A stretch of DNA of 39,483 bases from Pirellulales bacterium (lineage in GTDB: Bacteria; Planctomycetota; Planctomycetia; Pirellulales; Thermoguttaceae): contig JAFGDS010000075.1 of the NCBI GenBank assembly GCA_016931995.1, positions 1 to 39,483 of the forward strand, written 5' to 3'. The position numbers and the translations under genes are program-made. Shown here piece by piece: positions 1 to 39,483 of the stretch. The notes under the pieces are model-generated. The model searched no databases, had not been told where the DNA came from, and worked only from the letters and a program-made list of their open reading frames with translations. How positions within the stretch are numbered: the first letter of the stretch is position 1; the number at the start of each line of letters is the position of its first letter.

Positions 1-74
1 ACTTTTCCAACCCCAATCCCTTACGCCCCCCCAACGCCACCCAATACCGGACGGCGTTGCATGGCGCCCAGACA

Positions 75-1646
75 CTACTTGGCCAGAAGCGCCTCGAGCC
101 GCGACTCGTCGTAGCCGGCGGGCTTCGGCTCGTCCTGGTTGGCTTCGATCTCCTGCCGGGTTGGCCGCTTCGAGGGCACGCCGTCGGCGGGCACGTCGAT
201 CTTGGCCACCCAGACGATCGCGTTGAGCACGAGCTTGCGGAAGTTGTCGTCGAGCCAGTTCACGTGCCAGTGCCCGCCCGTGAAACCGAATCCCCGCGCG
301 CCGTTGGGCCGCACGCGGGCCCAGGCGACGTACTCCGGCTTGCCCAGGCGCGATCGCACGTACTCGTTCCCGCTGTACTGGCCGTCGGGGCCCTTGCGCG
401 TCTTGTCCGGGGGAATGGCCACGAGAATCGGCGTCACGGCGTCTCGGTTCTTCAAGAAACGGATGTTGTAGTACCACTCGTCCTCCAGCGCGAACGGCTT
501 GACGCCGCGGGTAATCGGGTGGTCGGGCAGGCTGGTGAACTGGGCCGTCCAGAACGGGTTGACCGACCAGAACGGCTCGAACACCCCGCCGATCCAATCC
601 CGTAACTTGTCCGCCGGCTCGCCGTTGGGCACGCCCGTGGCCCAGTGCAACATCGCCACGCCCCCGCCCCGTTCGACCAACCGGCCCACCTCGTCCAGGC
701 GCCCGAGAATCGGATTCGCCTGGGCCCCGTCGGCCAGGACGATCAGGGCGTCCGCGTTGTCCAGCGCGCTGGAGTCCTTCGGCCATCCGTCCCGCGACAC
801 CACCACGTGCGCCCGAGGCACGTTCTCCCGCAGGCATTTAGCCAACAGCAAACATCCGGCGTTGTTTTCGTGCGACCCGAAGTCGTGGCTTCGCGGGCTG
901 GCCACGAACACGATCTTCTTCTTGTCCTCCATGGGTAGCCGCTTCAGGCGGATGGCGCGGAACTGCACCTTCATGGGCGGGCCCACGTGGAGCTGCAGGG
1001 CGAGGATCCCGCCGCGGCGCCGCTGGGCCGGGTCGTCGTCCGTCGCGTCCATGGTCGCGCGGCCGTTGATGGCGTGCGTGAGGTGGTTGCCCCGGGCGGT
1101 GATCGTGTAGCTGTTCCACTCGCCGTTCTTCACGGCGGAAAGCAGCTCGTCCGGATCGCCGACCGAGCCGACCACCTGGGGCTTGTGGTCCGCGCCGATG
1201 ACGACCTTCTCGCCGCGTTTGGCGAGGATGCCGCGTCCGCGCTCCTCGTAGAGAATGCCCGACCATGGGGCGTCCGCCGAATCGACCACCATATCGGCCT
1301 GGTAGCCGCCGACGACCCAGCCGGGCTCCTCCCAACTGCGATACTGGACGCCGGAATTGTGGTTGGTCAGCCGATACTCCAGCCGCAGCTCGAAATCGTC
1401 CAGCTCGCCCCCGCGCCAGATGAGAAAGGTGTTCTTATCGGTCGGATGTTCCGCGGTTGTTTCACCGGTAATGGCGCCGTCCTCGACCCGCCAGAACGTC
1501 GGATCGCCGTCCCAGCCGGCCAGCGACTTGCCGTCGAACAACGGCCGGAAGCCCTCCTCGCTCGGCGCGGCGTCCTCGGCAAACGCTCCGCCCGCCGCGG
1601 CGACAATGGCGACAAGGCAAACCACCAGATTATGGAACCGAAACAT
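75..1646 (-). CDS. Exported DUF1080 (3-keto-disaccharide hydrolase-like) / ThuA-like fusion protein
   Basis: The 523-residue protein begins with a signal peptide (hydrophobic residues 7-22, likely cut after AFA at 23). Residues about 32-235 resemble the DUF1080 concanavalin-like fold, with the family opening F-x-x-L-F-D-G-K-S-L-x-G-W. Residues about 243-490 resemble a ThuA/glutamine-amidotransferase-like domain, with GGG-V-A-M-L-H-W near the middle and a GG-H-W-H-V-N-W segment near the end. In planctomycetes these domains accompany sugar degradation; activity on 3-keto-glycosides or trehalose-type sugars is inference. The start has an AGGAG about 10 bases upstream. The gene lies 24 bases after the sulfatase gene on the same strand, so the two are probably co-transcribed and act outside the cytoplasm on polysaccharide material. 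Confidence 0.85.
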
Positions 1647-1670
1647 GATGGTCGTCTCCTGCGTGAAACG

Positions 1671-3065
1671 TCATTGAGGGGTTAGTCGTTCTTCAAGCTG
1701 CGTCTCGGCCCGGACCAGGCCCGACTCGTGCTCCTCGACAATTTTGCGGATCTGGGCGATCGCGTCGGGATGGTCCTTGGCCACGTCGCGTTTTTCGCCG
1801 GGATCGCGTCCCAGGTCGAACAACAGCGGCGGGTCGTGCTTCGCCGCCGGCTCGCCGCCGTAGCCCGGCTGCGTGGAGAAATGGGCTTTGTACTGGCCGT
1901 GGCGCACGGCGAAGAGCTTCGTGCCGCGGTAGAAGAACATCGTTTGCCGAGGGCTCGGGCCCGTGCCCAACAGGGCCGGCGAGATATCCACGCCGTCAAG
2001 CGGCCGATCATCTGGCACGGTGGCCCCGCCCAGCCGGCTGCACGTGACGAACAGGTCCATGGTCGAACCCATCTCGTGGACGGTGCCGGGCGGGATCGTG
2101 CCGGGCCACCAGAAGATGGCCGGCTCGCGCATCCCGCCGTCCCACGTGCTCCCCTTGCCGCCGCGCAACAAACCGGCCGAGCCGCCGTGCTCGTTGAAGC
2201 TCAACCAGGGGCCGTTGTCCGAGGTGAACACGACGAGCGTCCGCCGGTCCAGGCCCAACTCGCCAAGCGTCTGGACGATCCGCCCCACGGCGTCGTCGAT
2301 CTCCTCGACCACGTCGCCAAAAATCCCCCTCCGGCTGCGGCCCACGAACTTCTCCGACCGATGCAGCGGCACGTGCGGCATCGTGTGCGCCATGTACAAG
2401 AAGAACGGCCTGTCGCGATTCGCCTTGATGAATCCAATGGCTTCCTCGGTGTAGCGCTTCGTCAACGTCGTCTGGTCGGCGGGCCGCTCGACGACCTCGG
2501 CGTCGCGCATCAAGGGCACGTTGAAATACTCGGGCTTCGGATTAACCGAGGCATTGCGCGGCGCCGTTGGTGAGCGGTCCATGTCGTTCGAGTACGGCAG
2601 ACCGAAATAGCGGTCGAAACCCTGGGCCGTGGGCAGATACTGCGGCAGATGCCCCAGGTGCCACTTGCCCACGCACGCCGTCGCGTAACCGGCGCCGCGC
2701 AGGGTTTCGGCCAGCGTGATCTCGTCGCTGGGCAGCCCACGGGCCGAATCCTGAAAGAGCACGCCGCGACGGTCGCTGCACATGCCGCTGCGGACCGGCA
2801 GCCGGCCGGTCAGCAACGCCGCGCGGCTGGGCGTGCAGACGGGCGCGGCCGAGTAGAAGTCCGTCCACCGCTGGCCCTCGTTCGCCAACCGGTCCAAATT
2901 TGGCGTGGCGATCGTCGGGTGGCCGTAGCAGCCCAAATCGCCGTAGCCCAGATCGTCGGCGAACACGATGATCACGTTCGGCCTGGCCGGCTCCGCGGCA
3001 ACGGACTGCGTGCCTAGGGAAAAGACGAGAACCACCAACGCGGCGACTCTTCCAAGCGAGACCAT
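1671..3065 (-). CDS. Exported arylsulfatase (sulfatase S1 family)
   Basis: A 464-residue type I sulfatase. The metal-binding pair D37-D38 lies in [10 protein letters not shown], and the formylglycine site C77-T-P-S-R81 is intact, followed by A-A-L-L-T-G-R. A later T-S-D-N-G-P motif supplies further metal ligands. An upstream ATG at 3137 would give a 24-residue longer protein. The start at 3065 is preferred because GGAGGA (3074-3079) sits 8 bases before it and a signal peptide (to about residue 24) follows at once. The enzyme would hydrolyse sulfate esters, probably on sulfated polysaccharides, after Cys77 is oxidised by a formylglycine-generating enzyme not present in the window. It is followed by the DUF1080-ThuA gene. 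The exact substrate cannot be read from the sequence. Confidence 0.9.
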
Positions 3066-3235
3066 GGCGAGCGTCCTCCAGATCATGTGCAAGGCGGGTG
3101 CCGGGCGCACGGGGCGGGCCGGGGTAGGCACAATCACTCTACCAAACCGGCAGGCGGGATGCCAGACTGTCCCCCCTTACAAGGGAGGACGTGTCTTGGC
3201 GTTGCCGAACAAAACGAGCCGGGCCAACCATTCGG

Positions 3236-3910
3236 TCAAGAGCAGTCTTCCGGCGGTCCCAAGAGGCGCTGCACCAACTTGAAGACCTCGGTGGAAGAGT
3301 TGCGATCCTCGGCCTGCTGCTGATCGGGCGGCCAGGGATGTCCCTCCCAGATGGTCGCGGCGTTTTTGATGGCCTGATCCAACCACTGTTGGAGCCGTCG
3401 AAAGACCTGATTATCGTTCTTCTCGTAGTCTCGTCCGAATTCGCGTTTCCAGTACTTGTTGAGTTCGCGAATCACGGCGTTGGCGTGTAGGAAGTGCTGA
3501 GCCGTTTGGACGAAGTGGGCCAAGAGCCAGACCTCGAAACACGGATTGGAGAGACAGATGTGGATGTCTTTCTGCCGCGCGAGCGTGACGGCTTGGAGCA
3601 GCCGGTCGCGATTCTGTGCCCCCTCCACGTCGAGAACGCACCATGCCTCGTCGCGGCTCGCATCCCAGTCGCCCATGGCGTGTCTCAATCGCACGGCCTC
3701 TGCGACCACTTCTTCAGGCGGCGTGGAGGGTTTCGTGTGGATTTGCACGTTCCATCTTTGGCGAACGTTGTCTTCACGTTTGAGACCGTCGAAGTAGTTC
3801 GGCTCCGTCTCGCGCCCCTCGCACACGATCAGGCAATGCGCCCTCTCCGCACGCGGTTGCGACGCGCGCCGCGGAGTGTCTCGCCCCGGCCTCCTGCCCT
3901 TCGCGTTCAT
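3236..3910 (-). CDS. RloB-like (AbiLii-like) protein
   Basis: A 224-residue protein with RloB-family signatures: a basic start, then V-C-E-G-R-E-T-E-P-N-Y-F (E31, E35), an acidic strand V-L-D-V-E-G (D94, E96), and S-N-P-C-F-E-V-W-L-L-A-H-F at 121-133. The spacing of E31 and the D-x-E pair resembles a TOPRIM-like metal site, which suggests nuclease activity (inference). The start overlaps the stop of the upstream ATPase gene by 4 bases (ATGA), so translation is probably coupled. RloA/RloB pairs and the related AbiLi/AbiLii pairs are associated with phage resistance or restriction loci; here no restriction-modification genes are nearby, so this is a stand-alone pair. Confidence 0.8.
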   Translation of the reverse strand: MNAKGRRPGRDTPRRASQPRAERAHCLIVCEGRETEPNYFDGLKREDNVRQRWNVQIHTKPSTPPEEVVAEAVRLRHAMGDWDASRDEAWCVLDVEGAQNRDRLLQAVTLARQKDIHICLSNPCFEVWLLAHFVQTAQHFLHANAVIRELNKYWKREFGRDYEKNDNQVFRRLQQWLDQAIKNAATIWEGHPWPPDQQQAEDRNSSTEVFKLVQRLLGPPEDCS

Positions 3911-5217
3911 TTGAGTTCCAAGTTCTCAAAGATCGGGCCAAAGCTCGGCACCGCGCCGTACCGTCCCGCGAGGTAGTTGCGCTCGAAGGCCGTGTCATGG
4001 CGTGGGCGTTCCTTGATGTCAAAGAGCGAAAACAGCTCCGACGCGCCGTCCCGTCGCTTCTCGACGAGCAGAATCTGATCGCGACGAAGGAGTTCGGAAT
4101 CGAAAAGCGACGTGTCGTGTGTTGCGAAAACCAGTTGGGCTCGACCAGGATTCGCCCTCGGGCTTTGGAACAACTCGATCAGCTTCCGCGTCAACAAAGG
4201 GTGCATGCTGCATTCCAGCTCATCGACGACCAGAAGTGCGTCACACTTGATCGCCTTCAACACCAAGCTGGCCATGGTCAAGAATCGTTGCGTTCCTAAA
4301 GACTCATCTTTGGAAAAGTTGAACGCCTCGACGCCTGTGCCGTCGTCCATTTGATGCAGAGCCCGTAATGAATACAACGTGAACGACTGCTTCATCTCCT
4401 GCACAAGCTCTGGTGTCAACTCGTCGCGAGTTGATTCTGGCAATCGATCAAGGTACAGATCCAGCTTCTGAGCGATAAGATTGTCGATGCCGAAGTCAGC
4501 TTGCTGAACAAGACTTACTAGTTCCGTGCGCAAATCAGGATCGTCATAAATATCAGTGAGAGTCGCAGCCACGTCCATCTCACCGAAATCCGAGAGATCC
4601 AAGATTCGAATTCGATTGCGAAACCAACGGTAAATGGACTCTAGAGGGTCGCAGTTCTCTTGAGCCCCTCGCGATAGCACGAGCCCGTTCTCGCGTGTGC
4701 GCTCTCGGAGCATCGCGCCTTCTGTCTTGCCGAGTGGTCCCCGGAAAGTCCATTTCGTCTCTCCCGTCTCCGGGTTAAGACATCGTTCGAGCCAGTGGGC
4801 AGCCTTTCCTCGGGGATAGGCCACCAACCACTCGTCATGGACCCGCTGCGCCGTTGCCGAGAAGCCGTACTCGAAGCGAAGCCCATCCTCCAGGATACCG
4901 GTCACCTCAAACGTAGTCGGATCTCGTTGCAGTTCTCGGCAAAGACGAAACGGCGCAACGCCGGGAATCGCGTCCCCGGCGTTCATCTTCGTGGCGGAGT
5001 CACGAACGAACGCCTGCATTGTCCCTAGCGCCTTGATCAGGTTGCTTTTCCCCGAAGCATTGGCGCCGTAGATGGCGGCGGTTTTCAAGAGGTCGAATTT
5101 GTCTTGCCGGATGAGGTTATCCGGGTGGGACTGATCGCGCTCACTGGCCGCCACCAGGCTCAAGACGGTCTCGTCCCGGAAGGAGCGGTAGTTCTTGACG
5201 CGGAATTCGACAAGCAC
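3907..5217 (-). CDS. RloA-like AAA (AAA_15/OLD-type) ATPase
   Basis: A 436-residue ABC/SMC-like ATPase: an N-terminal strand L-V-E-F-R-V-K-N-Y-R-S-F, Walker A G-A-N-A-S-G-K-S (51-58), a long variable insert, then Walker B L-L-V-V-D-E-L and E-C-S-M-H-P, and a switch-like A-T-H-D-T-S. A longer reading frame starts at 5313, but that ATG sits at the predicted transcription start. The GTG at 5217 has AAGGGGA close upstream and begins exactly where family members begin, so I chose it; ATG 5280 is a weaker alternative. Partner of the RloB-like protein downstream. Such pairs (AbiL, and functionally comparable PARIS) sense phage infection with the ATPase and act through the small partner. That role is inferred from family and gene order. 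Confidence 0.8.
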   Translation of the reverse strand: MLVEFRVKNYRSFRDETVLSLVAASERDQSHPDNLIRQDKFDLLKTAAIYGANASGKSNLIKALGTMQAFVRDSATKMNAGDAIPGVAPFRLCRELQRDPTTFEVTGILEDGLRFEYGFSATAQRVHDEWLVAYPRGKAAHWLERCLNPETGETKWTFRGPLGKTEGAMLRERTRENGLVLSRGAQENCDPLESIYRWFRNRIRILDLSDFGEMDVAATLTDIYDDPDLRTELVSLVQQADFGIDNLIAQKLDLYLDRLPESTRDELTPELVQEMKQSFTLYSLRALHQMDDGTGVEAFNFSKDESLGTQRFLTMASLVLKAIKCDALLVVDELECSMHPLLTRKLIELFQSPRANPGRAQLVFATHDTSLFDSELLRRDQILLVEKRRDGASELFSLFDIKERPRHDTAFERNYLAGRYGAVPSFGPIFENLELK

Positions 5218-5294
5218 GGCGTTCCCCTTTGCAAAGGAGATATCTGGCTGCGGATGGCCAAAAAAACGCTGGAAAGGCATTTTATCGCCATTTG

Positions 5295-5311
5295 GTGCAG
5301 ATTTCCTGCAC
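5295..5311. repeat. Perfect dyad at the RloA transcription start, possible operator
   Basis: GTGCAG-ATTTC-CTGCAC, with 6-base perfect arms and a 5-base centre, covers roughly +1 to +17 of the predicted RloA/RloB transcript. Its position fits an operator or an mRNA 5' hairpin. No regulator gene is adjacent, so autoregulation would be a guess. Confidence 0.35.
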
Positions 5312-5319
5312 ACGATGGA

Positions 5320-5348
5320 ATAATACCATCAGAATCGCATCGTGTCCA
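5320..5348 (-). promoter_or_regulatory. Sigma70-type promoter of the RloA/RloB pair
   Basis: On the minus strand TGGACA (5343-5348) and TATTAT (5320-5325) are 17 bases apart, and the -10 is preceded by TG plus one base (extended -10). Each hexamer matches consensus at five of six positions. Transcription would start near 5312, giving a leader of about 95 bases to the GTG start at 5217. Confidence 0.6.
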
Positions 5349-5364
5349 GGGCCAAGATAGGGCC

Positions 5365-5394
5365 GCTATAACCCACAATAGGGGGGTTTATAGC
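5365..5394. terminator. Hairpin between coaX and the RloA promoter
   Basis: GCTATAACCC (5365-5374) faces GGGTTTATAGC (5384-5394): a 10-pair stem with one bulged base and a 9-base loop. It lies 15 bases downstream of the coaX stop and just before the RloA promoter, where a transcript end is expected. There is no clear T-run, so an intrinsic terminator is only probable. Confidence 0.4.
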
Positions 5395-5408
5395 CACGTC
5401 CTCGTCAG

Positions 5409-6266
5409 TCATCCGCCGTTCGAGACATCACCGTGATTCCCCTCTCGCCGTCCGAGCGCCGCGGCCGCCAGGGCGATGCCGGAGAGGGTGAGGTGGGGGA
5501 CGTGCCGGGCGGTGGGGCCGAGGAGTTGGGCCACGGCGGGGCTGGCGCCGCCGGTGAGGAAGAGGTCGGGCTCGACGGGCCCATCGGCCTGCATCCGCGC
5601 GACCATCTCGCGGATCGCGCCGACCGCGCCCCAGAACAGGCCGCTTTGCATCGCCGCCACCGTGTCCGTCCCCGCCGGCAACGGTGGAGTGCGAAGATCG
5701 GCCATGTCCAGCATGGGCAAGAGATCGGTGAACTCGTGCATCGCCCGGGCCGACATCGCGATGCCCGGCAGAATGGCCCCGCCGCGAAACGCCCCGTCGG
5801 CCATCACGAGATCCACCGTGATGGCCGTGCCCACGTCCACCACCACGGCCGGCCGGTCGGACCGACGCAAGCGGTTGGCTGCCACCGCGTCCAACAATCG
5901 ATCCACGCCGACCATGTCCGGCCGCGCCAGCGCCACCGCAATCGGCAAATCGGCCGCCGCCAGCAACGTCACGGGGTCATCGGGCCGGCGGTCGCGGAGC
6001 ATATCGAGAAGCCGCGAGGCGATCGGGCGGTTCACGCTGCCGATCCACCACGATGCCCGCCACGGCGCGTGCTGGCCGAGCCACTGGACCACGCGATCCA
6101 CGTCAAATGGCCTACCTGACACGGAGAGCGTCGCCGCCGGCTCGGGCAAACCATCGTCCGACGCGGCGTGGAAGCAGCCCAGCTTCACCCGTTGGTTGCC
6201 CACGTCCACGGCGACCAGCGTTCGGCGCCCCGCGCGATCCGAGGGCGAAGTGGACGAACCGCTCAT
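5409..6266 (-). CDS. coaX: Type III pantothenate kinase
   Basis: A 285-residue ASKHA-fold kinase that phosphorylates pantothenate, the first step of coenzyme A synthesis, in the cytoplasm. Visible motifs are the phosphate loop D-V-G-N-Q-R-V-K (21-28), G-V-D-R-L (120-124), the adenosine-side motif D-V-G-T-A-I-T-V-D (144-152), G-G-A-I-L-P-G (162-168) and a C-terminal F-L-T-G-G-A-S. Length is near the family norm of about 255 with a short N-terminal extension. The ATG overlaps the obg stop by 4 bases, so obg and coaX form a coupled pair. Type III enzymes are usually feedback-resistant and need a monovalent cation; nothing here contradicts that. Confidence 0.92.
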   Translation of the reverse strand: MSGSSTSPSDRAGRRTLVAVDVGNQRVKLGCFHAASDDGLPEPAATLSVSGRPFDVDRVVQWLGQHAPWRASWWIGSVNRPIASRLLDMLRDRRPDDPVTLLAAADLPIAVALARPDMVGVDRLLDAVAANRLRRSDRPAVVVDVGTAITVDLVMADGAFRGGAILPGIAMSARAMHEFTDLLPMLDMADLRTPPLPAGTDTVAAMQSGLFWGAVGAIREMVARMQADGPVEPDLFLTGGASPAVAQLLGPTARHVPHLTLSGIALAAAALGRREGNHGDVSNGG

Positions 6267-7273
6267 GGCGACGGCGACTCCTGCCCTTGCCGGTCGAGCG
6301 CGCCGACGATTGCCGCCACAAGGTCGTTGAGTCCCTGGCCGGTCACGGCCGAGATGAGGCAGACGTCCGCGCCGGACTCATGGGCGAGTTGCTGGCGAAT
6401 CTCGGCCGCGCTGGGGAGATCCGCCTTCGTGACCGCCAGGATCTCCGGCCGTCGCCCCAGCGCGGGATCGAACTCGCGCAGCTCGTCGCGGATCGCGAGG
6501 TAGTTGGCCAGCGGATCGGTCTGGTCGGCGGGTTCGGGCTCGACGAGGTGGACGAGGATTCCTGCCCGCTGGATGTGCCGCAAGAATTCGTGCCCGAGAC
6601 CCGCACCTTTGTGCGCCCCTTCGATCAGGCCGGGAATGTCGGCCATGACAAACGATCGCTCGACGTCGACGTGAACGATCCCCAGATTCGGGTGTTTCGT
6701 GGTGAAGGGATACGGGGCGATTTCGGGCCGGGCGCGGCTTAAGCGGCTCAAGAGGGTGCTCTTGCCGGCGTTGGGCTTGCCCACCAGGCCCACGTCGGCG
6801 ATGAGCTTCAATTCGAGCCGGACGCGGCGGGTTTGCGCTTCGCCGCCGGGCGTGGATTGTCGCGGGATGCGATTCGTGGCCGACTTGAAGCGGACGTTGC
6901 CCTTGCCGCCACGGCCGCCCTGGGCCACCACGACCTGCTGGCCCGCCTCGGCCAAGTCCTTGAGCACGAAATCGCGCTGGGCGTCATGCACGATCGTGCC
7001 GGGCGGGACGTGGATCACCAGGTCGTCGGCCGACGCGCCGTGGCACTGGGCCCCGCGGCCGGGCTGCCCGTTGCGGGCCTTCCAACGCTTGCGGTGCGCC
7101 AGGGCCGTGAGGCTATCGACGCCGGGCTCGGCCAGGATAATGACGCTGCCACCGTCGCCACCGTCGCCCCCGTCCGGCCCGCCCCGAGGGATGAACTTCT
7201 CGCGCCGGAAGCTGACGCACCCGTCACCCCCCTTGCCCGACTCGACGACGATTTCCACCTGATCGACAAACAT
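6263..7273 (-). CDS. obgE: Obg family GTPase (ribosome maturation)
   Basis: A 336-residue Obg/CgtA GTPase. The glycine-rich Obg fold occupies residues 1-158 (G-K-G-G-D-G, G-G-P-D-G-G-D-G-G). The G domain follows with P-loop G-K-P-N-A-G-K-S (165-172), switch region A-P-Y-P-F-T-T, D-I-P-G-L-I-E-G-A, T-K-A-D for guanine recognition and S-A-V-T-G. Obg binds the 50S ribosomal subunit and links ribosome assembly to (p)ppGpp. The extra C-terminal OCT domain of some Obg proteins is absent, as is common. One small oddity is lysine in the switch where leucine is usual (T-T-K-H-P-N-L-G). First gene of the obg-coaX pair. Confidence 0.95.
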   Translation of the reverse strand: MFVDQVEIVVESGKGGDGCVSFRREKFIPRGGPDGGDGGDGGSVIILAEPGVDSLTALAHRKRWKARNGQPGRGAQCHGASADDLVIHVPPGTIVHDAQRDFVLKDLAEAGQQVVVAQGGRGGKGNVRFKSATNRIPRQSTPGGEAQTRRVRLELKLIADVGLVGKPNAGKSTLLSRLSRARPEIAPYPFTTKHPNLGIVHVDVERSFVMADIPGLIEGAHKGAGLGHEFLRHIQRAGILVHLVEPEPADQTDPLANYLAIRDELREFDPALGRRPEILAVTKADLPSAAEIRQQLAHESGADVCLISAVTGQGLNDLVAAIVGALDRQGQESPSP

Positions 7274-7418
7274 AACCTTCCGCCCGCGCCGGGCTCGCCC
7301 GCGAGCCCCGGCTTCCAGCGCCTTCCACTCCTAACCACCCACGGCCCGACCATCCTTCCCATCCTATCCACCAGAAGGCGGTCTGACTATCGCACCAAGT
7401 TCGAGTCCATGGCGAGAC

Positions 7419-7591
7419 CACCACGGAGACACGGAGAACACGGAGACTAAGCGTATTCAAGACAATGACTTATGCACGAAGATCCTCGTGCGATCCTCCG
7501 CGTTGATGTGGCCAAGCATTGGCGTCAGAGCGTCCCTGTCGCAGCCTCATGCGCAAACAAGATTCTCTGTGGCCTCCGTGTCTCCGTGGTG
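7419..7591. repeat. Long inverted repeat of the ACGGAG/CTCCGTG dispersed type
   Basis: The 352-base gap between the exporter permease and obg has no gene. It carries CACCACGGAGACACGGAG (7419-7436) and its exact reverse complement CTCCGTGTCTCCGTGGTG (7574-7591), 137 bases apart. The left arm is followed by a further ACACGGAGA unit. These arms resemble a family of intergenic repeats common in planctomycete and related genomes (recollection, not searched). The element could be a small non-autonomous mobile unit or a long-stem RNA; no coding capacity is visible between the arms. Confidence 0.7.
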
Positions 7592-7625
7592 ATTCCCCCT
7601 CCGTCCCGCCGCCGACCCGTCACGC

Positions 7626-8951
7626 CTACTCGTGCCGCAGCGCTTCGATCGGGTCCATGGCGGCGGCGCGCATGGCCGGGTAGAGGCCAAAGATGATCCC
7701 GATCGTCACGGAAATGCCGAAGGCCAGCGGGATGGACTCCGGCACGATGACCGGCTGAACGGCCTTAATGACGGGCGGGAGCTGGTTGATGGCCTCGGGC
7801 ATCACCCGGGCGATGCCCTCGCGGAGCTGGTTGATCACGGGCCGGCACGCCAGCCCGCCCAACACGCCCGTCAGCCCGCCCACCACGGAAAGCAGAATCG
7901 TCTCGACCAGAAACTGCCGGACGATGTCACTGCGTTTGGCGCCCAGGGCGCGGCGGATGCCGATCTCGCGGGTGCGCTCGGTCACGGTGGCCAGCATGAT
8001 GTTCATGATGCCGATGCCGCCCACCACCAGCGACACGGCCGCGATCAAGCCCATGAACACCATGAACATCATCCGCGTCGTCCTCGCCTGTTCCAGAAGT
8101 TCCAGCGGCACCGTAACGCCGTAGTCCTGGTGGCGGTGGTACCGGGCGAGCGTGTCCTTGATCACGTCGGAGGTTTCCATCACGTGATCCACCGAGTCGA
8201 TCCGCAGCGTGATCTGGCTCAGCTCGACGATCTCGCCCTGGAACGAGCCGCTGCGCCGGGTGATGATGAAGTCGCCGATGCGGCTCCAGAGCGTGCTGAT
8301 CGGGATGTACACGTCGTGCGAGTAGTCCTGCCCCGCCAACGAGCCGCCGATGCCCGACGAGGGATCGCGGTGCTTCATCACGCCGACGACGATGTAGTAC
8401 GTCTGTTCGATCCGGATGGAGCGGCCGATCGGGTCCTCGAACGGGAAGAGCCGTCGGCCGGTTTCGTGGGCCAGGACGCAGAAGTTCTGCTTGTCGTGCA
8501 AATCGGCGTCGGAAAGGAAGCGGCCTCGCTCGACGCGAAGCTGCGTCACCTCGGCGTATTCCGGCGTGCAGCCGACCAGCCGCCCGTCCACCCGGCGCCC
8601 GCCGTAGCTGAACCGCCGCGGCAGCTCGCGGATGGGAAGCGCCCGGGTTACCGTCGGCAGCGTCTCGGTGAGCCGGCTGAAGTCGTCGCGCGTGACGCCG
8701 TAGGGCAAGATGCCCATGGTCGCCTCGGTCACTTCGGTGGGCGGCTTGATCGTCCGGACGATGACGTTGTTGGCCCCCAGCCCTTCGATCTGCCGCTGCG
8801 CCTCGAGCGAAATGCCCTCGCCGATGGCCAAAAGCCAGATCACGCTCGACACGCCGATGAAAATACCCAGCACCGTCAAGAGCGATCGCAGCGGGTGCAG
8901 CGATAGGCTCTTGAGCCCGACTTGCCAGGTTCGAAGCCAACGGAGGAGCAT
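7626..8951 (-). CDS. MacB/FtsX-type ABC transporter permease
   Basis: A 441-residue permease of the MacB class without a fused ATPase. One membrane segment lies near residues 18-42 (L-L-T-V-L-G-I-F-I-G-V), then a large MacB-type extracytoplasmic domain, then three C-terminal membrane segments with the family motif I-G-I-M-N-I-M-L-A-T-V-T-E-R-T-R-E-I-G at the FtsX core and the terminal A-x-x-x-D-P-I-E-A-L-R-x-E. It would work by mechanotransmission with the ATPase and HlyD-like adaptor encoded just upstream on the same strand, exporting a lipid, peptide or small molecule across the envelope. An outer-membrane channel is not encoded here. Confidence 0.88.
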   Translation of the reverse strand: MLLRWLRTWQVGLKSLSLHPLRSLLTVLGIFIGVSSVIWLLAIGEGISLEAQRQIEGLGANNVIVRTIKPPTEVTEATMGILPYGVTRDDFSRLTETLPTVTRALPIRELPRRFSYGGRRVDGRLVGCTPEYAEVTQLRVERGRFLSDADLHDKQNFCVLAHETGRRLFPFEDPIGRSIRIEQTYYIVVGVMKHRDPSSGIGGSLAGQDYSHDVYIPISTLWSRIGDFIITRRSGSFQGEIVELSQITLRIDSVDHVMETSDVIKDTLARYHRHQDYGVTVPLELLEQARTTRMMFMVFMGLIAAVSLVVGGIGIMNIMLATVTERTREIGIRRALGAKRSDIVRQFLVETILLSVVGGLTGVLGGLACRPVINQLREGIARVMPEAINQLPPVIKAVQPVIVPESIPLAFGISVTIGIIFGLYPAMRAAAMDPIEALRHE

Positions 8952-8961
8952 GGGGCGGGAA

Positions 8962-9048
8962 GGGATTGGGGACTGGGGATTGGGGATTGGGGACTGGGGA
9001 CTGGGGATTAGGGATTAGGGATTAGGGATTAGGGATTAGGGATTGGGG
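8962..9048 (+). repeat. Heptanucleotide tandem array GGGATTR
   Basis: Twelve consecutive 7-base units fit the pattern GGGAYTR, followed by a last GGG (9046-9048). Units 1-6 end in G (GGGATTG or GGGACTG), units 7-11 are GGGATTA and unit 12 is GGGATTG. The array fills the gap between the permease start (8951) and the ATPase stop (9036) and enters the ATPase 3' end. Regularly spaced GGG runs make the plus strand a G-quadruplex candidate; the operon mRNA is the C-rich strand. Confidence 0.9.
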
Positions 9049-9803
9049 AAGTCGGAATGGCCTTCCGCATCCGACCTCCGACTTCCGACCTCCGACTTCT
9101 GGATTCGGACCTCGACCGTGTCCAGCCGCTCGTCCGAGGCGACCTCGCCGTCGTGCAGGCGGACGATCCGCTTGCCGAGCCGGCCGATGTCCGGCTCGTG
9201 GGTGACCATGACGATCGTCTTGCCCTGCGCGTTCAACTCGAGCAACAGGTGGAGTATCTCTTCGCTCGTGGCCGAATCGAGATTCCCCGTCGGCTCGTCG
9301 GCGAGAATGAACCGCGGATCGTTGACGAGGCTCCGGGCAATGGCCACCCGTTGCTGTTGGCCGCCGGAGAGCTGGGTGGGCCGGTGTTTGAGCCGTTCGG
9401 CCAGACCGACCATCTCGGCCAATTCCCGGCTCCGCTGGCGTCCCCGGGCGTCGAGCTGGCCCTGGTAATAGAGCGGGACCTCGATGTTCTCGAGCACCGT
9501 CAACTGCGGAATGAGATTGTACGACTGAAAGACAAACCCGATCCGCGACGCGCGGATCTCCGAGCGCCGGTCGTCGTCCAACGTGGTGACGTCCTCGCCG
9601 CCCAGGACAATCCGCCCGGCCGTGGGCCGATCCAGACAACCCAGCAGGTTCAACAGCGTGCTCTTGCCCGAGCCCGAGGCGCCCATGATCGAGACGAAGT
9701 CGCCCTCGGGCACTTCGAGGTCGATGCCGCGCAAGGCATGGACGGTCTCGCCGTCCATCGCGTACGCTTTGGTGAGGCCCGAGATATCGACGGCGGCGTT
9801 CAC
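9036..9803 (-). CDS. MacB/LolD-type ABC transporter ATP-binding protein
   Basis: A 255-residue nucleotide-binding protein: Walker [10 protein letters not shown] (41-49), Q-loop V-F-Q-S-Y-N-L-I-P, signature L-S-G-G-Q-Q-Q-R, Walker [13 protein letters not shown], and H-loop V-M-V-T-H-E-P. It powers the adjacent permease. Its ATG overlaps the stop of the HlyD-like gene by 4 bases. The conserved domain ends about residue 225. The last 25-30 residues are encoded by repeat arrays (9036-9097) and look like a repeat-invaded 3' end, with a new stop supplied by the array. Function is probably unaffected because the tail lies outside the fold. Confidence 0.9.
9070..9097 (+). repeat. Second heptanucleotide array TCCGACY inside the ATPase 3' end
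   Basis: Four units, TCCGACC-TCCGACT-TCCGACC-TCCGACT, 22 bases from the GGGATTR array. On the minus strand they encode the odd tail [11 protein letters not shown] of the ATPase, past the end of the conserved fold. Confidence 0.85.
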
Positions 9804-11566
9804 GAGCGGCCTCCGTGCGACGAGCCCCCGCCAGACACGCCCGCGGTGGCGGCCTTGGGTCGCGGACCGCCCTCGGGCCGCGCGCCGCCACCGGGGCGCG
9901 GAGCACCTTCCGGGCGCGGGGCGCCGTTTCCCGGCGGTGGACCGCCGCGGCTCGGCACGACGCCTTGCGATGGAGGGCCGCCCTTGCCAGGTGGACCGCC
10001 TTGCGGTCGCGGGCCATTTTTTCCAGGAGGTCCACCGCCGGGCACGGGAGCCTCGGGTCCCCTCGGTGGTCCGTCTGACGACGCGGCGGCGTCTTCCGTT
10101 TCCGACTCGCTCGTCTCCGATTCGCCCGCCGGCGCTTCGTCGCGGTCCTTGCCCTTGCTGGCGACGTCGGGCAGCCCAACCTTGTCGCGATAGGCAAAGG
10201 CGGCCATCACCACCTCCTCGCCCGGCGAAAGGCCCTCCTTGATGATCACGAACTTATCGTTTGTCGAGCCCACGGTCACCTTCCGGGCCACCAGGTCCTT
10301 ACCCTCGCGGACGATGCAATAGTACTGGCGCTTCCCGTGTTCAAACACCGTCTGGACGGGCACCTGCAATACGTTCTCGAGCCGTTCGACGACGATGCGG
10401 ACCTCCGCGGTCAATCCCGGCCGCAGCGCCGGCGGCGGATTCAGAATCCGTACAGTCGTCTCGTACTCCTTAACGTCGCCGGTGAACCAACCACTGGGCG
10501 CCGGATACTCGTTTACCTTGTCCACCACGCCCGAGAGCACCATGTCCGAGAAAGCGTCCATCCGGATGGCCACGGGCAGGCCCGTCTTGACCAGGGCAAT
10601 CTTGGCTTCGTTGATGTTGGCGACGACCTGCATCCGTCGGGGGTCGGGCAGGCGGACGATCACCTGATGTTCGCGCAGGACGGTGCCTTCCTCGATGATG
10701 ATCTCGTTGCCGCCGTGCCGGTTCGTCTCGTTGGCGTAGACCACCTGGCCGGCCTCGGGGGCGCGGATCACGCACTTGTCGATCTGGCTCTGGATCAGGT
10801 CCCGCTCCTTCACGTCCAGCGCGTGGGTGGCCCGCTGCGAGGCGAGCTGCGCCTCGCACGTGGCGATGGCGCTGTCCAACTGATTGAGCATCTTCTTTTT
10901 CGTGTAGGCGTCGAGCACCTGGATCTTCAGCTTCGCCGACTGCACGTCCAACTCCGCCCGCTCGACGGCGATCTGGTCCGTGGCCACCCGCAAGTGCGTG
11001 ACGTAGCCCTTGCGCTCCAGGGCCTGGCTGAACGTCAGCGCCTGCTGGGCCTGGCGTTTGGCCTCCTCGGCGTTGAAGATCTCCCGCTCGATCGTGTTGT
11101 GGTCCAGCTCATACTGGCCTTGTAGATACTCCTCCTTGGCCAGCTTGGCGGATTGCAGATCCAGGTCGGCTTTGGTGACGGCCGCCTTGGACTGGTTGTA
11201 GACGATTTGCTGCTGGGTCAGCTCGCTATCGAGCGCCGAGGCGTCCAGCCGGACCAGTTCGTCGCCCGGCTGGACGTAGGTGCCCTCGGGGATCACCCAG
11301 AGGATCGTCGTGCCCGCCCGGCCCCGCGACTGCACCTCGCAGCGGACCTCGACGTTGCTGGCGCTTTCGACGCTGCCTCGCTCGGAGATCTCGTGGACGA
11401 ACGTGCCCAGCGCGACCGTGTGCATGAGCGGGCCATCCTCGCTGGACGACCACGCCATGTCGCGGCTCGTGAGCCAGGCGATCGTGGGCGCCGCCACCAA
11501 TAGTGACGCCACTAGAAGACCGCGGTAAGAGAATCCGGCCCGGCGGGCCCAATCCGCTCGGTACAT
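9800..11566 (-). CDS. HlyD/MacA-like periplasmic adaptor of the ABC exporter
   Basis: A 588-residue membrane-fusion protein. One N-terminal membrane anchor (about residues 14-34) is followed by a split lipoyl-like domain, a long alpha-helical hairpin (about 90-250, heptad-rich with many Q, A, K and E), and a beta-barrel part with V-V-A-N-I-N-E-A-K-I and G-L-T-A-E-V-R-I-V-V. The final 90 or so residues are almost pure Pro/Gly/Arg, an unstructured tail unusual for the family. Start 11566 is preferred to 11647: GAGGA lies 6 bases upstream, and 11647 is upstream of the predicted transcription start. First gene of the three-gene exporter operon; it would bridge the inner-membrane permease to the outer envelope. 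Confidence 0.85.
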   Translation of the reverse strand: MYRADWARRAGFSYRGLLVASLLVAAPTIAWLTSRDMAWSSSEDGPLMHTVALGTFVHEISERGSVESASNVEVRCEVQSRGRAGTTILWVIPEGTYVQPGDELVRLDASALDSELTQQQIVYNQSKAAVTKADLDLQSAKLAKEEYLQGQYELDHNTIEREIFNAEEAKRQAQQALTFSQALERKGYVTHLRVATDQIAVERAELDVQSAKLKIQVLDAYTKKKMLNQLDSAIATCEAQLASQRATHALDVKERDLIQSQIDKCVIRAPEAGQVVYANETNRHGGNEIIIEEGTVLREHQVIVRLPDPRRMQVVANINEAKIALVKTGLPVAIRMDAFSDMVLSGVVDKVNEYPAPSGWFTGDVKEYETTVRILNPPPALRPGLTAEVRIVVERLENVLQVPVQTVFEHGKRQYYCIVREGKDLVARKVTVGSTNDKFVIIKEGLSPGEEVVMAAFAYRDKVGLPDVASKGKDRDEAPAGESETSESETEDAAASSDGPPRGPEAPVPGGGPPGKNGPRPQGGPPGKGGPPSQGVVPSRGGPPPGNGAPRPEGAPRPGGGARPEGGPRPKAATAGVSGGGSSHGGRS

Positions 11567-11647
11567 CGGAGGTCCTCGGTTGGACCGACCCAACTGGCCG
11601 CGCCGGCGGGAGTCGGCAAATCGTGGCGGGACATTAACTAACCTCAT

Positions 11648-11675
11648 ATTCTAATCAGAAAACGGAAAATGTCAC
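11648..11675 (-). promoter_or_regulatory. Sigma70-type promoter of the ABC exporter operon
   Basis: Minus strand GTGACA (11670-11675), 16 bases, TAGAAT (11648-11653); both hexamers match consensus at five of six positions. A start near 11641 leaves a leader of about 75 bases before the adaptor start at 11566. Confidence 0.55.
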
Positions 11676-11796
11676 GTTTGTACGCCTTTGAGGCTAGAAA
11701 CGATGTTCCGCAAGAGGGGGCGCCGGCGCGGCCAGGGCTATCGCATGCGTGCTCCATCAAGCCTGATTGAATGGATGAGGTGACGATTCCCCCGGG

Positions 11797-11859
11797 GCAC
11801 AGCCGCCCTCGGCCGTGCTGGGCAATTTGCACAGCCGAGGGCGGCTGTGCAAATTGCCC
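11797..11859. repeat. Two overlapping, mutually exclusive long hairpins
   Basis: Pair 1: GCACAGCCGCCCTCGGC (11797-11813) with its exact reverse complement at 11834-11850, 20-base loop. Pair 2: GGGCAATTTGCACAGCC (11820-11836) with its exact reverse complement at 11843-11859, 6-base loop. Both have perfect 17-base arms and share bases 11834-11836 and 11843-11850, so only one can form. They stand between the divergent exporter and TPR genes. The rest of the intergenic region 11676-12187 shows no gene. Without a T-run they are not obvious terminators; the CCGAGGGCGGCTGTG core resembles a dispersed palindromic family (recollection). Confidence 0.85.
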
Positions 11860-12187
11860 TGCCGTCGCTGCGCCGTTGGACGGGAAAGCGGAACGGGCTG
11901 GCCGTCATAAAAGGAAGATGCGCTCGCCCGCGAAAAATAGGAAAACTCCGCGGATTCGGTAGAATCCTCACGCGGCCGGAACGCCACTCTTGGGAGACAA
12001 AGGCGACCGAAAAACGACAATTCTTGTCTGGACTTGCCGTCCCCTTCCCAGGTAGACTACGCCGCCTTGAATTGCCGCCCATCGCGGAGGAGAGCGGGGA
12101 TACGCCGTTTTCCCGCGCCAAGGACGGCGCGCCCCAAAAGGGCTTGCAGAGGCCGATCGCATCGGCCGGGTTCAGGAGGAACCGAAA

Positions 12188-14407
12188 ATGGACGTCGCGA
12201 AGAAGCAGGGGTTGGACGCCAGGCGATTCGGTCCGGCGCCGTGGCGGTGCGTGGTCGTGTTCGTCCTCGCGACGGCTTGGCCGTCGGCGTGGGCGTGGGC
12301 GCAAACAGACGGCCCATCCGACGCCGAAACCCAACTCCCGCGCCTGAGCGTTCCCTCGACGAACGCCGACGCGCCCGCCCCGAGCACGTCGGGCTCCTCG
12401 ATCGGCATCGCGCCCAACGTCCTTCCCGCCGAGCCGGCGCCGTCCGGCGCGCCCTTGCAGCGGGCCAGCGAGCCCGCCAGCACGATCCAACTGGTCCCGC
12501 CCTCCGACCCTAATGCTCCAGCCGAGCTCGAGCCGCAACCGGCCGCGCCGGCCGCGCCCGGCGAGGCGACCGCCGAACCGGCGCCCCTGGAGCCCATCCC
12601 CGAGAACCACTCGTCGGCGCCGCCGGTCGTCGAGGCGGCCAGCTTCAACGGCGTCACGCCCGGCGTGACCACCATGGCCGAATTGGAGAACCTCTGGGGC
12701 GCCCCGATAGAGATCCGCAACCACCAAGGCGGCGTGATCCATCGGTACAAAGTAGCCGTGTTCGACCAGATCGAGGTGACGTTCGCCGCCGGCAAGGTGG
12801 CCTCGATCGTCATCCGGCTCGAAAAGGCCTTTCCCGCCGCCGCCGTGGCCCAGCAGCTCAAGCTCGACGACGTCAAGCCCGTGCTCATCTCCAACGAGTT
12901 GGGCGACATCCTCGGCCAGGCGTTTCCCGAGCGGGGCGTGCTGTTCGCCTTCGAGCAAAACCACGAGCCGGGCAAACCGTCGATGAACGTCACGGAGATC
13001 GTGCTCGAGCCGCTGGCGGCCGATCCCTTCCTTCTGCGCGCGGAGACAAATCTCGAGGGCAACTACGCGGCGAATCTCCGCGATCTGGACGAAGCCATCA
13101 AGCTGGCCCCGAACAACGCCCGAGCCCACTGGCTTCGCGCCCGGGTGCTGGCCGCCATGGACCGCACGGACGAGGCCTTCGCGGCCAGTTCGCGGGCCAT
13201 GGGGCTAGAGCCGGAGAACGCGCGATTCCGGGTCACCCATGCCCAACTGCTCGACCGGATAGGACGCCACGACGAGGCGATTGCCCAGGTCAACGCCGCC
13301 ATCGAGGCAAGCGAATCGCGGCCCCACGTCAAGGCGCGGGCGCAATGCGTGTTGGGCGACCTCTTGAGCGACGGCCCCCGACCCGACTTCGCCGCCGCGC
13401 TGACCGCGCACATGGCGGCCATCAAAACGGCCGATCCCCTGGCCATCGAACGCCATCCCGCCGTCCGCCTCGCCGCCAAGGAAGTCCTGATCGACGCCCA
13501 TCTCGGCGCGGCCGCCGACATCGCTTGGGGGCAATGGGGCGAAAAGGAGAAGGCCGTGGCCAGGTGGACCGAACGGGCCGGCGCCTTCGCCGAGGAGCTG
13601 ATCGCCAACGACGGCGGCAACAACGAACACCGCTTCCGCGTCGCCACCCGGGCGCTGGCCGCCTACGCCGGCGTGAAGGGCAAACTCGATCCGACCGACT
13701 GGGCCAGCGAAGCCATCCGCGTCGGAAACGACTTGATCGAGCGGACCGACGACCCCATCCAAAAACAACAGTTCCGCTGGGAATTGGGCATGGCGCTGTT
13801 CAACACCGTACAGATCCACCAGTTGCGCAAGGAAAACGACCTCGCCCTGCAATACGGCCAACAAACGGTGGAATACCTCGAAGCGGCCCGCGAAGGCTCG
13901 GAGTCAAGCGCCGCCCGCGACTACCTGCTCGGTCGGCTCTATTTCCGGCTTGGCGCAATCCATGCCCTGGCCGAGAACAACCACCGCGCGGCCATCACCT
14001 GGTTCGACAAGGCTGTTCCGCTGTTGGGCGACGAGCCCCTGCCCAACCAGCCGGCTTCCGAGACCGGACGCGACGGCGAGACGATGGTCAGCATGGGCGT
14101 GTCCTACTGGGAGGTCGGCCAACGCGACCAGGCGCTGGCGCTTACCGAAAAGGGACTGACCCTCATCAAACAGGCCGTCCAGGTCGGGGCGCTGCCCAGG
14201 TCGGCCCTGGCCGTCCCCTACGAAAACCTCGCCGCCATGCAGCGGTATCTGGGGCGGCCCGAGGCCGCCGCGTCCTTCCAGAGGCTGGCCGACGAGGCCA
14301 CCGCCGTCTCCGCCGCCCAAAACACGGGGATCGCGCCGCGCTCCGGCGCCACGCCACGCCCCGGCGCCGCCCAACGCCCCGGCGCCGGCCCGACCACGCG
14401 GCGCTGA
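12188..14407 (+). CDS. Exported TPR-repeat protein of unknown function
   Basis: A 739-residue protein with a signal peptide (hydrophobic stretch about 21-36, likely cut after A-W-A at 38), then an acidic Pro/Ala-rich linker to about residue 145. A small domain at about 150-280 starts T-P-G-V-T-T-M-A-E-L-E-N-L-W-G-A-P and looks like a recurrent outer-envelope domain I cannot name. TPR units follow from about residue 285 (A-N-L-R-D-L-D-E-A-I-K-L-A-P-N-N-A) and again near the C terminus. GGAGGA 8 bases before the ATG fixes the start. TPRs imply a scaffold for protein contacts in the periplasm or on the envelope. It precedes the CARDB/DUF11-like gene on the same strand; a shared envelope role is inference. 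Confidence 0.8.
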   Translation: MDVAKKQGLDARRFGPAPWRCVVVFVLATAWPSAWAWAQTDGPSDAETQLPRLSVPSTNADAPAPSTSGSSIGIAPNVLPAEPAPSGAPLQRASEPASTIQLVPPSDPNAPAELEPQPAAPAAPGEATAEPAPLEPIPENHSSAPPVVEAASFNGVTPGVTTMAELENLWGAPIEIRNHQGGVIHRYKVAVFDQIEVTFAAGKVASIVIRLEKAFPAAAVAQQLKLDDVKPVLISNELGDILGQAFPERGVLFAFEQNHEPGKPSMNVTEIVLEPLAADPFLLRAETNLEGNYAANLRDLDEAIKLAPNNARAHWLRARVLAAMDRTDEAFAASSRAMGLEPENARFRVTHAQLLDRIGRHDEAIAQVNAAIEASESRPHVKARAQCVLGDLLSDGPRPDFAAALTAHMAAIKTADPLAIERHPAVRLAAKEVLIDAHLGAAADIAWGQWGEKEKAVARWTERAGAFAEELIANDGGNNEHRFRVATRALAAYAGVKGKLDPTDWASEAIRVGNDLIERTDDPIQKQQFRWELGMALFNTVQIHQLRKENDLALQYGQQTVEYLEAAREGSESSAARDYLLGRLYFRLGAIHALAENNHRAAITWFDKAVPLLGDEPLPNQPASETGRDGETMVSMGVSYWEVGQRDQALALTEKGLTLIKQAVQVGALPRSALAVPYENLAAMQRYLGRPEAAASFQRLADEATAVSAAQNTGIAPRSGATPRPGAAQRPGAGPTTRR

Positions 14408-14478
14408 GGGCCTTTCGCAAAACCCGTACGCCCCCCATGCTGAGCGACGCGAAGTATCTGTTCTCGTCCGCCGCAAAC

Positions 14479-14505
14479 GAGATCCTTCGCTGCGCTCGGG
14501 ATGAC
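14479..14505 (+). repeat. Dispersed GAGATCCTTCGCTGCGCTC-type repeat
   Basis: The gap 14408-14737 has no supported gene. It contains a segment beginning GAGATCCTTCGCTGCGCTC and ending GGGATGAC, with an internal near-palindrome (ATCC-TTCG-CTGCG-CTCG-GGAT). Translated, it gives the E-I-L-R-C-A-R-D-D string familiar from spurious ORFs in many genomes, so it is probably a widespread intergenic repeat (recollection). Confidence 0.5.
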
Positions 14506-14618
14506 TCGGTGCGTGGACGGGGGTTCTGGGATAGGCTCTGGATTCCGCAAATTGCTCTTCCCGGCGGGCGCGATTTCTGGTACTAACCGCCCTCGCCATC
14601 GGCAGCCCAATGCCGGCC

Positions 14619-14642
14619 GTACCCGATGTGGGAGTCGGGTAC
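14619..14642. repeat. Short perfect hairpin before the CARDB/DUF11 gene
   Basis: GTACCCGA (14619-14626) faces TCGGGTAC (14635-14642) with an 8-base loop, 96 bases upstream of the next start codon. It could end the TPR transcript or be a regulatory leader; there is no T-run. Confidence 0.35.
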
Positions 14643-14737
14643 CACGCCCGTTGCGCGCGGGGCTCGCGCGGCGGGTCTGGCGGCTGTCCGGTAAGTTTGG
14701 AACACCGTCGTTCACCCGGCCCGGGGAGTCCACGCTC

Positions 14738-16837
14738 ATGAAGCGTTTCCTTTTGCGGATCGGCGCGTTGGGCGCCGTGTTGGTTCTGGGGTGGATCGCC
14801 ATCGCCCACGCACAACGCGACGGCGACGACGCGGCTTCGTTGTCCAAGTCTCCGGCCGACGCCCTGGGCGAGCCGCTCCCCTTGGACGTGGATCCCTGGG
14901 CAAGCCCCCTTCCCTCGTCGGACCTGCCGACCGCGCCAACGCCGGCCCTGCCGGCCGCCACGCGGCTCGTCAGCCACGACGATCCCGCGCCGCCGCGCGT
15001 GACGCCGCTTGCCGAGCCTCCCGAACCTTCGATGCCGGCGCCGCCCGCCGACCCCTTCGGATTGGCCGCGCCGTTGGGACCCATTCATTCGCCGACCGAA
15101 CCCATCGCCGCGCGGGATGCGGACGAACCGGCCGCCGGCCCAGAGCCTCCCCGTCTGTTGGCGGCCGGGGACGGTCTGGCCACCGACCAAGAGATGCCCC
15201 GTCGCGCGCCGGCCCCGTTGGACGAAACGCCGCGGGAACGTCATCCCCTGGAGTCGGTTGCCGCGCCAGAAGTGTCGGAACGTCCTTTGGCGCCCTCCGA
15301 ACCCCAACCGGCGCTCGCCCCGCTGGGACCGTCGCTGGATTCCCCCGCCGACGAACCCGCCTTCCCTCCGCGGCCGCTCGGCCAGCAGCCACGCGCCGAG
15401 TCGGGCGATCTCGCCACGTCGGTCGAGGGCACCGGGCGTCCGTCCGGCGACAAACAGTTCGAGGGCGTGCAGTCGCCGCAGTTGAACATCCAGAAGTTCG
15501 CCCCCGCGGAAATCCAAGTCGGCAAACCCGCCGACTTCCGCGTCACGGTGAAAAACTTCGGCCAAACGCCCGCCCTGGGCGTGGAAGTCCGCGACCAAAT
15601 ACCCCAGGGCACGCGGCTGATCGACGCCGTGCCGCCCGCCTCGCGCGGCGCCCGCGGCGAACTCGTCTGGCAGTTGGGCAAGCTCGATCCAGGCAAGGAA
15701 ACCACCGTCGAAATGCGCGTCATGCCCACGGTCGAAGGCGAGATTGGCAGCGTGGCCACGGTCTTCTTCCAGGCCGACGCCTCCGCGCGTTCCTTTTCCA
15801 CGCGGCCACAACTGGTCGTCGACGTGTCCGCGCCCCGCCAGGTAATGATCGACGAATCGGCCACGCTCACCATCACCGTCTCCAATCCCGGCACCGGCGT
15901 GGCCACCGGCGTGGTGATCGAAGAGCGCGTTCCGCCGGGCCTCCAACACGAAGCCGGCGCCGAGCTGGAATACGAAGTCGGCACGCTCGCCCCGAACGAA
16001 AGCCGAACGCTCGAGTTGAAGCTCACGGCCGTCCGCCCCGGACCGGGCGCCAACGTCCTCGCCGCCCGCGCCGAAGGCGTCCCCCAGGTGACCAAGGAGC
16101 TTCCGATCGACGTGATCGCGCCGGAACTGAAGATCGCCCTGGACGGCCCGGCAAGCCGCTTCCTCAAACGCGAGGCGATCTACCGCGTGGCCGTGAGCAA
16201 TCCCGGCAGCGCCCCGGCCCGCGAGGTGCTCTTGGAGGCCACGCTGCCGTCCGGGCTCCAATTCGTCCGCGCCAACAATAACGGTCAGTTCGATCCCAAA
16301 ACGCGGAAGGTCCAATGGGCCTTGGCCGAACTGCCGGTTAACGAAACCGGCACGGTGGAACTGACCGCCATGCCCGTCGAAATCGGACGCCAGACGCTCA
16401 GTTTCCGCGGCTCGGCCCAAAAGGCGGTCGAGGTCACCCAGCAGCAGGACACGGTCGTCGACGGCATCGCCGCGATCCGTTTCGAGGTGGTCGACGTGCA
16501 GGATCCCATCGAGGTGGGCAGCGAGACGACCTACGAGATCCGCGTGCTCAACCAGGGCTCGAAGGAAGCCACGGCCGTGCAGGTGACGGTGGAACTGCCG
16601 CCCGGCTTGCAGCCCGTGGCCGCCGAAGGACCCGACGCGATCGAGCACGCCCTTGACGGCAACCGAATCGTGTTCGCCCCGCTGCCGCGCCTGTCGCCCA
16701 AGGTGGACACGACCTACCGCATCCGCGTGCAAGGACGGCAAGCCGGCGACCAGCGCATCCGCGTCCTGCTACAGACCTCGCAGATGCAAACGCCCGTCAC
16801 CAAGGAAGAAAGCACCCGCGTCTTTTCCGACCGGTAA
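14738..16837 (+). CDS. Exported protein with four CARDB/DUF11-like beta repeats
   Basis: 699 residues from the ATG at 14738, which has GGGGAG 9 bases upstream; the open frame reaches back to 14501 but a signal peptide (residues 1-25, cut after A-H-A) starts at 14738. Residues 26-245 are a Pro/Ala-rich linker. Four repeats of about 110 residues follow, each with the pattern x-V-x-N-x-G-x-x-x-A-x-x-V-x-x-x-x-P-x-G-L (for example V-S-N-P-G-T-G-V-A-T-G-V-V-I-E-E). This is the DUF11/CARDB immunoglobulin-like architecture of cell-surface proteins. A structural or adhesive role in the envelope is inferred. The gene stands alone before tRNA-Lys. Confidence 0.82.
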   Translation: MKRFLLRIGALGAVLVLGWIAIAHAQRDGDDAASLSKSPADALGEPLPLDVDPWASPLPSSDLPTAPTPALPAATRLVSHDDPAPPRVTPLAEPPEPSMPAPPADPFGLAAPLGPIHSPTEPIAARDADEPAAGPEPPRLLAAGDGLATDQEMPRRAPAPLDETPRERHPLESVAAPEVSERPLAPSEPQPALAPLGPSLDSPADEPAFPPRPLGQQPRAESGDLATSVEGTGRPSGDKQFEGVQSPQLNIQKFAPAEIQVGKPADFRVTVKNFGQTPALGVEVRDQIPQGTRLIDAVPPASRGARGELVWQLGKLDPGKETTVEMRVMPTVEGEIGSVATVFFQADASARSFSTRPQLVVDVSAPRQVMIDESATLTITVSNPGTGVATGVVIEERVPPGLQHEAGAELEYEVGTLAPNESRTLELKLTAVRPGPGANVLAARAEGVPQVTKELPIDVIAPELKIALDGPASRFLKREAIYRVAVSNPGSAPAREVLLEATLPSGLQFVRANNNGQFDPKTRKVQWALAELPVNETGTVELTAMPVEIGRQTLSFRGSAQKAVEVTQQQDTVVDGIAAIRFEVVDVQDPIEVGSETTYEIRVLNQGSKEATAVQVTVELPPGLQPVAAEGPDAIEHALDGNRIVFAPLPRLSPKVDTTYRIRVQGRQAGDQRIRVLLQTSQMQTPVTKEESTRVFSDR

Positions 16838-17036
16838 GCGGAACGCGTCCCCAGGCCCAACTTGCCCAGCGCCCGATCCCCGTGCGCCCCCGCGGGGGTC
16901 GCCGTTCTCTCTTCGACCCGCCCCCATTCTCTCAACCAGCCGACGCGCGCCCCCAAACGGCTTCCACCCCGCTGCCCCAGCCCGCACACCCCTCCCCAAC
17001 AACCGCCCACCACCTCTCCGTCGCACTCCCGCCCAA

Positions 17037-17109
<73 letters not shown>

Positions 17110-17217
17110 TAAGTTGTTTACTCATAAAAGTTTACAACGTTTTCTTCGTTCTCCTTATCGTCCTATTTACGGCAGTTCTACGGTTGCGTGCAAGGTAAGG
17201 GTAACGGTATGCCCCAA

Positions 17218-17258
17218 GTTCAGCACCCGCCGGGGTCTAGCCGACGGGTGCCTTGAAC
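17218..17258. repeat. Inverted repeat downstream of the hydrogenase operon
   Basis: GTTCA-GCACCCG (17218-17229) faces CGGGTGC-CT-TGAAC (near 17245-17258), a 12-pair stem interrupted by a 2-base bulge. It lies about 220 bases after the mvhA stop and before tRNA-Lys. It may be a transcript end or a remnant of the insertion that left the integrase fragment; there is no T-run. Confidence 0.45.
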
Positions 17259-17318
17259 GCCACCTGTCCGAGAGACTTGAGGCAACGCATACCCCAGCCT
17301 ACCGTGGCAACTGCCCAG

Positions 17319-17478
17319 GGTAAAGGGGCTGCCAAGCCCCGCATGCCCCGGCCCGACTTCCCCCTGTACGCCCACGCGGTCGGCAAGTGGGCGAAGACGA
17401 TCCGAGCTTCGGGACGTGGAACGACCCCGAGGGAGGTGGGAGTATCTCGACCAGAAGGACGACCTGTACGCGGGCCGG
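17319..17478 (+). pseudogene. Frameshifted N-terminal fragment of a planctomycete-type integrase
   Basis: Three plus-strand frames together spell one ancestral protein: G-K-G-A-A-K-P-R...R-P-D-F-P-L-Y-A-H-A-V-G-K-W-A-K-T-I-R, then S-F-G-T-W-N-D-P-E-G in a second frame, then E-Y-L-D-Q-K-D-D-L-Y-A-G-R in a third. This is the N-terminal signature of a tyrosine-recombinase family common in planctomycetes (from memory). At least two frameshifts separate the parts and the catalytic domain is missing. The fragment ends at 17478, immediately before the mvhA stop codon (17480-17482) on the other strand. The rest of 17110-17479 holds no gene I can support. Confidence 0.65.
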
Positions 17479-17479
17479 G

Positions 17480-18979
17480 TTAAAAGTCACGCCCTACGGG
17501 CGCGGCGGATTGGTTCAGGTGCTGGGAGAGACGTTGGACAACGTGACCTTGGGGGCTACGGATCGTCACCTCCAGAGACATTTGGCCCACAAGACTGTGC
17601 GTTGCGCACCCGAAGCAGGGGTCGTACGCCCGGAACGCCATTTCCACCATGTTCAGCAGACCTTCGGTGACCACTTTCCCCTTGCCGATCAAGGCACTGG
17701 CCGCCCGCTTGATCGACATGGAGATCGGCGCGTTGTTGTTGGTAGTGCCGACGATCAGATTGACGCTGGTCAGAATGCCACGATCGTCGGTCGTGTAGTG
17801 GTGCGTGAGCGTGCCGCGCGGGGCCTCGACGCCGCCGATTCCCTCGGTGGGCGTCTCGGTGGGAAGTACCCGATAGTCCTTGCCGGTAATCTCCGGATCG
17901 TGAGCCAGATCGACCCATCGCTCGGCGGCGTAGAGGAGTTCGATCAACCGGGCCCAGTGCGTCGCAAGCGTGTGATGCACGGGCTTGCCGCCCAGGGTCT
18001 CGTAGAACTTGTCGTACTCGATTTGCGCCAGCGGTGTGGCCATGCCCTCGGCAGCGTTCAAGCGTGACAGTGGAGTGGCCTTGTAGACGCCGGAATCGAC
18101 GCCGTCGACAAATCCCTTCCAGCCTACCTTCTTGAGGTACGGAAACTTGAGGTAGCTCCACGGCTCGACCCGCTCGGCCACGTACTGGCGATAGTCGGCG
18201 GCCGGGTATTTGGCGTGTTCCTTGCCGTCGGGGCCCGTGACGCGAATCTGACCATCGTAGAAGTTCACGTAGTTGTTCTCATCGACGGTACCCATGTTGT
18301 AGGTGCGATGAACGTAGATGTCGCCGGTGATCAGCTTCAGGTAATCGCTATTGCCCAGCACGACGTCCTCGAAGAGCTTGAGCGAGAACCGGGCGAATTC
18401 GACGGCCTCGAGGCCGAGTTGCTCGATCTCGCGGCGCTGCTCCTCGTTGATGCCGCGACTGACTCCGCCGGGTAGTCCCCAGTTGGGATGCACCTTTCGC
18501 CCGCCCATCAGCTCGATCAGGTGGTGGCCGTCGCGGCGCATCTTGAGCACCTTGCCGGCGATCTCCAGGCCGACTTTGTGAATGATGCCGAGGATATTGC
18601 GCTCGGCAACCGGGGCGGTCGGTCCGACGACGAAATCCGGCCCGGCCAGGGCGTAGAAGTGCGTCGTGTGGTCGGTGGCGAAGAAGATGCTGTAGAACAG
18701 TTCGCGGAGCTTCTTGGCCGTCGGGGGCGGATCGACGTGGAACAGCGCGTCGAGCGCCTTGGTGGCGGCCACGTGGTGGGCCTCGGGACAGACACCGCAA
18801 ATTCGAGACGTCAGGTTGGGCATGTCCTCGGCTGGCCGGCCGACGCAGAAACGCTCGAACCCGCGCAGCTCCGGGATTTGCAGGTAGACGTTAGCCACGT
18901 CGCCCTCGTCGTCCAGGAAAATGTCGATCTTGCCGTGCCCTTCCAGGCGGGTGATCGGGTCAATGGAGATGCGTTGCAT
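17480..18979 (-). CDS. mvhA: [NiFe] hydrogenase large subunit, group 3c-like
   Basis: 499 residues carrying the active-site nickel and iron. The N-terminal ligand motif is R-I-C61-G-V-C64-P-E-A-H-H and the C-terminal one D-P-C455-F-G-C458-A-T-H461. It resembles F420-non-reducing (Mvh) hydrogenase large subunits, and its neighbours MvhG, MvhD and HdrA support the group 3c assignment. A 38-residue tail follows His461; in many hydrogenases such a tail is cut by an M52 protease during nickel insertion, but no intact protease gene nor hyp genes are in the window. Last gene of the operon, 15 bases after mvhG. The final residues may be shaped by the integrase relic abutting the stop codon. Confidence 0.9.
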   Translation of the reverse strand: MQRISIDPITRLEGHGKIDIFLDDEGDVANVYLQIPELRGFERFCVGRPAEDMPNLTSRICGVCPEAHHVAATKALDALFHVDPPPTAKKLRELFYSIFFATDHTTHFYALAGPDFVVGPTAPVAERNILGIIHKVGLEIAGKVLKMRRDGHHLIELMGGRKVHPNWGLPGGVSRGINEEQRREIEQLGLEAVEFARFSLKLFEDVVLGNSDYLKLITGDIYVHRTYNMGTVDENNYVNFYDGQIRVTGPDGKEHAKYPAADYRQYVAERVEPWSYLKFPYLKKVGWKGFVDGVDSGVYKATPLSRLNAAEGMATPLAQIEYDKFYETLGGKPVHHTLATHWARLIELLYAAERWVDLAHDPEITGKDYRVLPTETPTEGIGGVEAPRGTLTHHYTTDDRGILTSVNLIVGTTNNNAPISMSIKRAASALIGKGKVVTEGLLNMVEMAFRAYDPCFGCATHSLVGQMSLEVTIRSPQGHVVQRLSQHLNQSAAPVGRDF

Positions 18980-18994
18980 GGTTCAAGCTCCGAA

Positions 18995-19990
18995 TCATTT
19001 CTTGGCTAGCGAACCGTTGCCGTCGGCCGTCTTCGCGCGGCGCAAGTGGCTGGCTGCAAGACCGAAACGGTAAAACGTCCCCACGGGATCCGGGATGCCG
19101 TCGCGGATGATCCGGTCGATTTCCTCCGGATCGGTCGAGTCGATCATGGACGAGAGCGCCGCCATCATCCGGGCGCCATGATCGTGCGCGCCTTCGTTGG
19201 GGCCGTAGCAGCCGATGCACGGCGAGCCCACCTGCGGGCAGCGGGCGCCGCAACCCGCTCGGGTGGCGATCCCGCAGCAAAGGAGACCTTGTTCCAACAG
19301 GCACGTCTCTTCGTCGGGAATGATCTCCCAGGTACGGTAGAACTTTTTGACCTTCTTTTCATTCCTTTTCCGCGGACATTCCTCGCAGACGGTGGTCTCG
19401 GCGCCGATCACCGAGCCCGGCGGCGGCAGGGTGTTGCCGACAATGGCGGTGATGGCGTCCCAGATCCGATCCGCCTCGGGCGGGCAACCGGGCAGATAGT
19501 AGTCCACGGACACCGTTTGATCCAACGTCCGAACGGTGTCGTAGAATACCGGCAAATGAAGAGTCCCCTCGGCCACTTGGGTCTTGGGTTGCGGCTCGAC
19601 GCCCTCGGGATTCTCGGTCGAGGGCGTCTCGTGATAGGCGGTCTGGAAAACACCGCGGCGGTTGGTCGCGTTGGCCAGTCCAGGGATGCAGCCCTCGTGG
19701 GCGCACGAGCCGAAGGCCACCAGCACCTTGGATTTTTTGCGCAACAATCGGGCCATGTACTCCTGCTCGCTGGTGCGGATGCCGCCGTTGAACAGGCAGA
19801 CGTCGATGCTCCCATCCGCCATCTTCTCCACGTCGTGGACCTTGGCGTCGACGGCCACCGGCCAGAAGACGATGTCGAACAGGGCGTCCACGTCGAGAAT
19901 CTTCTCATTGATCGCCAGGACGGCGATTTCGCAGCCGCCGCACGACGCGGCCCAATAGAGGGCCAGTTTTCCTTTCGGCTCGCCACTCAT
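18995..19990 (-). CDS. mvhG: [NiFe] hydrogenase small subunit, MvhG-like
   Basis: A 331-residue cytoplasmic small subunit with no Tat signal, as expected for group 3. Proximal-cluster ligands are C17-G-G-C20, G-S-C96-A-H-E-G and P-G-C169-P-P. A C-terminal cysteine-rich part (C202, C205, C230, C238/C239, C247, C251, C258, C261) can hold the medial and distal [4Fe-4S] clusters. It passes electrons from the NiFe site in MvhA to MvhD. The start overlaps the mvhD stop by 4 bases. Confidence 0.9.
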   Translation of the reverse strand: MSGEPKGKLALYWAASCGGCEIAVLAINEKILDVDALFDIVFWPVAVDAKVHDVEKMADGSIDVCLFNGGIRTSEQEYMARLLRKKSKVLVAFGSCAHEGCIPGLANATNRRGVFQTAYHETPSTENPEGVEPQPKTQVAEGTLHLPVFYDTVRTLDQTVSVDYYLPGCPPEADRIWDAITAIVGNTLPPPGSVIGAETTVCEECPRKRNEKKVKKFYRTWEIIPDEETCLLEQGLLCCGIATRAGCGARCPQVGSPCIGCYGPNEGAHDHGARMMAALSSMIDSTDPEEIDRIIRDGIPDPVGTFYRFGLAASHLRRAKTADGNGSLAKK

Positions 19991-20484
19991 GGTTGCACCT
20001 CCATCGCCTCGGCGTGTTCGGCGGCAATCTCCTCGAAGGCCTCCTCCCGACGGACGCCGTCGTGCAGGACGTCGGACCAGTTGAGCGGCCCGAGTGTCCG
20101 CACGTCCGCCACAAACGTGTTGATCGATTCGGCCAGGTACTGCCCTTCGGCCGCCGACGCCCAGACGAGTCGCAGTCGGCCGGGCTCAATCCCCATCTGC
20201 TCCAGGAAATAGCGGAGCATCACGTCGCGTCGCATCGTCTTGTAGTTCTGTTCGATGTAGTGGCAATCGCCAGGGTGGCAGCCGGCCACGAGCACGCCGT
20301 CGGCCCCGAGGGCAAACGCCTTCAGCACGAAGCTCGGATCGACCCGGCCGCTGCACATCACCCGAATGATCCTCACCCGGGGCGAGTACTTGATCCGCGC
20401 GGTGCCGGCCAAGTCGGACGCGGTGTAGCTGCACCAGTTGCACAGAAAGGCAACGATCTTGGGCTTGAAGGTTTCGTCAGACAT
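19987..20484 (-). CDS. mvhD: MvhD, [2Fe-2S] linker between hydrogenase and HdrA
   Basis: A 165-residue F420-non-reducing hydrogenase delta subunit. Cysteines C15-N-W-C18, M-C44-S-G and G-C69-H-P-G-D-C74-H-Y match the family's [2Fe-2S] site. In methanogens MvhD physically bridges MvhAG to HdrA, so its place between hdrA and mvhG is diagnostic. The ORF overlaps the 3' end of hdrA by 8 bases. Confidence 0.93.
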   Translation of the reverse strand: MSDETFKPKIVAFLCNWCSYTASDLAGTARIKYSPRVRIIRVMCSGRVDPSFVLKAFALGADGVLVAGCHPGDCHYIEQNYKTMRRDVMLRYFLEQMGIEPGRLRLVWASAAEGQYLAESINTFVADVRTLGPLNWSDVLHDGVRREEAFEEIAAEHAEAMEVQP

Positions 20485-22474
20485 AGTTCATCAGTCCTTC
20501 CAACTCTTCGTTGACCTGCTGGTCGGCGAAGAGGTGTTGTTTGGCGGCGCCCGAGGGACACGCGGCCACGCACGTGCCGCAGCCCTTGCACAGCGCCTGG
20601 TCGATCACGGCGATCTTCCGCTCCTCGTCGGCTCGAATCGCCTGGTAGGGGCAAAGTGCGATACACGTCTTGCAACCGGAGCACATCTTCTCGTCCACCC
20701 AGGCCGTGTTGGGCTCCAACTCGATCTGGCCGGCGTCGATGAGCATCAGTGCCTTGGCGGCCGCGGCGTCGGCCTGGGCGACCGTGTCGGGGATGTCCTT
20801 GGCGGCCTGGCAGGCGCCGGCCAACAGCACGCCGTCGTTGGCCGTGTTGACCGGGGCGAGTTTGGGATGTTTCTCCAGGAAGAATCCTTCGGCGGAGCAC
20901 GAGATGCCGAACTCGCGGCGGACCTCGTTGGCGTCCGCCCGCGGCTCCAGCGCCACGGCCAGGATCACCATGTCGACGTTGATCTGGCGAATCTTGCCCA
21001 ACAGCGTATCGTCGACCTGCATGACCAGGCCGCCCTCGGCCGTGGTTCCCTGCCCGGCGACCGGCGTGACGTCGGCGACCTTGCCGCGGATGAACCGCAC
21101 CCCTTCGTTCTGCACCCGGTTATAGAACTCCTCAAAACCCTTGCCTGGCGCGCGAATGTCGATGTAGCAGTTGTAGACCTCGGCGTCGGTCTTTTCGCGG
21201 ACCAGATGAGCGAGCTTCAGGGCGTACATGCAGCACACCCGCGAGCAATAGACGTGGTAGTTGGCGTCGCGGCTGCCGACGCAATGGACGATGCCGACGC
21301 GTTTGGGCGTCGAGCCGTCGCGGAGGACGAGCTTGCCGCCGGTGGGTCCGCCGGCGTTCAATAGCCGCTCGACCTCGAGGCTGGTGTAGACGTTCGGATA
21401 CTTGCCGTATCCGTAGTAGGGAATGACCGAGGGGTCGAACGCCTGGAAACCGGTGGCCACGATGATCGCCCCCACTTCGTACTCCTCGATCTTCTCCTGC
21501 TGGTCGAAGCGGAAGGCGTTCCGCTCGCCGCAAGCTTCCACGCAGCCCTGCTTGCACTTGCCGCGGGTGATCTGGAGGCACACCTCGGGATCGACCACGG
21601 GCACCGGCGGCACGGCCTGGGGGAAGGGAATCCACACGGGCTTGCGCAGGCCCAGGCCCTGATCGAAGGCGTTGGGGAACTTCGCCTTGGTGAACACGCA
21701 CCCGTCGATGCACTGCATGCAGCCGACGCAGAGGTTCTCGTCGATGTATCGCGGCTTCCGGCGGACCTTGACCCGGAAGTTGCCTACCGATCCCTCGACC
21801 GACTCGACGGTCGAGTAGGTGAGCATTTTGATGTTGGAATGGAGCTTGACGGCGGTCATTTTTGGGGTGAGGATGCAGGCGGCGCAGTCGAGCGTGGGAA
21901 ACGTTTTGTCGAACATCGCCATGTGGCCGCCGATCGACGGTTCGCGTTCGACGAGGATCACCTCGCGCCCCGCGTCGGCCAAGGTCAGCGCGGCCTGGAT
22001 GCCGGCGATGCCGCCGCCGACGACCATGGCCCTGGGAACGATCCGCACGAACTGCCGCTGCAGCGGCTCGTGCTGGGCAACGCGGCGGACCGCGGCGGCC
22101 AAGTGGGCTTCGGCCTTTTCCAACGCCTCTTGTTTGTCCTCGGTGACCCAGGCCACTTGCTCGCGGATATTGGCGATCTGGACGAGGAAGCGGTTCAGGC
22201 CCGCGTCCTCGGCGGCTCGGCGAAAGGTGGGCTCGTGGAGGTTGGGCGAGCAGGCGGCCACGACGATCCGGTTCAGTCCGAACTCGACGATGTCCCGCTT
22301 GACCAGCTCTTGGCCGGGATCGGCGCACATGTACTTGTAATGCCGAGCCAAGGCGACGTGGGGTAATTGCTCGGCGAACTTCGTGAGCGCCTCCACGTCG
22401 ATCGCGCCGGCGATGTTGCTGCCGCAGTGGCAAACATAGACGCCGATCCGCAGTTCTTCGTCGCTGGTGATCAT
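20477..22474 (-). CDS. hdrA: HdrA-like electron-bifurcating flavoprotein
   Basis: 665 residues from the ATG at 22474, which overlaps the upstream stop (ATGA). The frame is open to 22849 but that part lies inside the neighbouring gene. Features: N-terminal Fe-S domain (C15-H-C17), FAD motif G-G-G-I-A-G (153-158), the D-C197-A-A-C200 pair, a cluster at C249/C252/C255/C259 with further cysteines at 299, 307, 311 and 315, and two C-terminal ferredoxin clusters (C598-C608 and C629-C639). HdrA splits or merges electron pairs between a low-potential partner (ferredoxin) and a high-potential one. HdrB and HdrC are not next to it; CCG proteins associated with ETF stand in their place. No MvhD fusion: MvhD is separate. 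Confidence 0.92.
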   Translation of the reverse strand: MITSDEELRIGVYVCHCGSNIAGAIDVEALTKFAEQLPHVALARHYKYMCADPGQELVKRDIVEFGLNRIVVAACSPNLHEPTFRRAAEDAGLNRFLVQIANIREQVAWVTEDKQEALEKAEAHLAAAVRRVAQHEPLQRQFVRIVPRAMVVGGGIAGIQAALTLADAGREVILVEREPSIGGHMAMFDKTFPTLDCAACILTPKMTAVKLHSNIKMLTYSTVESVEGSVGNFRVKVRRKPRYIDENLCVGCMQCIDGCVFTKAKFPNAFDQGLGLRKPVWIPFPQAVPPVPVVDPEVCLQITRGKCKQGCVEACGERNAFRFDQQEKIEEYEVGAIIVATGFQAFDPSVIPYYGYGKYPNVYTSLEVERLLNAGGPTGGKLVLRDGSTPKRVGIVHCVGSRDANYHVYCSRVCCMYALKLAHLVREKTDAEVYNCYIDIRAPGKGFEEFYNRVQNEGVRFIRGKVADVTPVAGQGTTAEGGLVMQVDDTLLGKIRQINVDMVILAVALEPRADANEVRREFGISCSAEGFFLEKHPKLAPVNTANDGVLLAGACQAAKDIPDTVAQADAAAAKALMLIDAGQIELEPNTAWVDEKMCSGCKTCIALCPYQAIRADEERKIAVIDQALCKGCGTCVAACPSGAAKQHLFADQQVNEELEGLMNYV

Positions 22475-24675
22475 GCCGTGGACTCCGCAACTTCTGCCAT
22501 TGATTTCAGAGTTATGCCGAGACTCTCGTAGACCAGTTCTCCCAAATCCGCCACCCGCAGACGCCCTTCGGCCCCGACCGTCTTCACCGCGTCCTGGAAC
22601 ATGACGAGGTCCTTGGGGCAGGCGACCACGAGGCACTGTACGCCGGGCAAGGCGAGCGCCTCGCGGACGCGATTCTCGGCGGGACGTTCTTGGCTCGTCG
22701 GCGCGTCCTTCATCCAGATCCGCCCGCCGCCCGCGCCGCAGCAGAAGCTGTTGGGCCCATGGCGGGGCATCTCCACGAGCCGCGTGCCCACCGCGCCCAG
22801 CACCCGCCGCGGCGCGTCGTACACGCCGTTGAACCGCCCCAGGTAGCACGGATCGTGATACGTCACCACGTAATCCAGCTTGCGATGCAGTCGCAACGCC
22901 CCACCGCGGAGCAACTCGTCGAGCAGTTGCGTGTAGTGGAGCACGGGCGCGACGACTTCGTCATACTCGTTCTTCAGCGCGTTGTACGTGTGCGGGTCGG
23001 TGGTCAGCAACTTGCGGAAGCGCGCGCCGGAAAGCTCCTTGGCGTTCTTCTCGCGGAGCATCGCGAACAGACCCTCCTCGCCGATTCGCCGCACGTCGTT
23101 GCCGGCATTCTGCTCCTTCTCCATCAACAACCCGACGTCCACGCCGGCATGGCGCAGCACGCGGGCAATGGTCCGTGTAACCTCCTGGACCCGCTGGTCA
23201 TACGAGGCATAGTCGCCGACGAACCACAAATACTCGACCTCTTCCTTGCGGGCATCCTTGAGCGTGAAGTCCAGCGGCTTGGTCCAGTCGGGCCGCTTGC
23301 GGGGCGACTGGCCGAAGGAGTTGCCGTAGCGCTGGAAGTTCATCAAGGCGTCCTGGAGACCTTCGTCCACCTGGCCTTGGTCGACCAGGTGGCGCCGTAG
23401 GTCGACGATCAATCGCGGATGCTGGACGAAGACCGGGCAGATTTCCTCGCACGCCCGGCATGAGCAACAGGCCCACAATTCCTCGGGCCGCACGCGAGAA
23501 TCGTGGAGGCTTGGCGGCTCGCCGTTGGCCTTCGCCGGGGTGCGCAGAAGCTGCGAATCCACTGCCTGGACCACGTCGCGCGGCGAGAGCGGAAAGCCGC
23601 ACTGGTTGGCGGGGCAGGCTTCCTGGCACTTGCCGCACCACGTGCAGGCGTCGACCTGGAGCAACTGCCGCCACGTGAGGTCGCGGACGTTCGTCACGCC
23701 CGACTCAACGGCAACGGCGAGCCGGCCCGGCGGATCAGCGCTGTGCAACAGGATGTTCGCCGGGGACGATATCAGGTGAAACGCCTTGGTCAGCGGAATG
23801 CACGCGATCAGCCCGAACGCCAGCAGGCCGTGCGCCCACCAGACGCCCTGGTGCAGCGCGCGGATCGCATCGACCGACAGCGGTTCAAACGCCTTGCCCA
23901 AGCCATAGCCAACCGGGGCCCAGATCGCGGCGGGAAACACTCGCCCGCCGTCGGCGATGCGGTTCACTTGAACGTCCTGACGCTCGCGGCCAACGTGCAA
24001 ATGCTCGCGGAAGCCCATCTCGTCGAGCACGCGGATCTTGGCGTCGAGGCCCTCGGCGGCAGCCACTCGGGCCTCGATGTGAAAACCCTCGGCGATCCGC
24101 AGCCCTTCGGCGACGAAGCCGGTGACGGCGACGAGAGCGATCGTGGCGAGGAACGGAAAGCCGTCCCAGAGGCTCACGCCGGTTCGCGTCGCCTGCAACC
24201 GCTTGGGGCGAACCAGATAGCGGCGATACGCGGCCATCCCCAGCCCCAAAATCAAAACGACGCCGAAAACGTCCAACGCAATCTCGAAGAGGCAGTAGAA
24301 CTTGCCGCGGAGCAGTTGGAAATCGAACGGCAGATTCGTGAAATCCTGGTCGATCGTCGCCAGCGCCGTGCCGAGGAACAGCACCGCCATCCCCCAGAGA
24401 ATCGCCCAGTGCATGACCAGGGCGAACAGGTCGGGCGAAAGCCGACTCTGGAAAAGGGCCGCGGGGGTCCACCGCGCGAGTCGGCCCGGGTGAATCGCCG
24501 CCAACAACAGCCGGGGGACGCTTTCGACTCCCGGCTCCGAGCGGCCAAGAAACCATTTCCGCGCTCGCCAGTACACACCGGCCGCGAAGGCCGCCAGCAC
24601 GATGGGGATCATCACGTAAAGCGCGATTTCCGCCCAGTGCGGGACGTTCCACATGATGGGCCGAGCGTACTCCAT
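22471..24675 (-). CDS. Membrane ETF:quinone oxidoreductase-like CCG Fe-S protein
   Basis: 734 residues. An N-terminal NarI/DsrM-like membrane part (helices from about 16, 88, 125, 172 and 275) carries candidate haem ligands H89, H275, H282 and H300. A dicluster ferredoxin domain follows (C344/C347/C350/C354 and C403/C406/C409/C413), then a C-terminal CCG region. Its second CCG half keeps Y-H-D-P-C and F-C-C-G-A-G-G-G; the first half has lost its cysteines (T-D-P-H-T-Y-N-A-L-K-N-E-Y), as in ETF-linked members such as DgcB and the EMO proteins (known family trait, recalled). It lies 4 bases after etfA, so it probably passes ETF electrons to menaquinone or the reverse. An unusual loop of about 55 residues sits at 195-250. 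Confidence 0.85.
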   Translation of the reverse strand: MEYARPIMWNVPHWAEIALYVMIPIVLAAFAAGVYWRARKWFLGRSEPGVESVPRLLLAAIHPGRLARWTPAALFQSRLSPDLFALVMHWAILWGMAVLFLGTALATIDQDFTNLPFDFQLLRGKFYCLFEIALDVFGVVLILGLGMAAYRRYLVRPKRLQATRTGVSLWDGFPFLATIALVAVTGFVAEGLRIAEGFHIEARVAAAEGLDAKIRVLDEMGFREHLHVGRERQDVQVNRIADGGRVFPAAIWAPVGYGLGKAFEPLSVDAIRALHQGVWWAHGLLAFGLIACIPLTKAFHLISSPANILLHSADPPGRLAVAVESGVTNVRDLTWRQLLQVDACTWCGKCQEACPANQCGFPLSPRDVVQAVDSQLLRTPAKANGEPPSLHDSRVRPEELWACCSCRACEEICPVFVQHPRLIVDLRRHLVDQGQVDEGLQDALMNFQRYGNSFGQSPRKRPDWTKPLDFTLKDARKEEVEYLWFVGDYASYDQRVQEVTRTIARVLRHAGVDVGLLMEKEQNAGNDVRRIGEEGLFAMLREKNAKELSGARFRKLLTTDPHTYNALKNEYDEVVAPVLHYTQLLDELLRGGALRLHRKLDYVVTYHDPCYLGRFNGVYDAPRRVLGAVGTRLVEMPRHGPNSFCCGAGGGRIWMKDAPTSQERPAENRVREALALPGVQCLVVACPKDLVMFQDAVKTVGAEGRLRVADLGELVYESLGITLKSMAEVAESTA

Positions 24676-24679
24676 GGCT

Positions 24680-25651
24680 CTACCCTCGCTTGGCTTCGAT
24701 GGCCTCGGTCAGCGCCGGCAACAGATCCAACACGTCGACCTCCGCGCCGTAATGGGCAATGTCAAAAATCGGCGCCTGGGGGTCGGTGTTCACGGCGATG
24801 ATCAGGTCCGCCCCCTTCATTCCTTCCTGGTGCTCGGGCGCCCCGCTGATGCCCAGGGCGAGATAGAATTTCGGTTTGACGGTCATGCCCGACTTGCCCA
24901 CCTGACGCGTGGCGGGCAGCCAACCCTGGTCAATCACCGGGCGCGAGGCGCAGACGGCGCCGCCGAGCGCACCGGCCAGATTCTCCGCCAACTCCAGGTT
25001 GTCCTTCTGCTGAATCCCCCGGCCAACGGAAACGAGAACGTCTTGCTGGGTAATGTCGACGTCGCCGGCCTCGGGCAGGACCCAACCGTCGAAGCGGACC
25101 GCGCCCGGCTCGAGCGGCGAGGGAAGCTTACGTGGCTCGATCTTGGCTTGTCCCGCCGCGTCGGCGGGGCGAAAACTGCCCGGCAGCACCATGCAGATCG
25201 CCGGCGCCCCGTCCACGCGGACCTCGGCCATCATCTTGCCGCCGCAGAACGAGGTAGCAACGCGAAGCGCCTCGCCCTCGGGCTGAATCTCCTTGCAGCC
25301 GGTTACAAGCGGGGCGTTGATCCTCGCCGCAAGCAAGGGCGCCACGTCCCAGCCGATCGACGTGGCGCCTAGGAGCACGGCGCGCGGCTGCTCGGCCGCG
25401 GTCACCTCCTGGAGGGCCGCCACGTAGGGGCCTGGTGCATAGTCGGCCAACCGCGGATCGTCGACCACCATGATCCGATCCGCCGCGCCCAGGGCCGGCG
25501 CATGCGCGGCGCCGTTGGGGCCGAGAACCAATGCCAACACCTGGCCGCCCGTCGCCGAAGCGATTGTCCGGCCGGCGGCCAGCAGTTCCCATGTTACGTC
25601 GGCCAGCGCGTCGCGATAGACTTCGGCCAAAACCAGAACGTCCTTTGCCAT
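24680..25651 (-). CDS. etfA: Electron transfer flavoprotein alpha subunit
   Basis: 323 residues. The C-terminal FAD domain has the signature S-R-P-V-I-D-Q-G-W-L-P-x-x-R-Q-V-G, then L-G-I-S-G-A-P-E-H and A-V-N-T-D-P-Q-A-P-I-F-D-I-A. Its ATG overlaps the etfB stop by one base (TAATG). It pairs with EtfB to carry electrons between flavin dehydrogenases and the CCG oxidoreductases encoded on both sides. No acyl-CoA dehydrogenase or other ETF donor is in the window, so the donor is unknown. Whether the ETF bifurcates cannot be decided from these motifs. Confidence 0.95.
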   Translation of the reverse strand: MAKDVLVLAEVYRDALADVTWELLAAGRTIASATGGQVLALVLGPNGAAHAPALGAADRIMVVDDPRLADYAPGPYVAALQEVTAAEQPRAVLLGATSIGWDVAPLLAARINAPLVTGCKEIQPEGEALRVATSFCGGKMMAEVRVDGAPAICMVLPGSFRPADAAGQAKIEPRKLPSPLEPGAVRFDGWVLPEAGDVDITQQDVLVSVGRGIQQKDNLELAENLAGALGGAVCASRPVIDQGWLPATRQVGKSGMTVKPKFYLALGISGAPEHQEGMKGADLIIAVNTDPQAPIFDIAHYGAEVDVLDLLPALTEAIEAKRG

Positions 25652-26421
25652 TATTTCACCAATCCCTTCTGGGCGAGAATATCGACGATCCGCGACGCAA
25701 TCTCCGTTTCCGAACCGGAAAGCATCTCGGCGCGGCTTCCCGCGGCGGGCGGGTAAAGCCTCGCGATCGCAGTCAGCGGTTCGGAAGAGACCGCCGCGGC
25801 CGCCGACTCCTCAAACTGCGTCGTCTTCATCGCGCCGCGAATGCGGCTCACCGGGACGTACCGCGGAGGCTGGTCGGCCCCCAGGATCCCCAGCACGGCG
25901 GGCAGCTTGACGTTCATTCTCGCCATCACGGCCCCGGGGAATTCCTTGAACGCGGCGACGGCGCCGGGCTCCGCGCCCACCGCGACGCCGCGGATGACGC
26001 CCACGTAAGGCATTCCGAGAGCCGCGGCGAGAAACGGGGCCACGCCGCCGTCCAACTCATCGTGGGCCTGGACGCCGACAAGCACCAACTCGGGCGCGAT
26101 CGGCTTGATGGCTTCGGCATAGAGGACGGCCGCCGCTCGGGGAGGCGGGGGCGCGTCGTCCCGCGCGATCTTGACGATCCGGTCGGCCCCCTTGGCCGCC
26201 GCCGTGTAGAGCGTGTTGTCCACGTCGCCGAAATCCAGCGCCACGACCGTGACGTGTCCGCCGTGGGCCTCCTTGAGCAGCAGCGCCTGCTCGAGCGCAT
26301 GGTCGTCGGACTCGTTCAGAAGGAACGACGCCGAGCCAAAATCGAATTCCGTGCCCGAAGGCGCGATCTCCAGCGGCTCGATCAAATCGGGAACCTGACG
26401 GACCACCACGGCGATGTTCAT
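25651..26421 (-). CDS. etfB: Electron transfer flavoprotein beta subunit
   Basis: 256 residues with the EtfB opening N-I-A-V-V-V-R-Q-V-P-D and the nucleotide-binding segment L-V-G-V-Q-A-H-D-E-L-D-G-G-V-A-P-F-L-A. The latter sits between the canonical and bifurcating patterns (D-G-D-T-x-Q-V-G in bifurcating ETFs), so the type is open. The start has AAAGGAG upstream and overlaps the stop of the HdrD-like gene by 4 bases. Confidence 0.95.
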   Translation of the reverse strand: MNIAVVVRQVPDLIEPLEIAPSGTEFDFGSASFLLNESDDHALEQALLLKEAHGGHVTVVALDFGDVDNTLYTAAAKGADRIVKIARDDAPPPPRAAAVLYAEAIKPIAPELVLVGVQAHDELDGGVAPFLAAALGMPYVGVIRGVAVGAEPGAVAAFKEFPGAVMARMNVKLPAVLGILGADQPPRYVPVSRIRGAMKTTQFEESAAAAVSSEPLTAIARLYPPAAGSRAEMLSGSETEIASRIVDILAQKGLVK

Positions 26422-27632
26422 GCAACGCTCCTTTCACCCAAATCCATCGCTTCGGCCAGCAATTCGATGATATCGCGGACCTTGACGCGGCCCTCGAGGC
26501 CCGTCACCTTGGCGGCGTCCTCGAACCGCGACAGCTCATAGGGACACGAGACGGCCAACGTGTCGGCGCCACTGTCGGCGGCCTCGCGGACGCGCTGGTC
26601 GGAAAGCCGCTGGCCGCCGTGGGCGACGATATGCGCGTCGAGCCACATTCCCCCCCCTCCGCCGCCGCAGCAGAGCGAGTCGTCGCGGTTATGGGCCATC
26701 TCCACCAGTTTCACGCCGGAAATCAATCCCAAGAGCTCTCGCGGCGGATCGTAACACCCGCAACGTCGGCCCACGCAGCAGTTGTCGTGATACGTGACCA
26801 CCGTCTCAACCGGCTTGACCATAAGCGGCCGCAATTGCTCCATGTATTCGGCCAGGAACGTGGTGTAGTGCTGCGCCGGGTACCACGCGCCAAACCGCGG
26901 ATAGAAGTTTTGCAGGGCCCGGTACGCATGTGGATCCAGCACCACCAGCTTGCCGAAATCGTACTTGTCGAAGAGCTTGCGGTTGTCCTCGACCAAGGTC
27001 TCGAACAGTCCCTCCTCGCCGAACATGCGATCGCATTCGCCTACGGCCTTCTCCTTCGTCCCGAGAATGCCCCAGGCAACGCCAAGCTGGGTGAGGATCC
27101 GCGCAAAGGCCCTGGCAACCACCTGGTTCCTGGGATAGTAGGACGGATAGCAGCCGACCAGCCAGAGCACGTCGACAGGCCGCGGTTCGCGGCTAAGATC
27201 GAGCACGCGGACGTCCAGGCTCTTGGTCCAGTCGAGCCGCGCGCGGGGTGACTTGCCCAGCACGTTGCCGTACTTGAGCACGTTCTGAAACGTCTCCTGG
27301 AGTTCGGCCGGCGGCTGGATGCCTCGCTGCATGGCCGCGTCCCTCAGGGCCGGCCAGAGACTCTCGGTCAGTTCGATTCCCCGCGGGCAGCGTTTCGAGC
27401 AGGCATAGCACGCCACGCACATCCACAGCGAGGGGCTCTCCAACAGCTTGTCCAGGTTTCCTGAAGCCGCCTGAAGAAGCAGATTCCGGGGAGGGAACTC
27501 CATAGCGCTGCCCAGGGGACAAGTGGCCGCACAGAGTCCGCACTGCATACAACCCAGGGGTGGTTTGCCGTAGCCCGACTTGCCGAGCTGTTCCAGCAAT
27601 TCCGCGCCGGCTTGTTTCCGCGCCGTAGACAT
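26418..27632 (-). CDS. Soluble HdrD-like (HdrC-HdrB type) CCG Fe-S protein
   Basis: 404 residues, first gene of the operon. Two [4Fe-4S] clusters (C28/C31/C34/C38 and C72/C75/C78/C82) are followed by two CCG-type halves. The second keeps Y-H-D-N-C-C-V-G-R and L-C-C-G-G-G-G-G-G, though the last C-x-x-C is reduced to S-C-P-Y-E. The first half keeps only two of its cysteines (G-C-Y and G-E-C-D; L-D-P-H-A-Y replaces the C-x-x-C). It is a paralogue of the membrane CCG protein 3 kb downstream but has no membrane helices. It may be the ETF- or HdrA-facing electron carrier that stands in for HdrBC. GGGAGGA is 5 bases before the ATG and lies within a small hairpin (27637-27650, ATCCTC-CC-GAGGAT). Confidence 0.85.
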   Translation of the reverse strand: MSTARKQAGAELLEQLGKSGYGKPPLGCMQCGLCAATCPLGSAMEFPPRNLLLQAASGNLDKLLESPSLWMCVACYACSKRCPRGIELTESLWPALRDAAMQRGIQPPAELQETFQNVLKYGNVLGKSPRARLDWTKSLDVRVLDLSREPRPVDVLWLVGCYPSYYPRNQVVARAFARILTQLGVAWGILGTKEKAVGECDRMFGEEGLFETLVEDNRKLFDKYDFGKLVVLDPHAYRALQNFYPRFGAWYPAQHYTTFLAEYMEQLRPLMVKPVETVVTYHDNCCVGRRCGCYDPPRELLGLISGVKLVEMAHNRDDSLCCGGGGGGMWLDAHIVAHGGQRLSDQRVREAADSGADTLAVSCPYELSRFEDAAKVTGLEGRVKVRDIIELLAEAMDLGERSVA

Positions 27633-27706
27633 GGTTATCCTCCCGAGGATCCGGGGCCGTCACGAGAATCCGGGGTGTCTCCCGCGCCCGTCATCCAAGC
27701 CTTGAT

Positions 27707-27722
27707 AGCAATGAGCGTGCCA
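27707..27722 (-). promoter_or_regulatory. Sigma54 promoter of the Etf-Hdr-Mvh operon
   Basis: On the minus strand TGGCAC (27717-27722), 5 bases, TTGC (27708-27711) followed by T: an exact match to the -24/-12 consensus. Transcription would start near 27696, about 64 bases before the first start codon at 27632. Two sigma54 activators are encoded directly upstream. Most of the gap 27633-27857 is therefore promoter and leader. Confidence 0.85.
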
Positions 27723-27774
27723 TACCTCTCGGTCACTCGGCTTCTCGACTGAAGATACGGCATCACAAGAGTTT

Positions 27775-27790
27775 GCGGCGCATGAGCCGC
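27775..27790. promoter_or_regulatory. Dyad upstream of the sigma54 promoter, possible activator site
   Basis: GCGGC-N6-GCCGC, about 79-94 bases upstream of the predicted start, is a plausible enhancer site for one of the neighbouring activators. The arms are short and GC-rich, so chance is possible. Confidence 0.3.
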
Positions 27791-27857
27791 GCCGTGTCAC
27801 CATGAACGCCAAGGCAAGTTGCGGATTCCCGCCAACGGGTCGCGGAAATCCGTTACG

Positions 27858-29192
27858 TCAAACAAGCCCGTGCTTCGCCAGTTTGTCACGAAAGGTCGAG
27901 AGCTTCATCCCCAGAGCCGCAGCCGCGGCCGACCTGTTTCCGCCCGTGGCTTCCAATGCGCCTTGGAGCAACTCCCGCTCCGTCTTGTCGATCATCTCAT
28001 GGAACGGGCCGGACGAAACCTGCAGTTTCCGTGCCGCCGCGTGGAGTTCGCCCAAGAGCAGGTTCGCGGTGATCGCGCCGCCCCCGACCAGGTAGACGCG
28101 CTGGAGCATGTGGGCCAACTCGCGGACGTTGCCCGGCCAGTCGTGCCGTCGCAAGACTTCGATGGCGGCGGGTTCCAGCCGCGGGGCGCCGTCCTTGGCG
28201 AACCGCTTCAAGAGGTGTTCCGCCAGCAGGGCAATATCCTCGCGCCGTTCCCGAAGCGGTGGGATGTTGACCCGCAGCACGTCGAGCCGATAGTAAAGGT
28301 CCTGCCGGAAGCTCCCGCCGGCGATCCTTTGCAGCAGGTCGTGCTTGGTCGAAGCCACAATCCGGACGTTCGCGCGGATCGTCGTCATGGAGCCGACGCG
28401 CTCGAACACCTTCTCCTCGATGGCCCGCAGGAGCTTGGCCTGCTGTTCCATGGGGATGTCGTCCACGTCGTCCAAGTAGAGTGTGCCAGCTTCAGCCAGC
28501 TCGAAACGGCCCAGCCGTCGCTGCTCGGCGCCCGTAAACGAACCTTTCTCGTGACCGTAAAGTTCGCTTTCGATCAGCTGGCTGGGAAACAAGGTGCAGC
28601 CAACCTTAACGAAGGGGTTCGCGCGACGGTGGGAGTTCCGGTGAATCGTCGACGCCACCAGGTCCTTGCCGACGCCCGTCTCGCCGCACAACAGCACGTT
28701 GGCGTCGCAGCGCGCGCAGATTTCGATCAATCGCCGTACGCCCTGCATGGCCGAGGATTGGCCCACCACGGCCTGGTCGATGTTGCCAATGGTTGTTTCG
28801 ATCGGCTCGGCGGTGGAGGCGACCGCGCCACGGCGCTTCGATTCGATGCGGGCCAGGAGCGGGAAGACGTCTTCGTTGCGGAAGGGTTTGGTCAAGAAGT
28901 CGAAGGCCCCGAGCTTGCCCGCCTCGACCGCCAAAGGGATGCTGCCGTAGGCGGTCATGATGATCACTTCCGGCTGGGGAGCGTTACCCTGCCTGATGCG
29001 ATGGAGCAGCTCAAGGCCGTCGATGTCCGGCATCTTCAGGTCGGTCACCACGACGTCGAAACCGCCGTCCGCGAGTTCCTTCAGGGCCTCGGCGCCGTCG
29101 CGCGCCGTGATCACCTCGTGGCCCTGCGCCGAGAGGTCCTGGGCCAGCGTGACCCTCTTCATCTCTTCGTCGTCGGCCACAAGGATTCTCAT
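27858..29192 (-). CDS. NtrC-family sigma54-dependent response regulator
   Basis: 444 residues from the ATG at 29192, where the receiver fold starts (M-R-I-L-V-A-D-D-E-E); an ATG at 29234 would overlap the kinase gene further. The receiver is complete: D7, D8, phospho-acceptor D51, T80 and K102. The AAA+ domain has Walker A G-E-T-G-V-G-K-D (170-177), sigma54 loop G-S-F-T-G-A (217-222) and Walker B L-Y-L-D-D-V-D-D. A Fis-type HTH closes the protein (about 418-444). It should be phosphorylated by the adjacent six-helix kinase and activate a sigma54 promoter; the promoter 136 bases beyond its stop is the obvious target (inference). Confidence 0.92.
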   Translation of the reverse strand: MRILVADDEEMKRVTLAQDLSAQGHEVITARDGAEALKELADGGFDVVVTDLKMPDIDGLELLHRIRQGNAPQPEVIIMTAYGSIPLAVEAGKLGAFDFLTKPFRNEDVFPLLARIESKRRGAVASTAEPIETTIGNIDQAVVGQSSAMQGVRRLIEICARCDANVLLCGETGVGKDLVASTIHRNSHRRANPFVKVGCTLFPSQLIESELYGHEKGSFTGAEQRRLGRFELAEAGTLYLDDVDDIPMEQQAKLLRAIEEKVFERVGSMTTIRANVRIVASTKHDLLQRIAGGSFRQDLYYRLDVLRVNIPPLRERREDIALLAEHLLKRFAKDGAPRLEPAAIEVLRRHDWPGNVRELAHMLQRVYLVGGGAITANLLLGELHAAARKLQVSSGPFHEMIDKTERELLQGALEATGGNRSAAAAALGMKLSTFRDKLAKHGLV

Positions 29193-29205
29193 GGTGCGCG
29201 AGTCG

Positions 29206-30501
29206 TCATGGTGAAGAGGGCGAGAGTGTTTCAACGGGGTTGAGAAGGACGGAGAAGACGGTTCCCCGTTCCACGGCGCCGCGGACTTCGATCCGCCCGC
29301 CCATTTCGCTGATCAACATGCGACACAACCCCAGGCCCAAGCCCGTGCCGCCGCTGTCGCCGTGCGTGGTGAAAAACGGCTCAAAAACCTTCTCCAGTTG
29401 AACGCGCGGAATGCCCACGCCCGTGTCCGCCACCTCCACGGCCACGGAGTTCATTTGGTCGTCGTCGCGGTCGCCCAATGCCCGGGTGCGGAGCGTCAAC
29501 GTTCCTCCGCCGGGCATGGCGGCCAAGGCGTTCGTGCAGAGGTTGAAAAGAACCTCTTGGAGCGTATAGGGGTCGCCCTGGACCGGAGGCACGCGTCCCA
29601 ATTCCGTGCGAACGCGCACGTCCTTCGCGCGAGCCGTGTCCACCAACGGCAACGTGGCCTCGACCACGGCGTTGACGTCCGTGGGTTGAAGCGTGATGCC
29701 TTTCGGGCGCGCGAACGCCTGCACCCGCTTCGCCGTCCGCTCGATTCGCTCCAAGGCCGAGACCATCATCCGCACGTACTCCGTGGCCTCCGGGTCGTCG
29801 CCGACCGCCTCCCCGATCTTACGCAGGCAGTTCTGCGCGCCGTCCAGCGGATTGGCGATCTGGTGGGCGATGCCGGCGACCAACTGGCCGATTCCCAGGA
29901 GTTTCTCCTTCTGGCGGAGTTCCGCGTGAGCGCGGTCCACGTAGCGGCGAATCGCCGTGGTGAAATAGACGGCAATCCAAAGAGTGCTGCCCAGCGCCGT
30001 GAACAACGCCAGCGCATACAGCCCGTCGATCGGCGGCAAATCGGCTGGCTCGCCGCGAAAGTGCAACGCGAAACGAGGTATCAGCTCCAGCCATTCCAAC
30101 AACAGCAGCCCACCGACCAGCAGCGTGGCCACGGTGGCCACCGCGTACGGCATGTGGCCGCGCAGGTACATGCCCGCGATGATCATGTGGAAAACGAAAT
30201 AGAAAACGAACGGGTTTTGCGGGAAATCGGCGAAATACAACAGCGTCGCCAAAGCGAGAAGGTCAAATAGGATCTGAAATAAGATATTCCGCTCGACGCC
30301 TTGTGGGGTGACCACCCAATCACGCTGGCTCAACTTGAAGAGCATGTTGTACGCAAGAACAACCGCGCCGACGACGTACAGCGGCAACGGCCGCGGGAGC
30401 ACTCCCAGTGCCCAGGCGACCGTGGCCGCCACAAAAATCGCCGCGCACGCTCCAAAGCGGAGCGTCACCAGCCAGCCGGCCCCTTCGGGTGGAAGTCTCA
30501 T
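29206..30501 (-). CDS. RegB-like membrane histidine kinase
   Basis: 431 residues. About six membrane helices cover residues 10-185, then a dimerisation domain with the H-box A-G-I-A-H213-Q-I-A-N-P-L and a HATPase domain (N-x-x-x-N-A-L-A-A-M, D-T-G-V-G-I, G-G-T-G-L-G-L-G-L). The N96-P-F98 motif in the loop after the third helix, with flanking F-D-L-L-A-L-A-T-L-L-Y and H105, resembles the quinone-sensing G-G-x-x-N-P-F region of RegB/PrrB kinases, though the two glycines are F-P here. A quinone redox input would suit an operon that touches the quinone pool (inference). Followed by the NtrC-type regulator 13 bases on. Confidence 0.88.
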   Translation of the reverse strand: MRLPPEGAGWLVTLRFGACAAIFVAATVAWALGVLPRPLPLYVVGAVVLAYNMLFKLSQRDWVVTPQGVERNILFQILFDLLALATLLYFADFPQNPFVFYFVFHMIIAGMYLRGHMPYAVATVATLLVGGLLLLEWLELIPRFALHFRGEPADLPPIDGLYALALFTALGSTLWIAVYFTTAIRRYVDRAHAELRQKEKLLGIGQLVAGIAHQIANPLDGAQNCLRKIGEAVGDDPEATEYVRMMVSALERIERTAKRVQAFARPKGITLQPTDVNAVVEATLPLVDTARAKDVRVRTELGRVPPVQGDPYTLQEVLFNLCTNALAAMPGGGTLTLRTRALGDRDDDQMNSVAVEVADTGVGIPRVQLEKVFEPFFTTHGDSGGTGLGLGLCRMLISEMGGRIEVRGAVERGTVFSVLLNPVETLSPSSP

Positions 30502-30639
30502 GGCGGCGTGAGAACCTCTCTCGCGAGAACCCAGGTCAGTTCAAAGGCGTTGCGGGCGGAGATTCGAGCGGCGCTTCCGGCGGGGCTCGCTGCGATCGAC
30601 CCGCCTTGCTGCCTCGGCGCCTTCCGCAACGGAGGTGGT

Positions 30640-32229
30640 TCAGTACGAGGCCATGTCCCAAACGATATGATCGGCCAGGGCCGTGATCGTGCGCGCGTCG
30701 AGCGAGGCGAAGCCGCCCAGCGAATCGGGTTGCACCGCCAGGATCGTCACCTTGCCGGACGCTTCACCCGGATCGACGTCGAACTCGGGTTTGGTGTTGC
30801 GGGCGAGGCTTCCGGGCAAAAGGCCGCTGTCCCGCGCCAAGAGCACCATGACCCGATCGCACGCCCCCGCGGCCTTCAGGATATTGGCCGGCGTGAGGTA
30901 AGCCTCGCCGGGCGTCACCACCACCGGCAGCATTTTCGCCAGCAGCTTCTTGCCGAGCTGCGCTCCCAATCCCTCGTTGCCCCATAGGAGCCCCGGTCCG
31001 GCGAGCAGCTGGACCTTGTGCAGGTTGCGGTTGGTGATGGAGATCCCGCTGATCGGTTCGGGCGCGGTCCTCTTGGGTTGCCGCTCGGGTGGCTGAGCCT
31101 CCCGGGTTTGAAACACCGCGGTCAGAATGTCGGCGATCTCGTTGTCCGTGAAGGGCTCGACGGCGTAGTAGAATATCTTGTGCTTCCGATAGGCAGTCTC
31201 GGCCGCGCCACCCGATGCGCCCACGACCACGACTCGCGCGTGCGGCGCCCGCCGGTTTATTTGTTCCACGAGAGCCGGGCCGGAATCACCCAGCGACGTG
31301 GCGTCGATGAAGACCGCTCGGCCGCCATCGGCGGCCAAGGCGGCCAGCACGGCGTCGCGATCCGAGGCTTGTTCGACTTGACAACCCAGGAAAGCGAGCT
31401 TGCGGATCTGCTCGGCAGCCGACGCCGCATTGGCATTGACCAGCAGGACGCGGCGAGCGTGGCAGTTGCCCTCTTCTTCATGTCGCGTGGTGCAAAGGCA
31501 GGCGAGGAACCCTTCTCCACAGGGATCAACCGCCAGAAGGTCGGGACGATTGGCGAGCATCGTCTCGTTCACCGCCATGACGACACCGGAGATCGGCGCG
31601 GGGACGGTAAGCGTCGAGTTGGCCGACGTGGTCACCCCCGCAAACGGCAGACCCTGGTAGACCACTTCGCCGATGCGTGGTAGTCGTACCGCCGCAATCG
31701 AAGCCCCGCGGAGCCCTGGAACCACCGCGCCGACGCACGCCGATCCGTCCACCTCAATCCGCACCCAGGATTCGTCCCAGAACAACGTCGCGGCGCTCTC
31801 CCCGGTGGGCGCGGGCTCTTCGTCTCCCACGGGCGCTTCTTGACCGTCCGATGCCATCTGGCTCGTCCTGAGCACCCGTTGCACGGCCCAGACGATCTCC
31901 TCGGAGGTAAATGGTTTGGTGACGTAGTCACAAGCCCCCAGTCGCATGGCCGCCGAAGCACTGGGAATGCTCGGATAGCCCGTTATGATTAACACTGGAA
32001 CACCGGGCTTCTTCTGGCGCAACCGTTCCAGGAACTCGATGCCGTCCATGTTGGGCATCTTGATGTCCAGCAGAATGATCAAATAGTCCTTTTCGATCGC
32101 CCAGGTGAGACCCTGCCGGGCATCCGTGTTGACCTCGACCTGGAATCCCTGTCGCGAAAAGATTCGGCGGCAGGCTTGGCACACGACTTCCTCGTCGTCG
32201 ATCACCAGCAGCGTGCGATCATCAGCCAT
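30640..32229 (-). CDS. Receiver / GcvH-like / pseudo-receiver / M52-like fusion protein
   Basis: 529 residues from the ATG at 32229 (GGAGG 5 bases upstream). Residues 5-122 are a complete receiver (D11, D12, D55, T83, K105). Residues about 148-248 follow the glycine-cleavage H-protein pattern (G-A-S-I-A-A-V-R-L-P-R-I-G, P-A-P-I-S-G-V-V-M-A-V-N, P-C-G-E-G-F-L), but the lipoyl-lysine position is Asn204. A segment with C237, C244, C246, H250, C256 and H257 could bind a metal. Residues 259-376 are a second, degenerate receiver (D309 kept; acidic pair and lysine lost). Residues 405-529 resemble an M52 hydrogenase-maturation protease (G-N-E419-G-L-G; L-P-G-S; I-L-A-V-Q-P-D-S-L) with two of three metal ligands missing. 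No DNA-binding domain. It has its own sigma54 promoter. Confidence 0.75.
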   Translation of the reverse strand: MADDRTLLVIDDEEVVCQACRRIFSRQGFQVEVNTDARQGLTWAIEKDYLIILLDIKMPNMDGIEFLERLRQKKPGVPVLIITGYPSIPSASAAMRLGACDYVTKPFTSEEIVWAVQRVLRTSQMASDGQEAPVGDEEPAPTGESAATLFWDESWVRIEVDGSACVGAVVPGLRGASIAAVRLPRIGEVVYQGLPFAGVTTSANSTLTVPAPISGVVMAVNETMLANRPDLLAVDPCGEGFLACLCTTRHEEEGNCHARRVLLVNANAASAAEQIRKLAFLGCQVEQASDRDAVLAALAADGGRAVFIDATSLGDSGPALVEQINRRAPHARVVVVGASGGAAETAYRKHKIFYYAVEPFTDNEIADILTAVFQTREAQPPERQPKRTAPEPISGISITNRNLHKVQLLAGPGLLWGNEGLGAQLGKKLLAKMLPVVVTPGEAYLTPANILKAAGACDRVMVLLARDSGLLPGSLARNTKPEFDVDPGEASGKVTILAVQPDSLGGFASLDARTITALADHIVWDMASY

Positions 32230-32332
32230 GGTTTCCTCCCTTCGTGACGGTCCGGCAGGCGATCGGCGAGAAACCCCCACGGTTTCCCCAGGCCGGCGAA
32301 TCACCTCGCCCGGAGGACGGCCATCGAACAAG

Positions 32333-32347
32333 GCAATTGTCGTGCCA
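32333..32347 (-). promoter_or_regulatory. Sigma54 promoter of the receiver/GcvH/M52-like gene
   Basis: Minus strand TGGCAC (32342-32347), 5 bases, TTGC (32333-32336): an exact -24/-12 match, the same form as the promoter at 27707-27722. A start near 32321 gives a leader of about 92 bases to the ATG at 32229. The kinase and regulator genes downstream could share this transcript, since the gaps are 138 and 13 bases. Confidence 0.8.
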
Positions 32348-32472
32348 TCGCGTCCGCGTGGTGGCCAAGACCCATTCACGCGAACCGGGCCGAAAAATAA
32401 GCCCGTCCCCGGGGTGTGAGAGCAGCCTGGGAGGACTCGGCAGGGTGGCCTGAAGATTGTAGGCTTGCCACC

Positions 32473-32492
32473 GTGTATTAAAAGACATACAC
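32473..32492. promoter_or_regulatory. Dyad upstream of the second sigma54 promoter
   Basis: GTGTAT-N8-ATACAC, perfect 6-base arms, about 152-171 bases upstream of the predicted start at 32321. That is the usual distance of enhancer sites for sigma54 activators. No copy was seen at the other sigma54 promoter. Confidence 0.4.
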
Positions 32493-32527
32493 CGTATGGA
32501 TGCGCACACCCCACCTTGGACGGGAGA

Positions 32528-33919
32528 TCATTCTGCCGGCCGCCCCTCGGACCTCAGTCCGTGGCTCCGCAAGAGTGCGTGAAAATTCGACCGCTGCATC
32601 CCAACGCTCTTGGCGGCTTTCGTGATGTTCTGGCCCGACCGATCCAGCGCCGCCATGAGGAACCGTCGCTCCAAGTCGCGAGCGATTTGACCCTTCACGC
32701 GTTTCAGATCTTCCCAGGTGGAAGGTGTCTGGGCCGCGGAAACGGGCGTCTTGGCGTTGCGGATTTCCCACGGCAGGCTGGAAAGCCCAATCCGCGAGCC
32801 CCCGTAGAGCACGGTGAGACGCTCCACGATGTTCCGTAGTTCACGGACGTTGCCCGGCCACGCGTACAACTCCAACTGATGGACGGCTTCCGGCGAGAAC
32901 CCCGGCGTCGGGACACCCATCTGGCGAGAAAATTGCCGCAGGAAGACGCTGGCCAACAAGGGAACGTCGCCGATTCGTTCGCGCAAGGGGGGCAACACGA
33001 TGGGCAACACGTTCAAACGGTAATAGAGATCGGCGCGGAATTCACCGGCTTTGACCATCTCCGCCAGACTGCGGTTGCTTGTGGCGATCAACCGGATATC
33101 CACCTCGCGCTCAGCCGTGTCGCCCACCTTGCGAACCCGGCGCGTCTCCAGGATACGTAGCAGCTTGCCTTGCGTTTCGAGGCTCAGATTGCCAACCTCG
33201 TCGAGAAACAGCGTGCCCTGGTGGGCCACCTCGATAAGGCCCATCTTCGTGGCAATTGCTCCAGAGAACGAGCCCTTGACGTGGCCGAACAGTTCGCTCT
33301 CCAGCAGCGTTGGGGCCAGGGCCGTGCAATCGCAGGCCAACAGCGGACAGTCGCGGCGGCGGCTGTGCCGATGGATGGCGCGGACCACCATTTCTTTGCC
33401 GGTTCCACTCTCGCCGGTCAACAGCACCGTGCTGTCGGTCGAGGCGACGAGCCCAATTAGGGTGAATACCTCGCGCATGGCAGGGCACTGCCCGATCATG
33501 CCCTCGAACCCCGGCTCGCCGTCCGGGGCAACCTCGCCCACGTCCACCCGCTCCGGCAGCGTCGCGGGCTGCTCGAAGCAGCGCAGCAGGCCGCGGAGTC
33601 TTGCCGCCGAGCAAGGTTCCTCGAGGTAGTCGACGGCTCCTTCCTTCATCGCCGCCACGGCCTGACTTACGTCGCCACGGCCAACGACGACCACGTTGGC
33701 CGACGGGCTGGCGTCCTTGATCTGGCGGAGTACCTCCACGACTTCGATGGGGGCCGAGGATTCGCAGACGATCGTCACGTCGAAATCCTCGCCCGCCGCC
33801 TGAATGCCCAGGGCCGGGTCGGCCGAGCAATGCACGTCGTACCCGGCGTCGGAAAGCATGTGGTAGTAGCGCAATCCGCCGGCGCGATCGCCGGAAATAA
33901 CCAGGATTCTTGGCGTCAT
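32528..33919 (-). CDS. Sigma54 activator with degenerate receiver
   Basis: 463 residues from the ATG at 33919; the frame extends to 34000 but the receiver-like fold starts here (M-T-P-R-I-L-V-I-S-G-D). The N-terminal domain lacks the receiver chemistry: the acidic pair is S-G-D, the phospho-Asp position is Cys52-Glu53 and the conserved lysine is Glu101. The AAA+ domain is intact (Walker A G-E-S-G-T-G-K-E 169-176; F-L-D-E-V-G-N) with a sigma54 loop G-S-F-S-G-A (216-221), a Thr-to-Ser change from consensus. A Fis-type HTH ends the protein. It lies 77 bases after the Cache kinase, so a phosphorylation-independent way of joining the two is suggested. Confidence 0.9.
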   Translation of the reverse strand: MTPRILVISGDRAGGLRYYHMLSDAGYDVHCSADPALGIQAAGEDFDVTIVCESSAPIEVVEVLRQIKDASPSANVVVVGRGDVSQAVAAMKEGAVDYLEEPCSAARLRGLLRCFEQPATLPERVDVGEVAPDGEPGFEGMIGQCPAMREVFTLIGLVASTDSTVLLTGESGTGKEMVVRAIHRHSRRRDCPLLACDCTALAPTLLESELFGHVKGSFSGAIATKMGLIEVAHQGTLFLDEVGNLSLETQGKLLRILETRRVRKVGDTAEREVDIRLIATSNRSLAEMVKAGEFRADLYYRLNVLPIVLPPLRERIGDVPLLASVFLRQFSRQMGVPTPGFSPEAVHQLELYAWPGNVRELRNIVERLTVLYGGSRIGLSSLPWEIRNAKTPVSAAQTPSTWEDLKRVKGQIARDLERRFLMAALDRSGQNITKAAKSVGMQRSNFHALLRSHGLRSEGRPAE

Positions 33920-33996
33920 GACCTTCTCGCCACCGGGAACGCCGGTGCTCTCGTCCGACCCAGACCCTTTCAGAATAATCCAGCCCGGTTTCGGGA

Positions 33997-35907
33997 TCAA
34001 GCCGCGGTTGGCTGGACCACGGGCAACGCGATCGAAAAGGTGGTGCCTTTGCCCGGCGAGCTCCGGACCTCCAAGGTACCGTCGTGCTGTTGGACAATCG
34101 CGGAGCTGACGCTCAGGCCGAGGCCGGTGCCTTTTCCGACGGGCTTCGTGGTGAAGAACGGATCGAAGATCTTATCGAGGTGCTCCGGCGCGATCCCGCA
34201 ACCGGTGTCGGTCACTTCAATCACGACCCGATGGTCGGCCAACGACGTGGCAATGACCAGCGTGCCGCCCTCGGTCATGGCCTCGCAGGCATTCAGGGCA
34301 AGGTTCAAGAGCACCTGCTGGAGTTGGTTTTGGTCGCCGTTGATGGGAGGAAGGTTGTCGTCCAGGATTTCAACGATGTTGACGTGCTGGAACGCCTCGC
34401 GATTGCCGAGCAGTCGCGTCATTTGCCGGATGACGTCGTTGACGTTCAACACCTTCTTGACGGATGGAGTCTCGCGCGCGTAGTCGAGCAACCCGCGAAC
34501 GATCTCCCTGACCCGCTTGGTCTCCCGGATAATCACGTCGAGGTCTTCGCGGTCCTGGTCGTCCAGGTTCTCCTTCTCGCGCATCAGGTCGGCAAAGGCG
34601 AGCACGCCGGTCAAGGGATTGTTGATCTCGTGAGCCACACCCGCCGCCAGACGACCCACCGAGGCCAACTGCTCGCTCCGGTGGATTTGCTGCCGGGTCG
34701 CCTGCTTGAGAAGTTCCGCGCGCTCGGCCACTGCTTCCGCCATGCTGTCCACGGCGCGGCAGAGCACTCCCATCTCGCCCGGCGGCCGGATGCCCACCCG
34801 CGCCGTCAAGTCGCCGCCGATCACCTTCTGGGCCATGTCGACCACGCAGTGGACGGGACGCAGCACGCGCCCGTGGACCAGCAGAAGCAGCACCAGACTG
34901 GCCAGGGTCGCGCCGCCGATAATGGTCAAGAACACGACGCTGATGATCCTGAGTTGATGCGTAAAAGGCGCCCGCAAAAGGCCGACGTAGAGCACGCCAA
35001 TGATCTTTCCCGCCGGGTCGCGGATCGGCTCGTAGGCGGTGATGTACCAGTCGTTGACGACGAATGCCGGCGCAGCCCAGATCTCGCCTCGCTCAAGGAC
35101 GGCGTCGCTCACCAACGTGCTCAACTGCGTGCCGACTGCCCGCGAACCGTCCTGCCGCTTCACGTTCGTCGATACCCGCACGTCGCGCAAGAAAATGGTC
35201 ACGGTGCCGATTTCCCTGCCCTGGTAGGCTTCCCCGCGAAACACCTGGTCCTTGATCGCGTCGACGATCTCGTAGCGCTGGTTGAGCAAATGGCCCCCGT
35301 AGAGAATCGCCTGGATTTGTCCCCGGTCGTCGAGCAGGGGCACGGCGGCGGCAATGACAAGACCATCGGAAAGAACAAGATCGCTCGGCGGCCGGGCCGC
35401 TTCCGTGGGAATAATCGGAATCGCGGCGCGATCGGCCAACGACCGGCCCTCGGCCAGCAACCTCTTCTGGGAAAAGACCACCGTGCCGCTGGCCGCCGTT
35501 CGATCGCGGAGCACTTGCGCCACGAGGGGATCGGCGGAAATGTCGTCGCCTTGCCGCCGGCTGCCCGAACGGCAGATCACCCTGCCCTCGGCATCCGTCA
35601 ACCCGACGAAATCCATGTTGTTTGACTCGCCCAGACTTCGCAACATCGTTTCGAGAGTTGCGCGGTCGTTCCGCGCAGCAGCGGGGGCAAGCGTGCAATC
35701 GCGCGCCGTCGCCCGGAGAAACCAGGCAATGACGTCGGTCTGGCTTTGATAGGCGGCCCTGGCCGAATTCAGGTTGCGACGCACCCGGTTTTGCACCTCT
35801 CCCATCCACGTATGGCCGAGGTACTGGAGAGCGATGAATGATAGCAGGGAGTTGGCGACCAAGATGACCGCAATTGCGGCGATCGTCAATCTGAACCGGA
35901 TGCTCAT
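33997..35907 (-). CDS. Cache-HAMP sensor histidine kinase
   Basis: 636 residues from the ATG at 35907 (GGAGG 5 bases upstream; the frame is open to 35976). Helix 1 (7-29) and helix 2 (about 321-345) enclose a double-Cache-like sensor with two P-I/L-x-D-x-x-G-x-I repeats (V-P-L-L-D-D-R-G-Q-I, E-P-I-R-D-P-A-G-K-I). HAMP follows (346-400), then H-box A-A-G-V-A-H426-E-I-N-N-P-L-T-G and a HATPase domain (L-N-A-C-E-A-M, D-T-G-C-G-I, G-K-G-T-G-L-G-L). Cache sensors usually bind small organic acids or amines outside the membrane, so this kinase may report substrate. First gene of the regulatory block. Confidence 0.9.
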   Translation of the reverse strand: MSIRFRLTIAAIAVILVANSLLSFIALQYLGHTWMGEVQNRVRRNLNSARAAYQSQTDVIAWFLRATARDCTLAPAAARNDRATLETMLRSLGESNNMDFVGLTDAEGRVICRSGSRRQGDDISADPLVAQVLRDRTAASGTVVFSQKRLLAEGRSLADRAAIPIIPTEAARPPSDLVLSDGLVIAAAVPLLDDRGQIQAILYGGHLLNQRYEIVDAIKDQVFRGEAYQGREIGTVTIFLRDVRVSTNVKRQDGSRAVGTQLSTLVSDAVLERGEIWAAPAFVVNDWYITAYEPIRDPAGKIIGVLYVGLLRAPFTHQLRIISVVFLTIIGGATLASLVLLLLVHGRVLRPVHCVVDMAQKVIGGDLTARVGIRPPGEMGVLCRAVDSMAEAVAERAELLKQATRQQIHRSEQLASVGRLAAGVAHEINNPLTGVLAFADLMREKENLDDQDREDLDVIIRETKRVREIVRGLLDYARETPSVKKVLNVNDVIRQMTRLLGNREAFQHVNIVEILDDNLPPINGDQNQLQQVLLNLALNACEAMTEGGTLVIATSLADHRVVIEVTDTGCGIAPEHLDKIFDPFFTTKPVGKGTGLGLSVSSAIVQQHDGTLEVRSSPGKGTTFSIALPVVQPTAA

Positions 35908-36455
35908 GCCGACCTCCGTCACCTCGACATGTTCGTGTTTTGGGACCTCAGCTCGACCCGGTCCATTGTACGCCAAAATGTGCTCGTCTTGGAGTGCGTG
36001 CCGCCACGGCTACAAGGCAACGGTATTGCTGTCGAAATGCTCGATCAGTGAATACGCGTGCTTGCAGTAGCTAGGAAACACGAGATGACTTGCCACGACC
36101 ATTTCTCGCGTGATCGGTTCATGGTCGCGTGCCATGTAAGGGTACATGGCGGATGCCCGGGGTGAAGGGGCTGCCGAGGCCCGACCCGACGTCCTCCCGC
36201 ACGTCCACGCGGCGGGCAATGTCGTATGGGGTTTGTCCGGCCGGTCGGCCGCTTTCCTGGTCTGCCTTTTTCGAGTAGACTAAACGTCACCTTCGAGGCG
36301 AAACGGTCATACGTGGCGCCGCCGCGTTCGGCGATACGCCGATCGGCGCGGCGGAATACCGCCGATAGTACCTGCAGGAAGTGCCCTCGGGAGAACGACA
36401 AAGAGAGAAGCCTTGCCCTGGAAAATTACGTAAGTTCTTATTAAAAAGGGCATTA
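35908..36455. other. Intergenic region between the regulatory block and tRNA-Ser
   Basis: 548 bases with no supported gene. A TACAAT hexamer on the minus strand (35965-35970) could be the -10 of the Cache kinase gene, but no good -35 is visible. The second integrase relic lies at 36161-36229. Several GC-rich short palindromes occur near 36328-36365. The last 40 bases before the tRNA are AT-rich, as expected for its promoter. Confidence 0.5.
36161..36229 (+). pseudogene. Second remnant of the integrase N-terminus
   Basis: Reads G-E-G-A-A-E-A-R-P-D-V-L-P-H-V-H-A-A-G-N-V-V-W in one frame, parallel to the relic at 17319 (G-K-G-A-A-K...R-P-D-F-P-L-Y-A-H-A-V-G-K-W). The DNA also matches: GCCCRGGGTRAAGGGGCTGCC starts both (17313 and 36154). 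It is more decayed than the first copy and too short to place in a family by itself. Confidence 0.5.
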
Positions 36456-36542
36456 GGAGAGGTGGCTGAGTGGTCGAAAGCGCGGGTTTGCTAAATCCGT
36501 GAGGGCGTAAGTCCTCCGCAGGTTCGAATCCTGTCCTCTCCG
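36456..36542 (+). tRNA. tRNA-Ser (anticodon GCT)
   Basis: An 87-base class II tRNA: acceptor GGAGAGG / CCTCTCC, anticodon loop TTGCTAA (anticodon GCT at 36490-36492), a long variable arm (GAGGGCGTAAGTCCTC), T arm with TTCGAAT, discriminator G. No CCA is encoded. It is the integration site of the element to its right. Confidence 0.97.
36491..36542. other. Probable attachment site (attL) in the tRNA-Ser 3' half
   Basis: An integrase gene reads toward the tRNA and ends inside it, the typical arrangement of tRNA-borne attachment sites. The 3' half of the tRNA from the anticodon loop on is the likely core. A second copy of this segment should mark the element's other end beyond 39483; no repeat of it was found to the right within the window. 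Confidence 0.6.
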
Positions 36543-37861
36543 CTGATGATTTTTGCAGGTCGTGGCAAGACATCGCAAGGTATCGCATAAGCTCTTGTAT
36601 CGCAAGGGCTTATTGCGTTTCTTGCGGCCTCCTGCGAATCGCTGCGGCAGGCTGCTGCACCGCCTTTTGCACCGGAATTCTGCTCCGTCTGCACCGGATT
36701 TTGCACCGCCATTTGGACCAGCCGCCCCATCGCTTTCGAGAAGTCGGATTCCGTCGTCATCAGGTAGTGCTTCATGGCAATCTTGGGCGTATTTCCCAGC
36801 CAGGCCGTGACAACGTGGAGCGGGTAGTCCGCCGCCAACTCGGTTTCCCTGGAGGCACGCAGAGCATGGAATAGCCGGGGCCAAGGTTCCAGACCGGCCC
36901 GTTTCAGAATCCGGCCAAACTGCGTCCGCAGATTGCAGTTTCTCCACCCGCCGGGGGTGTTAGAGGCTTTGCGGTAGGCGTCGTTGCCGACGACGTATTT
37001 GGCACCCTCGGGAGCCAACTCCCATGCCTCCTCAAGGATCACTCGAAGCTCGGGGAACAATGGCACCATCCGGCTCGCCTTGCCAGGATGATGCTCGGTC
37101 TTCGGCGAATGGGCGCGAAAGCGGCCGCGCTCCCAGTCAACGTCGTTCCATTCCAGCGTCAGCACTTCGCTCGGGCAGCGCAGACCACCGAATCGGCACA
37201 GCCCAACGATCACCCGCCAGTCGATATTGGGGCACGCCTCCACCAGTCGGCCGGTTTCCTCCCGCGTGACGAAACGCTCCCGGTCATCTTTCATGGTCGC
37301 CTTGGCCCCGACTTCGGCAAAGGGGTTGCTCGAAATGAGCTTCCGCTTAACGGCCGCCTTGAAGAACTGGCGGGCGAATTGCAGCCGCTTGGCCACAGTG
37401 GTCGAGGCAAACCCCTGCTTGAGCAGAAACAGCTTGAAATCCTCGGCCGCTGTCTCGTCAATCGTGCGAAGATCGCGTTGCCCACCAAAATGCTCCAGCA
37501 GATTCCGCGTCACCTGCGACCAGACTTCCTTGGTTGCCGGCTTCACATCGACTCGGCGGTTGACATACTCCGTCAAGAAACCACCCAAGGTCGTCAACGG
37601 GTCCGGCTCACGCTTTGGCACGAGACCAACACCAGCCAGCTTGTCGGTCATGCGATCATCCAAGCCGGCCAGCCAGCGCGCGGTCTCATCGTCGATCGCG
37701 TGCCCAGCGAGTTGGGCGGCGACGAGCAGTTCCACTCGCAGCTTGACCGTCTCGGCAATGCGTTGCGTCACTTTGCCCAGCCGGATCGAGCGCCGTTTGC
37801 CATCGGGCGCAAGGAATTGAATAGTGCGACGGCCGTTGGGTTCACGAGAGATGCTTGCCAT
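36491..37861 (-). CDS. int: Tyrosine recombinase (integrase) ending inside tRNA-Ser
   Basis: 456 residues. A core-binding SAM-like domain (about 90-185) precedes a catalytic domain with R228 (F-G-G-L-R-C-P-S-E), K254, H332-x-x-R335 (L-F-H-A-L-R), W354 in the second His position and nucleophile Y366 (M-K-H-Y-L-M). The stop codon TAG (36491-36493) overlaps the tRNA anticodon GCT, and the last 16 or so residues (D-R-I-R-T-C-G-G-L-T-P-S-R-I) are the antisense of the tRNA 3' half. Excision would therefore change the gene's 3' end. The ATG overlaps the stop of the upstream small ORF (TGATG). It should integrate and excise the element at tRNA-Ser. Confidence 0.93.
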   Translation of the reverse strand: MASISREPNGRRTIQFLAPDGKRRSIRLGKVTQRIAETVKLRVELLVAAQLAGHAIDDETARWLAGLDDRMTDKLAGVGLVPKREPDPLTTLGGFLTEYVNRRVDVKPATKEVWSQVTRNLLEHFGGQRDLRTIDETAAEDFKLFLLKQGFASTTVAKRLQFARQFFKAAVKRKLISSNPFAEVGAKATMKDDRERFVTREETGRLVEACPNIDWRVIVGLCRFGGLRCPSEVLTLEWNDVDWERGRFRAHSPKTEHHPGKASRMVPLFPELRVILEEAWELAPEGAKYVVGNDAYRKASNTPGGWRNCNLRTQFGRILKRAGLEPWPRLFHALRASRETELAADYPLHVVTAWLGNTPKIAMKHYLMTTESDFSKAMGRLVQMAVQNPVQTEQNSGAKGGAAACRSDSQEAARNAISPCDTRAYAIPCDVLPRPAKIISGEDRIRTCGGLTPSRI

Positions 37862-38082
37862 CAGTTGGTCTCCAATAGCGCCCTTGGTCGATCGCTACTC
37901 TGGCGGCACCGATCAACAAACGCTTGAATATCCTCCGGCGCGTACATCCACGCCACCCCTGCGACAGGGTTCAGCGAATAGCACAAGGCCCGGCACTCCC
38001 CAGACGGGGAGCGCGGCACAAGTGCTGCTTCGCTGAATAAGAGCCTTGCGGCTCGTTGTCGCAGTTCGGCGTGAAGCAACAA
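37861..38082 (-). CDS. Small Xis-like protein upstream of the integrase
   Basis: Up to 73 residues; stop and integrase start overlap (TGATG), so it is probably translated and coupled. The C-terminal part A-W-M-Y-A-P-E-D-I-Q-A-F-V-D-R-C looks like the end of an excisionase/MerR-type winged HTH (pattern R-x-x-x-x-E-D-I-x-A-F-I). The N-terminal half is less typical, and no clear ribosome site marks ATG 38082. It may be a recombination directionality factor; weakly supported. Confidence 0.4.
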   Translation of the reverse strand: MLLHAELRQRAARLLFSEAALVPRSPSGECRALCYSLNPVAGVAWMYAPEDIQAFVDRCRQSSDRPRALLETN

Positions 38083-38084
38083 AC

Positions 38085-38101
38085 TTGACGCTGCGCGTCA
38101 A
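38085..38101. promoter_or_regulatory. Perfect dyad before the Xis-like gene
   Basis: TTGACGC-TGC-GCGTCAA, 7-base arms and a 3-base centre, sits directly upstream of the small ORF and the integrase. It is a candidate operator or accessory site. Confidence 0.35.
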
Positions 38102-38425
38102 TTCGGATTGTCGGTTCAATCCTACCTCATGGAACCCCTCGATGCAACTACCGATGACGCCATGCTCCGATGGTCGGAACCAAACGTGCCCGACTCGATG
38201 GCCTGCCCCGACGCTAGACTCTGAACCAGATTCGACGACGGACGCGATTGCGCGAACCACTGCGGGCGATACTCATGCCGCTGATGCAGGCACACTTGTG
38301 CTCGCAGCCTATCATCGAGTGACTTCTGCGTACCCAACAACCACGAAGCACGTAGCCGGATTCCAGGAGCGGCTGGCCGAGTTGACGACAACGCGGGAAC
38401 CGACACAGTGGCCCAAAAACTCGAC
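38102..38425. other. Intergenic region without a supported gene
   Basis: 324 bases. A 31-codon frame at 38129-38224 (plus) has no ribosome site and no recognised family; longer frames on both strands have implausible compositions. I see nothing else. Confidence 0.4.
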
Positions 38426-38454
38426 TTGAAACCGGGCCGACGGCCTGGTATAGT
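38426..38454 (+). promoter_or_regulatory. Sigma70 promoter of the radical SAM gene
   Basis: TTGAAA (38426-38431), 17 bases, TATAGT (38449-38454), with TG at 38446-38447 forming an extended -10. This is the best sigma70 match in the window. The start would be near 38461, giving a leader of about 55 bases. Confidence 0.7.
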
Positions 38455-38515
38455 ATACACCTGTTTACATGCTGGCGGCGTATCGTGCCGTGGCAAACTC
38501 AACGGGCGTCAATTG

Positions 38516-39483
38516 ATGTTCACGGGCGTGGAATCCAAGAACGACTACATGCCGAGGGCCGCGCCGCTGTTTCGGCCATCCAGGATCGTGCTGGCCAAGG
38601 GGAGCAATCGCACAACAGAGCGTCGGCAATTGGCCGAGCGGATTTGCGCGGCGTACCCAGACGCAGAGGTCGTCGAGGCGTTCGGCGTCCCGCACAATCG
38701 AGTCGATCTGGGCGAAGGCGACCCCTTGCGGCTGCACGAGCGGGGCAAACAGACGCTCGTGCTGGGCGAGCATCGGAGCGCCGTGCGATTCAGCGATGAA
38801 GGAGGCAACGCCTGCCCGAACTATTGGCATTTTTCGCCCTATGGCTTCTGCCCCTACGGCTGCCATTACTGCTATCTGGCCGGCACGCCGGGCGTCTGGT
38901 TTTCGCCGAGTGTGAAGATATTCCTCAACCTGGAGGAGATTCTGACGGAAGTGGACCGCACGGCAAATCAGATTGGCCGTCCGACCGCATTCTATCTGGG
39001 CAAGCTCCAAGACGGCCTGGCCCTGGAACCGCTCACGAGCTACGCGCGAACAATGGTCCCGTTCTTCGCTCGCCACCGCCATGCACGAATGGTCGTTCTG
39101 ACGAAAAGTGCTGATGTCGAGAATTTGCTTGGCCTCGATCATGCGAGCCATACGATTCTATCGTGGACCGTCAATGCGCCGGAGGTTGTGCGCGATTTCG
39201 AGACAAACGCGCCCGCTGTCTCTGATCGTATCGACGCCATGTGGCGATGTGCCCAGGCCGGCTATCCGGTGCGGGCCGTGTTGATGCCGATCATTCCAGT
39301 GGGCGATTGGCGAGAGACCTACGGGCGGTTCATAATCACGCTGCTCGAATCGGTTCCTTTATCGCGGATCACGCTCGGCTCCATCTGCTCTTACCCGCAA
39401 GCCCAGCGACTCATGGAACTCAAGCTCGGGAAGCAGAATGCGATTACAGTGCTACTCGACCGTGGGCGAACCAAGTCCGACGA
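38516..39483 (+). CDS. splB: Spore photoproduct lyase family radical SAM protein (partial)
   Basis: 322 codons are visible; the gene runs off the right edge. The radical SAM motif C112-P-Y-G-C116-H-Y-C119 has the C-x-x-x-C-x-x-C form, preceded by N-Y-W-H-F-S-P-Y-G-F and followed by Y-L-A-G-T-P, typical of the SPL (SplB) family. Tyr118 and Tyr120 correspond to the tyrosines that relay hydrogen in SplB. SPL repairs UV-made thymine dimers of the spore type, but many homologues in non-sporeformers have unproven roles. The ATG at 38516 has no strong ribosome site; the frame is open upstream, but transcription should begin near 38461. It lies inside the tRNA-Ser element and may be cargo. Confidence 0.85.
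   Translation, partial: MFTGVESKNDYMPRAAPLFRPSRIVLAKGSNRTTERRQLAERICAAYPDAEVVEAFGVPHNRVDLGEGDPLRLHERGKQTLVLGEHRSAVRFSDEGGNACPNYWHFSPYGFCPYGCHYCYLAGTPGVWFSPSVKIFLNLEEILTEVDRTANQIGRPTAFYLGKLQDGLALEPLTSYARTMVPFFARHRHARMVVLTKSADVENLLGLDHASHTILSWTVNAPEVVRDFETNAPAVSDRIDAMWRCAQAGYPVRAVLMPIIPVGDWRETYGRFIITLLESVPLSRITLGSICSYPQAQRLMELKLGKQNAITVLLDRGRTKSD

Follow-up and report, generated by a model that had tools for sequence, protein, structure and literature searches.

The operon described here raises the question of why ETF genes and genes for two CCG proteins should stand in one row with those for HdrA and an Mvh-type [NiFe] hydrogenase. The eight genes are hosted by an uncultured planctomycete, Pirellulales bacterium (Thermoguttaceae; assembly GCA_016931995.1), and were analysed in positions 1–39,483 of contig JAFGDS010000075.1, a stretch of 39,483 nucleotides that is hereafter termed the window. 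All eight genes listed by the initial annotation were recovered on the minus strand in the order that it gave (Table 1), with spacers, in gene order, of exactly −4, −1, +4, −4, −8, −4 and +15 bases. Their names are backed by Pfam and NCBIfam matches, the NCBIfam matches lying below curated cut-offs. The start of HdrA is most likely position 22474, not the longer mechanical open reading frame start at 22849. No hyp gene is present among the eight, as had also been annotated, and HypD is encoded elsewhere in the genome.

Table 1. Features of the operon and its upstream region, in window coordinates (CCGm, the membrane CCG protein of the operon).
Feature	Position	Strand	Basis or remark
Eight-gene operon	27632-17480	-	Order HdrD-like, EtfB, EtfA, CCGm, HdrA, MvhD, MvhG, MvhA
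HdrD-like soluble CCG protein (sHdrB3/EtfD-like)	26418..27632	-	Pfam CCG and Fer4
EtfB	25651..26421	-	Pfam ETF; closest solved relative 1o94
EtfA, with FAD-binding domain	24680..25651	-	Pfam ETF and ETF_alpha; solved relatives
CCGm, EtfD/EMO-like	22471..24675	-	phmmer to EtfD 9ojn, E 6.7e-63
HdrA, full length, Mvh type	20477..22474	-	8rvu over residues 6-663; 5odc over 6-662
MvhD [2Fe-2S] subunit	19987..20484	-	Pfam FlpD, E 5.6e-51
MvhG, hydrogenase small subunit	18995..19990	-	Pfam Oxidored_q6; NCBIfam VhuG below cut-off
MvhA, group 3c-type [NiFe] large subunit	17480..18979	-	5odc_F, E 1.3e-115
Sigma-54 -24/-12 promoter-like site, TGGCAC-N5-TTGCT	27707..27722	-	74 bp upstream of first gene
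NtrC-type sigma-54 response regulator	27858..29234	-	Pfam
Histidine kinase	29206..30501	-	NCBIfam and Pfam; ActS/PrrB/RegB model score well below cut-off

A search of 119 Thermoguttaceae-like genomes detected the operon, whole or in part, in 21 and gave no match in the other 98. Ten of the carriers, the window included, show the full order on a single contig, 7 are consistent with it up to the contig ends, 3 deviate, and 1 could be assigned only as far as HdrA. The eight-gene arrangement is more than chance, given that 10 of the 119 genomes have all eight genes in this order on one contig. The exact order singled out by the initial annotation was thus found to be one unit, with 10 complete and 7 contig-cut loci, and the two halves are not conserved solely as independent operons in these 119 genomes. 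The flanks of the loci are mostly unrelated, with regulators common to some of them. At individual loci, the 400 bases that follow HdrA in G058 contain no MvhD, so that this locus is not just cut by a contig end; CCGm of G031 is a single long open frame with an insert; and divergent CCGm proteins (37–43% to the window CCGm) occur at 4 loci. A five-gene core without adjacent Mvh genes was identified at two loci, L119 and L097, and the hydrogenase is therefore separable. Such a Mvh-less core is carried by G024, a genome of this family that is 4.8 Mb long in one contig. It is unlikely that L097, which is labelled Omnitrophota, represents a mis-binned Thermoguttaceae contig, as its GatB, for which 18 of 20 relatives gave a match, shows 60% identity to one of two G012 copies and 29–48% to the remaining matches. 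In a comparison of pairwise distances covering 10 loci only (36 of 45 pairs for EtfB, in which L055 is absent), HdrA, the HdrD-like protein, EtfB and EtfA correlate with one another at r 0.75–0.91. The mirror signal for the core is modest, since at these 10 loci CCGm distances correlate poorly with those of the other operon genes (r 0.22–0.53) and EtfB distances correlate better with MvhD (r 0.80) than with HdrA (r 0.75).

The proposal that HdrBC is replaced by ETF-linked CCG proteins is supported by the residues and folds of both CCG proteins. The soluble HdrD-like protein contains two [4Fe-4S] clusters of the HdrC type (match to HdrC of 5odc, E 1.8e-17) and one D2-type CCG site; its eight cluster cysteines and C285, C321, C322, C363 and H235 are invariant in 25 of 25 rows, and the best fold match of its structure model is EtfD 9ojn (Z 27.0, rmsd 3.0, 366 residues). 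CCGm combines the elements of an EtfD/EMO protein, namely five hydrophobic segments within the N-terminal 306 residues, heme-ligand histidines, two [4Fe-4S] clusters and a D2-type CCG site, and its fold matches are 9ojn and NarI; a sixth segment at 673–694, inside the CCG domain, was also flagged by a simple hydropathy scan. H89, H282, H300, eight cysteines, C610, C645, C646, C686 and H562 of CCGm are invariant in 22 of 22 rows (a table built without L124–L127 and L169–L171), the second heme histidine being assigned by invariance and not by direct alignment. At the D2 site of EtfD, four cysteines and the histidine are retained in both proteins; 3 of the four D1 cysteines are missing from the HdrD-like protein and all 4 from CCGm, and Cys712, one of five D2 cysteines in EtfD, is conserved in neither. 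Because the D2-type site is kept and the D1 site is absent in each, both CCG proteins resemble EtfD, an ETF:menaquinone oxidoreductase, more closely than they resemble a disulfide reductase. No HdrB with two CCG sites is encoded among the eight genes, in which Pfam identifies one CCG domain per CCG protein and the D1 cysteines are missing as a set. Fold searches with the CCG proteins returned families beyond EtfD, LutA, HdrB, 3kwl and NarI only at low Z.

The CCG proteins differ from each other, one being soluble and sHdrB3-like and the other a membrane protein of the EtfD/EMO kind. In a CCG tree from which both L169 rows were left out, the window HdrD-like protein groups with the B3-like rows of L120–L123 (SH-aLRT 100; long branches were flagged elsewhere in the tree), and, as in type II sHdr, a B3-type fused HdrC-HdrB protein is encoded beside etfAB. 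Since the CCG proteins are EtfD-like and the soluble one groups with sHdrB3, a B3-EtfAB-EMO module appears to be combined with a core of group 3c hydrogenase and HdrA. This core contains the components of MvhADG-HdrABC: MvhA with four Ni-ligand cysteines, MvhG, MvhD and a full-length HdrA. The ligand motifs of MvhA are RICGVC and DPCFGC, and C61, C64, C455 and C458 are kept in 40 of 40 rows (L075 and L172 were dropped from the original 42). Of the 29 cysteines in the window HdrA, 28 are conserved across rows of both the ETF-cluster and the standard type, with 35–37 rows filled per position and no fewer than 35 showing the cysteine (L120 rows left out), and one insert cluster has a cysteine spacing unlike that of 8rvu. 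A quick HdrA tree, likewise without the L120 rows, separates 20 ETF-cluster rows from 17 standard-operon rows by one branch (SH-aLRT 99); the window genome also encodes an ordinary HdrCBA-MvhDGA paralogue, the HdrA of which falls outside the ETF-cluster clade. MvhA type does not follow HdrA type in the MvhA tree, which omits L075–L078 and L172 and in which L041 is labelled an ETF-cluster row by inference only.

The ETF itself was considered as the bifurcating site and rejected. The motif DGDTAQVGP, which was read in EtfB of the references 5ol2 and 4kpu and which we take to be a mark of bifurcating ETFs, was found in 0 of 28 aligned EtfB rows (L058 and L165, 2 of 30, were dropped), although bifurcating ETFs are the best-scoring matches of EtfA, which is not so for EtfB. 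We consider it somewhat probable (about 0.55), judging from the sequence, that the operon encodes a modular flavin-based electron-bifurcating hydrogenase with menaquinone as its high-potential acceptor. In the predicted complex, H2 would be oxidised by MvhA and the electrons passed via MvhG and MvhD to HdrA, where the flavin would split them between ferredoxin and the soluble CCG protein, one electron each, the latter receiving its electron at the HdrC-like clusters. EtfAB would dock at the single D2-type CCG site of this protein, where its FAD would be reduced, and would then ferry electrons to the corresponding D2-type site in CCGm; two [4Fe-4S] clusters and then heme b would relay them to menaquinone. 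The net reaction would be 2 H2 + ferredoxin + MK → reduced ferredoxin + MKH2, with an estimated free energy of −58.7 to −49.0 kJ at 1 bar H2. The window genome contains two matches to a futalosine-pathway family, and it encodes NrfA, a possible outlet for menaquinol. Acetogenesis was rejected as a use of the ferredoxin, as no CdhC match was found in the genome.

The direction of this reaction had been left undecided by the initial annotation, which proposed confurcation to H2 or the reverse. Operation in reverse, in which the same complex would form H2 in fermentation by confurcating electrons from reduced ferredoxin and from either menaquinol or an ETF-linked donor, would require an identical anatomy, and related systems can run flavin-based bifurcation in both directions. 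A H2-producing planctomycete, Thermopirellula, is also named in the title of a reference within PMC11929135. On standard potentials, however, the favoured direction is H2 oxidation down to ~1 Pa H2, where the balance is near zero or reversed; H2 formation would be uphill by 49–59 kJ at 1 bar H2 and by 3–13 kJ at 10 Pa, and menaquinol has a possible outlet in NrfA. Of the two directions first proposed, confurcation is therefore the less supported, and we consider it unlikely.

It seems quite unlikely that the operon merely co-transcribes two systems, one an ordinary ETF:menaquinone oxidoreductase made up of EtfAB and CCGm, to which a dehydrogenase, for acyl-CoA or another substrate, delivers electrons, and the other a separate H2-dependent disulfide reductase of the HdrD-like protein, HdrA and Mvh. 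Among solved structures both CCG proteins are closest to EtfD, which serves beta-oxidation, and stand-alone pairs of EtfAB and a CCG protein do exist, because weaker EtfB matches (E 2.5e-37 to 3.3e-31), present in 14 of the 20 genomes with EtfB matches, lie at short loci of which 8 of 14 carry a CCGm-like gene and 7, those read at 4.9–19.9 kb, contain no HdrA. In the operon, however, the two halves are interleaved, the HdrD-like gene preceding EtfB and HdrA following CCGm; the HdrD-like protein is without the first CCG site of HdrB and carries the histidine of the D2 site, a site described as non-catalytic in EtfD; and the genome has a single acyl-CoA dehydrogenase locus (PF00441), on contig C69 near another EtfAB, ~1 kb from its EtfA. 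A role in sulfane sulfur handling for the HdrD-like/ETF/EMO module, on the pattern of type II sHdr and with the hydrogenase giving or taking electrons, is highly improbable, for although this module is common to type II sHdr-like clusters of other planctomycetes, the eight genes include no sHdrC1, sHdrB1, short sHdrA or lipoate-binding protein, HdrA is of the full-length Mvh type, and the one GcvH-like domain nearby is fused to a receiver and seemingly has no target lysine.

The sigma-54 promoter-like site is the sole mismatch-free match to its pattern within the window. Among 21 regions upstream of the operon, the pattern is matched at 11 of 11 positions in 6, at 10 in 3, at 9 in 4 and at fewer in 8. 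A regulator of the NtrC type is located upstream of the operon at L042, L163 and L164 as well, and the response regulator of the window likely controls the operon.

No operon uniting HdrA-Mvh with EtfAB and a membrane CCG protein was recognised in the literature searched, which was mostly non-subscription, and at the sequence level the combination of H2, ferredoxin, ETF and quinone looks new. The operon may thus represent an undescribed class of bifurcating [NiFe] hydrogenase, a wider proposal that we place just short of even odds: ferredoxin would be reduced while the other electron travels by an ETF shuttle to the quinone pool, and the parts would be interchangeable, with an HdrA-B3-EtfAB core taking different hydrogenases and membrane oxidoreductases, and a single step would connect H2 and ferredoxin with the respiratory chain. 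If so, quinone-linked respiration would drive H2-dependent ferredoxin reduction through an ETF relay, requiring neither the methanogen disulfide nor proton-driven reverse electron transport. Hdr-Mvh bifurcation, sHdr electron output and EtfD quinone reduction, which have been studied separately, would be joined by one shared module, and the predicted role of the CCG/ETF part in type II sHdr would be an exit to menaquinone.

EMO is part of the type II sHdr system, and an EMO-like gene is present in the type II sHdr-like loci L120–L123, a cysteine desulfurase being located between B3 and EtfB at L122. The operon shares with type II sHdr a B3-like protein, EtfB, EtfA and an EMO-like protein in the same order, whereas its core is a full-length HdrA-MvhDGA and not sHdrC1B1A, with no lipoate-binding protein among the eight genes. 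Of the set shdrC1, B1, A, H and B3 with etfAB, as given in PMC11582611, only the B3-like protein and EtfAB are found among these genes. MvhADG-HdrABC of methanogens (5odc, 8rvu) has in common with the operon MvhA, MvhG, MvhD, a full-length HdrA and an HdrC-like dicluster in the next subunit, but the operon has no HdrB, and an EtfD-like CCG protein, EtfAB and CCGm replace the CoM-S-S-CoB branch. CCGm shares with the EtfD/EMO/FadF/DgcB proteins (9ojn) a membrane domain with heme histidines, D3/D4-type clusters and a D2-type site, and it has no D1, as is also the case in FadF and DgcB according to the EtfD paper; it differs from EtfD/EMO in that it is without Cys712, has a soluble paralogue in the operon and would be fed from the hydrogenase-HdrA core. 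EtfABCX of Thermotoga maritima, which according to PMC10734219 passes electrons from NADH to ferredoxin and menaquinone, has the same two acceptors as those proposed for the operon; in EtfABCX, however, EtfAB bifurcates and NADH is the donor, whereas in the operon HdrA would bifurcate, H2 would be the donor and EtfAB would serve as a carrier.

The eight genes named in the initial annotation (HdrD-like, EtfB, EtfA, the membrane CCG protein CCGm, HdrA, MvhD, MvhG and MvhA) were confirmed on the minus strand with junctions of -4, -1, +4, -4, -8, -4 and +15 bases, and all eight names were backed by domain searches, with NCBIfam matches below the curated cut-offs. Conservation of this exact order, which that annotation had proposed to search for, was examined in 119 Thermoguttaceae-like genomes, of which 21 (carriers) matched the HdrD-like profile at E 1e-60 or better and 98 did not; the unit is thus patchy. 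All eight genes were found in order on a single contig in 10 of the 21 carriers (G000, G004, G044, G040, G033, G039, G003, G028, G010 and G007), with one in-frame stop in EtfB of G003, and the genome collection yielded another complete locus (L089). The order matches up to contig ends in seven (G038, G046, G018, G005, G053, G031 and G027), the loci of G038 and G005 each being pieced from two contigs and G027 being listed by its CCGm row only because a contig end truncates its HdrD-like gene. In G058 the five genes through HdrA are present, no MvhD occurs in the 400 bases left before the contig stops, and MvhDGA stands on a different contig. Three carriers deviate: G024 continues 4 kb past HdrA without Mvh, G026 has an EtfA-like gene at the expected place of MvhA, and G057 has only the HdrD-like gene and a partial EtfB. 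The neighbours of the unit mostly differ between loci, with regulators recurrent at some and one flank common to three loci of a single genus.

Several carriers show further irregularities. The extra EtfA-like gene of G026 comes after MvhG; a different contig of this genome carries an EtfB-like gene (25%) ahead of MvhA, a HycI-type protease and HypA. EtfB residues 1–96 of G057 continue into a Cache histidine kinase fragment, a junction that is either rearranged or misassembled. The CCGm open frame is longer in G031 (882 aa), where an insert separates two parts matching the window protein, and in G053 (831 aa); the contigs of both (L169 and L168, respectively) end within MvhG, and MvhA fragments sit at the ends of other contigs, which near-identity between a genome's two Mvh copies may explain.

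Coordinates of the operon, regulator-type genes upstream of it and features of individual loci
Feature	Location	Coordinates	Strand	Remark
Eight-gene operon	window	27632–17480	-	
Receiver fused to GcvH-like domain	window	30640–32514	-	neighbour of sigma-54 activator
Sigma-54 activator	window	32528–34000		adjoins receiver–GcvH-like fusion
Cache-domain histidine kinase	window	33997–35976		adjoins receiver–GcvH-like fusion
Third [NiFe] hydrogenase large subunit	G000:C83 (L001)	195516–196910		other type
Extra ETF-like genes, G026	L166	8060–9088		
Extra ETF-like genes, G026	L058	3319–4272		separate contig
EtfB/kinase junction, G057	L165 (L086)	10853–11983		
Long CCGm, G031	L169	3282–5930		
SufS-type cysteine desulfurase	L122	10024–11583	-	between B3-like and EtfB

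In a quick HdrA tree that includes the long rows L072, L097 and L119, one branch (SH-aLRT 99) divides 20 rows from clusters with the HdrD-like–EtfBA unit (ETF rows) from 17 rows of the standard operon, HdrCBA-MvhDGA without ETF. The two kinds are intermingled in the MvhA tree, the starred branches of which require at least five changes; the labels are nonetheless clustered beyond chance for ETF rows. Across 10 loci, in correlations that still contain shared ancestry, the distances of HdrD-like, EtfB, EtfA and HdrA correlate at r 0.75–0.91, those of MvhD/G/A at 0.95–0.97, the ETF/HdrA set with the Mvh set at 0.59–0.80, and CCGm with other genes poorly (0.22–0.53); the sets overlap, EtfB–MvhD (0.80) exceeding EtfB–HdrA (0.75). 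On the basis of these correlations together with the trees, HdrA-B3-EtfAB is read as the probable core, with hydrogenase and membrane protein apparently swapped more freely.

EtfD (PDB 9ojn) is the nearest solved relative of both CCG proteins. According to PMC13083937, EtfD ligates a linear cluster D1, a noncubane D2 completed by His583 and clusters D3/D4, with heme b on His78 and His241, and FadF and DgcB, which are without the D1 cysteines, were suggested to accept ETF electrons straight at D2. In phmmer alignments, three of four D1 cysteines are absent from HdrD-like and all four from CCGm; each protein keeps the D2 histidine and all but one of the five D2 cysteines. These D2 residues and eight D3/D4-type cysteines are invariant in 22/22 CCGm and 25/25 HdrD-like rows, each set including four sHdr-like rows. 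CCGm also has invariant His89, which aligns with EtfD His78, and His282 and His300, one of which should correspond to His241. The AlphaFold model of HdrD-like (pLDDT 77.3) best matches EtfD (Z 27.0, rmsd 3.0, 366 residues), followed by LutA and HdrB (Z ~20, 224–235 residues). The model of CCGm scores lower (pLDDT 70.4, pTM 0.50). Its rmsd to EtfD, 16.7 over 510 residues, confines the comparison to separate domains, and residues 12–323 match NarI. In a CCG tree with a flagged join of long branches, HdrD-like groups with B3-like rows and CCGm with EMO-like proteins. The best solved match of EtfB is 1o94, a non-bifurcating Methylophilus ETF, and the DGDTAQVGP motif of 5ol2 and 4kpu is absent from EtfB in 28/28 aligned rows. 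EtfA scored best against bifurcating ETFs, and single-FAD behaviour is therefore something that we infer.

Judging from homology, HdrA would bifurcate electrons from H2 to ferredoxin and, by an ETF step, to menaquinone. Taking E0' values from PMC9304861 (H2 -414 mV, ferredoxin -500 mV) and from PMC10734219 (menaquinone -74 mV, alternative ferredoxin value -450 mV), the computed energy of bifurcation is -58.7 to -49.0 kJ at 1 bar H2, shrinks to -13.0 to -3.3 kJ at 10 Pa and reaches -1.5 to +8.1 kJ at 1 Pa, which makes H2 oxidation the likelier direction. The genome (5.43 Mb in 153 contigs, completeness 99%), of which the window makes up the whole contig C117, also carries a second Hdr-Mvh operon (HdrC-HdrB-HdrA-MvhD-MvhG-MvhA, contig C39) and a third hydrogenase large subunit. 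Searches of this genome found HypD, two matches to the futalosine-pathway family PF02621, one acyl-CoA dehydrogenase locus (PF00441), three EtfA loci, one of them ~1 kb from the dehydrogenase on C69, cytochrome c552 (NrfA; E 4.5e-145, plus one weak match), and no CdhC.

A candidate sigma-54 site with zero mismatches to the consensus lies 74 bp upstream of the first gene. Among 21 upstream regions, 11/11 consensus positions match in 6, 10 in 3, 9 in 4 and fewer in 8, and a sigma-54 response regulator gene is found upstream in the window, L042, L163 and L164. The putative site and regulator are consistent with inducible expression. The GcvH-like domain of the receiver fusion seems to lack the target lysine. 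The fusion, activator and kinase recur at L163/L088 and L089 and partly at L164/L087, and weaker counterparts of them adjoin a standard Hdr-Mvh operon in L054.

Named records with an HdrD-like relative bear planctomycete names in 19 of 20 cases (mostly Pirellulales or Thermoguttaceae) and an Omnitrophota label in one (L097), which has HdrD-like, EtfB, EtfA, CCGm and HdrA, the terminal part of HdrA in another frame, and no adjacent Mvh. With up to six candidates scored per genome, at least 20 of 392 phylum genomes matched the EtfB profile at E 1e-30 or better. Two of 20 (the window's and G024) belong to the family, and 14 are weaker; HdrA was absent from seven of these 14 loci over 4.9–19.9 kb each, the other seven being read to 1.5 kb. 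The remaining four (G282, G123, G156 and G255) have a different cluster, at L122 comprising by domain searches GcvH-like, HdrC, HdrB, short HdrA, B3-like and cysteine desulfurase, followed by EtfB, EtfA and an EMO-like protein. This arrangement fits the type II sHdr definition of PMC11582611, with sHdrH as a putative member. The L122 desulfurase gene is from another planctomycete family.

Among the papers listed by literature searches, none was recognised as describing an operon joining HdrA-Mvh, EtfAB and a membrane CCG protein; passages were compared from PMC11582611, PMC11929135, PMC13083937, PMC2702500, PMC9012536, PMC10553843, PMC5861303, PMC5736913 and PMC9304861. Desulfobacterium autotrophicum has MvhADG-HdrA and, at a separate place, HdrF next to EtfBA, the two being unjoined in the passages compared of PMC2702500. 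The operon lacks the HdrB by which MvhADG-HdrABC is recognised and the C1-B1-A set that marks sHdr; it is classified as a variant of Hdr-Mvh bifurcation that may work like both.
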